A stretch of DNA of 64,000 bases from NCBI RefSeq assembly GCF_018873765.1, contig NC_057926.1:56433378-56497377 (forward strand). Reading direction: 5' to 3'. The notes under the pieces were generated by a model that saw only the letters and a list, made by a program, of their open reading frames with translations, was not told the origin of the DNA and made no database searches. The translations under genes and the position numbers were made by a program. Below are positions 1 to 64,000 of the stretch, one piece after another. Numbering within the stretch: position 1 is the first letter of the stretch; each line of letters opens with the position of its first letter. Source of the DNA: Telopea speciosissima (Eukaryota; Streptophyta; Magnoliopsida; Proteales; Proteaceae).

Positions 1-940
1 ATTATTCTACACTGAGAGATGACATTAAGTTTTTTTATTCATTTTTTCTTTTAAAAGAAAAAAAAAATAATTAATGTCTCTAAACGTAGGATACGCTATT
101 GATTTAGAAAACCCTCGCCCATAAAATAATAATTGATTGTCTAAAAATCAAGGTGCCTAGTAACTGTATGAAATAGATTTGGTCAAAGTCTAATTCAATG
201 ATATATCATTTTTTTTGATAAAGAAAGTTTTTTTGATATTCCTTTCTCCCATGTATTCTATGCATATATTGGTAGTCCAAGCCATTGTTTTTAAATCTGT
301 ACTTGGAATCATATCGAGAAGGTTCTTTTTTCGAGTTCAAATCCCCTCCCTTGTGAATGATCACGCATTCCATTTCACACCGTCCATGGGGTGTGGAGAG
401 TACCGTTGGGGTGTGGATATCATACCCATAGATGGTATGAGATGAGAGGTATGATATGAGATGGGGTGGTTACTCGCAGGGGAGAGGAACCTGATTCTCT
501 ATTTTTGGCCAAGTTTGACGGAGTAGAACACATTACAACAATTAAAAAAGTAAGATAAACTGAAAAAGAAAGAGAATAAGGGGGGGGAGGGGAATTGGTA
601 ACATTTCTTGATTTCAAGCTTGGTTGTGGGTTTAAATCATTGTACACAATAACGTTCTCAAAAACTGCTGTGGTTTGATTCCAATTTCAGTGAAAAACAG
701 TTCTACATCCACACTGAAAAGAAAGCCTGTTCTGATTTAATCAGGTTTGACCGCTTGTGATCAGTTCCACTTTTAAAACTATGGTCCATCCATCGTCTTG
801 GACGTCTCAGATTTTTACAACATCATATGCATGTAATTTCCCTGTTCTTGATATAAGGACGTTGAGGGCTACCTTTGTGTCCACTAGATATGGCTCCATT
901 CTACAAGTCTCGCCGCATATTTGGCCTTTGTAGAAAGGAG

Positions 941-1101
941 GGATTTTATTCGCTTAAGTGTGCAATGCGGCAGTTTGGGGTGGAGATGTCCAACGTTCCG
1001 AGTCATTAATTAACTTTCGTTTTATTTTTGTTGAGCTCAGCACCGTTGGATGTTTGACCTGTCAGGTGTCCATATCTCCTTTCTGAAGAGAATTATTTTC
1101 C
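941..1101. mobile_element. Small non-autonomous TIR element with 9-bp target duplication
   Basis: This 161-bp insertion is flanked by perfect 9-bp direct repeats AGAAAGGAG at 932-940 and 1102-1110. The ends are weakly inverted (GGATTTTATT and, on the other strand, GGAAAATAATT). The opposite arm of the giant palindrome has a single uninterrupted copy of the target at 14344-14352, so the empty site is visible. A 9-bp duplication fits the Mutator superfamily. There is no coding capacity. Confidence 0.6.
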
Positions 1102-1214
1102 AGAAAGGAGCTTCTATGTGGGCCATCCAACTGCGATAAAAATCCTCTGCGGTACAAGATTTGGCGGTGTAGCCTCAATAGAGCACCACGTAGCAACTAC
1201 AAATCGTGCAGTTG

Positions 1215-2155
1215 AGGATTTTTGCACATAGTTTCAAATGTGCAGACCCATTTGACAACTGATTCACATCCTCTATTTCCATTATTTGTACTTCCATCCT
1301 ACTTCCAAGTCCTATGAGAGCGCCACCTGTCTTTATGAGCATCCAATGGTTGACATCGGTCAAATTCAAATATTTTTGAATTTCACCCATGTCATGATTG
1401 AACCACCTTAACCCCTACTCAAATCGGTTAATCCTTACTCAAACCGAACCCAACCCAACTTGTGCTTAAACCAAACTAGGGTTTAAACAATTCAAACAAA
1501 AATCCCCAAATAGATTTGATTGGTTCTTCTCTTCTTCCCAAAAACGCAGAGTAACAAAAGATCCATCCATCGTCTTCTTCCCAAAAAACGGGGAGCAGAG
1601 CAAGCTCGCTTCTTCTTCCATCCATCATTCTTCTCTTCTTCTTCCCAAAAGTGCTATCAAACTAAACCTAAAAACGCAGAGGTTCACGAGCAGAGCAAAG
1701 CCCTAAAACGAATTGCAGAACCGAGACCGTGAGAGGGAAGTGGCCGGCGGAGGGAACTGGACGAGGAAGAGGAGCGGAGCAGAAGAAGGATTTCACTGAG
1801 GTGTTCTTTATCCATCGTCTTCTTCCCAAAAAACCGCAGAGGTTCAGCTTGAGCACTTCTGTAAGTATTTTTTTTTTCTTTAGGAACGTTTCGGCCGAAT
1901 CCCAATGAGGTGTTCTTCATCCATGATGTTTTATTATTTTTATTTGATGCCATGTTTTCGGCCTTGAAATATGAATTTTGCTGCTATTTCATTAGGGTTC
2001 TTTACGTTTTCTTGCACAGTAAACTAATTTTGTTACTCATGAGCATGACCCACAAAAACTAGATAAAGCCATGGATATGACTTGAGCCAACTATTTAGGA
2101 TTTTGCCTTCTCTGTTTCTTCGCATTCCTTAGAGCAAAAGGATGATCTGTTTTGT
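1215..2155. repeat. Left inverted arm of the foldback element
   Basis: Its reverse complement matches about 4840-5740. Shared anchors are the segment at 1260-1400 (with 5575-5740), the AAACCCTA-rich stretch near 1480 (with 5510), and the closing segment 1900-2150 (with 4845-5090). Several open frames here are only shadows of the degenerate CTTCTTCCCAAAAACGC-type subrepeats and are not genes. Confidence 0.75.
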
Positions 2156-3083
2156 TAGTTTATACTTTGGTCAGTTTGTATGTTTGCATTTGCTAGCCAA
2201 TAGTTTGATGTTTGAACTTGAGCTTTGCTGTTAGAAGGGAAAATATTTAGCAAATATTGAATTGGTTCCTTTCCAAATTATTGTTAATCAAGATAGAAAA
2301 ATGATTTGATCTGAAAACACTGAGCCAGCTTTGATCAAGGTCAACAAACCCTGTCAATACCCAGAACATTGACCCTCGTTTTTCCAAGTTTGATTTTCAA
2401 AGAGCAACTTATTGGGGGGGGGGGGGGTGATCAGAAAGCTCTACCAAGATGGAGGCAGGTTCTTCAGGACAGGTGAAGAGGTCAACAGTAAGAAAGAGAC
2501 ACCCAAATTACCCTTATTTATATTCTATTCTGTGAAGTCTCTCTCATATGCTCGACATTATTTCAAGAAAAGCCCGAAATGGAATCAAGAGATATCATGC
2601 CTTTGATTATTTCTCCAGAGCTTCAATTCCATTATGAACACAGTCATTTAACAAACCATGCTCTTTCTTAGTTCTTAATTCTGAATTATTCTTGTTAGAC
2701 TTGCATATGCATTTTTTCCTAATAGATGAACAGACTTATGACAACAGTTATTCAACAAACCATGCTCTTTCTGATTTCTTAATTCTGATTTATTCTTGTT
2801 AGACTTGCATATAGATGAACAAACTTAAGACCAAATGTATTTTTTTTATGTTAGTTAAACATAAAAAATTGAAGCCCTATGGAACTCTGAAAGATAAAGT
2901 ATACACCAATGGAAATTTAAAGTTGACCAACCAAAGATTAATGGAGAGAGTCACTATTTTATTTGACAACCTCACCAAGAGAAATATTGGCATAAGTCTA
3001 TTTTTCTAGATTTTATAGTTTGACAATTTAGATTTTTTTTTTGATTGATTGCCCCTTAACTAACATGGATTATGCAAATATAT
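2156..3083. other. Foldback interior, no recognised gene
   Basis: This stretch has AT-rich sequence and a poly-G run near 2414-2427. A direct repeat of about 60 bp occurs at 2650-2712 and 2750-2812 (both contain AACAAACCATGCTCTTTCT). No gene or conserved motif was recognised. Confidence 0.4.
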
Positions 3084-3155
3084 GAGTCTCTAGCTCAAAA
3101 GGAAGAGCACCTGGGTTTGTTCCCAGGAGATGATGGTCCGAGTCCATCAAGACTC
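3084..3155 (+). other. tRNA-like segment (degenerate)
   Basis: The 72 bases can be drawn as a cloverleaf: an acceptor stem GAGTCTC against AAGACTC with one mismatch, a D arm GCTC/GAGC, an anticodon arm CCTGGG/CCCAGG with a 6-base loop, and a T arm GATGG/CCATC with loop TCCGAGT. The anticodon loop is the wrong size and lacks a clear anticodon, so this is more likely a tRNA-derived remnant than a working tRNA. A related inverted copy lies at 3702-3771. Confidence 0.45.
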
Positions 3156-3701
3156 GTGTATGATTCAGTAGGTTCTTTATTTACTGTTATTGGATTTCTC
3201 TTTAAATCTGGGTTCTTGATGATGGTGGTGAGACTATTTACATGTACTCCTAGTTTAGTCTCTTTTACTGTGTTACTTAAGAATTCACTCAGTTATGGGG
3301 TCGGTGATCCTATAAATCAGCTATTCACTGTTTCAGGTATTATGAGTGCACTAGGTTTTGGGTTTCTTTTATAGATTTTTCTTTGTATTATTGGTATAAT
3401 GTTTCTGTCTTTCCTTTTGATTTTCTTGGTGAATAAGATCTCTCAAAATGAGACTAGCTTGATCAGGTGTCTCAAGCTAATGTGAACCATTTTCGGATCT
3501 TTGATGGCACTTGTAGGAGCATTAATGAGCTCAAGGGGAAGAAGATGAGCAGCCCTGTGCTGATCAATAGCATCAGCCTTTGAAAGTAATCGACACCAAC
3601 AACAAAAAGAATTTAAAAAATAATAATAATAAAGACAAGGACATTTCAACATTGCATGCTAGATAGCCATAGTTGGTAATGTCATATCAGGTTAGGAGTA
3701 T
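3156..3701. other. Spacer between the tRNA-like segments, no recognised gene
   Basis: An open frame of about 100 codons crosses 3072-3374 but overlaps the tRNA-like segment and shows no recognisable motif. A shorter reverse-strand frame (3443-3652) is also unrecognised. Neither has support as a gene. Confidence 0.3.
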
Positions 3702-3771
3702 GAGTCCTGATGGATTTGAACCATCATACCCTGGAATTCCTAGGTGCTCTACCATTTTGAGCTAAGGACTC
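3702..3771 (-). other. tRNA-like segment, inverted relative to 3084-3155
   Basis: On the minus strand this 70-base segment has a perfect 7-bp acceptor stem (GAGTCCT with AGGACTC), a D arm GCTC/GAGC around AAAATGGTA, and a perfect T arm GATGG/CCATC with the canonical loop TTCAAAT. The anticodon region is two to three bases short of a normal arm. The intact T arm and acceptor stem point to tRNA ancestry (tRNA pseudogene or SINE head); the anticodon defect argues against function. Confidence 0.5.
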
Positions 3772-3954
3772 ACCATCCAATCATTAATTGATTGTGATCA
3801 AATGTGAGGGAAACTAAGTATCAACAAAATGATAATGAAATGCATGATGGATTTTTAGGAACAAAATGAACTAAACTGGTTCAGTTATCCATTGAAGATT
3901 ACAGATTCTGAGATCAGATGGGCATATTTTAATTCAGTTATCCATTACATTCTT

Positions 3955-4360
3955 TGGAGCAACACCAATGTTTCTATTACCACAAGTAGTACTCCTACTA
4001 CTGCTTCCCTTCTCAGAACTCAAGAAAGCTTAGTGGGTCCCATGTATCAGTACCAAGTGAAAGACAATTTTCTCATGTTTGGAGGTACTGCTGAACCAAG
4101 TTGTAGCTTTTCCAATGGAAGTAGCAACAACCAGATCAGCTATGGAAAAGAGATTGAATATGCATATGGTGGTGGTGGTGTTAATGGTGAGCAGTAGCAG
4201 TAGCAGCAGCAACAGATGGGTCTTGGGACATATCTCTTTAATGGGGTTGAAGAAAACCAGAAATTCTTCCTTGGTAGCAACAATGGAGGTCATCATGGAT
4301 TTGATGGTTGTACTGAGAAACCAAATGGGTTGTGGGGAGAAGCTCCATTAATTTTTTAAC
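3955..4360 (+). pseudogene. Captured R2R3-MYB C-terminal fragment (RAX/MYB36-like)
   Basis: One frame encodes segments such as SLVGPMYQYQVKDNFLMFGG, QISYGKEIEY, a glycine run and NGVEENQKFFLGSN, ending near NGLWGEAPL. These resemble the C-terminal half of subgroup 14 R2R3-MYB transcription factors (RAX1/MYB84/MYB36 relatives). The MYB DNA-binding repeats are absent, and two TAG stops interrupt a polyglutamine stretch around 4195-4203, so it cannot make a functional factor. It sits between the inverted arms of the foldback element, which suggests capture by that element. The assignment rests on remembered family motifs and should be searched. Confidence 0.55.
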
Positions 4361-4839
4361 AAAATTAGTCCTCCTCAATATGTCTACAGACCATGTCAAA
4401 AGATTCATAAATCCATCTGACCAAATTGCTTTCCTGCTTAGAGTTGTGTGAAAGCATAAAAATCAAGGAAAAGTAGTGATCAATTGAAAAAAGTCTTTCT
4501 TTTCATTTTAAACTTAGCAACACTTTTCTTTACTCTGTCCAAGTTTTTCTTCACCATTGGTAATCTCTTTCCCTACCACTTTTGGTGATTGGATCCAACT
4601 CTTGAGCAATGCGACAATGCCAAATGAATGTTTCCACCATGAATTGGTCCTCATTCGCATAAAGGTAAATGCAATATACCATTTAGTACCATGAATTGCC
4701 AAATGACACTTGAATACGCATACTTTTTCAAATGAATAGGTTCTCTCATTCAATAATTGAGTGAGAACTTGATGGATCGTGTAGGATTGTGTTTTCTGCA
4801 GATCCACTCATCGATTTGGTTGAGCACTAAAATCAAACA
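4361..4839. other. Foldback interior, right side, no recognised gene
   Basis: AT-rich sequence follows the MYB-like fragment up to the right inverted arm. The 97-codon reverse-strand frame at 4514-4807 has no recognisable domain and is not supported as a gene. Confidence 0.3.
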
Positions 4840-5740
4840 AAACAGATCATCCTCTTACTCTAAAGAATGCGAAGAAACAGAGAAGGAAAAAACCTAAAAA
4901 TTTGGCTCAAGTCATAACCATAGCTTTATCTAGCTTTAGTGGGTCATGCTCACGAGTAACAAAATTAGTCTACTGTGTAAGAAAACGTAAAGAACCCTAA
5001 TGAAATAGCAGCAAAATTCGTATTTCAAGGCAGGAAACATGGCATCAAATAAAAATAATAAAGCATCATGGATGAAGAACACTTCATTAGGGTTCGACCG
5101 AGACTCCGTTCCAAAAGAAAAAAAAATGGGAAAAAGACGATGGATGAAGAACACCTCAGTTTTCGGAAGAAGAGGAGAAGAGCGTCCTGAGTTCGGCCGA
5201 GATGTTCGTTCGTGGTGCTCTGAGGTTCTGCTCTGCGTTTTTTGGGAAGAAAAAGAGAAGAACGATGGATGCTTGCATGCTTGCTCTGCTCACATCTTTT
5301 GACCTCCGCCCCACTCCTCTCTCACGGTCTCGGTTCTGCAACTCGTTTTAGGGCTTTGCTCTGCTCGTGAACCTCTGCGTTTTTGGGGAGAAGAAGAGAA
5401 GAACGACGGATGGAGGAAGAAGAGAAGCTTGCTCTCCTAATCTGTGTTTTTTGGGAAGAAGACGATGAATAGCCAAATCTATTTGGGGATTTTGGGTTTG
5501 AATTGTTTAAACCCTATATTGGTTTAAGGGTAGGTTGGGTTGGGTTCGGTTTGAGTAAGAATGAACCGGTTTGAGTGGGGTTTAATCATGACCGGGGTGA
5601 AATTCAAAAAAATTTGAATTTGACTGATGTCAACTTTTGGATGTTCATAAAGACAGGTGGCGCTCTCATAGGGTTTGAAAGTAGGATGGAAGTGCAAGTA
5701 ATGGAAGTAGAGGATGTGAATCCTTTCAGAACCCGTTTGA
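4840..5740. repeat. Right inverted arm of the foldback element
   Basis: This is the reverse complement of about 1215-2155 with scattered substitutions and differing numbers of the internal CTTCTTCCCAAAAACGC-type subrepeats. The flanking 5741-6367 includes AT-rich sequence and a duplicated segment (TTGATGCTAGATTTAGACTA near 6199 and 6259), with no recognised gene. Confidence 0.75.
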
Positions 5741-7159
5741 GATCTTACTCGCCCCACTACAGAAACCAACTGGGTTTTGTGAATACCCAAATCCCCTGCC
5801 ATCGTGGTATATATTTGTACAATGCTGCAAGTCCTTTCTAGACGTACAGGAATCAAGAACCTAGATAATACTAATATACTATAATGTAATCTCACAAACA
5901 TATGAATACACAATCATTTGGTTGCAAGAGAAATGCAATTATTTCCCTAAGAAATGAAATATATTTTACAAAAAAAAAAAATCATTATTGGTATTTGGTT
6001 GGAATATAAAAATTTCATTGGGAAAGATACAGAATGAACTTTCACCAACCATGGTATTTGAAACTGAAAGAGATAATAAATGTCTTTGTTTGCAGACATT
6101 GATCTATTTCTAAAGACATCGGAGAATTTCTCATTATTAGTTAGGGCATTGGTTCTTTGGATTGGTCACTGAGCAGCTCATCTCAGAAAACCACTTTGAT
6201 GCTAGATTTAGACTAATTAAGAATCATCTTCCAAACAATTTTTAGAAGATTACTTTGATGCTAGATTTAGACTAATTAAATTGAAATTAAACAAATTATT
6301 AGAAAATTACATGAACAAATTATGTTAAAAAGAGATTTGGAGTGCTATAAAAACTCACATGAGAATTATAGTGATGGAACAGAATAGATTTATCATTGAT
6401 GAAAAAACAATTTATGTATGTTTACCCAAAAAAGAAACACCTCATTATATATAGATATCAGTATTGTTTTTGGAAAGGACCGTTATTGATGCCATAAACT
6501 AAAAACAATCTCCCAATTCCTTAATTAAAAAGCACAGGCCCATTTTCATGGTCCAAAACCAATGGCTCAGAGCATGGTTTTAGTGCACAATATCAGAATA
6601 GGTATTAATCACTTTCAAAATCGATGTAGTATCGATATGGATCAACCGTATTGGACAAGTTACCCCTGATTTTTCTTAAAAATGGTTTTTTTAATACTAT
6701 TTCAGCCCTTGTTCATACTGTTTCACCAATTCGGCATCAACCAAGTATTGATATTGATCACCTTCAAACCCCTGCAGTATCAATCGTATCACGCAATTCC
6801 ATACTGATTCCTCAAACTATGGGCCCATGGCCCATACCGTATCTCAGTATCACTTGAGGAATGAGAAGCATTTGATTTTTTTAATAAAGATAATATAGTA
6901 GAACCAATAGAAATAGTGCCTCTTATTAAGCTCAATCAGCCGCCAAAGTGTGAGATGGGCCCACTTAATAATTTACATTTTCCCCACTATTTTTAATCGT
7001 CTCCACTACTCTCCTCTACAGGCTCTACTCCTCCCACTTCCACTGTCTCCAGCGCGAAGCAACCCTAAATAGATCGTGATTTCATATAATGGCGAGCGAT
7101 AACCGTATTTAACGTCGACGAGTACAGAATATATTTCTTTATTTTTTATTTTTCCCTTC

Positions 7160-7450
7160 CTCCACCTGAATTTTTCAAGCGGTAACCGTTCTTTTTAAAA
7201 GCTTATCCGTTTTTTTTCAAAACTCCGCCGAACTTTTCAAACCTACACGAATTCTTAACCCTGTTCGACTTTTACAAATATACGCGAACTTTTCAAAGCC
7301 AATTTATTTCTTGGACGAATTTTTATCCGATTGTTTCAAAGGCACACGAAGTTTTCAAAATATGCAAGTACTTGATACAGACGTATCTGAATTTTAACAC
7401 GAAAAATTGTAAACCTTGGACGAACTTTTCCATCTGAATTTTTAAACCCT
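7160..7450. repeat. Degenerate minisatellite in the left palindrome arm
   Basis: Roughly 20-30-bp units resembling CGAACTTTTCAAA followed by ACACGAA-like sequence repeat about ten times with strong divergence. The mirror array occurs in the right arm at about 12415-12715. Subrepeats inside long inverted arms are a known feature of foldback-type transposons. Confidence 0.6.
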
Positions 7451-7596
7451 TTACTGGCTAGTGTGACAACGTACAAACCCTAAGATCTTGCGTCCTCTTA
7501 CTCGCCACTCTCTTCAAGGGGTTTGGTTCGAGATTTAGGGCTGAAGAATTGGGTACTTCTTTAGGAGACCCACAAAACCTCTGCCCTTTACCCTAG

Positions 7597-10500
7597 GAGG
7601 GTCTTCTTTTGTTACTAAAACTCTAGACATGCAACCGTGTTTGCGTCCAGTTCTTGAAGTGGAACAAGGATGCGTTTGGACATGTTGCTCACCTCAAAAC
7701 CAAGTTCTTTTCATCACATCTTTCTGAATCGGAGCGTGCTACCCCTGATTTCCAAACGCTCCAACAGGTCACTCAGAAATTGAATTGGATCTTTGATGCA
7801 GAAGAGTTGTTTTGGCTTCAAAAGTCCAGACATTTTTATATAAAAGACGATGACCGTAATACCAAATTCTATCATTCTGTTACTTGAACCAATCTCAGAA
7901 AGCGCTGCAACATCTCCATCAAGGACGACTTTGGCAACATGATTGCTGATCCAAAAGCTGTTGCACATATATTTGCAATCCATCTTCAGAATATATTTAC
8001 TTCTTCCAATCCGCTGGACGCTAGTTTTGTGAAGTGCCTTTTCCCACCTATGTTTCAAGCTGGTGAATCTGATTATCTCTGTACCGCCCCTTCATTGGAT
8101 GAGGTTAAAATGTAGTGTTTTCGCTCGGTCCCTTGAAAGCTCCAGGTATGGATGGGTTTGATGCTGGCTTCCTCCAAAAGTTCTGGGAACTGGTCCACCC
8201 TGATGTTTTCAGAATGGTTGAGGAATTTTTTATATCTGGCTTCATCCCCTCTGGTATGAATCATATCCTTATTTGCCTTATTCCTAAGATGGATAAATCT
8301 TCTTCTGTTAGTGATTTTAGGTCTATTAGCCTATGTAATATCTCTTATAACATTCTCTCTAAACTTATTGCTATTAGACTTAAAACGTGTCTTCAGTCGT
8401 TTATTTCACCTTTTCAGACTGCTTTTATTCCAAGTAGACAAATTGTTGATAACATTGTCTTAGCGTAGGAAATTTTTCACTTCTTTAAGTATACCGAAGG
8501 TAAAGAAGGGTTTGTAGCTATCAAAATAGATATGTCTAAGGCTTATGATAGGATTGAATGGAGTCTAATTACTTCTCTATTTAGATTTTTAGGATTTTGT
8601 GATAAATGGATCCACTTGGTATATTCTCTTATCTCCACTGCTTCTTTTTCTATTAAATTAAACGGGAGTCCTTTTGATTTTTTTCATGTTTCCAGGGGCC
8701 TTCGACAAGGATGCCCCCTTAGTCCTGTTCTATTCATTGTTGCTATGGAAGTCTTGTCTCGTCTGCTTTCTGCTTATCGGGATCTTGATTTGTTTCGTGG
8801 TGTTCGACTATCGTGTTCTGGCCCTGAAATCTCTCACCTTCTTTTTGCTGATGATATTTTCATATTTTGTCGGGCTAACCAGGAGGATTTGCTCTCCATC
8901 AAAGCTATTCTTGATCTCTTCTTTGATCTCTCTGGACAAGAGATTAATTATGCCAAGAGTGGGATACACTTCAGTAAAAACGTTCCTGTCGCTACCAGAT
9001 CTTTTTTATCCTCGGTAATTGGGATTAAGGAAATGTCTAGGGAATCTTTGTACTTGGGAACTAACCTGTTTCATGGGAAATCTAAATCTAGAGAGCTGGA
9101 GAGTTTGATTTCGCGTTTGCAAGGTAAACTGGCATCGTGGAAAACAAAATCGCTATCGTTTGCTAGGCGGGGTGTTCTTATTAAATTTGTGTTGGCCTCT
9201 TTCCCTGCTTTTCTGATGCAATGTTTTCGATTCCCTGCTCAAGTCTATCGTAAAATTGATTCGATCTGTCTTCAGTTTTGGTTGGGCAATTGTGGGGCCA
9301 GGAAAAAACCTTCTTTAATTTCTTGGGATAAGATGTGTAGACCTAAAGCTTCTGGGGGGTTGGGGTTTAGGAAGTCTGAACATCATAACCAGGATTTGCT
9401 TTTAAAACTGGGATGGCGGTTAATAACTGAACCAACTTCCTTATGGGCCAGGGTTTTAAAGGCCAAGTATTTTCCCAAGACCAATTTTTTTTATCCTCGA
9501 ACTAAAGGTAAGAAAGGCTCTTGGACCTGGAATAGCATTACACAAGTAACCCCAATTCTGAAGAGGTTAGTGGGTAGGCGTATTGGTAATGGTTGTTCTA
9601 CTTCTTTCTGGTATGATAAATGGATTCCTTCTTGTTCTTCTAATCGCGCAAGAGTCTGATTTCTAGGCCCCTCTCTAAGGAAATCTAAGTTACTGACTGT
9701 GAGCCACTTCATAAATGACACTAATTGGAATAACGATCTCATTAAAGACTGTCTCCCTCATTGTATTGCTCGTCAAATTCAATCTATTAAGCTTTCTAAT
9801 TCTAACGATCAATGGTACTGTCTTAAGCCCAAATCAGGTCAGTTCTCCACTAAAATTGCTGTAAGGCACTTAATTTCCTACTCTGCTGCAACATCTGATA
9901 ATTTTGTAGGTTGGTGGAACTTTTTTTGAAAACTTCCTATTCACCCTAAGTTTAAAGTTTTCTTTTGGCGTTTACTCAATGCAGGACTCCCTACCAAGGA
10001 TATTATATCAAAATGGAGGCCGATTGACTCGACCTGTGCTCTCTGTGGAACTGGTGTTGAATCTCTTTGGTACCTTTTCTTTTCTTGTGATTGGGTTAAA
10101 CGCATCTAGGCAGCGGGACCTTTGGGGCTGAGGCCTGATTGTCTGGGCTTTGATACTATCACTCTTTTCTGCCGGTTCTTCTATTTTTACTTTCGGTCTA
10201 AAAAAACTGTTTCAATATGGTTTTTTAGCATTTTTATTATAACTTGTTACTTTATTTGGACATGTAGAAACAAATTATTGGTTGACTCCTCACAACCTAA
10301 TCCTTCATGGATTATCCAAGTCGTCTCTCAATGGATTGTTGATCTCAAATTATATGACTTTGGCTGTCATTCTCAGACTGATTGGGTGCATGATATTGTA
10401 TTCCCGTTGAAGCCTTCGTTCTTTGTTTTACCTAGTTATGATTTTCCTATCTTAATCTGTGCAGGATTCAGTTCACCTGGACTGACTGAGGCCGGATGGG

Positions 10501-10896
10501 CCTATCTCTTTTTGGTTGATGGCAAATTTAGGTTTTTTGATGCAGGAAAGCTGCTAGTTAGGGACGACTTGGTCTCCTATATTTTTGCGATCCGTAAGGG
10601 TTTGGACCATGCTGCCAGTATTGGATTGCAGATTAAGGAAATTTGGTGTGATAATCGGACGATCACTGAATCTCTTCCATCTCCAACCAAATGCCAATGG
10701 CCATGGCACTTGTTTCCTACACTACTTACGATTTCAGACCTAACTCAGAATGTATATTTCAGGTTTAGCAGTCACAACTTTAGTGCAGTTGTTGCCAAAA
10801 ACTTGGCACGGAATGTTTGTACTGACCACCACGTTTCTCCTTAAGTTGTTATATATTTCTTTGTTTTCCATCGAAAAAAAAAAAAAAAAAAAAAAC
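7597..10896 (+). mobile_element. 5'-truncated LINE (non-LTR retrotransposon)
   Basis: The element carries the reverse transcriptase of plant L1/RTE-like LINEs, then a zinc-knuckle-like zf-RVT region and an RNase H-like tail, and ends in a 22-base A run (10874-10895). The apurinic endonuclease domain and ORF1 are missing, so it is 5' truncated, as is typical after incomplete target-primed reverse transcription. It interrupts the left arm of the giant palindrome: flanking sequence near 7590 and from about 10930 is continuous in the right arm near 12260. No clear target-site duplication was found. Start is approximate. Confidence 0.85.
7654..10843 (+). pseudogene. LINE ORF2 remnant: reverse transcriptase, zf-RVT, RNase H
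   Basis: The reading frame is broken. The N-terminal linker at 7654-7887 ends at a TGA. A frameshift and TAG lie near 8110. The finger/palm region (8115-8468, with GPLKAPGMDGF) ends at a TAG. The main block 8532-9659 carries DMSKAYDRIEW, the GLRQGCPLSPVLF motif and the catalytic FADD box (LLFADDIFIF). After another stop at 9658 come 9699-9929 and the zf-RVT motif (FWRLLNAGLPTK, CALCG), again broken by stops near 9929 and 10108. The RNase H-like end (10122-10844) has GWAYLFLVDG and a WCDN segment. With at least five disruptions it is dead. Confidence 0.85.
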
Positions 10897-11510
10897 TTCC
10901 GCCTCCTCGTTCATCAAATTCTATTATATATATATTTAATGTAATTGATTTGCTATATATCTACTAATCCCCAATTTCAGGTCGATTGGAACAGAGTATT
11001 GAGAGAGATTTTTCTCTTGCAATAATTCTGGTTTTCCGTCATGGGGGTTATTGACGCAAGGAAGAAGAAGACTGCTACTGAGCTACTCTTCCCTTTCTCA
11101 CGATTCCTTCTTTATCTCTTAGTTTCACTCTTCTTGTTCCATATATGCCCTTCTCTTTCTAGTTTAACTCTACTAGTCCTTTCACCTTATTAACAACTCT
11201 TTCTATTACTTGGGCTTTGTTAAATGAGATAGGCCCATGGCAAACCCAAATAGGGTATTGTGACCCAACTTATGTTTTAATGGACTGGAATGGATTGAGT
11301 GGAGCAGGTATCGCTGGATGTAGTGATTGTGTTTTTTAACCCTATACTGGAGAAGATTACATGAATACCAAAAAGAAAGGGAACCAACATGCACCCACTA
11401 ACACACATTCTGTCATACCATTCTTTGTTTTTTTTCTTTTTTTTTTTTTTTTTTTTCTTTTGTCATTGTTTAATCCTAGTTTGGAATCCTTGGATAGTGT
11501 TGGAGTCTAA

Positions 11511-11645
11511 GGTTGTGTTTGGTATGCATTCTCAGAATAAATTATGGGTATAAAATGTATTCTAAAACCTGATTCTTCTCTTTTTTCATTTTAGAATATG
11601 TTCTAAACCCAAAATCTATTCCGAGAATGTATACCAAACACAACC
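11511..11645. mobile_element. Tourist-like MITE at the palindrome centre
   Basis: This 135-bp sequence folds back on itself: it begins GGTTGTGTTTGGTATGCATT and ends with the near-perfect reverse complement. It is flanked by TAA on both sides (11508-11510 and 11646-11648), as in PIF/Harbinger-derived Tourist MITEs. It lies inside the unpaired spacer (about 11406-11784) between the two arms of the giant inverted repeat. The spacer also has a long T run near 11430-11460. Confidence 0.6.
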
Positions 11646-12414
11646 TAAGATGACCCTACTTGTCATGCATTTTTAGGGGATTTTAGTTCTCAACCAATTT
11701 CTACTAGAGAATGGATCATCTGCACGTACAAGCAGGTGAACCTACATATGAGAGGTAGCCACTTGTCCTTTTTGTTGGTGGATGCATGTTGGAATCTGCA
11801 TTCGGCATCACGTTTCTTTTCTTTTTTTTTTTTTTTTGTTTTCCTTTTTTGGGTATTCATGTAATCTTCTCCACTATAGGGTAAAAAACAAATCACTTTT
11901 CAAACTTAGTCAGTGAAATTCAAAATGAAATAAGCTCAACTGGGCTTACCCACGTCCAGCGCTATTTGGGTTTGCTATGGGCCTGTCTGATTGAACAAAG
12001 CCAAGTAATAGAAGGAGTTAATAAGGTAAAAGGACTAATAGAGTTAAACTAAAAAGAGAAGAGCATATATGGAACACGAAGAGTCATCTTCTTCTTTTTT
12101 TTTTTTTTTTTTTTTGGTAAACAGTCATCTTCTTCCTTGCGTCAATAACCTCCATGGCGGAAAACCAAAATTATTGCAAGAGAGAAATCTCTCTCAATAC
12201 TCTGTTCCAGTCGAACTGAAATTTGGGATTAGATATATAGCAAATCAAATACATTAAGGACAGATTTTTGGGGTCGCCCAAAGAAGTACTCTTCTCCTGC
12301 CCTAAATCTCGAGCCAAACCCATGAAGAGAATGGCGAGTCAGAGGTAGTAGGTTCATACAGCTCTGTTGTAGGAGGGCAGAATGCAAGATTTTAGGGTTT
12401 GTCCGTTGCCGGTG

Positions 12415-12715
12415 TAGGGTTTTAAAATTCGGATGAAAAGTTCGCCCAGTTTTACATTTTTGTGTTAAAATTCTGTCAAAAAGTCATATACGTTTGAAAA
12501 CACAAGTATGGTTGAAAAGTTCGTGCCTTGAAAAATTCGTATTAAAAATTCGTTCAAGGAAATGTATTGGGTTTTAAAAGTTCGTGTATTTTAAAAAAAA
12601 AATCGTGTAAAGTTAAATGTTCGGTTATGTTTGGAAAGTTCGGCTGTTTTAAAAAAATCGGGTATTCTTATAAAAAGGTCGGTTAACGTTTGAAAGATTC
12701 AGGAAGAAAAAAAAC
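12415..12715. repeat. Degenerate minisatellite in the right palindrome arm
   Basis: This is the mirror copy of the array at 7160-7450: divergent units resembling GAAAAGTTCGTG and AAAAATTCG repeat through the interval. The unit order broadly follows the left arm, so the array predates or accompanied formation of the palindrome. Confidence 0.55.
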
Positions 12716-12968
12716 AAAAAAGGAGGAATATATCCTGTACTCGTCGACGTTGAGTTTTGAAAACTGGCAGATACGGTTGTCGCCATGATATGAAATCACG
12801 ATAGAGACAGTGGAAGTGGAAGGAGGAGAGGAGACGACTTTATAATACAGGGGGGGGAGACAGAGAGAGACAGAGAGAGAGATGTAAGTGGGCTCACCTC
12901 ACACTTGGCGGCAGAATGAGCTTAAATATGATGCTCTTTTCCTATTGGTTCTACAATGTTATCTTCAT

Positions 12969-13695
12969 GGGAAAATTTCTCGTACCCCGGGTTTGTCTTT
13001 TAATTACACTTTCACTTGTGAGGTTTGAAAATTTTCATATAGTTCATCTACTTTCTAAACTAATTTACAAAACCAACCAGTCCGTTAATTGCACACGTTA
13101 AACGTTAAAATTGTGTTTTAATTGATCAAAATATCCTCATCTTCCCTAAATTAAGATCTGTTGGAGATCGTATCAAATCCAGAAACCAGAGTATCAAATC
13201 AAAGAACATTAATGGATTGAAACAGAAACACATAAAAACATAAAAACATAAAAATTTGAAAGAAGCGATTGTTTGCCCATGGATCAGGATTGTCGTTTCC
13301 ATCTCTGATCGGAAAGATGCGATCATTTACCCTAAACCTCGGCTACTCGGTGGCTTCAACCATGAAGTTCACGACCCTAGGCCGTTGAGGTAATTTCTGA
13401 TTCACAAAATTGTTTCAAAATTCTTATTTTTCTCCAATGTTATTTTTTTTGAGCAGCAATCATCAAGCGGAGATGTGTGATTTAACGGTAGGGTCTGAAT
13501 TTCATCCCAAGAAGCGAATTTTTTTTTGAAACCCTGAACAATTTGGCGAAGATGAGGACATTTTGATCAATTAAAACACAATTTTAACGTTTAACGTGTA
13601 CAGTTAATGGATTAGGAGGTACGTGAAATTTTCCAAACCTCTTGGGTGAAAGTATAATTAAGGCAAACCCCAGGGAAGGTACGTGAAAATTTTCC
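12969..13695. mobile_element. TIR element (MULE-type) in the right palindrome arm
   Basis: The ends are inverted over roughly 160 bp, starting GGGAAAATTTCTCGTACCCC on the left and GGAAAATTTTCACGTACC on the right (minus strand). Flanks TATCTTCAT (12960-12968) and TATCTTTAT (13696-13704) form a 9-bp duplication with one mismatch. The left palindrome arm has the uninterrupted site at 6884-6892. The 400-bp interior has no recognised gene. Confidence 0.7.
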
Positions 13696-14388
13696 TATCT
13701 TTATTAAAAAAATCATGTCCTTCTCATTCCTCAAGTGAGATAATCATATGCTCAGATACGGTATGAGTTATGGTTTGAGGAATAAGTATAGGATTGCTCG
13801 ATACGGTCAATATTGCAGGGGTTTTAAGGTGATCAATATTGATACTTGGTCAATACCGTATCTGTGAAACAATACAGACAAGGGCTGAAATAGTAAAAAA
13901 AAAAAGCCCATTTTTTAGAAAAATCAGGGGTAACTTGTCCGATACGACTGATCCGCGTTGATACCGTATCAGTTTTGAAAGTGATTGATACCTGATCCGA
14001 TAGTATACTAAAACCATGCTCTAAGCCGCTGGTTTTGGACCATGAAAATGGGCCCATGCTTTTTTTTGTAATTGGGTGGCTGTGCATTTCAACTAGGGAA
14101 TTGGGAGAATGTTATTAGTTCACGGTATCCATTCCAAAAACAATACCCATATCTATACATAATGAGGTGTTTTTTTTTTTTTGGGTAAACATACATAATT
14201 TGTTTTTTCATCAGTGATAATCTATTTTGTTCCATCACTATAACATATCTCTCTCTCTCTCTCTCTCTCTCTCTTATCGCAATTAAATACAACATTTAAG
14301 CGTGTCACTATCATAATTGAAAGATGGATCACCCATGTAGGAGCTCCTTTCTACACAGGTCAAATATGCGGTGAGGCTAGTAGAATGG

Positions 14389-14557
14389 GATTAGGATCGT
14401 CTTCAGGGAGCAGGGAACGCTCAAGGTGTTGCCAGCCGTTGGGCTGTGCCGCACACATCCCTGAGCGTGCGTCGATATATGTGCGGCACCGCTCAACCAT
14501 TGGATACCCCCTGGCAGCACCCTGGGTGCACGCCTCCCTGGAGACGAACTAAATTGA
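14389..14557. mobile_element. Hairpin MITE with perfect 9-bp target duplication
   Basis: The GC-rich 169-bp sequence is an imperfect hairpin: GTGCCGCACA near 14450 pairs with TGTGCGGCAC near 14480, and the ends (ATCGTCTTCAGGGAG and, minus strand, TTCGTCTCCAGGGAG) pair as well. It is flanked by GTAGAATGG at 14380-14388 and 14558-14566. The left arm keeps one unbroken copy of the target at 896-904. Confidence 0.65.
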
Positions 14558-15473
14558 GTAGAATGGAGCCATTAGGCCATATCTAGTGGACAGGTAGACT
14601 TCAAGGTCCATTCATCAGAATAGTGAATTTACATATATATGATGCTTTAAAAATCCGACACGTCTATAAGAGGATGCATGGTCCGGAAATGTTTTGAAAG
14701 CCTTATTGTGTACAATGATTTAAACCCACAACCTACCTTAAAATTAACAAGTGTTACCAATTGTACCAAGCGACAGACAAGTTCAATCCAAAAAAAGGCA
14801 AAAAAGTTGCTTGTGACTTTCCACATTTCTCCCCCATTAATCTCTTTCTTATTCAGTTTATTTTATTTTTTTAATTATTGTAATGTGTTTTACTAATCAT
14901 GTAACTCGTCAAACTTGGCCAAAAATAGAGAATCAGATTCCTCTCCCCTGTGAGTAACCACTCCCACCTCATCTCACACCATCTATAGGTATGATGTTCA
15001 CACTCCAAAGGAAATCTCCACACCCAATAGACGGTGCGAGAATGTGATCATCTACAAGGGAGGGGATCCGAACTCAAAAAAACCCAAAACCTTTTCAATT
15101 ATATGATTCCTAGTACAAATTTAAAAACAATGGCTTGGACTACTAATATATGCATAGAATATATGGGAGGAAGGTATATCATTGAATTAGGTTATGATCA
15201 AATTTTTTTCATACAACTACAGACACCCTGATTTTTAGACAATCAATTATTATTTTATGGGCAAGGGTTTTCTGGATCAATAGCGTATCCTACGCTTAGA
15301 GACATTAATTTTTTTTCTTTTTTAGAAAAAATAAAAATTATTAAAAAAAAAAACTTTATGTCATCTCTCATTGTAGGATAACCTATTGGTTGAAACAGAC
15401 TTTTTTTCTCCCTTCTTTTATATGATATTTTGTTTGATCATGGGATTTTCTAATTGACACCCTTAGAGTTGTA

Positions 15474-16463
15474 GGTGTTAAATAAATAATATTATATTTA
15501 TGCCCTCTTAGTTTAAAATATCTTTTCGATTATTTTATTGAGGGCAAAATCTGTTTTTTCACATTTATACTCGAAAAGTGCAAGACAATATATGACAATT
15601 CTTGAAAATGACAATAATGGTAAGTCACTATCAAATAAATTTCAAATTAATCAATTATCCATGAGTTAACAAAAAAATTAGGAATAAGACAATAAAGAAT
15701 CAAAAGAATATTATATATTTCTAAATTCACCTATAGAGGTGCCACTCAAACAATCCTTTTTATTATAGAATAACTGCAATATTCTTTCCTCACAAATCTG
15801 GTTCAATTAGATATTGTGATACCGATCTTGATTGAATCATGTTTTATGGATTGAAAGAGAAAGTCTAACAGAATATTATTGTGTGTACGCTATACATTGT
15901 CAACTAAAAATATATAGGCAGATTCCATGCATCACTTCTCGAGGAGAGATACACGGCGATGAAGAGGCATGCATTTGGATGGAAGCCTTCAATAATGAAC
16001 CCATTAACAAAATCTAAGAGAGCGTAGGAAACACCACCAAGTAGAGATCTTTTTCTCTTTTTTTAATAATAAAATTTTTTTTATTGAAATAATAGAATTT
16101 TTTTTAATTGTATGAAACTCTATTATTGTCAAGGACAAGGTCAAAGTCAAAATTGAAGAGCTGAAGCAACTCATTTTTAATGGAATTGATGAAATTTGCT
16201 ATGGGTCCGAAGTAATTTCACCTTAAAATGATCGAAAAGGGCATTTAGGGTGGAAGATTATTATTAGATAGCAGTTGATTTTAAGACCATCTTCAGTCAT
16301 AGGTTGAAAGGACAAAAGAGAAAGGACACAATGCTTGCTCAAGTCATGCATCCTTCAATTTTAATGGTGTAGCTACATTGCACCCATCTGGTGCAGGGCT
16401 ATTCTTGCAGGGATATCATGTTTCATCATGTTTTAATGGGACTTTTTTTTTTTTACTTCAAAC
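15474..16463. promoter_or_regulatory. Upstream region of HAK copy 1
   Basis: This AT-rich interval has no coding sequence. From about 15850 on, it shares blocks with the regions upstream of HAK copies 2 (from about 31870) and 3 (from about 40060), including TACATTGTCAACTAAA-like and GAGGAGAGAT-like segments. The proximal promoter was therefore duplicated with the genes. The rest shows nothing recognisable. Confidence 0.5.
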
Positions 16464-16470
16464 TATAAAA
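16464..16470 (+). promoter_or_regulatory. TATA box of HAK copy 1
   Basis: TATAAAA lies 83 bp upstream of the start codon. The same box, in the same AACYTATAAAA-GAGG-like context, precedes copies 2 and 3. Confidence 0.6.
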
Positions 16471-16552
16471 AGAGGAGAGGGAAGAGAGGCTGAGAAGATC
16501 AGGAGAGTACAAAAAAAAAAGGAGAAATAGTACTGTTAAGGGGGGACATCCG

Positions 16553-19500
16553 ATGGCAGAATCAAATGAGGGAAGTCCACCAAGGAAGAATCAGCAGAAA
16601 TTGTTTAACCGTGTAGATTCCCTTCACTTGGAGGCTGGAAAAGTCTCCGGCCAGCCGATCAAAAGCAACCAAAAGGTCTGGATGGATCGATGGATCAATC
16701 AATCACAATCTAGTATTAATTCCGTACATTAATTTTCAGTCTTAATTTCTTTGTTTGTTGTTAGTTTCTGCTTTTATATATTATTGTACAAATTAACATA
16801 TATATGTTTGAATTAATTGATGGGAATTGAATAATTAATGCAAAATGATGGACGACGAGAGCAGCAAGGGAGTTGGGGAACGACATTGAGCTTAGCATTC
16901 CAATGCATTGGAGTTGTGTATGGAGACGTCGGGACTTCTCCACTGTATACATATTCCACTGTGTTCGCAAACGGCATCGGTGACCCAAATGACTTAATTG
17001 GGGTATTGTCACTCATCATCTACACCCTCACACTTGTAACCTTGATCAAATATTGTTTCATTGTCTTATGGGCCAACGACAATGGTGATGGTAAGCTTCA
17101 TTTCGTTTCATTTCATTTCATTTCATTCATTCTTTTGTTGTTCATGCATGATGCATGCATGGGAGCAATATTCGTCAAGCAAGATCAGATGGAAGAAGAA
17201 ACATCTCAGACTAATAAACATTTAATTTCATATGGGGGTCGTGTAGGGGGAACGTTCGCAATTTATTCTAAGATATGCCGTCATGTTAAGGTGAGCTTAA
17301 TTCCAAATTATCAGAAAGAGGATGCAACGCTCTCCAACTACAGCGTAGAAGTCCCTTCCACGAATGTGAAGAGAGCTCAGAAGGTAAAAGAGACGATGGA
17401 GAACAGTCCAGCAATTCGTGTCATGCTCTTCATGTGTGCTATTGTTGGTACTTCCATGGTGATGGGAGATGGGGTTCTCACTCCAGCAATTTCAGGTTTG
17501 TCAAAATTAAATGGTACCCCCAATCAATTATTCTCTATTATATCTCTGGCAAAATTTTGTGAACTATCTTCCACTATTGAACAACTTTTGTTTTGTTTTG
17601 TTTTGTTTTTCTCTCCAGTGCTTTCTGCAGTGGGAGGAATCACAGTAGCAGTGCCAACACTTAGTCCAGGTACTCACTCGATCATCTTGCTTATAATTAT
17701 GACACTGTCAATTGTCTTCATAACTAATTCTGTCAATATTGTTGTTGATGATTTTGCAGGTGCCATCGTTGGAATTTCCATAGTGATCTTGATCCTTCTC
17801 TTTGTATTTCAACGATACGGAACCGACAAAGTTGGTTTCGCATTTGCCCCTCTCATCAGCCTATGGTTTCTATTCATTGCTGGCATCGGTCTCTACAACT
17901 TGATCAAGTATGATATTACTGTTTTACGTGCTTTCAATCCAGCGTACATCATTGATTATTTCAAAAGAAATGGCACCAATGGATATATGTCTCTTGGAGG
18001 GGTTGTTTTGTGCATCACAGGTAGTGAGTAAAACTTAATTAAAACCTCTTTTAATTCCCTCTGATCATTATTTCGCATGAAATCTAAATGTTACTAAAAC
18101 CTTTACCATCTCCATCTGCTGATATGAAACAGGAACGGAAGCAATGTTTGCTGACTTGGGTCACTTCAATATTCCAGCCATTCAAGTATGTACAATTCGA
18201 TCATAATTAAACTCCTCCTACCCAATTCAGATCACAAAATATCTTGCTAAAATTCAATTTCTTTGCAGATTAGTTTCGGCGGATTTGTGTATCCTGCATT
18301 AATATTGGCTTACAGTGGGCAAGCTGCATACCTAACCAAATACCCAAACACAGTCCAAACTAGTTTCTATTCCAGTATCCCTGGTAAGTGTATCGATCTT
18401 TGTTCTGCATTAGTAGTAGTCATGCAATAAAATGATGCATATATGGAATTGATGGCCCAATGCAATGCCTAGCTACATACATTATTACTTGTCTTTCATG
18501 TTTTTAATAACTTCTTAATTAATTAAGGATGTTTTTCTGTTTTTCCTTCAAATGATCGACGACGACACATACAGGTCCATTATACTGGCCACAATTTGTT
18601 ATAGCTATTATCGCGGCTGCTATTGCAAGCCAAGCTATGATATCTGGATCATTCTCAATCGTAGCTCAATCCCAAGCTCTTGGATGCTTCCCAAAGGTTA
18701 AGATCATTCACACTTCAAAGAAGTATGAAGGCCAGGTTTACATCCCTGAAGTTAACTATGCACTCATGCTCGGCACTGTCATTATCACAGCTGTCTTCCA
18801 GAATACAATAGCCATCAGTTTTGCATATGGTAATTAATGCTCCTTAATTAATTACAATTATGTATAACAAACATGGTAATTAATTGTATTGGTCTCTAAT
18901 TTTGATGCATTCCATGCATGCAGGTATTTGTGTGGTTACTGTCATGGTAATCACTACTACTTTGGTTAGCCTCATAATGCTTGTCATTTGGAAGATATCC
19001 ATTCTGTGGATCAGCCTCTTCTTCGTGATTTTCGCTTCAATAGAGTTAATATATCTATCCGCAACAATAACTAAGTTTGTACAAGGCGGATGGCTTCCAC
19101 TCGCGTTTGCTGCAGTTCTTGTTTCCATTATGTGGGTATGGCATTATGTTTACAAAGAGAAATACATGTTCGAGCTCGAAAACAAGGTCTCCAATGATTT
19201 TATAAGAGAAGTAGTGATGAACCCAAATATAAACAGGGTGCCCGGAATCGGACTTCTATATTCTGAGCTTGTTCAAGGCATCCCACCCATATTTCCTCAC
19301 TTCATTTCAAACATACCATCCATCCATTCAGTTCTAGTGTTTGTCTCTATAAAGCAAATCCCAATCCCTACAGTGGATATGGAGGAGCGTTTTCTATTCC
19401 GTCAGGTTGAACCACGAGAGTCCCGGATGTTCCGTTGTGTTGTTCGGTATGGCTATAAAGATGCCTTCAATCAACCAGAGGAGTTTGAACAACAGCTTGT

Positions 19501-19882
19501 CCAACGCTTGAAAGAATTCGTTCGTCATGAAAACTACATGCACAATGAGGAATTAATAGAACAGAACATCCTACCATTCAAACATCATCATACTCAATCA
19601 ACCAACTCTTCTGGCCGAATTGTCAGTACCCGATTGGTCAGCGGACAAATCGTTGAAGCCGAAGAAGGTGAGACACAATTCATTGATGAAGCAATGAAGA
19701 ATGGGGTTGTGTATCTCTTGGGCGAACCAGAAGTGAGGGCAAAGCCGAATTCCTCTTTCTTCAAAAAGATCATTGTCAATTACATCTATAGCTTCTTGAA
19801 GAAAAACTTTAGGCAAGGACAGGACATGATGTCCATTCCACGGACAAGGGTTCTCAAGGTCGGAATGATATATGAGATTTGA
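16553..19882 (+). CDS. HAK/KUP/KT-type potassium transporter, copy 1 (intact)
   Basis: Plasma-membrane K+ transporter of the plant HAK/KUP/KT family, which moves K+ by proton-coupled uptake. Nine exons: 16553-16675, 16865-17090, 17247-17495, 17619-17669, 17760-18020, 18133-18185, 18269-18383, 18575-18829, 18924-19882. All junctions are GT-AG and the phases join to 763 residues, the usual family length. The family signature [13 protein letters not shown] is at residues 57-69; about a dozen hydrophobic segments follow, then a long cytosolic C-terminal domain ending KVGMIYEI. The start was chosen from the MAE start shared with copies 2 and 3. Exon 3 ends with the donor after CCAGCAATTTCAG, matched to the acceptor before TGCTTTCTGC. 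The N-terminal VDSLHLEAG motif fits the HAK5-like cluster, but the subgroup is uncertain. This is one of three tandem copies plus a relic. Confidence 0.92.
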
Positions 19883-20204
19883 GATTTCCCAGATGCTCTT
19901 CCCCTGAACTGCAATTGATATATTGGTCTAATATTGTTGAGCCCTAAAAGAGATTAGACGAATAAGATCTTGTATGTGGATTAATCCAAGTAAGGTCTGG
20001 GTTTTGAAAATCCCAGCACAGACTTGTTGCACCCCTATATCCAACCATTCCCTTTCATCTCTAATGTAACTCTCTCCCTTGTAATCGATCTCTATCCAAA
20101 AATCAAATACAATTACAAGTGTGTGATCTTCTCGATTCAAGAGTGACCAACACAAAATCAATCTCGTTTTTACCAGCTTTTGCATGATATCAGAGCTCTA
20201 AAAC
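19883..20204. other. Region downstream of HAK copy 1
   Basis: The first part (to about 19990) is a 3' UTR-like segment similar to that after copies 2 and 3 (GAGCCCTAAAAGAGATTAGA near 19938). The sequence 19990-20070 (AAGGTCTGGG, then TGTTGCACCCCTATATCCAA) recurs at about 37123-37190. GATATCAGAGCTCT at 20187 resembles a copia primer-binding site, so part of this may be an old LTR remnant, but that is weak. Confidence 0.35.
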
Positions 20205-20390
20205 TCTAAGGGTGTCAATAAGAAAATTCCATAATAAAATAAGGTAACATATAAAAGAAGGAAAAAAGTCTGTTTGAACCAATAGGTTATCCTACACCGA
20301 GAGAGATTACTTATTTTTTCTTATTCATTTTTATCTCTTCTAAAAAATGGAAAAAAGGATATTTCTCTAAATGTACGATATGCAGAGAAG
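20205..20390. repeat. Isolated copy of the giant palindrome's outer end
   Basis: The sequence starting AACTCTAAGGGTGTCAAT and continuing through GTCTGTTTGAACCAATAGG matches the reverse complement of 15285-15473, the outer end of the giant inverted repeat, with indels. It looks like a truncated second copy of that element's end, in the orientation expected of a left end. Confidence 0.65.
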
Positions 20391-20394
20391 GTGG

Positions 20395-20460
20395 GCCTTA
20401 GTGCAACGGTAAGGTTGTTCCATTGAGACCAATTGGTCACAGGTTTGAGATATTCTTCTT
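20395..20460 (+). repeat. Partial Au-type SINE head
   Basis: GTGGGCCTTAGTGCAACGGT and following bases resemble the tRNA-related start of the Au SINE also seen at 48554. It is truncated and diverged. Confidence 0.35.
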
Positions 20461-20591
20461 TTTATCCACAAATTACAACCTTTTTGCAAAAAAAAATTTC
20501 CTTCCCCTTGAAACCCGAGCTTGACGCCTGCAACCACAGTCGATCTCTCTCATGAAAATAAGGTACCAGTTGAATAGGGAAAAAAAAACTA

Positions 20592-20785
20592 GAGCAAGTT
20601 ACATGCACCCCCCTGTAGTTTGAAATAATATCAAAACACTCCCTAGTTTCACTTCTTACGTGCCCCACTAGATTTGTGGATGGCTTACAAAAAAGTCCTT
20701 ACCGTCAAGTGTAAACCGTTAGTTGTAGTTAAACTTTGCAAAAGCCCTATTTTACCCTTCAATGGGGCAAAGGGGGGGTTGTCTT
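20592..20785. repeat. Left TIR of the Aux/IAA-WRKY Pack-MULE
   Basis: Pairs with about 28785-28974. The outer 80 bp are highly similar (TGTAGTTTGAAAYAATATCA shared); the inner part matches only in blocks. Confidence 0.8.
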
Positions 20786-20959
20786 TAACCTCATAATTTC
20801 TTAGCCATATACAAAACCAGAAACCAGCGGAGAAGGAATTCTATGTATGGGTTTCAAATATTCTCTTCTTCTTCTCTACAACTCTTATCATGCATCTTCA
20901 TAACCTTTTCATGCTTTCTAGTAGTATTTCTCTGAGATATCTTTGTTGTTAGAATTTTA

Positions 20960-21434
20960 ATGTCTACGCCCTTAGAACATGATTACATAGGCTTGTCAGA
21001 GTTTTCTTCTTCCATGGAAAACTTTGAGAAGATCTCATCTTCTTCCTCAACTTTGATCCACTCAACCCGGAACTGTGTAGGCTTGGGTTGCTTGGTCCTG
21101 AATTCCCTGAAAGGAAGTCTGGAGGTGGGATTTCTCTTCTCAAGACTCACGTTTCTAGGGCTAAAAGGGGTTTCTCCGATGCCATTGATGGCTCTGGGAA
21201 ATGGGGTTTCTCTGGGAGCTCTGGATCTGAGGTTGATTTGAGTAAAGGAGTTGTCTTGTTCTCTCTTAGAGGTGGGAGTAGTGGGAAGTCTCTCTCTATT
21301 TTGGAGAATACTACTCAACAGCCTAGTTGACTGCTACTGTACTGAAAAACGTTGTCCCAGCATCGCCAAAGTCAGAGAAGAATCCTCATATTTCTATTGC
21401 AAATGACCATGGAATGGCTCCTACTGCTAAGTAA
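20960..21434 (+). pseudogene. Captured Aux/IAA gene 5' fragment (IAA9-like exon 1)
   Basis: Pieces of one Aux/IAA protein are readable: MSTPLEHDYIGLSEFSSSME at the N-terminus, the EAR-type motif decayed to CRLGLLG, then PEFPERKSGGG, RAKRGFSDAIDG, and NVVPASPKSEKN and NDHGMAPTA near the exon end. Aux/IAA proteins repress auxin response factors through the EAR motif and are degraded through the domain II degron, which in the parent lies just downstream of this exon. Frameshifts lie near 21060 and after 21245, and a TGA sits at 21328-21330. The fragment ends exactly at a splice donor (AA before GTAAGA), where Aux/IAA exon 1 normally ends. A copia element inserted at that donor. Domains II-IV are absent, so it cannot act as a normal Aux/IAA. 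Confidence 0.8.
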
Positions 21435-21435
21435 G

Positions 21436-21956
21436 TGTTAGAATTTTAGTTCTAATAAAATTCCATATGGACATAATTAAATCCCTAAACCAGGCTAATT
21501 AGGGTTTTGGTCTAATAAAGTGGGGTCATTAAGTTATATTAGAAGTCTAATGTGGACTGGCTTAGTGTGGGCCAGATAGATTCCTATTGGGACTGTGATG
21601 AGTCAGACCCTATAGGGATTACTATATAAGGAGAGCTAGGTCCCCCCTCTACCCAACACAACTAATTATTCTCAATCACTATTGAGGAGTGCATTCTGGA
21701 AAGAGAGGGAGATATTTAGTGTTCATCGTCCCTGTGCATACAGTATTCCCATCAGGCCAGTTACTTTGGGAATAGAGGGGAAGCACCTAGATCTTTGTTC
21801 TTTATTTTCCGCTGCAATCATCATCACTATGGATGCGAAACAATGTCAGTGGTTCTATCCCTATTTTCTATTATTTATTTGATTGTGTTCTTGAACGCCC
21901 TATGGAGATCCTGGCTTTTGGGATTTTGTCCCTATTTTGTTCGATTCATTCTAACA
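21436..21956 (+). repeat. 5' LTR of the copia element
   Basis: 521 bp, TG...CA ends. A TATATAAGG promoter box is present near 21622; the 3' LTR has TATCTAAGG at the matching place. The small frames in it are repeated at 27924-28231 and are not genes. Confidence 0.92.
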
Positions 21957-21958
21957 TG

Positions 21959-21970
21959 TGGTATCAGAGC
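21959..21970 (+). promoter_or_regulatory. Primer-binding site (initiator Met tRNA)
   Basis: TGGTATCAGAGC, two bases after the 5' LTR, is the usual plant copia primer-binding site for priming minus-strand DNA synthesis. Confidence 0.9.
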
Positions 21971-23262
21971 CTCCATAGATCCGTTCTTGAACCTATATGG
22001 ATTCAAAATAATAGGACATAATAAGGGAATCGAAATTTTTTGATTCGAATCAAGGTTTTTAGGGTTTTTTTTAGTTTTCCAAAAAACTCGTACGGACACT
22101 AGCATTCTGCCGATTTTTTTTAGCGCGAAAATAGAATCTGATCACATGGGGGCATAGAGCTCGGAAAATCAGAAATTTTGCCTGAAGACCCGACCCATTA
22201 ACCCGGCTGTTGACCCTTGGGTTGACCCGAGCCCGGTTGGACCGGTTTACCTGAACCGGGGTTGAGCCAAATTGATTTGGTTTGACTTTTTGGACCGGTT
22301 TGATCGGTACAGTCAATCGAATTTGGACTTGAACTTTGACCGAGCTTTCTGGGGGCTACGAGACTCCGTTTGGGGTCCCATTTTTTGCTTTGTCTCTGTT
22401 TTTCTGTGCTCTACACAGTGGTGCCCTCTGTTTTGATCAGATATGCATATTTTAAATATTTTTGGTATTCTATTGATGCATGCCCTTTTATGTAATTTAT
22501 CGGTTTGTTCTATTGGGAACTGAACCAATTTCTGACTTGCTGGAATACCTACCTTGATGAATAGAATCGTTGGATTTTGTGTTAGTTTTAAGACATTAAA
22601 AACATATATGCATATTTTAAATATTTTTGGTATTCTTTTGATGCATGCCCTATTCTAAAATTTGTCGATTCGTTCCATTGGAAATCGAACTAATTTTCTG
22701 ACTTGCTGGAATACCTACTTTGATGAACAATACTGTTGGCATATTTGTGTTAATTTTGAGATAGTTAAGCCCCTTGTCATAAATTATAAAATAACACAAT
22801 TTGTTTAAGGATGTAAGTAATTTTGGAATATCCCAAGAGAGGGTTCCATGGACTCAACAGGATGCAGCCGCCAAAGCGACCTTCCTTGTTGAATTTGTGA
22901 AACATCGATCTCATACAGTTGTGGGATGTCCTTCAACTCTGATGTGTGGTCATACATCCAAAGGTGGTGATCATGTATTGGTACTTGAAGGGGTACATAT
23001 ACAGTATGCATGTGAATAGGCTGACCCTAGAATTCTGCACACCCAAAGGTGGTGGATTTTGAAAGTTGAGCTGTATTCTCATGGCCACTGGTATGTAGGG
23101 ATTTTTACAATTGCATATTGAGAATTCAGCCCAAAGGTGTTTTCACAATGATGTGTGTAAAATTCTCATTAGCTTATAAAATTTCGAGCTGTACTTGCAT
23201 CATGCTGATTATTGTACTGTTCATTGTTTAAATTTTCAGTCACCTTTTTTGTCAATAATAAC

Positions 23263-24084
23263 ATGGTCACTATTGAGATTCTTACTGGGTCAAATTTTAA
23301 GAAGTGGAAAGAGGACATTATGTTTGCCATGGAGATGGCAAATGTGCATACGTCCCTTGTTATAGATAAACCAATGGACCTAACAGCTGATAGTACTAAG
23401 GATGAAAATTTTGTGCATTCTGCATAGGAAAAGAGTAATCGCTTAGCGGTACTATCTATAAAGAGGTCGATACCAGAACACCTTAAGAGTGGTCTACCTG
23501 ATAAATGTACTGTCAGGGAATTGTTGGATGCAATTTCCAAGAGATGCCAAGTTTCATCGAAGGCTGAGATTGGGAGATTTCTGCAAGGGCTATTTAATAT
23601 GGAATATCATTGTTTTGGGGGTGTTAGGGATTATATTTTTTGGATGATTGACTATCAAACCAAAATCAAAGCCTTGAATATTGCTCTTCCTGATGCCTTG
23701 ATTGTTCATCAAGTACTTAATACCCTACCTTCTGATTTTGACATCATCAAAACTAGCTACTTTTCCCAAGATGGTGTCTGGAGTATTAATGACCTTATTT
23801 CTAGGGTTGTATCCAAGGAAGAGAAACTACTTGTTATTTCCAAATCCCATGAGAGTGAAAAGTCTAAAAACCATACTCATAAGTCTGCCAATAAAGAGTG
23901 CGATCGGATTAACAATTTGGGACCTAAGAAAGATTCTTTCAAGAAAGAGAGTGAACATTGTTCCTTTTGCAAGAAGAAGGGTCACATAAAGAAGGAATGC
24001 AACAAATACAAGACTTGGTTATCAAAACCCAGGCCATCAGGTAACGATTCTTTGGCTTTTGTTTGTGAATCCAATCTATCATAA
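23263..24084 (+). pseudogene. copia gag with zinc knuckle
   Basis: The frame opens with ATG at 23263 and encodes a UBN2-type Gag domain (LTGSNFKKWKEDI), then ends in a CCHC zinc knuckle, CSFCKKKGHIKKEC. One in-frame TAG at 23425-23427 interrupts it; the frame otherwise stays open to 24084. Gag packages the element RNA in virus-like particles. Confidence 0.85.
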
Positions 24085-26940
24085 GCCTCATCCAGTAGTT
24101 GGAGGCTAGACGGCGGGGCAACTAACTAAGTTGCTTTTACCATATAGGTATTCATAAACCGGAAGAAGCCAAATCAGGATGAATCAAGGCTTGTCATAGG
24201 GAACGATGGATATGATTGACGTAAAATTCGTGGGAGATATCATTTTATTGTTAGTTTCTAGTTTTAATTTGACTGTAAAGAATAATTTTTATGTACCATC
24301 CTTCAGGCGGAATTTAATTTCGATTTCAGTGTTGGACATTGGTAGTTACCATTTTGAAATAAAGAACAGTATGATAGATTTGTTTCAAATAAAGTTGGTT
24401 CCTGCATTACGTCCAATGGATTGTACAGACTGTGTTTATCTCCCAATGATATCTACGCCTTCCATAATGTTGAAAACGTTGTTTCCAAAAGACTCTTACC
24501 TAAATAACGGTCTTTCACATTGTGGCATAAGATGTTAGGTCATATTTCTAAGGCAAGAGTGGAAAGGCTGATAAAGTCTGACATCCTACCTACTCTCGAA
24601 AGTGATCTAGAAACTTATGTAGATTGATGTAAGGGAAAGATGACCAAGATAAAGAAGAAAACTGTAGTCTATAGTTCTGACCTGTTGGAGGTCATTCACA
24701 CTGACATCGGTGGTCCCTATTCAGCCACATTGTGTAGAAATTTTTTATTTCATCACTTTTAACAGACGACTACTCCCAATATGGCTATCTATTCTTAATT
24801 AAAGAAAAGTCTGAATCTCTTGACAAGTTCAAGATTTTTGGGACTGAAGTTGACAAACAGTTGGGGAAAGTTATTAAAATTATTAAATTCGATCGTGGGG
24901 GTGAGTATTATGGCAGACATGGCGATGCTGGATAGCTTAAGGGCCTATTTGCCAAATACTAAGAGGACTCTAGGATAGTTGGTCAGTTTACTATGCCAGG
25001 AAGTCCTGAGAAAAATGGTGTCGCCGAAAGGCATAACCGCACTGGTGAGGAGTATGATTAGTAAGATAAATTTTACCTAAGTTCTTATGAGAGAAAAGTT
25101 TTGAAAACTACTCCTTGTATCCTTAACCATGTAGTTACTAAACCCAGAAACCATCTTAGAGTTTGGGGGTGCCCTACAGAAGTAAAACTATATTATTCAA
25201 CTTTGAACAAGTTGGATCCTATGACTACTCGTTACTATTTTTAGCTACGCAGATCATTTGAAGGGATATAAATTTTATAATCCCTGCGGAGGCACTAGGA
25301 TTGTGGACTCAAAGACAGTGAAGTTTCTGGAATTTGATGTGGCCGAAAAGAATGATTGTTCTCAGACTGTTCAAGATAGTGACATGGTTGGTACATTAGT
25401 ACCTATTCTTCTACCTATTCAGACGGATGTGGGGCATACTATGCCATTGGTTACACCTGCTGGAGTTCCGGATTCTGATATTGATACGGTCCTTAACATT
25501 CATGTAGCACCTGATGAGATTCCTCTTAATCAGGATGCGGTTGAGAATCCTATCATTGATGTAGTTCCAGCTAAGATTCCTCAGATTCAGGGTGAGGCAG
25601 TGGTAGCACCATTACGGAAATCCACCAAAGAGAGAAATTCAGTTATACAATCTATCTATGAGGTATATATGGGAGAACATGACTACGACATAGGTTGTGT
25701 GGTTGATCCAGATACTTATTCGAGCGTTGTTTCTAGTCCTCAATTAGATTTGTGATTTGATGTAATGAGAGATGAGGTGAAATCGATGAAACATAATGAT
25801 GTTTGGGAGCTTGTTGAATTAAACTTGAGGGTCTTGTGGTGAATGGTTCAAATCATTTTGTGTGGACTCAAGAAGTCTATTTACGGTCTCAAACAAGCTT
25901 CCAGACAGTGGTATTTGAAGTTCGACAGTGTCGTGACTTCATTCGATTTTGTGGAAAATAAAGCGGATCAGTGTATATATCACAAGGTCAGTGGGAGCAA
26001 ATTCTGTATTCTCATATTTTATATGGATGACATCTTGCTTGCTAGCAGTGACCTAAGGATGTTGCATAAATGAAAGCAACTATTATCTAAGGAATTTGAC
26101 ATGAAGGACCTTGGTGAGGTTTCTTTTGTTCTTAGCATTGAGATCCATAGGGATCGTTCTCGCCGTTTACTAAGTTTTTCTCAGAGGGCTTACGTTAATC
26201 GTATTCAGGAGAGGTTCAGTATGCTAGATTGCAAACCTGGGAATGTTCCTATTCTCAAACTGAGCTTGACACAGTGCCCGAAAAATGAAGCTGAGAAGGA
26301 TGACATAATGAGGTGCCTTATGCTAGCACACTAGGTAGTATCATGTATGCTTAGGTCTGTACCAGACCGGATATTACCTTTGTGACGGGTCTTCTTGGCA
26401 GATATCAGTCAGATCCTGGTCTTAGCCACTGGGTTGCTGCCAAGAAAGTATTAAGGTACTTGAAGGGGACAAAAGATTATATGTAATACAAAGACACATT
26501 CCTGAACTCAAGCTAGTGGGTCATACAGATTCCGACCTTGCTAGCTGTGAGAATGATAGGAGATCCACATCTGGTTATGTTTTCCTGATGGCAGGAAGGG
26601 TAGTATTATGGAATAGTACAAAACAGACATTGGTAACTACATTGACTATACAAGTAAAGTTTGTAGCATGCCATGGGGTTGCTACTTAGGTTATTTGACT
26701 TAGGAATCTCATAAAGTAGTTGATCATTTTAGATTTTGTGGATAGATCCATCCAGATATATAATAATAACAGTTTTGCTGTGTTGTTTATAAATAACAAT
26801 AAAGAACTTAGAGGGTCTAAGGACATGAAGGTCAAGTGTTTGACCATAAAGGAGACAGTAAAGAAAGGTGGCATTGCAGTGGAGCATATTGGTACAGATG
26901 ATATGGTTATAGATTCCCTAACCTAAGGTCTTTGCCCTGA
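24085..26940 (+). pseudogene. copia pol remnant (integrase, RT, RNase H)
   Basis: Decayed integrase sequence spans about 24500-25250 (with a GSPEKNGVAERHN-like segment near 25000). A linker frame follows at 25258-25755. Reverse transcriptase then appears from 25850 with SIYGLKQASRQWYLKFD and the catalytic YMDD box (FYMDDILLASS). RNase H is at 26380-26930. The N-terminal part of the reverse transcriptase is missing: the sequence passes from a WELVEL-like motif at about 25805 directly to the region just before SIYGLKQAS, an apparent in-element deletion. Stops and frameshifts break every domain. Confidence 0.8.
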
Positions 26941-27666
26941 TGTTTTGAAAGACATGTCATAAGCATGGGTTTAGGTGCATCATGGGATGCAGTTGGTTAG
27001 TGAGAGTTGTTTTGCTCCATTATAAAATGAAGTCTATTTTCATCTGTAATTTTTACCGTGTGGTAAATCTTGGTTTATATGTATCAGTTGTCATTGCATG
27101 CAAAATTCTTTTGAACACTTGGGTGTTTCATTTATTGACATGATGCATATATATCTAGTTTTAAAGACTTAAGGAATGTGTTAACCTTAAGCAAGGCTGG
27201 GGCATTAAGTTATTAACCTAAAAGTATGTCTTGTAACACATAAAGTATAACTCGAGTTATTTCTGATGAGACATACAAATTCGTTAGAATCACAAAGTTT
27301 ATTTCTCTAGTGAGCCTGTGCCACTTAAAGAAGAAAAATTTTGGACTGATAAATGGATAATACATAAGGAATCACTACGTGAGTATTATCTTGTTGCCAC
27401 ATTACCACATTGCATCCATGTTAGTAGAGTTGAGGGCTCTCGTGATCATGGAAGGTTCTGTGTTGCTTGATCATAGATGCAGATACCGTCATGATTCGGT
27501 GTCTAAAACTCTATGGGATAGGATTGACTTTCTAATATGACCTCTAGACCAATTTATTTTAAAAATTATGCACATAAAATTTTCTTAAAGAGTTGTTAGC
27601 ATGTGATTTGTTTTGGTCAAAACTGTTTTTAAATCCTTTTAAAAATAAGGAATTTAATGTAAGTCC

Positions 27667-27677
27667 AAGTGGGAGAA
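27667..27677 (+). promoter_or_regulatory. Polypurine tract of the copia element
   Basis: AAGTGGGAGAA directly before the 3' LTR matches the typical plus-strand priming tract of plant copia elements. Confidence 0.8.
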
Positions 27678-28198
27678 TGTTAGAATTTTAGTTCTAATAA
27701 AATTCCATATGGACATAATTAAATCCCTAAATCAGGCTAATTAGGGTTTTGGTCTAATAAAGTGGGGTCATTAAGTTATATTAGAAGTCTAATGTGGACT
27801 GACTTAGTGTGGGCCAGATAGATTCCTATTGGGACTGTGATGAGTCAGACCCTATAGGGATTACTATCTAAGGAGAGCTAGGTCCCCCCTCTACCCAACA
27901 CAACTAATTATTCTCAATCACTATTGAGGAGTGCATTCTGGAAAGATAGGGAGATATTCAGTGTTCATCGTCCTTGCGCATACGGTATTCCCATTAGGCC
28001 AGTTACTTTGGGAATAGAGGGGAAGCACCTAGATCTTTGTTCTTTATTTTCCGCTGCAATCATCATCACTATGGATGCGAAACAAGGTCAGTGGTTCTAT
28101 CCCTATTTTCTATTATTTATTTGATTGTGTTCTTGAACGCCCTATGGAGATCCTGGCTTTTGGGATTTTGTCCCTATTCGGTTCGATTCATTCTAACA
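27678..28198 (+). repeat. 3' LTR of the copia element
   Basis: 521 bp, same ends as the 5' LTR, with about 12 single-base differences counted by eye. The segment before it (26941-27660) is untranslated element sequence without recognisable domains. Confidence 0.92.
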
Positions 28199-28260
28199 GT
28201 AAGAGCTATTCTCTCCAACTTACCTAGATGAGGGTGTTTACCAGATTCAACTTTGTTAAA

Positions 28261-28658
28261 TCAAGCGTTAAGCTTTGGCTTTGGCTTTGGCTTTGGATTT
28301 GGGGTTGTGGTTGAATGACCGTAATCGGAGTTCGAGTAGGAGTTGGGTGTGGATTTAAGTTTAGGGTTTGAGACTGATGCGACGCTGAGAAAGATGAATA
28401 AGAAAAGGAAGGAGAAGGTCCTCGACGAAATCGAGCATGACCGATTCAATTCAGAAGCGAAATTACCTTCTTGAACTTGGAGACTGTGAAATCTGTGATT
28501 TCTCTACAATCTAACTGGTTGTGCTTCTGATTCTGAGAGCTTTGATGGGAGAGTAGACGGATTAGATGTTCCATGCTCTGTAGTCCAGCCGAAGCAGCTT
28601 CTTGGATGGCTATCTGCTCATTCATCTTCGAATACACGAGGTAGTCAACCATCGCCAT
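28261..28658 (-). pseudogene. Captured WRKY group IId N-terminal fragment
   Basis: On the minus strand an ATG at 28658 opens a frame with [20 protein letters not shown], then [20 protein letters not shown], the plant zinc-cluster/HARF region that marks group IId WRKY factors (WRKY7/11/15/17 type, calmodulin-binding). The frame then hits TGA at 28446-28448 where the family has an arginine codon, a one-base change from CGA. After the stop the same frame continues with GHARFRRGPSPS, as in the family, and runs to a TGA near 28261. The WRKY DNA-binding domain is absent. It lies just inside the right TIR with its 5' UTR-like leader (28659-28740) next to the TIR. Confidence 0.82.
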
Positions 28659-28784
28659 TAGAGACGACGAAGATAACAGATTAAGACGAAGATGAAACAC
28701 AAGGAGAAGAAGACCTGACGGAGCTTAGGCCACCATAAATGTTTGGGATAGGGCTCTAGGTTTTAGATCGCCCTTTGGTGGAGA

Positions 28785-28974
28785 AGAATTAGAATAAGGG
28801 TAAAATGGGGATTTAAACTAGGTCACTGAACTAACAGGGTAAAACGGTCTTTTTACTTACAAAACTAACAGTTTACTAACACCGTGAACCATCAGGGGTT
28901 TTTTTTTATATAAGTGAAACTAAAGGGGTACTTTGATATTGTTTCAAACTACAGGGGGTGCATGTAATTTGCTC
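28785..28974. repeat. Right TIR of the Aux/IAA-WRKY Pack-MULE
   Basis: Reverse complement of about 20592-20785; the outermost 80 bp are the most conserved. Confidence 0.8.
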
Positions 28975-28983
28975 AAAAAACTA

Positions 28984-31900
28984 TGCTCACAAGGTACCAT
29001 TGAACGCAGAAATTATCCTCTCAGGTACCCTAGTGCACAACACTTGGGAATCCAACCATCCACCCAACACTTGAAAGTTGGTGAGTCACCCTGAGAAGCT
29101 TATCATGGCAGACTATCTAAAGTAACATTCCCTTTCTAATAGAAAATAAATAACATAAAATAGAACTTTTATTGCCTTCACAAGATGCAAGCCAAAGTAT
29201 TGTTAAAATAGCTATTAAGAAGACATACATCGGTGTTTACCAAAAAAAAAAAAAAAACCAGAAGGCATACATTAGTTATAAGCAACAGGACATACAAACT
29301 CATCATGCATTGTTGGCATGAAAAATGGTTATGTCATTGCCACTTTTTTTCTGCTTTCCTTTCTCAATCTAAATGTATGTTGCTAGAATATGAGAAGAAA
29401 TCATGATGTTAAACGTTCCATTGCAGAGAATAAGATATTAAAGAACAAATCTGATAAGTATATATTTATCATAGACCTTCAAGATTATTTTTTTCTTCAA
29501 ATCATTAAATTAACTATTATTTTAATTGGTGAATATTATTGTCAGTTGGCTTGTTATTTTTTCAAATGTCTCAAAGCATCTATTTTGCCACATAGACAAA
29601 TGATATATCCATTCTGACCATTGGATAGAGACGACATGATCTAGATTAGTCATGTGCCAAATTTCAGTCTAATCCAATCACATATTCCCTTTTGTATTGA
29701 CCCACATCCCTTGTATGTCCATGCATGTGTATCAATACTCTAGACATATTGTGCACTCTTCCAACTCTGAGTGAGAGCAGACAGTTTAGATTAAAAATAA
29801 AAGGCATGACTCAAATTCATCTTGTGATTTTCGAAAACATTTCCTTCCGTTGTTACAAGATAACTACCCTAACTAATTATATTTGGTTTGGTACAGACAC
29901 GGGATGTATGTTAAATTTCAATTGTAAGAAATTTAAAATGTTTTGTTGATAAGATCTAAGATAAATTTTTTGCTTTATTACTCTTGAGCTTTGTTAGAAA
30001 TTTTCATTTCGTTAGTTGTACTTCATATGGGCTTCCTTCTGATTGATGCACGTGGATTTTAGAACATTTACAACTATATCAATGGATTGCCAATAAGACT
30101 CGAGAGAATTTATCTATGTTCTTGTATATGGAGATAATAAATCAAAAAAAAAAATAGTGTTTTTTTTAAACCCATGGTACAGGATGAGGTCAATAAATTC
30201 TCCCCCTTTCATATTTATGTGGTTATCTTTAATAAGTAGCTTTATATTTTATGTTATAATTTATTTTTCTATGTTCTACATATACACTTAGTATATACAG
30301 TTTTTTTAAAAAGATGGTCCGAATGACACCCATATAGGTGTATTTAGAACTTGACACCTTTATTTAAATGTCCTTTGTCTTTTTCTTAAAAATTCTTAAA
30401 ATTAAAGGTATAATAGGGTTTTCAAAAATAATTTGAAAGTGACATCATTATGTCAATATCAAAGGTGTCAATGTCGTGCATTTTTGGAGTATGCTAAATT
30501 ATAGTAATTATCTTCATTTGAAACTTTTGTTTGTTATACCTAAAAAGTAAAAAAGTAAGATTACAAACTATTTGACACATTGAGAGGAGTCAATATATAA
30601 GAAAATCCTTTTAAATAAACATTCAATTATAATTTTTTTTCATTCATATGGTTATGAAGTACAATAGAAATTTATCACCTTTTTTTTCATAGTTGTCCAA
30701 AATGAAAACTTTGTCTATTTAAGAACTTTTTATGCTATCGCCTATAAAGGCACAATTTGTGGTGGATGACATATTTGTTTAATTTATTATGTTTCGTGGG
30801 AAAGTGCACGGTAATGGCTATTATATTTCATGAGAAAGTGCAGAGTAGTGGTCAGAGTAACCATATAAGTGCTTAGACATACATGGAATGAATGTTATTA
30901 CGCGAGAGGTTTATTTTTAGTTTTTTTATGGTTAGGCCCCAAGGAGAGTTGATCTCATGACCTCTTACTTGTGAGGTGTTGGTCTTTGCCAATTGAGTAT
31001 GTAACCCCCTTGGGTTCGCGAGAGGGTATTTGATTGACTTAATTAGACTCTAAAATTTGACACATGACTTATCCATGGTATGCACTGGCTATCCAACAAT
31101 CAAAGATGTCATATCATCATTCCATATGGCACAATGAGACGGATCACAATGATTGGACGGTTCAGATGAGTTTTTCCCATAGTAAATATCCTACATATGT
31201 TATTTTATATTTATATTATTTTAGATAAGTATATGGTTAAGCCAGTCGGAATAAAGTCTTTACCTTTAACCTACCCGCATAGCATAAACATAATAAAACC
31301 TTTTACCAAAAAAAAAACATAATAAAACCTTCATCTTTACCCTCCAAATTAATGAAGGTCAAGTAAGATAGGAGGGATCAAAGGAATATTCCAACTGTTC
31401 AGGAGTAGTTCAGGGATTTTGGATCAAGGGGTTCTGGTCAACGTTAGTCAAGGTATTCAAGCGGATTCAGATAGGTGGTGAGGTTATGGGTGACGGGTGA
31501 ATGGGTACGGGTTACTGGTTTAAACGGGGTATGTTAGTGGGTGGGACTAATGGGTAGGTTAGCTTTAGTAAAAGAATGAAAAAGGTAGTAGGGGGAGTCC
31601 AGATCTTGGGGAGAGGAGTTACCCTCCCCGCCTTGTCTACTCTTTAGGCGTCAAGCGTCCAATTGCTTGTAATATATATTAAGGTAAAAGTTTTCATGCA
31701 CGGCTGTGCATTTGACTTATATTAAATGTAGTCAGATTGACATAAAAACCAATTCAAAATGACATAAGAGCCCCTAATCCTCTTATTTGATGGAGTTGAT
31801 GGGAAAATCTCCCGTGTATGAATACCCTCCCCATACATATATTTATCTTATATTTGCTGCAGAAGCAAATAAAGAGAAAGTCAACACAATTTTTTGTGTA

Positions 31901-32117
31901 CTTTATACATTGTCAACTAAAGGAGAGATGCACGAGGTGGAGAGGCATGCGTAACCCTTCCATAAGGAGTCATTAACAAAATCTAAGCTTATTATTTGTT
32001 AATAATACAAAATATACTACAACAGAACCATTGCTAAATCATGCATCTTACAATTAATTAAACCACCATTAAGTACATGTCAGTGTTTCATCACGTTTGA
32101 GGTTTTTATTTTAAACC
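28984..32117. other. Intergenic region between Pack-MULE and HAK copy 2
   Basis: AT-rich and without a supported gene. It contains a tRNA-like repeat (30943-31015). At its right end (about 31870-32117) it carries the HAK-type proximal promoter sequence shared with copies 1 and 3. The open frames at 29390-29617 and 29725-29949 have no recognisable motif. Confidence 0.5.
30943..31015 (-). repeat. tRNA-like dispersed repeat
   Basis: On the minus strand, TACTCAATTGGCAAAGACC resembles a Pol III A box and the following AGGTCATGAGATCAACTC resembles a T-arm/B box. CAAGGGG- and CCTTGGGG-type ends could pair as an acceptor stem. Related copies (GGCCCCAAGG ... ATGACCTCTT on the plus strand) lie at about 52037-52080 and 53608-53690. 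It is likely a tRNA-derived SINE or decayed tRNA gene. Confidence 0.4.
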
Positions 32118-32124
32118 TATAAAA
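32118..32124 (+). promoter_or_regulatory. TATA box of HAK copy 2
   Basis: TATAAAA, 81 bp before the start codon, in the same context as copies 1 and 3. Confidence 0.6.
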
Positions 32125-32204
32125 GGGGGTGAGGGAAGAGAGGCAAAGAAGATCGATCGATCAGGAGAGTACAAAGGAGAAGTAGTAGTGTTAAGGAGTG
32201 ATAT

Positions 32205-35200
32205 ATGGCAGAAGCAATGGAGGGAATTCCAAGAAGCGAGGATGGAGAAGGGAAGAAGAATCAGAAAGTGTTTAGCCGCGTAGATTCCCTTCACTTGGAG
32301 GCTGGAAGAGTTTCCAATCTGTCGAAAACTGACCACAAGGTCTCTCTCATAATCTAACTTTGGTTATTAATAATTTCACTCTCTCTCTCTCTCTCTCTCT
32401 CTCTGTCTGGCTTTGTTGTTAATTTCTGGTTTCTAGTCGGGATTTAATTTCTCATTAATTAATTAAGCTTGTTTGTTGTATCATATGATGGACCACGACG
32501 ATGGAGCAGAAAGCGAGTTGGGGAACGACATTGAGCTTAGCATTCCAATGCATTGGAGTTGTGTATGGAGACGTCGGCACATCTCCATTGTATGTGTATT
32601 CAAGCACCTTCCCAAACGGCATCAATAACACAGAGGACTTACTTGGTGTCTTGTCTCTCATCATTTACACTATCACACTTATAACCTTGCTTAAATATTG
32701 TTTTATTGTTTTATGGGCCAATGACAATGGTGATGGTAATTAATTAACCTTCATTTCCTTTCCTTTCATTTCATTTCATTCATTCCTTCAGTCCATTTGT
32801 TGAGGAACTCAATAATAACAATTAAATTTCATATGTTGTAGGGGGAACTTTTGCGGTTTATTCCAAGATATGTCGGCATGTTAAGGTGAGTTTAATTCCA
32901 AATTATCAGAAAGAGGATGCATCGCTATCCAACTATAGCGTACAAATCCCTTCCACGAATGCGAAAAGAGCTCAGAAAGTTAAAGAAACGATGGAGAACA
33001 GTCCAGCTATTCGTGTCATGCTCTTCATGTGTGCTATTGCTGGTACTTCCATGGTGATGGGAGATGGGGTTCTCACTCCAGCAATTTCAGGTTTGTCATT
33101 CACAAATATTGATGGCAGAATTTTGTGAACTATCCTCCACCACATTCACAAATATATTAAGATTATAACTTTATTTTTTGTTCCGTGTCTTATTCTCAAA
33201 AGTTATTTTAGTCATTGGATAAAAAACAAGGTTTTAAAATAAGTTGAAAGTAACTTATCATTATGTCATTTTCAGAATTTGTCATTTTTTATTACACTTA
33301 TATTAAATAACTTTCAAGAATAAGACAAGGTGTAAAAAGTAAGGTAACAACTTCTTAGTTCACCTACTTGGATATATATGTATGGACTGATGTTCTTTGT
33401 GCTGCAGCGCAACTTGTGCCGAGACATATGGTTGGCTGGGTATTCAGGGGAGTAGGGTGGTCATTTTGCCCACCCCCATGCGTCTGGGCACAGGCTGCGC
33501 CCCTGACACACAAAACATTTGACCAGAGAGAGAGAGAGAGCATTGATCACCTTTTCTATGTTGACTCCCAAAGATAATTTGACTAATTTTTTGTAGATAC
33601 TTGTAAAATTTCAACTTTTGTTTTTGTATTTCAGTGCTCTCTGCAGTGGGTGGAATCCAATTAGCAGTGCCAACACTTAGTCAAGGTATTCATCCTGCTT
33701 ATTATGACTGTTAATTGTCAGATCTTGATGATCCAAGTCAGATCTAAAATGATAAACAGTGTTGAAACTACATGAGTTAATATCTCCCCAAGTTAATCCT
33801 TATGAATTCATAGTATGAGTCAGCTGGTATATTATTGAATGAGATCTATTCTTCAAAACTAATTCAATTCATTATTCCTTTTCTATAATCAATGTATTCT
33901 TCAGCTAGAACTAATTCATTGTTCCTAATCTGTCAATCAATGTTGTTGATTCTCTAGGTGCTGTCGTTGGAATTTCAATAGCGATCTTGATCCTTCTCTT
34001 TGGATTTCAACGATACGGAACCGACATAGTTGGTTATTCATTTGCCCCTCTCATCAGCATATGGTTTCTTTTCATCGGTTGCATCGGTGTCTACAACTTG
34101 ATCAAGTATGATATTGCTGTTTTACGCGCTTTTTATCCAAAATACATCATTGATTATTTCAGAAGAAATGGCACCAATGGATTTATATCTCTTGGAGGTG
34201 TTATTTTGTGCATCACAGGTGATCAGTAAACCTAAAACCTCTCTTTTAATTAATCCCCTCTCATTGTTTCACATGAAATTAATTAAGTGTTTCCAACCAC
34301 CATCTCTGCTGATATGAAACAGGAACGGAAGCAATGTTTGCTGACTTGGGTCACTTCAATATTCCAGCCATTCAAGTATGTAGAGTGCTTAACTCAGGAT
34401 CCTACCTAACTAAACATCCCGTCCCAGATATCTTGCGAAAAATTCAATTTTTCATAACAATGTCATCGATCATCAACTTCAGTGGTTTAATTACATTTTT
34501 GCAGATTAGTTTCGGCGGATTTGTGTATCCTGCATTAATATTGGCTTACAGTGGGCAAGCTGCATACCTCACCAAATACCCAAATAATGTTTTAACTAGT
34601 TTCTATTCCAGTATTCCTGGTAATTAGTAGATATCATTGTTTGACAAGCATGGAATGTTTTTATTTTTATTTTTTTGGTTAAACAGAGGAAGCTGAAAGT
34701 TTTTTTTGTTTTTTTTTTTTCAAATGATCAATGACACAGGTCCATTATACTGGCCACAATTTGTTATAGCTGTTATTGCATCTGTTATTGCAAGCCAAGC
34801 TATGATATCTGGATCATTCTCAATCATAGCTCAATCCCAAAGTCTTGGATGCTTCCCAAGGGTTAAGGTGATTCACACTTCAAAGAAGTATGAAGGGCAG
34901 GTTTACATCCCTGAGGTTAACTATGCACTCATGATCGGCACTATCATTATCACAGCTGCATTCCAGAATACAATAGCCATCGGCAATGCATATGGTAATT
35001 AATTAAAGCACTAATTCATGCCCCATACTATAATCTTTTTTACATCTCTTTATATTTAATTGATTCTTAATTTGCTGATCTTTAGCAAAAAAAATTAAAA
35101 ATTATGGTCTATAACTTTGATGGATGCAGGCATTTGTGTGGTTACTGTGATGGTAATCACAACATGTTTGGTTAGCCTCATAATGCTTGTAATATGGAAG

Positions 35201-36082
35201 ATATCCATTCTGTGGATCAGCCTCTTCTTCGTGTTTTTCGCTTCAATAGAGCTAATATATCTATCCTCTACGATATCTAAGTTTATACAAGGCGGATGGC
35301 TTCCACTGGCGTTTGCTGCAGTTCTTGTGACCATTATGTGGATATGGCATTATGTTTACAAAGAGAGATACATGTTCGAGCTGGAAAACAAGGTCTCCAG
35401 TGATTTTATGAGAGATATAGCCACGAACCCAAACATAAACAGAGTTCCAGGAATCGGACTTCTATATTCTGAGCTTGTTCAAGGCATCCCACCCATATTT
35501 CCCCACTTCATTTCAAACATACCATCCATCCATTCAGTTCTAGTGTTTGTCTCTATAAAGCAAATCCCAATTCCTACAGTAGAAATGGAGGAACGTTTTC
35601 TATTCCGTCAGGTTGAGCCCCGAGAGTCCCGGATGTTCCGTTGTGTTTTTCGATATGGCTACAAGGATGCATTTGATAAACCAGAGGAGTTTGAGCAACA
35701 ACTTGTCAAACAATTGAAAGAATTTGTTCGTCATGAAAATTTTATGCACAACGAGGAATTAATAGAACAGAACATCCTTCCATTCAAACATCATGATCCT
35801 CAATCAACCAATTCTTCTAGCCGAATTGTCAGTACCCGATCCGGACAAACCCTTGGAGCAGAAGAAGATGAAACACAATTCATTGACGAAGCAATGGAGA
35901 ATGGGGTGGTGTATCTCTTGGGTGCACCAGAAGTAATGGCAAAACCGAATTCCTCTTGTTTCAAAAAGATCATTGTTAATTATGTCTATAACTTCTTGAA
36001 GAGGAACTTTAGGCAAGGACAGGATATGATGTCCATTCCACGGACAAGGGTTCTCAAGGTCGGAATGATATATGAGATTTGA
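32205..36082 (+). CDS. HAK/KUP/KT-type potassium transporter, copy 2 (intact)
   Basis: Same family and layout as copy 1. Exons: 32205-32339, 32510-32735, 32842-33090, 33635-33685, 33958-34218, 34323-34375, 34505-34619, 34740-34994, 35130-36082. Exons 2 to 8 have exactly the same lengths as in copy 1, and the joined frame gives 765 residues. The signature [13 protein letters not shown] is intact, and the C-terminus again ends KVGMIYEI. Intron 3 (33091-33634) is longer than in the sister copies because of an insertion that includes a GC-rich segment at about 33405-33520 and a (GA)n tract. The 5' and 3' flanks resemble those of copies 1 and 3, so the duplicated unit included the promoter. It differs from copy 1 by scattered substitutions, mostly at the N-terminus and in the C-terminal hydrophilic region. 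Confidence 0.92.
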
Positions 36083-36411
36083 GATTGCCCATGGTTTTCA
36101 ATTCCCTGAGCTGCAAATAAGATACATTTGTGTCTAATGTTGAGCCCCAAAAGAAATTGAGGGAATAAGATCATGTACGTACTTGGATTAATCCAAGTAA
36201 AGTAGTTTCTTCTTTTGTAAATTGACTTGAACAGTTGAACTGTGCTGAGAGCCCAGCATGTGAAGTTCTTTATCATAATGTAAAATGGATGCTTCTCCAT
36301 TAAACAAATTTTTTAAAGGATTTAGTTCAGATGAGAAGGAACAATTAATTGTTTTTTGTAATCAGGGTGAAATGTTATTTTAGTATTGAACACTTCAACC
36401 TCCATGGAGAT
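36083..36411. other. 3' region of HAK copy 2
   Basis: UTR-like sequence resembling that after copies 1 and 3. Block similarity to 44162-44500 continues to about 36400 (GGAACAATTAATTG, GAAATGTTATTTTAGTATT), showing the duplicated segment extends several hundred bases past the stop. Confidence 0.5.
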
Positions 36412-36640
36412 CATGGTTTTAGTGCACGGAATTGGAACGGGTATCAGCAACCTGCACAACCGGTACAGTATCGGCCTGGATCGAACAAAATTACTCCTGA
36501 ATTTCTTTAAAAATTGAGTTTTCTGACCATTTTACCCCTTGTCCATACCATGCTACCGATACGGTATCAGTATTGGTGACTAGCAAAATCAGTACATATC
36601 TCTCGATACGGGCGATACGATACCGATACTTAGAACCATG
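36412..36640. mobile_element. hAT-like MITE with 8-bp target duplication
   Basis: This 229-bp element starts CATGGTTTTAG and ends, on the minus strand, CATGGTTCTAAG. It is flanked by perfect ATGGAGAT at 36404-36411 and 36641-36648. An 8-bp duplication suits hAT-derived elements. The interior is rich in GATACGG/CCGTATC. A related sequence is part of both arms of the giant palindrome (about 6575-6850 and 13740-14020). Confidence 0.6.
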
Positions 36641-36794
36641 ATGGAGATCCTAGTATATAGATTTACTTCACCATTATCTATGGTAAAAATGATAGACGCA
36701 ACTGTACGAAATCGACCATGTCCTTGGGAGTCTGATCCAACAGCTGTCCTAATAAATTGTAATTCATTTATGGGGAAAGGAATGCTAACTGGTT

Positions 36795-36945
36795 GCGCAG
36801 CATGGTGTGTAGCTTCGTCCAAACACAGTCGTGCGCAAAATGACCGGTGCACCCCTAGTCCTTTTCGCCTTTCCAAGGGTGCACCGGTCAGTTTGCACCC
36901 GATTGTGTTTGGGCTCAGGTACACGTTGTTCTACGTGACCGATTA
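36795..36945. repeat. GC-rich imperfect palindrome
   Basis: GACCGGTGCACCC near 36842 pairs with GGGTGCACCGGTC near 36877, and flanking CCAAACACA / TGTGTTTGG also pair, giving a hairpin of roughly 100 bp. Similar wording (CCCAAACACAGG, GAAATGACC) occurs at 48740-48900 and, less clearly, at 33405-33520, suggesting a MITE family. The sequence 36946-37474 is intergenic, with one block (37110-37200) shared with 19990-20070. Confidence 0.45.
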
Positions 36946-37474
36946 GCGTTCTTTATCCCTTCATTTATTTAATATATTAAAATTTTAAATATTTACATTA
37001 AATTACTTTTTTTAAAACAATAACATTAAAATGACAAAAACATGACCAAGCCATGGCTAAGATATCCCAGCCTGACCTCGGACTGGCCCAGGTTGGGCTG
37101 GGCCAAGCTAAGCCGTGGTGATCTCAAGCAAGGTCTGGGATTTGAAAAACACACACAACTTTGTTGCACGCACCCCTATATCCAACCATTCCTTCGCCAA
37201 AAATTATGTTTTGGTCAAATGAATGCACCATTTAAAGGAGTAATAGTGTAGGCATGGAAAGGTTTTGCCTTATGTGCAGGCCTCTTAAGGGTTCTGTCTT
37301 GGTGGGTGGAGCAAGGCCCATCATTGACGGAGGCCCAACGTACTTGCTCTAATACCATATTAAGCTTCCATCTTAAAACCAATTGGTTCAAAGTGGGGTA
37401 GCCTCTTGTGACTCTTATACTTGATAGTTGGAGTACCCACAGCCGATGTGTGATTATTACCTCAATACCACTGA

Positions 37475-37584
37475 TTTGAAAGATTCCATTCTGTGGATCA
37501 GCCTCTTCTTCGTGATTTTCAGTTCAGTAAAGCTAATATATCTAGGCCTAGAGGTATATAAGATTGTACAAGGCGGCTACCATC
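37475..37584 (+). pseudogene. HAK relic, left piece (start of exon 9)
   Basis: ATTCCATTCTGTGGATCAGC and what follows, up to TTGTACAAGGCGG, match the first part of exon 9 of the three HAK copies, with mutations. The match stops exactly where a copia LTR begins at 37585, and it resumes after the second LTR. This is the remnant of a fourth tandem HAK gene lying between copies 2 and 3. Confidence 0.8.
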
Positions 37585-39454
37585 TGTTAACGATATAGAA
37601 TCCAGGTCATCCACCTCTAGCTACCAGCTGGCCAATGAGATTACCATATCACCTAAAGAAGGGAAAGAAATCAATCAAGGCAATCACCTCAACAAAGAAA
37701 TCAATCAAGGCAATCATCTCAACGATTATAGAAAGGATATCAATTACAGCAACTGGAATATCAATCAAAAGGATAACAGCAAGGTTGTTCCCTTAGTTAG
37801 AGATCTTAATTTTGTAAAGAATATTTTAACATCCTTATATAAGGATTGTCATACAAGGAAGAAGCAATAAGAAGAATTCCTTGGTTGTGGACGTAGGTCA
37901 CTCTTGACTGAACCACATTAACTCTGCTTGTCTTTTCTCTCCTTCTCCTATTCTTCATCTCTCACTCTCACGTTACTTCATTAGTCAGTTTAATGTGGAA
38001 TTTGCTCATCCATTCTCACATTACTTTATTAGAGGTTTGACAGGCTGAGCTCGTTACTTCTAGACAATGGCTTTCATGGTTCCAAAACTGATACATCTCT
38101 ATTTACCTACCATAGTGGGGCCGACACCATCTTTATTCTCATCTACATTGATGACATAATCTTGACCGCTAGTAGTGATGCCCTACTTCATCAGTTCTTG
38201 ACCAAGATAAAAGGAACCTTTGCAGTCACTGATATGGGACAGTTACATTATTTTCTAGGTATTAGTGTCAAACCAACACATAATGGTTTATACCTTCACC
38301 AAGGGCGTTATATCACTGACTTACTTGAAAGAACTCAAATGATTGATTGCAAACCAGTTTCCACACCAATAACTCCAACCATGGTTCCCTCCAAGTTCAA
38401 CGGCAGCCCCATGGAGGATCCGACTTTGTATCGTAGCATAGTTGGGGCTTTACAGTACGCCACTTTGACCCGTCCTAAAATACAGTTTGTTGTCAACAAA
38501 ACCTGTCAGTACATGCAGAAACCGACCATCGATCATTGGGCTGCAGTAAAGCAGATCCTTCGTTATCTTAAAGGCACATTATCACATGGCATCCATTTTG
38601 ACAAATGGTCACCCCTTACTCTGGGTGCTTTCTCTGATGCTGAATGGGCCGGCTACCATGATGATCATAAATCTCAGGGAGGTTTTGCCATCTTTTTGGG
38701 CCAAAACCTTGTTTCCTGGAGCTCACGGAAGCAGGCTACTGTAGCACTGAGTCCGAATCCGTGCCTTAGCAAACACTGCTGCCGAACTCGCGTCCCTCTT
38801 AAAAGAATTGCTCATTTATCTTCCCAGTGCTCCTGTGCTATGGTGCGGCAATGTTGGTGCCACCTACCTCACTACCAATCCAGTATTTCATGCGCGCACC
38901 AAGCACATTGAAATAGACTTCCACTTTGTTCGGGATAAAGTCTCTAAGGGCCATTTGACAGTAAAATTCATATCTACCAAGGACCAACTTGCTGACATCT
39001 TCACCAAGGCTTTGTCTGCACAACGGTTTCGCCTACTTATGGTCAACCTCAAGGTGTTGCCACCTCCCTTGAGTTTGAGGGGGCGTGTTAACGATATAGA
39101 ATCCAGGTCATCCACCTCTAGCCACTAGCTAGCCAATGAGATTACCATATCACCTAAAGAAGGGAAAGAAATCAATCAAGGCAATCATCTCAATGATTAT
39201 AGAAAGGATATCAATTACAGCAATTGGAATATCAATCAAAAGGATAACAGCAAGGTTGTTCCCTTAGTTAGAGATCCTAATTTTGTAAAAAATATTTTAA
39301 CATTCTTATATAAAGATTGTCATACAAGGAAGAAGCAATAAGAAGAATTCCTTGGTTGTGGACGTAGGTCACTCTTGACTGAACCACATTAACTCTGTTT
39401 GTCTTTTCTCTCCTTCTCCTATTCTTCATCTCTCAGTCTCATGTTACTTCATTA
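37585..39454 (+). mobile_element. Internally deleted copia element inside a HAK relic
   Basis: Two LTRs starting TGTTAACGATATAG lie at 37585-37984 and 39086-39454. The first has an internal duplication of about 30 bp (AAGAAATCAATCAAGGCAAT twice). The second is preceded by a GAGTTTGAGGGGGCG polypurine tract. Flanks CCATC (37580-37584) and TCATC (39455-39459) may be a 5-bp duplication with one mismatch. Only about 1.1 kb of internal sequence remains: no primer-binding site, gag or integrase. Confidence 0.8.
38130..39065 (+). pseudogene. copia RT C-terminus and RNase H remnant
   Basis: The frame begins near LIYIDDIILTASSD, the YxDD catalytic box, and continues with GQLHYFLGI, LKGTLSHGIHF and the RNase H segment GYHDDHKSQGGFAIFLG. 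A frameshift near 38750 moves the end into another frame, which carries ARTKHIEIDFHFVRDKV and the usual QLADIFTKAL close. Everything upstream of the catalytic box is deleted. Confidence 0.85.
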
Positions 39455-39459
39455 TCATC

Positions 39460-39798
39460 AATTAGAATTTGTTGTAGTTCTTTTGACCATTATGCGAATG
39501 AGGAATTAGGTATACAAAGAGAGTTATGCTGAAGGAGCTCATTAGCCAAAAAGTCCTCATCATATGACTTGTGAAAGGCTTCTTTGCCCTTCTCGCTTTA
39601 GCAAGAGTAAAAGGTAGAATGTTCTACCTCTAGTGATTTTATAAGCGATTAGCCATGAACACAAATATAAGTAGGGAGCTAGGAATGGGACCTTTATACT
39701 CTTAGCTTGTTCAAGGCATCCCACTAATATATTCCCATTTCATTTCAAACATACCATCCATACATTCAGTTTTAGTGTTTGTCTCAATTATTGTGTGA
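39460..39798 (+). pseudogene. HAK relic, right piece (rest of exon 9)
   Basis: From GTTGTAGTTCTTTTGACCAT to TTTTAGTGTTTGTCTCAAT the sequence follows exon 9 of the intact copies (for example 35320-35560), with many substitutions, a stop and an extra segment of about 110 bp near 39520-39630. The match ends near 39798. Confidence 0.78.
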
Positions 39799-40059
39799 GA
39801 AGTATTGATGTGGAAATTGATCTCTACATATTTGTTCGATCTATTAGTCAACTTAGTGATATGTTTACCAAGGTTTTGTTTCGAAATATTTTTCTTTCAA
39901 AATGACTATATCCCCACCCCTCCCCTGTTTTTGCTGGGTTGGACCCTCCAGCTCCTGCCATGGTTGGAGGAGAGCCTGATCCCCCTTCTTCTCTCTTCTT
40001 TATCTTCCTCTGTTCTCACTATTGCTGGTTATACTTATCTTATCTCTATTACAGAATCA
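39799..40059 (+). repeat. Possible copia 3' tail fragment
   Basis: A short frame near 39810-39880 reads EIDLYIFVRS then QLSDMFTKVLF, resembling the end of copia RNase H, followed by a C/T-rich stretch to 40020. No LTR boundaries are clear. Confidence 0.4.
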
Positions 40060-40615
40060 AACAAAAAGAAAGTCAACACAATTTCGTACGGTGTACCATG
40101 TAAAATGTCAACTTAAATATAGAGGCAAATTCCATGCTATCACTTATTGAGGAGAGATGTATGAAGATGGAGAGGGATACGCTATGATGTAAGCCTTCCA
40201 TAAGGAGTCATTAAAAAAATATATGCCTTTTTTGTTTTAATAATACAAAATACTCAATCATAGAAATTTTTTTTATTGTATGAAACAATTATTAATGACA
40301 AAATTAAAGTCAAAATTAAACAGTTTAAGGAACTTAAAATTTTATATAACCTTAGCTATTTTGTAATGCACAGTACTACTCATGGGTTGGAAGGACAGAG
40401 AATAATTAATTCTTGCTCAAGTCATGCTTCCATTTACTAGTAGCTAGATTGCACCCATCTAGTGTAGGGCTAGCTATTGGTTCATAAGTTTACTCTATCA
40501 CTTGCAAATTGAAAAAAAAAAAAAAAAAAAAAGTAACCAATTACTTAAAAATCACGTACATGTCAGTGTTTCATCATGTTTGAGATTTTTTGTTTTGATT
40601 ATTTTTTTGAAAACC

Positions 40616-40622
40616 TATAAAA
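40616..40622 (+). promoter_or_regulatory. TATA box of HAK copy 3
   Basis: TATAAAA, 57 bp before the start codon, in the shared HAK promoter context. The upstream interval 40060-40615 holds the conserved promoter blocks and an A run near 40510-40531. Confidence 0.55.
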
Positions 40623-40678
40623 GGGGAAGAGGGAAGAGAGGCTAAGAAGATCAGGAGAGAAGTAGTGTTTACGGACCG

Positions 40679-43600
40679 ATGGCTGAAGCAGAGGAGGGAA
40701 TTCCAGCAGAGAAGGATGGACAAGGGAAGAATCAGAAAGTGTTTAGCCGTGTAGATTCCCTTCACTTGGAGGCTGGAAGAGTCTCCGGCCAGTCGATCAA
40801 AAGCAACCAAAAGGTCTCGATCGATCACAATCTATTATTCATATTTTATTCCCTGCATGTTTGTTGTTTAGTTTCTGGTTTCAAGTCGAGATTTCTCATT
40901 AATTAAGGGTGTTGTACGTTGTAATGCAAAATGATGGACGACGAGAGCAGCAAGCGAGTTGGGGAACAACATTGAGCTTAGCATTCCAGTGCATTGGAAT
41001 TGTGTATGGAGACGTTGGCACATCTCCACTGTATACATTTTCCAGCGTGTTCCCAAACGGCATCACTGACACAAATGACTTAATTGGTGTATTGTCACTC
41101 ATCATTTACACCCTCACACTTATAACCTTGATCAAATATTGTTTTATTGTCTTATGGGCCAATGACAATGGTGATGGTAAGATTCATTCATTCTGTTTCA
41201 TTTCATTCATTCTTTTGTTCATGCATGCATTGGAGCAATATTCAAGCAAGAGCAGAAGAAGCATTCAAACTAATAAACATTTAATTTCATATGGGGTCGT
41301 GTAGGGGGAACATTCGCAATTTATTCCAAGATATGCCGTCACGTTAAGGTGAGCTTAATTCCAAATTATCAGAAAGAGGATGCATCGCTATCCAACTATA
41401 GCTAGAAGTCCCTTCCAGGAATGTGAAGAGAGCTCAGAAAGTAAAAGAGACGATGGAGAAAAGTCCAGCAATTCGTACCCTGCTGTTCATGTGTGCTATT
41501 GTTGGTACTTCCATGGTGATGGGAGATGGGGTTCTCACTCCAGCAATTTCAGGTTTGTACATTATTGACTAGTTAATTAAAAGATGGAGGGACATTAATA
41601 TCTTTAGCTGTCAAAGCTAATTAAAGATAACTTGTAAAAATTCAACTTTTTTTGGATTTTGTATTTTGTTTTTCAGTGCTTTCTGCAGTGGGTGGTATTC
41701 AGATAGCAGTGCCAACACTTAGTCAAGGTACTCACTCGATCATCTTGCTTATAATTATGACACTGTCAATTGTTAGAGATCTTGATCCAAAAAGTCCAAT
41801 CTGAATTCAATTCTATTTTACGATCTGGAAATGATAATCTTCATAAACAAACAGTATATATTGGCTGGAATATTAATATTCGATGGATGGTCTATTATTC
41901 TTCGATCATAACTAATTCATTAATTACTTACTACTATTCTGTCAATATTGTACGTTGTTGATGATTTTGCAGGTGCCATCGTTGGAATTTCCATAGTGAT
42001 CTTGATCCTTCTCTTTGTATTTCAACGATACGGAACCGACAAAGTTGGTATTGCATTTGCTCCTCTCATCAGCCTATGGTTTCTATTCATTGCTGGCATC
42101 GGTCTCTACAACTTGATCAAGTATGATATTACTGTTCTACGTGCTTTCAATCCAGGATACATCGTTGATTATTTCAAAAGAAATGGCACCAATGGATATA
42201 TATCTCTTGGAGGGGTTGTTTTGTGTATCACAGGTAGTGAGTAAAACTTAATTCAAAACCTCTTTTAATTCCCTCAGATCATTATTTCATATGAAATTAA
42301 AATGTTACTGAAACTACCATCTCTGCTGATATGAAACAGGAACGGAAGCAATGTTTGCTGACTTGGGTCACTTCAATATTCCAGCCATTCAAGTATGTAC
42401 AATTCATAATTAAACTCCTCCTACCCAATTTAGATCACAAAATATCTTGCTAAAATTCAATTTTCAGAACAGCAATGTCATCAATTTCAGTTGTTTATTT
42501 ACTTTTCTGCATGCAGATTAGTTTCGGCGGATTTGTGTATCCTGCATTACTATTGGCTTATAGTGGGCAAACTGCATACCTCACCAAATACCCACTAAAG
42601 GTCTCAACTAGTTTCTATTCCTCTATCCCTGGTAAGTAGCTAGTGTACCTTAATTTGTTCAGTAGTCATGGCCGGATTCTTTAAATGATGCATTGGAATT
42701 GATTGCCTAGATCATGATCAATGCATACACTCTATGAGAAGTCTTTCATGTTTTTTAACTTCCTAGCTAATTAATTAAGGATATGTTTTTCTGTTTTTCC
42801 TTCAAATGATCGACGACGACACATACAGGTCCATTATACTGGCCACAATTTGTTATAGCTATTATGGCGGCTGTTATTGCAAGCCAAGCTATGATATCTG
42901 GATCATTCTCAATCATAGCTCAATCCCAAGTTCTTGGATGCTTCCCAAGGGTTAAGGTGGTTCACACTTCAAAGAAGTATGAAGGCCAGGTATACATCCC
43001 TGAGGTTAACTATGCACTCATGATCGGAACTGTCATTATCATAGCTGTCTTCCAGAATACAATAGCCATCGGTTTTGCATATGGTAATTAATTAATGCTC
43101 CTTAATTACAATTATGTATAACATGGTAATTAATTAATTGGTCTGTAACTTTGATGCAATGCATATATGCAGGTATTTGTGTGGTTACTGTGATGCTAAT
43201 CACAACAACTTTGGTTAGCCTCATAATGCTTGTCATTTGGAAGATATCAATTCTCTGGATCAGCCTCTTCTTCGTGATTTTCGCTTCAATAGAGTTAATA
43301 TATCTATCCTCAACGGTAACTAAGTTTGTACAAGGCGGATGGCTTCTACTTGTGTTTGCTGCAGTTCTTGTTTCCATTATGTGGGTATGGCATTATGTTT
43401 ACAAAGAGAGATACATGTTCGAGCTGGAAAACAAGGTCTCTAATGATTTTATAAGAGAAGTAGTCAAGAACCCAAAAATAAACAGGGTGCCCGGAATCGG
43501 ATTTCTATATTCTGAGCTTGTTCAAGGCATCCCACCCATATTTCCTCACTTCATTTCAAACATACCATCCATCCATTCAGTTCTAGTGTTTGTCTCTATA

Positions 43601-44161
43601 AAGCAAATCCCAATACCTACAGTGGCAATGGAGGAGCGTTTTCTATTCCGTCAGGTTAAGCCCCGAGAATCCCAGATGTTCCGATGTGTTGTTCGATATG
43701 GCTATAATGATGTATTCAATAAACCAAAGGAGTTTGAGCAACAACTAGTCCAAAACTTGAAAGAATTTGTTCGTCATGAAAACTTCATGAACAATGAGGA
43801 ATTAATAATGGAACAAAACAACCCTGCATACCCATCAGCATCCATCCTTCCATTCAAACAACATTCTCAATCAACAAACTCTTTTGGCCGAATTATCAGT
43901 GCTCGAGGAGTTGTCAGTGGACCAATCCTTGGAGGAGCAGAAGAAGAGGAGACACAATTCATCGACAAAGCTATGGAGAAAGGGGTGGTGTATCTCTTGG
44001 GTAAACCAGAAGTGATTGCAAAACCGAATTCCTCTTTCTTCAAAAAGATCATTGTCAATTATGCCTATAACTTTTTGAGGAAGAACTTTAGGCAAGGACA
44101 GGACATGATGTCCATTCCACCAACAAGAGTTCTCAAGGTCGGAATGATATATGAGATTTAA
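40679..44161 (+). pseudogene. HAK/KUP/KT-type transporter, copy 3 (single-base frameshift)
   Basis: All nine exons are present with consensus splice sites: 40679-40813, 40951-41176, 41305-41552, 41677-41727, 41973-42233, 42340-42392, 42517-42631, 42829-43083, 43173-44161. Exon 3 is 248 bp instead of the 249 bp of both sister copies. Where copies 1 and 2 read AGCGTA, this copy reads AGCTA, so the frame meets TAG at 41403-41405, about residue 153, within the first third of the protein. No other lesion was seen. With the lost base the protein would be about 777 residues, the longest of the three because of additions in the C-terminal tail (NNPAYPSAS near 43820). It is either a very young pseudogene or a sequencing error. 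It is most like copy 1 in intron sequence. Confidence 0.88.
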
Positions 44162-45257
44162 TTAAGATTGCCTATATCTGGTCTTCACTCCCTCAACTGC
44201 AGATGATATATATATATATATATATTAGTCTAATTAATGTTAAGCCTAAAAGAGATGATGCAAATTAGATCATTAATTTACTTGGATAAGCAATGTCTTC
44301 TTTTGTAAATTAAATTGAAAAATGTTGAGATCCCAATGTTTAATGAATGATGATGAAGTCTTTATCATATTACAAAATGGATTCTTCTACATTATCCGAA
44401 TTTTTACAGGATTCAATTCGGATGAGAAGGAACAATTAATAGATTTTTGCAAGCAGAGTGAAATGTTATTTTAGTATTCAACACTTTAACTGCCACAAAG
44501 ATTTTAGGATATAGATTTCCTTCCATCGTTATCTACGGTAAAAAATGATGGCGCCCTATTGTACGAAGTCAATCCTGTCCAAATTAGTCCAATCTCACGA
44601 CAATAAATTTGGTTCAAGATCCTAATAAATTTATATTAGGACGCACAACCCCTGTGTGATGAATTTAAGATTTCATTGTGCCTCAAATTCGAAAACAAAT
44701 CAATCTAAACCGATAATAACCCGATATTGAAAAATCGAAATAAATCGAAATCGAAAACCGAAATTTATTAATGGTTTGGTTTTTGGTCTCACCATTCTAA
44801 GACCAAAATCGATTCAGACCGACTGAAAATGAGCCGAACCGACCGTTTACACCCCTACACCCAGGCATAACACCGCTTAGCGTTCCTTTACCCATTTATA
44901 TTTAATATAATTCATAAAAATATAATTCATTTATTTAATATATTAAAAATATGAAAATTTACATTAAATATTTAAATTATGTTTTTTTTATAAAAAAATA
45001 ACATCAAAATGAGGAATGGAACACACGAACCGGGTTCATCGTGGTTCGGACCGATTCAAATCGATCGTCCTCTCTGCCACTGCTTTCGTACGCTATTCCG
45101 TACTCACTCTCTCTGCGTCTCTGAACAATAGTGGGAAAAAGGAGCGTGATATGTACATACACATCTAAAGCAAATTCTGTGTATATCTGTATCTGTTCCC
45201 CACATCAACAAAAAGAAAGAAAGAATCCATCCAGCCATTCCAAAACTCCTTTAAACT
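44162..45257. other. Intergenic region after HAK copy 3
   Basis: The first 340 bp are the duplicated HAK 3' flank, with a (TA)n tract near 44206-44225. At 44660-44870 lies a repeat matching 53305-53520 in the same orientation (GAACCGAC... and TGAAAACCGA-type sequence), which is the arm of a TIR element there; no partner arm was found here. The rest is AT-rich without a gene. Confidence 0.5.
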
Positions 45258-45277
45258 GCAAAACCCTAACCCTAACC
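45258..45277 (+). promoter_or_regulatory. Telo-box-like repeat upstream of the GT14 gene
   Basis: About three consecutive CCCTAA-type units lie some 280 bp before the GT14 start codon. AAACCCTAA telo-boxes are known 5' elements of many plant genes expressed in dividing tissue; a role here is inferred. Confidence 0.45.
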
Positions 45278-45549
45278 CTGTCTAATCTTCTCACCCCACA
45301 CCATTATTGGAGGAATCTCTGCTTTTGAGATTCCTGCAATTTGGATTAGAATTTCCTTTTCCTGGATTTTCTGTAAATGCAATTCTCGTTTGAGGGAGAT
45401 TCACTTCCACGGCTACCCAGTAAGGTTTAATAAGGAAAAAAAAGGAAAGGATCGAGAGATCTGGGAAAGCGCTAATCTGGAACATCAGCAGATGCAATTC
45501 TCTGTAACAGTGGCCCAAATTCGATGAACTTGCAGCAAATTGGACAACG

Positions 45550-48500
45550 ATGGCAGCTGAGAAGAAATGGCTCTTTACACTCTTCTCTGCCGCCTTCGTT
45601 TCCGTACTTCTCTTCCTCTCTGCAATGTCCGGTTTCAGTGCATCTTCGTCTTTCAACTCACATAGGCCATTCTCTTCTGCTGTTCGGTATGGTGCTAATT
45701 ACCCTCCTGCTTTTGCTTATTACATCTCTGGAGGGAGAAGGCATAAAGACCAGATCTTCCGATTATTGCTTGCTGTTTATCACCCTCGTAACCGCTATCT
45801 TCTCCACCTTGAGCCTGATGCTTCAAATGAAGAACGGCAGAAGCTGGCGGAAGCGGTCCGTGCTATTCCAGCTATACGCGCTTTTGGGAACGTTGATGTT
45901 ATAGGTAACCCGGATCCTGTCACGTACATGGGATCGTCGAACATTGCTGCCACGCTTCGTGCTGCTGCAATTCTTTTGAGGGTTGATAGCGGTTGGGATT
46001 GGTTCATCACTTTAAGTGCAATGGATTATCCGCTTCTTACTCAGGATGGTATGCTTTTCAATATTCCCCTTTTGGTAAATTGGTAGTGTGCTTACTGAAA
46101 TTGAGATCCATTGATTTATTTCTTCCCCTCTTATTGCCGATTGGTATCGATTCTATGAGGATAGGGTCCTGTCCTTTCCCTTCTTTTTGTTTTTATACTT
46201 GGAAAGTAAAATCGTTAGTCTTATTTAGGAGAACTGGGTCATTTTCATGCATGCTGACAATGATGTTAAATACTATATGTACTTCTTTTGAAGATAATTC
46301 AGAGGCCCTTTATCTGTACTATGGTTTTATTCAAAATAGCAAGTTCCAATCCCTTGAGAAGTTTCTTTCTTTGGGGAATCATTCCTCAGTCTTCTTATAT
46401 CCTTAGTTTGGAAGTTTTAATTGGTCCAGGTAAGTTGTTCTTATTTACTTAGTTTGCAAATGGTGAGGTCTTGATTAACTGGGAATATCTGATTGAGGAG
46501 AATTTGGTATTCTTAACATTTGGCTTTTCATGTAATAAAGGTTCTTCTTTTATATGGGCAATGTGTCTAAACTCTTGACTACTTTTGCTTCTAAGTTTTT
46601 TACTTAAAAGGGCCATACATTGGAAGTATTCGTGTGTTAACATCTGAGCCTTTCTTTTACTACAATTTCGGTTAGGATTCATTTCAGTTCTTAGTTTGTA
46701 CTCAAATGGATAATAAGAAAGGATGGTTAAGCACTCAAAAGAATTTAGGTGATGTATTTATGACAATAAGACTGACCATGTTCAAGGGGACTGCATATGC
46801 AATTAAGAAACATATGCATGGAATTTCCATTATTTTAAGTTGGCGATGGTGCTGTCCAGAGCAATGAACACATGCAAAGGGAATAGTAGTGCCACGGTGA
46901 TTTAGGGAATAATGGTGAGTAGTTGATATCGGGTGCTACATCGCAGAGGAAGACTCAGTACAGATTGAAGAGTCTGTAAAAGAGGATGGTAAGATTGAAG
47001 AAGATGTTGATTGATGACATGAGATGACTTGATGCCATGTAATATGCTGGGAAGAATGAGCGGTGGAGAAAGATTTTGTTAGACACTAGAAGGCTTGGAT
47101 TATGATTATTCGTCAAAAAAATACATGGTTTTGGAGATTCCTTTCTGGTGGAGTCTCGTCTGTTTTGCCAACTTACTTGTTAGCATGACACATTACTGTA
47201 TGAAACTATTTTGCAACGACTCCTTGGGTGTTCTTTTTACTTTTTAAACAGTAATATGCTTCATGTTATTTTTTTAGGATATCTCTGTTGAATCTCCATG
47301 TTTAGGGCTTCTTTGCATCTTTGGTATTGATATCTTGTAATCATGGATTGATGATCGAGGTTCAAATTGAGAAAGTCCATATTGAGGGATTTGAGGCGGA
47401 GATGAGATCTAGGCTCTGTAACAGAATTCCTTTTGCTTGCTTTCAATTGACTCTATCAATGTCTCTATCTTAGTTATTATACAAAGCTGAAACTACTCTA
47501 AGAAAATCTCAGCAAACCTATCGGAGTAAATGTACTTGTGTTGGCCTAATTTGGGTCAGTATAGTATAGTGACTGCCGCAGAAAATGAGCTCCACTTGTC
47601 TTCATCAGATCTAGTTACCAATGTCCATATCAGCTCTACCAACTCCTAAATCATTAGTTTACTTCCTTAGACCAGGCCCATATGATTTTGTCTTGTCTTC
47701 ATTGGATTTAGTTACCAATGTGCATATCACCTCTACCAACTCTTAAATCACTTGTTTACTTCCATGGACCAAGCCCATCTGATTGCGTATAAGCTCAGGG
47801 AATTCTGTTGGTTCTCTCTTTGACAAAGATTCACATGGAACTGTTCCTGAAAGTGCAAAATACAGGGAAGATCTACCTTATTGGATGAAGGATACAGGAG
47901 GAGTGGACTGATGAATTTCCATTGAAGTATTTACTCCTCAATATTGAGTTGTGTGAGCAGTGAGCACCATGTTGTAAACTTGCTGATAGGAACCAAACAA
48001 GCTACTACTGGTTTCATTGCTGAGAGCAGCTTAACAGTTGTTAAGGACATTGGGAAAGGAAGATCTTGGATGAAATTTTAATGTGTTCTTTCAGTTGGAA
48101 GTAAATAAATAAATAAAAATTACATTTTTTTTAAGACTCCACGTACCAGTACAGCCCCAAAAAAATCCTACTTATTTGGAGCATGACCGACCCAATTTTG
48201 CCTTGAATCAGAAGTCAGTTTATCGATCTGCGGTAGGCATATGAATTGATTCTCCTCTTTGTATTTTTTGCAAGAAATTAGTTAAGTTCAGACATTATAC
48301 ATAGAGAACCTATGTTTTGTTACCCTTGCTTCTTATGATGACACCTGCTTTCATTAATATCAACTTGTTAATGTTGTAGGAGTTCTATTTCCTTTTACCT
48401 AACCATGTTTACAGAATCGAGTGATGGATGTGAAGATATTGTGGGTGCTTGACTAAGGTGACATGTGTTTATGTTTCGAAGGATGAATCTTGGTGATTAA

Positions 48501-50913
48501 GCATTGTGATCATTGTGAAGTGATTTGAGTTTCTTTTTGATTATATATATATTAGGGGGCAAGCTTTGGTGCAACGGTTAAGTTGCGCTATTACATGGAA
48601 ACAGTCTCTTCGCAAAGCGAGGCTAAGGCTGCGTACATTTGCCCCCTTGGACCGTGCAACAGCGGGAGCCTCGAGCACTGGGACGCTCTTTATATATATA
48701 GGAAGAAAGTTCTCTGGCGGGGAGTGTACCGCTCACGCCCAGACAGAGTGGGGCGAAATGACCTTCCCGCGTGGTTCCTGTGCCCAAACACAGGACCACG
48801 TGGATTTACCGATCAGCCCCAGTGAACTGAAAAATCCCATTCAGGGAGATCCTCCTGCACGCTCTCTCTTTGGCCCCCACTCTGGTGCAGGCGCTATATG
48901 ACCATACGGCGATATATATATATATAGGGCAGAGAAGAGAAAAAAAAAATCTCAGCTGAAGATGTGTCATTTTCCAGCCTTAGGAACTTGCTTTAGCTGG
49001 CCTACCATATAACATTACAGCCTCACCCGCCCCAGTTAGATATGTTCTAATTGAATTGGACTTGGACTCGTTCTTGTATTGGCCAGATTAGTGTTGGCTG
49101 TTCCATTCAAATGCTTGGGCTTTGTTAGATACGCAGACCTGTCTTACCTGCACCTTGCTACCTGGTATATATTTCATAATTCTAATTTCTTATGTTTTGT
49201 ATGTCCTTTAAGATGCCTTTAATTACTTGCTCATCTGTTATGCACTGGTATGTCAACTTTTTAACTGAAGAACTATAATTAGTGACTGGACATCTATTTC
49301 TGTTTTGAACTGGATACTGGTATATAGGTTCATCCCAAAAGTAGCTGTACTCTTGGTATATTGTGATTGAGTTCCTGCTATTGGCTACTAGTGGTGCTTT
49401 CAAGTGTGTATATTTTTAGGTGGCATGGCATATAAATAGCCTACCTTTATATGTTTCAATAGGTTATGTATCTGTCTGTATGAAAGCTTTACTGGCTCTA
49501 CTCTCTTGCTCTTCATCAATCAGTGTGGTTCTTCTAAGTTTTCCTAGACAGTGGAGTGAGAGCTTTCTCACTTGGACCTTGACATGGAAAAACAATTTAT
49601 GATTTTAATAGTAGCTGTGACATCCCAAGAATTTTCCTTGTTGAGCTTTCAGCCTCTCGCATGCATTTGTCATTGTGTAACCCCCCCCCCAAGGTTTTAA
49701 GACCTGGAATTGGGCATTGGATTGGTCTGATTCCGATTTGAACGACTGGAATCAGTCAGGACTAGATCTGACTCTGTCAGAACACCTTTTTCAGAATCGG
49801 GTAAAATCAGGATTGGGGAAAGCCAATTTCGTTTTTGATTCAGCTGAACCAATTCCAATTTCTGAAATCACCCCCCCCCCCCCACCACCACCAAAAAAAA
49901 ATTTTAATTTCTTATCTCTGAAACTTATATTTGTTTTCATGCTTTCTTCCTCAAAAAGTATGCTTCATTTGGCTTTATCTTTTTCTCTTGCTTGCAGACT
50001 TGTCTCATGTGTTCTCCACGGTGAGGAGGGATCTCAATTTCATTGATCACACCAGTGACCTTGGCTGGAAAGAGTAGGCTAGCATTGTCATTGATTTTAA
50101 AGCTTTTCATTTGTGTTTTTCTTTTGCCATCTATAATTCCATGATGAGTATTAACAATCTATGTTCTTCAAGGTACCAGAGGGTCCAACCAATCGTAGTG
50201 GACCCAGGTATTTACTTGGCTAGGAGGACTCAAATCTTCAAAGCTACACAGAAGCGGCCAACACCTGATGCTTTCAAATTTTTTACAGGTACAGAGATGT
50301 TCTTTGGCCATGATACTGCTTGTGCAACTTCAGGTCTGACTGCAATACCTGTGGGATTACTTTCTCTGTCTAATATGCCTTCCTTTCTCATTTAACAGGT
50401 TCTCCATGGATTATTCTGAGCCGAGCCTTCCTAGAATTCTGTGTTCTCGGTTGGGATAATCTTCCCCGAACTCTTCTTATGTATTTTACAAATGTGATTT
50501 TATCCCAAGAAGGGTATTTCCATTCTGTAGTTTGCAATTCACCAGAGTTCCATAACACGACAGTGAACAGTGATCTAAGATACATGATCTGGGACAATCC
50601 CCCCAGGATGGAACCTCACTATCTCAACGTTACAGATTATGATTTAATGGTGCAGAGTGGGGCTGCCTTCGCGAGACAGTTCCACAAAGATGACCCAGTG
50701 CTGGACATTGTTGATGATAAGATCCTAAGGCGTGGATCCAATCGTGCTGCCGCAGGGGCATGGTGCACTGGCAAGAGGCACTGGTGGATGGATCCATGCT
50801 CAAGGTGGGGTGATGTCAATATCGTGAAGCCCGGGCCACAAGTGGAGAGGTTCAGGGAGGTACTAACAGGCCTTATTGATGATTGGAGCTCACAGTCGAG
50901 ATCATGCAAGTGA
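45550..50913 (+). CDS. GT14 family glycosyltransferase (beta-glucuronosyltransferase GlcAT14-like)
   Basis: Golgi type II membrane enzyme of family GT14 (core-2/I-branching domain). Plant GlcAT14A/B relatives add glucuronic acid to the galactan of arabinogalactan proteins. Four exons: 45550-46048, 49998-50073, 50173-50288, 50399-50913. Phases join to 401 residues, near the usual length. Residues about 7-26 are a single hydrophobic anchor after MAAEKKW. Then come the stem, YYISGGRRHKDQIFRLLLAV, HLEPDAS, SAMDYPLLTQD at the end of exon 1, GWKEYQ across the exon 2/3 junction, KRPTPDAFKFFTGSPW across exon 3/4, and the C-terminal CTGKRHWWMDPCSRWGDVN. The ATG at 45550 is preferred because it begins the family's MxAEKKW start. 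Intron 1 is 3.9 kb and holds an Au SINE. Substrate assignment is by family. Confidence 0.88.
46049..48553. other. GT14 intron 1, 5' part
   Basis: About 2.5 kb of intron with no recognised gene. Two near-identical segments (TCTTCATCAGATCTAGTTACCAATGT-like, at about 47600 and 47696) form a short direct duplication. Open frames here show no motif. Confidence 0.5.
48554..48700 (+). mobile_element. Au SINE in GT14 intron 1
   Basis: GGGGGCAAGCTTTGGTGCAA opens the tRNA-related head. ATGGAAACAGTCTCTTCGC, AGGCTGCGTACATT and GGGAGCCTCGAGCACTGGG follow in the order of the plant Au SINE. It is in the same orientation as the gene. Open frames across it are artefacts. Immediately after it, 48701-48935, a GC-rich hairpin-like segment lies between TATATA tracts (CCCAAACACAGGACC, GGTGCAGGCGC) and may be a separate MITE. 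Confidence 0.8.
48936..49997. other. GT14 intron 1, 3' part
   Basis: Intron sequence with C-homopolymer runs near 49681 and 49871. A GGAATTGG/GATTCCGATT-rich patch at about 49700-49870 resembles the ends of common plant TIR repeats. No gene recognised. Confidence 0.4.
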
Positions 50914-51834
50914 TGCCAAACTAAGCAGAAAATTGCTGCTGTGGAAACTCATGCGATGCAAACTGCCCCTGCACCCGGAATCTCCTGATGCATTGACCAG
51001 TACAAGACTACCATCGTCGGTTGAGGTATATTAGGAGATTACATGCATTCCGAGTTTTGGGTGGTGGTGCTTCCATTCCATGGTACCTTTTACTTGTAAA
51101 CAAGAGCCAAGCTAAGGTCTGGGGCCATGGCTTTCTCAAAATTTGAAAATTTTTATATGTGGGCAATATATAGGTTCCCATTTACGGTTTATCAGTAACA
51201 ATAAACTATTGATCCATCTCCCCACCCCCCCTTCTCTTCTGTGGTAAACTAACTTACCAATTAATCAGATTGGCCAGAACATTAGCAAATGAATTGGCTT
51301 CTCTTTAACAGTGATCAAAGCTGAGTTAGTCAAATGGCATGGCGGTATCTGTGGCATTCCAATATAATGATGGTAACTGGCAATGTACCAAGTGGAAGCA
51401 GAATTCGAATTTCAGGAAAGAGATGATAGTAGCAATTCAAAAAAAAAAGTTTGAATCTTGCTAGAACATGAGTAAACTGAACTGGAATTCCTTTTGCTTA
51501 TTGTATTTTGAAGTATAAGCATCAGCAGAATTCGAATTTCAGGAAAGAGATGATAGTAGCAATTCAAAAACAAAAGTTTGAATCTTGCTAGAACATGAGT
51601 AAACTGAACTGGAATTCCTTTTGCTTACTGTATTTTGAAGTATAAGCATCTTTGAGCCTCGGGTTCTGAACATGTATTTTTGGCCCCAGTATCAAGCTAT
51701 GGAAGGATTCCATGCAAAGATTTTGTCAAAAAGATATGAAAGAAGATAGCTTGATCATGTTACCAAGACGGTGCAATTGTATTCCATATTTTTGGACATG
51801 GCAAGATGAAATGGTTCTTGATACTTAAAAGAGA
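50914..51834. other. GT14 3' flank with a 127-bp tandem duplication
   Basis: The 3' UTR-like region is followed by a direct tandem duplication, 51397-51523 and 51524-51650, starting AGCAGAATTCGAATTTCAGG, with only a few differences between copies. Nothing else recognised. Confidence 0.7.
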
Positions 51835-52613
51835 GGTAAATGTACTGTTTCCTCCCCTATACTTTACCCTAATTAAACTTTTCTCCCCTTAACTTTCAAT
51901 TATTACATTTGGACCCCCTCTGGCTGATGGTGTTGGTTTTGTTTTAGTTATAGTATGGAAAAGACTATTTTAACCTTGTTTGGTGTTTTTTTTTTGGAAT
52001 TGAGAGCATATATATATATATATATATACTCAGGGGGAGGCCCCAAGGAGAGTTGATCTTATGACCTCTTCTTACTTTTGAGGAGGGGTAAGTTATAGTT
52101 TGGTTTAATATAAAAAGGTGGGATCCATCACTTCTTCCTTCTTCAAACATTGTTGCACCCCATCACACCCTCCACTGTGGACACCCCCACCACCACCACC
52201 GTTGCAACCTCCGATCACCTCTGCGCAACTTGATGCAATCTCTAATAAAGGAAGCTAGCTGCTCCCAACCCCCTTTCAATCCTTTCCTTGCAGCATGGCC
52301 CCCACCCCCATTCCCACTCTAATCACCGTTGCTGCTGCTCTCTTTCAGTTGTACAGACATCACTCCTAATCTCTAAAAGATAACAGTAACTTAGCTTAGG
52401 CTGCAACTTCGCCAGATTCAACGAAATCAACAACCAAAAAGATGTATAGCCAATAAATCGTCAGCTATTTGCTTCTTTCACCAAACCCATCGCATCCTTA
52501 AATCCCAATACAAGCTCTCAGATTTATCAATAGCACAATGCCATAAATCGGGGGAAATGCAGTGAAAAAAAAAAAGATAAACGATAAATTTCCTTGCAAC
52601 AATTAACATATGA

Positions 52614-53520
52614 GGGTGTCAAAACCTAGCCCAAACAGTTAAGATCAATTGAAAAACCTGGACTGAACCAAACCAAACTGATCCTTATTGGATTGCTTTT
52701 TGGGCTGGGGTATGATGGGACTGATTGAAAATCGGATCGATTGATAACAAACCGAAAACCGAACTTAATGAAATCGATAAAAAAAAAAAAAGCATTGAGT
52801 ATTGGGTTATGAATGGTAAATTGATTATCCATTGATTTCAATATTAGTGAGCAAATTTCTAGTTGTAAGGGGAATCGTTACAAATCAATGAGTAAGAGGA
52901 TATGAAAAAAAAAAATTTGATTATTAACCATGCTTCTTCCATTGATCTCTTTGGTTACTATACAAAATTAGTTGGTTATCAAATAAATGATTTGATAGTA
53001 AGGTTTATTTTGTGATTTCAATATTAATTATCTTCTCAGTGACTATTCATTGATTTCAATTTTAATTATCTTCCCCTTTTAATTAATAATAAATAATTAT
53101 ATAAATTGTTACAATGATTTCTCTACTAACTCTATTTATCCATTGATTTGAATATTAATTATCTTTCATTCTTCCCTATATAATTTATTCTTCTTTGTTC
53201 GGATTATAGCATGAATATATCAAATCAATTTCTTATTTTTAGTTGTATACTTGTTTTGACTTGGGAAGGTGAACTGAAATGTTTTTATCGAATCTTTCCT
53301 TACTATAAATTATGAATCTAAGATTTCATTGTGGTTCAAACCTGAAAACAAACCGATCTAAATTGGTATTAACTCGATATTGAAAAACCGAGATCGCACC
53401 AAACAGAAATTGAAACCGATCGAAAATTGAAGTTTCTTAACGGTTTGGTTTTAGTCTCATCATTCCGAGACTGAAACCGATTCAGCCCGGACCAAAACCG
53501 AGCCGAACTGTTTGATACCC
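52614..53520. mobile_element. TIR element with GGGTGTCAA-type ends
   Basis: The left end GGGTGTCAAAACC and the right end, minus strand GGGTATCAAACAG, are inverted. Both arms have the AACCGA/TCGGTT-rich composition common to plant MULE ends. The right arm (53305-53517) is also found at 44660-44870. No convincing target duplication was found. The interior is AT-rich without a gene. Confidence 0.45.
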
Positions 53521-54160
53521 ATAACATCCAACAAATTGATGGAAGCAAAATTCGTTTTTTTTGGATTAAGAGCTTGTATGATAGTGGGGAATTAGGGGAT
53601 GGGATAGGCCCCAAGGTGGTTTGAATTCATGACCTCTTATTTGAGAATTGAGGAGTTGGTCTTTTGACAACTTTGACCCCTTGGGGTTGATGGAAACAAA
53701 ATTCCATAAAACAACAAATTATCAACCAATCAGTCAATCAATCCTTCCTATCTATCTTCACCCACAACCGAAAAATAATTCCAAAATCTCTTCCTTGATC
53801 AAGAAAACCCTGATCTAAGTGTCTAACACCAACAATATACTTTCATCGAAGGAAAGAAGAAACCTTAAAATCTCCACTTTAACAACCGTTGATGGGAACC
53901 CTAATTCCCAAACCACCAAACGACAACGCTTGAGATGTAATATAGTGATAGAAACCCCAATCCAAAGAGGGACTATCTTGAAAGACATTTTAGAACACAA
54001 TAGCAAAAGTAATGAAATTTACATGGGAAACAAATCAAAATGCCGCGAATTCCACGGGCAATGGAGAAGAAATTTGAAGTTTGTAAGGCGAAATTTGTGT
54101 TGGGTCCTCCTCATTTATGAGGGTCAGTCACTACCATTGACAAATGGGTAGGGTGGTGAT

Positions 54161-54718
54161 GTGTTGTGTAAAAAAAAATAAAGAAAAATTAAATGAGAAG
54201 AAGAAAAAGAAAGAGAGAAATGGAGAGTAATGAACAAAATGCCAAAATGGACTTCAACCATTTTGAAAGAAAAAAAAGAGAGAGGAGAAAAACGTGGAGG
54301 CTATCTACCTCATTTGATGCAAAGTTTGAAATCTCTCTTCCCCTATTTGTTTATAAATAGAAATGAGGGAGAGATGCTCAAGGGGAGGAAGTGCAGGAAG
54401 CACATAACAAGTGAGCCGAGAGTGTTTTGGAGTTATTGGATTTAATGTTATCTCTTCAGGGGTTTGAGAGTGTGAGTAGAGAGAGGGTGTACAAGGAGTA
54501 TCCGGCTTTGGATACAGGGTTGGGTTTGGTTTAAATCCAAGTGTTATTACTTGTACGAGTATTGTCTCAGTTCTCTCATATTGAAGAAGTCTCAATTACG
54601 CCCGTGGATGTAGGCATTGTCGAACCACGTAAACACTTGTATCTGTGAGTTTGTTTGCTTTTATCAATTTTATACGTTCTTTGTACGTTCTCACTTTGTG
54701 TTAACGTGAGTCCCACAC
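54161..54718 (+). mobile_element. Likely solo LTR
   Basis: A 558-bp block starts GTGTTGTGTA and ends CCCACAC, flanked by GTGAT at 54156-54160 and 54719-54723. It has a TATA box context (TTATAAATAGAAATGAGG near 54350). Its last 120 bp have the CCCGTGGATGTAGGCATTG / GAACCACGTAAA wording typical of the 3' part of plant copia LTRs. No internal retroelement sequence is present, as expected after LTR-LTR recombination. A (CTATTCAC)n-like patch follows at 54725-54800. Confidence 0.55.
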
Positions 54719-55538
54719 GTGATCACTATTCATGTTAATATTCACATATCACTATTCACGTAACATTATTCATGTGATACTATTCATAGTTACTATTCAC
54801 ATATTGCCGTATTTTCTTCAATTTTCTTTGCACATAGATGGAAAAGGATTTTCACATTTTTTCCAACACTTTGGAGGAGGGGAGAAGAAAACGTCAAATT
54901 ATTTGGAGAATATTGATAAGGATAATACAAAGATTGATGATAAGAAATGTCGAACAAGAAGGAAAGATAGAATAGAATGTTAGAGGAGAGGAAAGGAAAA
55001 GCTGGTGGAAGATTTTGATGATTTCGCCTGGTTCGATCTCTGTTTTTCTTCAAATTATGACTCCAATAGCATCATCAATATGTCACCACCAACACCACAA
55101 GAAGCACAACCACCTCTACTTCACCAAGTAGTCAGTGACTCCAATGGAACCAATTTCATGGGAACAAAGAGTGAAGTTATGGAAAAAATTGCAATGACGA
55201 TGATTGGTGCCCACATGTTTGTGTCTTGTAGTGCCATCCTGGGAGTCGGGCGTCTCACCTTCCCCTGAGAAGATGAAGTTCAGAGGAAAAAAGAAGGGTC
55301 ACTGATGCCTTCCCAGCCATTTTTATCCCAAGGGTAAAATGGTCATCTTACATGTACCTGAGGTTATTTCAGGCATTAAAATATTTTCTCCTTGGCCACA
55401 TCACGACTTAACAAATGGACACTAATGGATTGGGTTTAATTGTAATAGATCATAAATTGTAGAGAAGAAGTAATAATTGAAAGTAGAGGGGAGGAAAGTT
55501 TAATTAGGGTACAGTATAGGAGGAAACAGTATATTTTC

Positions 55539-56011
55539 TAAAATAGATAATCTAATCATGCTTTTACCAAAAAAAAAAAAAAAATCATGCTTATTATTTC
55601 TCCTATAACTCCATTAGGCATTGCCATATTGAGTTTAAAATCGGGGTAAAATCACGGTTTCTAAAATCTGGATCGAACCGGCAGATTCAACCGAGGTAAA
55701 GGTCAATTCTCTTTGGAAAGATCACATATACAAGTTGTAAACCAAACCCGAGTTAGATCCGGTTGGGGGCAGTCGCGCAGGCTGCAACCCGCTTGGGTAG
55801 ATCGATCCTCGGTTAGTTAAAATGCGAATAAAACATCGTACTGGTTTTTTGCCGTTTTAAACGCGACTTGCCCAATTGGTCTCAAAGAGACTGTAAAAAC
55901 GTGAACGGCAAAAGAAAAGTATTAAATGCGTGTCCGTATTTTTTTCTTTTTAACATTAAAAAAATGGCATTTGCAAAAGTAGTTTGTTTCACTAGCTTTT
56001 TTTTTTTTTTA
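55539..56011. other. Spacer between TIR elements
   Basis: AT-rich with an A run near 55568-55584. No gene recognised. It ends in a T tract that was the insertion target of the next element. Confidence 0.4.
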
Positions 56012-57838
56012 GAGTAAATTGCTCCCCCTCCCTCCCCTCGATTATGCCCGAATGATAAACCCCTCCCCTAGGTATTGAGTTAGTAATAACTCTCTCTTCC
56101 TCTGCATTAATAAGATTCTATCAATCATACCCATTCAGTTAAAATTCGTTGGTAACTGTTAGAAAAAGACTATATTACCCCCTCTTCCTTCTTCTTCCTC
56201 CTCCTGCAACTCCACCCCCACCCTCACACTGCTGCCACTGCAACCCATCTCACCACCCAAGATTACCCTTTTCCGTTCTATAATATGAAAACCCAGCTCA
56301 AACCTCCAAACTCCATGGCTACCACCAACGAACCTGCTTCTTCCCCACTGCTTCTTTTCATTTTCTTCTTGTTTAATACCCTAAACCTTGAAACCCATCT
56401 CTTCTATTCTAGATTGATTTCTTAAAATAATTCAACGTGAAGAATAAAATCAAGCACTGCCTTCCAGATTGATTTCTTCACTGTCCGCCCAATCTCACGA
56501 TAACCCTCCATCGTCAAGTATTGCCTTCCACAAGAACAATTGAAGGTACTTTGACCCTTATCCACACCAACGGTGACACAACAAGCAATCATCAGTCATA
56601 GTTTATATTAATTCTAACACATCTTCAATGCATTACAGTGGAATCGAAACAGGAATTAGGGCATCTATAAACATAGAAGTGCATGGGACAGACCGATAGT
56701 ACATTTTTCTATCCTCCATTGAACCTTGTTTATTTGGATGAGACCCAAGTTTTAATTCCAGAATCAGAAAAAAAATCCATCCCATTGCTTCAAAATTACA
56801 AATAAAATGATACCTTATCATATTGAGGCCTTAACATATTGATAGAATCATTCGATCATTTGCTTAGATAAAATCCCAGATTTCGATTCTAGATTGATTT
56901 CTTAAAAAGACAAATAAAATCTCAGATCTCGATTGATTTCTTAAAATAATTCAACAAATTTTTATTTTTTTTTCAAGAAAATACAATTTTTTTGTTGCAT
57001 TTTTCTCAGATTTGATAGAACATTTGCTAAGAAAGGGGTGGGGTTGGGGCAAGGTTGCAAAAACCAAAATGGTCATCCACTATTTTCAGACTTTCAAAGC
57101 TTTGTACGTCCTTTTTTTTCTTCCAGTAAACAGGACCACCATAGTCATAGCATCAAAGCTCTACAAATAAACTTCTTGTTCAGTTAGGTAATCTTGTTCA
57201 AAGTTCAGCAGGGAATCTAGAGTTGGGGTCGGGCATCAAGGTTGCAGAGATGAAAGCACGCGCTAATCTGAAATTCTATTTCAAGTAGGAAAGACCCTGC
57301 AGATTTCTTTGGCATCGAACCCTATTCTTGCGATGGTTTTTCGAGCTGAGAACGAGGAAAATAGAAAAAGAGAAAATGAGAATGAGTATAAATAAATGAA
57401 AAATGGATAATAGAGAATTGGATCGATGGATTTGGGATTTGGGACAGGGTTGCAGTGTATAGGAAATAAAAAATAAAAGAAGATCAGATGATGAGATATG
57501 AATTTCGACCAGGTAGCTGATCCGAATTCGATGGAGATGATGGCTTTGATTTCCGTTTCATATGGAGAAAGAGATGGGCTTATAAGTTTAGGGTATTAAA
57601 GAAGAAGAAAGAGATAAGTAGTAGGGAAGCTGGATCGTTGGAATATCATACAAATAAGGGCATTTTGGGGTTTAAATGAATATATTTAGGTGATGTCATC
57701 ACTTAACAGTCATTTTTAACAGAATGGGTATGGCTGATAGAATCTTGTTAATGCAAGGGAAGGGAGAGTTATTACTCAATACCTAGAGGAGGAGTTTGTC
57801 ATTCGAATATAATCGAGGGAGGGGGGAGTAATTGACTC
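56012..57838. mobile_element. 1.8-kb TIR element inserted in a T tract
   Basis: The ends GAGTAAATTGCTCCCCC (left) and, minus strand, GAGTCAATTACTCCCCC (right) match over about 150 bp, including CTAGGTATTGAGT and AACTCTC blocks. The target lies in T tracts on both sides (56001-56010 plus A; 57839-57848), consistent with a T-rich 9-bp duplication. The interior (56170-57690) has no transposase. A short stretch near 56310 (ATGGCTACCACCAACGAACC) and a C/T-rich leader suggest a captured gene fragment, but none was identified. Confidence 0.6.
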
Positions 57839-57848
57839 TTTTTTTTTT

Positions 57849-59258
57849 GGATTATTTCCAAATGCCCCCCTGAAAATGACCAAACTAACAATTGTCCCCC
57901 TAAATTTTCACTAATTTTACATACACCTCTGTTTTCCAAACTAAGAACCATTATAGTCCCTGCCGTTAGACAGAGACGTTATGTTATAACGGATCCCAGT
58001 TTTTGAACTTCGATGGACCATTCTACCCCTGGATAGGGTAAAATGACCAAAATGACCTTACCTGAAAAAAACAAAAAAAACCCTGCAACTCGTCTTCCCC
58101 AAATCTTTTAGGGTTTGGGGAAGATGAGTTCTTGAATCAGAAATCAAGAAGAAATAGTTACCTGTTCATCGGTTTTCTTCTTCCTCCGTAGATGAATTGA
58201 ATAGCAGTTCAATCTCGGGAAGTAGCAGAAAGAAGAAGGGAAAAAAAAAAAATAGAAGAAGGAAGATATGCATTTGAGCGAGAATGAGGGAATTGAAGGG
58301 AATACCTTCGTTGTGACGGGAGGGCTTGGCTTCGTTGGCTCCACTCTCTGCTTAGAGCTTGTAAGAAGGGGAGCTCGAGAGGTTCGATCTCTCGATAAAC
58401 GTTCAACTTCTCCCTGGTCCAACCATCTTAAGAAGATCGGTGTTCGGTGTATCCAAGGTACCTACCTACCTACACACCTTATCTTACAAGAAACCCTAGA
58501 AATTTATTATGATATATATTACTTCAATGTCTACGTGATTGAATGAACCGATGAATCGGTTTCAATTTCCCCATAGGATCGATGCTTTTCTGCTATTTCC
58601 TGTGTTCCTCAATTTCATTTTCTTTGGTCTTTACAATTTTGTGCTTTGAATTAGGCTAAAATGCTTCTTCCTCCTTTGAGTAATTTTATCTGCGTATCTT
58701 AGATCTCGATGTTCTACAATACAATGTTGTGTTTAATCATTGAATTATTTTTCACCACGATCTTATTTTCTACAGATTTGGACTTTAGGTAATGTGATTT
58801 TGCCCTTTCCCAATCTGCCTTCTTCTTTTGCGCTAGTCCACTCGTTATCCCTTCCTTCCTCCTTCCTCCTTCCTCCTCCCTCCTGAGGCGTGTGATCCCT
58901 CATATGCTTTGGATTAGAAATCCCCGTGCGACGGTACTCGGCCTCTGAGAATTGAATTTCTTCTTGATTTCTGATTCAAAACTCATCTTCCCCAAACCAT
59001 AAACAATTTGGGGAAGATGAGTTCCAGTTTTTTTTGTTTTTTCCCGGTAAGGTTATTTTGGTCATTTTCTCCTATTCAGGGGGCAGAATGATCCATCGAA
59101 ATTCAAAAACTGAGATCCGTTATAACATAACGTCTCTGTCTAATGGCAAGGACTATAGTGGTACTTAGTTTAAAAAGAAGGGATACATATAAAATTAATA
59201 AAAGTTTAGAGGGGCAACTATAAATTTGGCCATTTTTAAGGGGATTGGGAAATAACCC
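57849..59258. mobile_element. Pack-MULE carrying an SDR exon
   Basis: Inverted repeats of about 290 bp bound this 1.4-kb element: GGATTATTTCCAAATGCCCC on the left and, minus strand, GGGTTATTTCCCAATCCCC on the right. Strong identity runs through GACAGAGACGTTATGTTATA (57970/59140) to AATCAGAAATCAAGAAGAAA (58134/58965). It sits in a T tract (57839-57848 and 59259-59271), so a 9-bp T duplication is likely but cannot be proven. Each TIR contains its own small palindrome (CTTCCCCAAA / TTTGGGGAAG). The interior holds the first exon and part of the first intron of a dehydrogenase gene, and no transposase. Confidence 0.82.
58268..58457 (+). pseudogene. Captured exon 1 of an extended SDR (3-beta-HSD-like) gene
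   Basis: An open exon starts with MHLSENEGIEGNTFVVTGG, followed by LGFVGSTLCLELVRRG, containing the NAD-binding TGGxGFxG motif at residues 17-24 of the extended short-chain dehydrogenase / 3-beta-hydroxysteroid dehydrogenase family. It ends GVRCIQG at a good splice donor (CAAG before GTACCT). About 63 residues are encoded, against roughly 350-480 in the family, and the catalytic YxxxK region is absent. The reading frame has no lesion. The 5' leader lies next to the left TIR, and the downstream sequence is intron-like before the right TIR. The parent gene is not in the window. Confidence 0.82.
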
Positions 59259-59344
59259 TTTTTTTTTTTTTGGGTAAGGGTTCGTTTCACCAGTTCATTT
59301 GATAAAAAACGATACCCCTTCCCCTCAAAAACAGTAATTCAGAA

Positions 59345-59521
59345 ACGTAACACCTCTGTGACAGCAGCACCTCTCCCAGCCTCCCTCACTCTCAACGGCA
59401 ATCCGCGAGCCAGCAAGCGCTCGAAGGGTCGGCCGCCGGGAACCCGCAGCGCTCGAAGTACTCCTGCTGCTGCTACCATTCTCGGATTTCGTCGGCAACA
59501 CCTGCGAGTAACAAACCCAGG
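59345..59521 (+). promoter_or_regulatory. Likely 5' UTR exon of the PPR gene
   Basis: A GC-richer segment ends with a good donor, AACCCAG before GTTAGT at 59522. A matching acceptor (TTGTTCAG) ends at 60116, just before the PPR start codon. This suggests a noncoding first exon and a 595-bp leader intron; transcript evidence is needed. Open frames within 59522-60116 are intron sequence. Confidence 0.45.
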
Positions 59522-60140
59522 TTAGTTCCCCTTACTTTGGTAATTTTTCTCTCAAACCTTACTACGACTTTGCTGCTGTGTTCTCTTGATCTATTCGTTT
59601 ATACATTTTTTTTTTCTTTTCCTCTGTTATCTTTCTTTCTTGGTCTCCTTTGCTCAGGCGATGATAGCCGCAGGCTCACTCTGCTTTTACGTTTTTTTTT
59701 TTGGGTGCATCTTAATATTTTTTGGGTGAATGCTTTTACGTTCTTGTTGAGCTTTATGTATATTTAATCTGTTATTTTTTTTTCCTGTTATCTTTCTTCC
59801 TCGGCCAGCTCCAATCTACATATGTATAATCAAATTAAGTAACAGATTTTAAAAATCTGCTTTAGTAATCTGCTATAACAAATTAAGTAACAGATTTTAA
59901 TTTGGACTCCAAAGCCCGCTGGACTAATTTTAGGTAATTATAATTAGCCCTAAAACCATAGATATGAGATTGTTATCATCAACTACCCAAAAAAAGAGAG
60001 ATTATTATCTTCGGTCTTGTTTCTTATTTCTTACTTTATCTGAATCCATCGTCTCCCTTTGATTTGCGGTGGGCTCTCTTTTTAGAAACTTAACACAAGC
60101 AATGTTCTGTTGTTCAGGAATCTCATTGCTCATCTCTCAA

Positions 60141-61847
60141 ATGGATTTCTCCCGTTTTTCCAATCGTCTTTCCAGACTGGTAGGATTTGAAGCTCGTGCT
60201 TGTCTCTCATCAGCGAAGACCACGAAAGACGTCCTTCCAGTCCCCTCCTTGTCTGTTGGCTATAGTCTTGAAATGGGTCCTCTCAGATCCCATTGTGATT
60301 CAGTACAACCCAACAAGGATTCCATTTCCACCCACGCTCTGATCTCAGGTTATGAAAGCCGCTTTTACCTGCCTTCTCCTCCTTCAGGTTTGGGTTCCTG
60401 TAGATCGATCCATGGTGGGTTAGTTCTAACTCAAGCTTTTACTGAGACCGGCAATGAGAACCCAAATCCCGTTGATGATCGAACTATGGAAGACAGTGAG
60501 AAAATCTGCAAGATACTCTCCAATCACTCTGGATTTTCCGGCATCGAGTCCTCTCTTGATCGTTCTGGGGTCAAGGTCTCCCCATCCCTGGTTGAGGAAG
60601 TCCTTAAGAAGCTCAGCAATGCAGGAGTGTTGGCGCTGTTGTTCTTCCGTTGGGCCGAGAAGCAAGAAGGTTTCAAGCATACCACTGAGATATACAATGC
60701 CCTCATGGATGCTTTGGGCAAAATCAAACAGTTCAAATTGATGTGGAATCTGGTCAATACCATGAAGAGCAAGGCCTTACTGACCAAAGACACCTTTGCG
60801 CTTATTATCCGAAGATATGCCAGGGCGAGGAAGATTAAAGAAGCCACCGAGACTTTTGAGAAGATGGAGAAGTTCTGCCTGAAACCAGAATTATCTGATT
60901 TTAACCGATACATTGATACTCTATGCAAGTCTAGGCACGTTAAAAAAGCACAGGAGGTTTTCGATGAAATGAAAAAGAGAAGATTTACACCCGACCTCAG
61001 GACTTACACGATTCTCTTGGAGGGTTGGGGCCAAGAACAAAATGAGTTCAAGCTCAAAGAAGTGTATACGGAGATGAGAGGTGAAGGGTTGCAACCTGAC
61101 GTTGTAACCTATGGGATTATCATCAATGCTTTCTGTAAGCTGAGGAAATACAATGAAGCAATTGATCTATTCCGTGAGATGGAAATAAAGAACTTGAAGC
61201 CGAGTCCTCACATCTATTGTACGTTGATCAATGGATTAGGTGCTGAGAAGCGATTGAAAGAAGCCCTTGAGTTCTTTGAGCAATCTAAGGCCAAGGGATT
61301 CAAACCAGAAGAACCCACTTATAATGCAGTCATCGGGGCTTACTGTCAGTCGACGCGGATGTTTGATGCATACAGGGTAGTTGATGAAATGAGGCAATAT
61401 GGGGTTGGCCCGAATGCTAGGACGTACGAGATAATTCTTCACCATCTGATAAAGGCCGGCAGAAGAAAAGAAGCATTCTCATTGTTCCAGAGAACGGGTA
61501 CCGAGTTTGGTTGTGAACCTAGTTTGAACATCTACTCAGTGATAGTGAAGATGTTCTGTGATGAGGAGCGGACCGACATGGCTCAGAGAGTATGGAACGA
61601 GATGAAGGCCAAGGGATTTCTTCCCGGTATGCATATGTTTTCGGTTTTGATTAAGAGTCTCTGTGACGAGAATAAGTTGGATGATGCTTGCAAATATTTT
61701 CAAGAGATGCTAGATTTGGGTATCAGGCCTCCTGGTCAGATGTACAGTAAATTGAAGGAAGCTCTTCTAGAAGACGGGAGGAAGGATATTGCTCTAATTT
61801 TGTGGCAGAAGCTTGAAACGTTAAGGAAAAAGCCTTTGGTTGGTTAG
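60141..61847 (+). CDS. P-class pentatricopeptide repeat protein, mitochondrial (At1g71060-like)
   Basis: Intron-free reading frame of 568 residues from the ATG at 60141. An in-frame ATG at 60102 is possible but would lie upstream of the inferred splice acceptor. The N-terminus MDFSRFSNRLSRLVGFEARA is rich in R and S with no acidic patch, as in mitochondrial targeting peptides. After a long linker, VEEVLKKLSNAGVLALLFFR and WAEKQEGFKHTTEIYNALMD begin about ten 35-residue PPR units, for example DVVTYGIIINAFCKLRKYNE and SPHIYCTLINGLGAEKRLKE. There are no E, E+ or DYW domains, so it is a P-class protein, expected to bind organelle RNA and affect its processing or stability. Length and motif order resemble Arabidopsis At1g71060. 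No lesion was seen. Confidence 0.92.
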   Translation: MDFSRFSNRLSRLVGFEARACLSSAKTTKDVLPVPSLSVGYSLEMGPLRSHCDSVQPNKDSISTHALISGYESRFYLPSPPSGLGSCRSIHGGLVLTQAFTETGNENPNPVDDRTMEDSEKICKILSNHSGFSGIESSLDRSGVKVSPSLVEEVLKKLSNAGVLALLFFRWAEKQEGFKHTTEIYNALMDALGKIKQFKLMWNLVNTMKSKALLTKDTFALIIRRYARARKIKEATETFEKMEKFCLKPELSDFNRYIDTLCKSRHVKKAQEVFDEMKKRRFTPDLRTYTILLEGWGQEQNEFKLKEVYTEMRGEGLQPDVVTYGIIINAFCKLRKYNEAIDLFREMEIKNLKPSPHIYCTLINGLGAEKRLKEALEFFEQSKAKGFKPEEPTYNAVIGAYCQSTRMFDAYRVVDEMRQYGVGPNARTYEIILHHLIKAGRRKEAFSLFQRTGTEFGCEPSLNIYSVIVKMFCDEERTDMAQRVWNEMKAKGFLPGMHMFSVLIKSLCDENKLDDACKYFQEMLDLGIRPPGQMYSKLKEALLEDGRKDIALILWQKLETLRKKPLVG

Positions 61848-62901
61848 AACTTAGAAAAAAAGAGTTGATGGTGGTTGTGTCTGAAAGGTCTTTTAGCACT
61901 TGGAATCATTTTCTCACTTCCATCTCCTTCTATTTAAGTAGGAGCCATACCCAGATGAAAGCCAGCTACACAGAAAGAATCCATGATTCGATTGGTCTCA
62001 ATCTGCTCTACCTACCATACCTAACACACCAAGACTGACCTCCATCTTTTAAGAACATTTTTCTTCGAAACATAACTCTTGTAGCTATATGTATAACACT
62101 CATGAATCCAAAACCAAAATTTGGAAATCTACTGCGTCCAGATGATACAATCAGATAGTTAGAGGTGCCACCATTCTTTAGATGGATGATTTGAGGTTAG
62201 CTTTACTTTCATCTCATCTTGCATCAATTTTATGCTAAAACTTCAATTTATTCAGCTAGTAACCATCTGCCGAATCTATGTTTCGTCTATTTTGTGACTT
62301 ATTTAGTTGTTTAAGAAGTGGGAGAGCCTTGGCATGATGGTTAAGTTGCACTATTGAAACCATCAGGTTGCTTGTTCAAAAACATGGAAACTCTCTTCGT
62401 GAAGCCTCTCTTTTTTTAGTTGTCTAAGAATGAGCAAACATCGTATTCTCGTGGTTGTAAAAAGTGGATTTTCCTTTACTTTGGGGATACCCATTCCCAT
62501 CTGGCTGCAAAAGTTCTCTTCTTTTCTGAATTATTAAGGAATAGCTTTAGGCAAAATCTTATTATCATTGATTCACCACTCATGGTGACAATGCATAACA
62601 ACAATGGCCACCGTCCAGCCAAAGGGAAGAGTGATGTGACAAATCCTATGTCCTGTGCACCCCTTTTGAACTTGTATTTTTTAAATTGATTTTTTTTTGT
62701 ATCCTAAACAATGGTTCTGTTTGTATTTAATAGTTTTTGTTTTTTCTCATCAAAAGAAAAATAAAAACTCCAACTAACCTGAAATTTGACATGTGAACCA
62801 GAGGCCTTGAGGTCTTCCTGATCACAAACTTTTAGCTTGGTTTGCCCTGCCATGTGGAGGAACTACTACATGGTTACGAAAACCAAATATCATTTTTTTT
62901 A
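61848..62901. other. PPR 3' flank
   Basis: 3' UTR and intergenic sequence. At 62325-62410 an Au-SINE-like head (GCCTTGGCATGATGGTTAAG, then ATGGAAACTCTCTTCGTGAA) is recognisable but truncated. The 89-codon frame at 62420-62689 has no recognised domain. Confidence 0.5.
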
Positions 62902-63753
62902 GGGAAAATTTCACGGACACCCCCTGGAAGAAAATTGGCCAAATATCATTTTTTTAGGGAAATTTTCAGAAACATACTCTCTTAACGGTTCCAATAAATC
63001 TTTCTTCTCAGATCGGCAACTGTTACAGTAAAATCGCCTTGACCAGTTCGCTTCCTCCGTCGGAACGAAAGAGATAAAAAAGAGAAAAAAAAAATCTACA
63101 ATTTCAAAAAACAGAGAAGAAGAAAAACAGAAAGAATCGTAAATCTGTCTGTACAAGTATCGATCTTCGTTGTCCATCGATTTCCAACCTTATTCCTTCC
63201 TTCTTGGACGGCAGGAAAAATTGGGAGGGTTTTAACGGAACCGCGGCGCTCATCTCACATGAAGGAAGGGGGTGAGAGGAGGAGACTCCTTGATCCTTCT
63301 TTCTTTGACAACTTCCATTTCTCGTCCAAGTAGAACTGTGGAGCAGCCGCTGCAACTGCCTTATTCCTTCCTTCTTGGACGGCAGAAAAAATTGGGAGGG
63401 TTTTAACGGAACCCCGGCGCTCATCTCACAAAGGGGGTGAGAGGAGGAGACTCCTTGATCCTTCTTTCTTTGACAATTTCCATTTCTCGTCCAAGTAGAA
63501 CCCTGCAACTCTTCTCTGCCATAGATTGGTAAAAGAGGGTTTTACCTTTAAGGGGTATTATGGTACATTTATCCCTTCTAAGGATAATTTGACCATTATG
63601 ATAAAACTAACAGCAACTTAACCCCAAAAGCCTAACGGAGTGGATTAAGTTCAAATATCTTCATAAAATAAGGGCAGTCTGTGCTATTTTGACCAAGTTT
63701 GGTAAATTTATGAGATATTGGATACTTTTAGAGGTTGTCCGTGAAATTTTCCC
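62902..63753. mobile_element. TIR element in a T tract, with internal tandem duplication
   Basis: The ends GGGAAAATTTCACGGACACC (left) and, minus strand, GGGAAAATTTCACGGACAAC (right) are nearly identical for 20 bases and then diverge. Flanking sequence is T8A on the left and T10A on the right, compatible with a 9-bp T-rich duplication. The interior holds two tandem copies of a 171-bp unit. Confidence 0.62.
63188..63502 (-). repeat. 171-bp tandem duplication
   Basis: Copies start at 63188 and 63359 (CCTTATTCCTTCCTTCTTGG). The second lacks a few bases near 63430. The period is a multiple of three, so a minus-strand frame stays open across both copies and repeats KDQGVSSSHPL and VPLKPSQFFLPSKKEGIR. 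The frame has no ATG at its start and no recognised domain, so it is not called as a gene. Confidence 0.7.
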
Positions 63754-64000
63754 TTTTTTTTTTATAGAAAAAGAAAGAATTATATATCATTGACAAATGC
63801 TATCAAAAAGCTAAATTTCTTACATAATATCAGTAGATTCAGCACTAAAGAGCTCACAATCGAAGTTGTCAACGGTCGATCCAGTCAAGATTTAGTATGC
63901 TTTGCAATTTTAAGCAAATATTGGGTCAAATCGAAACCAACCGATAATTGATCGGTCTATAAAATCCAAACCAAAACCTATACCTATCAACTTGTTCTGC
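63754..64000. other. Window end, TIR-type repeat sequence
   Basis: After an A-rich stretch, the last 100 bases (TCGAAACCAACCGATAATTG and on) have the AACCGA-rich wording of the MULE ends seen at 44660 and 53305. They may be the start of another element continuing outside the window. Confidence 0.35.

Follow-up and report, generated by a model that had tools for sequence, protein, structure and literature searches.

A Mutator-like element of Telopea speciosissima with inward-facing Aux/IAA and WRKY group IId gene fragments and a probable stepwise assembly

Positions 20592-28974 of a 64,000-nucleotide stretch of the Telopea speciosissima genome (the window, on contig C11) form a Mutator-like element with inverted ends and an exact 9-bp target duplication, in which fragments of two host genes face each other, an Aux/IAA fragment in sense on the + strand and a WRKY group IId fragment in sense on the - strand, each with its leader towards a terminal inverted repeat (TIR). 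It is likely that this element is a non-autonomous Pack-MULE that took up the WRKY fragment and then, probably by template switching, the Aux/IAA fragment, transposed, was split by an LTR retrotransposon and decayed neutrally. A stepwise history, with WRKY first and Aux/IAA later, appears to be the simplest one, if not a proven one.

The sequence-only reading had recognised a Mutator-like element from perfect 9-bp target duplications and inverted ends, and both features hold. The same letters, AAAAAACTA, stand at 20583..20591 and at 28975..28983; among 9-mer pairs drawn randomly from the window 53 of 2,000,000 draws were identical, and for window pairs with at least eight A/T the frequency was 8.5e-4. 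Mutator-like elements have target-site duplications of 9 to 11 bp. Within this family the duplication matches at 9/9 positions in six and at 8/9 in two of the eight members whose two ends could be placed (window, C2, C1a, C4, C1b, C8, C10 and C11b); that of the C2 copy sits in a TTA repeat and is weak. The TIRs (20592..20654 on the + strand, 28912..28974 on the - strand) represent the best-matching stretch of the two ends, with 56/64 aligned columns identical (E 4e-14 versus the window) and weaker short similarities deeper inside. A TIR motif scan of the window returned the element's own two ends and nothing else, and the motif alone means little because 20 of 100 shuffles gave as many. Adjacent to the TIRs lie sub-terminal sequences that are the element's own: the left one (20655..20840, +) terminates in GGAATT, which borders the cargo slot on the left, and also occurs in relatives on C10 and C8 that bear other cargo, while the right one (28747..28911, -) starts with GATAGGG and shares its first 38 bp with the C10, C8 and C11b elements, further parts also being similar. 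Searching the genome with the left end (20592-20960) gave at least 41 matches including itself (best 40 of 330 candidates scored). The MULE transposase profile PF10551 had at least 150 matches in the genome (best 150 of 828 candidates scored); among the matches listed, comparison by eye placed none of them close to a left-end match, and no autonomous partner with the same TIR was identified; the element was presumably moved by a MURA/MULE-type transposase. No MULE match was obtained in the five cargo open reading frames scanned with Pfam.

Both parental loci proposed earlier could be located in the same genome, on C8 for Aux/IAA and on C5 for WRKY, and these two genes account for the cargo. 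Since Pfam found neither an AUX_IAA nor a WRKY match in the broken fragments of the window, the identity of the fragments was settled through the donor genes. The left end holds, as had been suggested, exon 1 of an Aux/IAA gene with its leader beside the TIR: the captured stretch at 20840..21435 (+) runs from the leader through exon 1 to the start of intron 1, with the ATG at 20960 and a frameshifted reading frame, and the remainder of the intron 1 start lies at 28204..28228 (+), where it continues the C8 donor across 21435/28204. Together, 20840-21435 plus 28204-28228 match C8:18884673-18885290 at 86% over 659 columns. Aux/IAA proteins contain domains I to IV. A Pfam scan of three exons of the C8 donor identified it as AUX_IAA: of the 222 profile positions the exons match 1-42 (19.6 bits, where the cut-off is 22.7), 73-152 and 150-199. 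Other Aux/IAA fragments in the genome (L049-L052) lacked a flanking inverted repeat, the one pair at L049 not lying around the fragment, and together with two further places on C7 they were left out of the family member count. The claim of a WRKY group IId first exon inside the right end was likewise borne out: a leader and part of exon 1 are found at 28233..28746 (-), the donor ATG corresponding to 28652, with one in-frame stop ahead of the HARF motif and 88% identity to C5:39724061-39724580 over 520 columns. The motif RTGHARFRR[A/G]P is defined for group IId WRKY proteins in passages of PMC5980082 and PMC7862462. Exon 1 of the C5 donor contains RTGHARFRRGP, the WRKYGQK exon could be read, and its predicted protein can be placed in group IId by the HARF motif, the plant zinc cluster (Plant_zn_clust, 21.3 bits, under the cut-off of 23.5) and the WRKY domain (8e-15 by Pfam).

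The two fragments meet at 28229..28232, and the same join is present in a second copy of the whole chimera on C2, which matches at 88% and whose flanks have no match. The two cargo searches gave 11 and 14 candidates, every one of which was scored, and among their matches only the window and C2 carry both fragments together. The other copies that had been called for comprise this second chimera and relatives with the same ends. The window copy is interrupted by a copia LTR retrotransposon of 6763 bp (21436..28198, +) with broken coding frames, which is flanked by the 5-bp target-site duplication GTAAG (21431..21435 and 28199..28203) and bordered by LTRs of 521 bp (21436-21956 and 27678-28198) that have TG..CA ends and differ at 12 positions. 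It shows matches to the copia-type reverse transcriptase profile RVT_2 at 25843-26070 and 26074-26331 and a Retrotran_gag_2 match below its cut-off. This insertion, absent from the earlier note, separates the Aux/IAA and WRKY fragments; without it the element measures 1.6 kb of its 8.38 kb. The copia element is younger than its host. The C2 copy is an empty site for it, with none at the position corresponding to 21436, and carries an LTR element of its own (4.94 kb) 31 bp away from that position; the two LTR inserts have no mutual blastn similarity.

Five relatives (C1a, C1b, C4, C9 and C11b) contain WRKY sequence without Aux/IAA, and the Aux/IAA cargo has no match in any of them. Where the chimera has its Aux/IAA piece, these elements read GGAATT/AGGGTG, exactly at four places (twice on C1, on C4 and on C9) and with three mismatches, all upstream of GGAATT, at C11:9549856. 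The inner WRKY breakpoint is identical between chimeras and WRKY-only elements, and in 7 of 214 comparable WRKY columns all of them have the same non-donor base. Counting also columns in which their non-donor bases differ from each other raises the number to 9, C1b being gapped at 6 of them. A single capture of WRKY would account for this. Some of the columns scored as shared WRKY changes may be donor changes. Inside the Aux/IAA cargo a 23-bp patch (21046..21068, +) is identical at 22/23 positions to the cargo of the C10 element and does not match the Aux/IAA donor. The exact run shared with the C10 cargo is 24 nt in the C2 copy and 15 nt in the window, compared with a longest run of 11 in 200 shuffles (C2 cargo versus shuffled C10 cargo) and of 9 between the Aux/IAA donor and the C10 cargo. 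This patch of another relative's cargo supports template switching. TGGAATT is common to donor and acceptor at the 3' breakpoint, and it occurs seven times in the 9-kb donor locus when both strands are counted; however, the products read TAGATG (window) and TGGATG (C2), so that a microhomology is not cleanly kept.

These observations would fit a multi-copy, non-autonomous Mutator-like family whose interior serves as a cargo slot between the fixed edges GGAATT (left) and GATAGGG (right). Into this slot a WRKY IId 5' fragment would have been captured, and an Aux/IAA 5' fragment would later have entered at the join between left edge and WRKY, probably through break repair with template switching among the element, its sister elements and the Aux/IAA gene. 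Once complete, the chimera would have transposed at least once, giving the copies on C11 and C2, each of which was later split by a different LTR retrotransposon. Its decay is neutral, with no protein expected from either fragment. We lean, with some reserve, towards regarding the family as an assembly series, in which the slot is seen with other sequence, with WRKY, and then with Aux/IAA at the existing join plus a sister-element patch, as repeated template switching in gap repair would leave it.

An origin of the chimera in a single event, with the WRKY-only elements as later deletion derivatives that lack Aux/IAA, appears unlikely, although several observations agree with it. The tree of the WRKY tail is star-like with no supported fork and so gives no evidence that the elements lacking Aux/IAA were the first to branch off; in it the C2 copy is nearer to C9, a WRKY-only element (0.055), than to its fellow chimera in the window (0.108), and a single WRKY column is common to the two chimeras alone. 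Deletions also happen in the family, as C11b is without most of the WRKY cargo. Yet four of the five WRKY-only elements (C1a/C4/C9/C1b) belong to one lineage and C11b to the other, and each lineage would have had to lose Aux/IAA at its edges; such loss in two lineages is possible. Both, however, read GGAATTAGGG, and a simple repeat-mediated deletion would not yield this sequence, since the right edge of the chimera reads GGATGAGGG in C2 and AGATGAGGG in the window. Changes common to both chimeras are more frequent in WRKY (25/513) than in Aux/IAA (17/599; Fisher p 0.08), an excess that is only suggestive. The chance that the fragments are instead first exons of real genes next door, or arose by segmental duplication, is negligible. 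The donors lie on other contigs, target-site duplications are present, the flanks of the copies are unrelated, and the relatives have the same ends with other cargo, which together rule such an origin out. The donor genes are not flanked by the element's ends: a comparison of its end regions with both 9-kb donor loci gave just two short matches, one of 19 bp (E 0.04) and one of 27 bp (E 0.001), which lie in L047 away from the captured part, and none in L027. The description of the element as a chimeric Pack-MULE that captured the 5' ends of two genes stands, both segments having Aux/IAA and WRKY IId hits and neither belonging to an intact neighbouring gene.

The element could also be viewed as a regulatory locus, in which TIR-driven convergent transcripts or small RNAs would silence its two donor genes. 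We regard this as highly improbable. Passages of PMC3310237 and PMC8277862 speak of promoters in TIRs and of small RNAs made from Pack-MULEs, and exact 21-mers are still shared with the donors (91/601 in the Aux/IAA and 72/494 in the WRKY cargo), so that small RNAs could in principle reach the donor genes. Against this, an LTR element interrupts each copy (6.76 kb in the window, 4.94 kb in C2), only two chimeric copies occur among the matches, and drift is even across codon positions. Between 6 and 11% of the aligned sites differ between fragments and donors, and the three codon positions differ at 51/595, 48/594 and 52/589 sites (chi-square p 0.90), counts which pool both copies and both fragments, changes common to two copies entering twice. 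For comparison, the Aux/IAA donor and its paralog differ at 16/170, 6/170 and 30/169 (p 8e-5). Since both fragments are broken and divergence is equal across the three positions, no protein appears to have been kept. As far as can be judged from sequence, nothing in this analysis supports the convergent or antisense effect proposed earlier, or indicates any other effect on the donor Aux/IAA and WRKY genes themselves.

Pack-MULEs with several gene fragments are already known, and the present case is useful mainly for the intermediates that have survived. Rice Pack-MULEs with fragments from multiple loci are alike in their non-autonomous MULE ends, target-site duplications, unlinked host gene fragments and pseudogene-like decay, whereas this family shows one slot with other cargo, with only a WRKY fragment and with both fragments, which makes the order of assembly inferable from relatives. 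Similarly, animal Pack-TIRs, for which gap-filling and FoSTeST models appear in PMC8277862, share fillers in TIR elements, marks of microhomology or template switching and later transposition; in contrast, the element described here is from a plant, its donors lie on other contigs, and it has two fillers plus a sister-element patch. The soybean CACTA element Tgm-Express1, with five gene fragments, likewise unites pieces of several host genes within a single DNA transposon, but it belongs to another superfamily and, according to the excerpt of PMC1947982, is transcribed and spliced, while the window element is known from sequence alone. Among the papers listed from the open-licence literature for stepwise capture none mentioned Pack-MULEs, from which we do not claim its absence from print, and, judged by titles and abstract openings, none of those listed for a Pack-MULE with Aux/IAA or WRKY concerned this element. 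Gap filling or FoSTeST in plant Pack-MULEs is named as worth exploring in the same excerpt of PMC8277862. In this family the slot is seen with and without one acquisition and both donors are still present in the genome, and the breakpoints can therefore be read base by base.

The Pack-MULE at window 20592-28974 is a Mutator-like element whose ends are inverted repeats (56/64 columns identical) flanked on both sides by an exact 9-bp duplication, AAAAAACTA, as the sequence-only reading had described, and the captured Aux/IAA and WRKY pieces inside it do face each other. It contains a copia LTR retrotransposon (window 21436-28198) flanked by a GTAAG target duplication; the 521-bp LTRs of this insert show 12 differences, and the frames that hold its copia-type reverse transcriptase pieces are broken. 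Minus this insert and one GTAAG, the element measures 1615 bp. It starts 710 bp beyond the end of the first of the tandem K+ transporter genes (window 16835-19882, 35099-36082 and 40903-44161; K_trans and K_trans_C in the three scanned C-terminal ORFs), and a putative tRNA-derived SINE-like stretch was seen by eye just to its left (window 20388-20470). The window also holds a LINE-like reverse transcriptase ORF (8109-9659, RVT_1), a second copia remnant (38033-39128, RVT_2) and two tRNA genes (3083-3157, +, and 3700-3772, -), one of them tRNA-Ile(AAT) and the other with an ambiguous anticodon.

Searching the 823-Mb plant assembly, in which the window is C11:56433378-56497377, located parental genes for both fragments, in line with the identities proposed from sequence. 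The Aux/IAA cargo consists of exon 1 between roughly 115 bp of leader and the first 30 bp or so of intron 1, whose edge was placed from the reading frame. It had 14 matches including itself (all 11 candidates scored), among them a second chimera on contig C2 (87%) and C8:18884673-18885290 (86%), where the open exons read as those of an Aux/IAA gene. The others included a related C3 gene (73%) and shorter stretches on C11, C7 and C2. The WRKY cargo had 15 matches including itself (14/14 candidates scored), among them the C2 copy (91%) and C5:39724061-39724580 (88%), a group IId WRKY gene with a WRKYGQK exon, the remainder of the WRKY domain and the HARF motif, a mark of this group (PMC5980082, PMC7862462). 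The captured piece stops within exon 1 of this donor. Capture by Pack-MULEs is reportedly biased toward 5' ends, as the sequence-only reading had invoked. Other fragments resembling Aux/IAA exon 1 occur on C11 (locus L049, 2403-2866, at 2.33 Mb), at four places on C7 (61.24-61.38 Mb) and at two on C2 (53.00 Mb); no inverted repeats flanking Aux/IAA fragments were found in loci L049-L052. The C11 fragment includes donor sequence upstream of the part present in the window cargo, which suggests a separate copying event.

The C2 copy (C2:52915421-52922001) is the same chimera, 88% identical to that in the window. Because it is continuous across the window's copia site, carries an LTR element of its own (4942 bp; target duplication CAAAT; LTRs differing at 7/182) and has flanks (0.9 and 2.4 kb) without a match to those of the window copy (2 kb each side), we infer that the chimera predates both inserts and moved as a unit. 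In element coordinates C2's LTR element lies 31 bp from the copia site, the two dissimilar insertions falling at window 21404 and 21435 (<=31 bp apart), a closeness that may be chance. Differences between fragments and donors are even across codon positions 1, 2 and 3 (51/595, 48/594 and 52/589, pooled, with changes common to both copies counted twice), in contrast to those between the Aux/IAA donor and its paralog (16/170, 6/170 and 30/169). Kimura distances between the window and C2 copies were 0.096 for Aux/IAA, 0.092 for WRKY, 0.126 for the left end and 0.165 for the right end, and the copia LTRs were 0.023 apart (Jukes-Cantor). At 1.3e-8 substitutions per site per year, a rice rate, which may not be that of this plant, the cargo distances correspond to about 3.6 and the copia LTR distance to about 0.9 million years.

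Relatives on C10 and C8 resemble the element over its left 250 bp and at its right edge and hold another sequence, cargo X, in the slot. Five further elements, C1a (C1:82.60 Mb), C1b (C1:79.56 Mb), C11b (C11:9.55 Mb) and one each on C4 and C9, contain WRKY without Aux/IAA, their join reading GGAATT, the left slot edge, followed directly by AGGGTG, and it is at this join that the Aux/IAA piece of the chimera sits. Scanning the genome for the 22-base join (<=3 mismatches) returned 18 matches, namely four exact ones, C11b and 13 others at 3 mismatches; these 13 were set aside as chance since the reversed sequence yielded 8. The inner WRKY breakpoint is identical in chimeras and WRKY-only elements, and at 7/214 columns (C1b gaps allowed; C11b, with only 39 bp kept there, left out) they have one common base unlike the donor, which indicates that WRKY was likely captured once. 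Taken with the position of the Aux/IAA piece, a stepwise origin of the chimera appears probable. Changes common to both chimeras were also more frequent in WRKY (25/513) than in Aux/IAA (17/599), the direction expected if WRKY were older, at a p of only 0.08. However, none of the forks in the WRKY tail tree is supported, and the C2 copy is closer there to C9 than to the chimera in the window. That the WRKY-only elements are instead derivatives of the chimera that lost Aux/IAA seems unlikely to us.

The Aux/IAA cargo of both chimeras contains a patch, absent from the donor, that matches cargo X (24 nt exact in C2; 15 nt exact and 22/23 aligned in the window), compared with a longest exact match of 11 in 200 shuffles. 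This patch might have been left by template switching between sister elements. One report describes template switching with microhomology in animal Pack-TIRs and calls its bearing on plant Pack-MULEs worth exploring (PMC8277862); multi-locus Pack-MULEs are described as common in rice (PMC12030055). We lean toward reading the family as a before-and-after assembly series of a Pack-MULE, its slot filled with X, with WRKY, and then with Aux/IAA and a sister-element patch. No protein is expected from the fragments, because a frameshift follows roughly the first 30 codons of Aux/IAA and a stop precedes HARF in WRKY. Despite the facing fragments, the cargo of both copies is interrupted by an LTR element. 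Since exact 21-mers matching the donors persist (Aux/IAA 91/601, WRKY 72/494), silencing of the donor genes in trans by small RNAs is possible.
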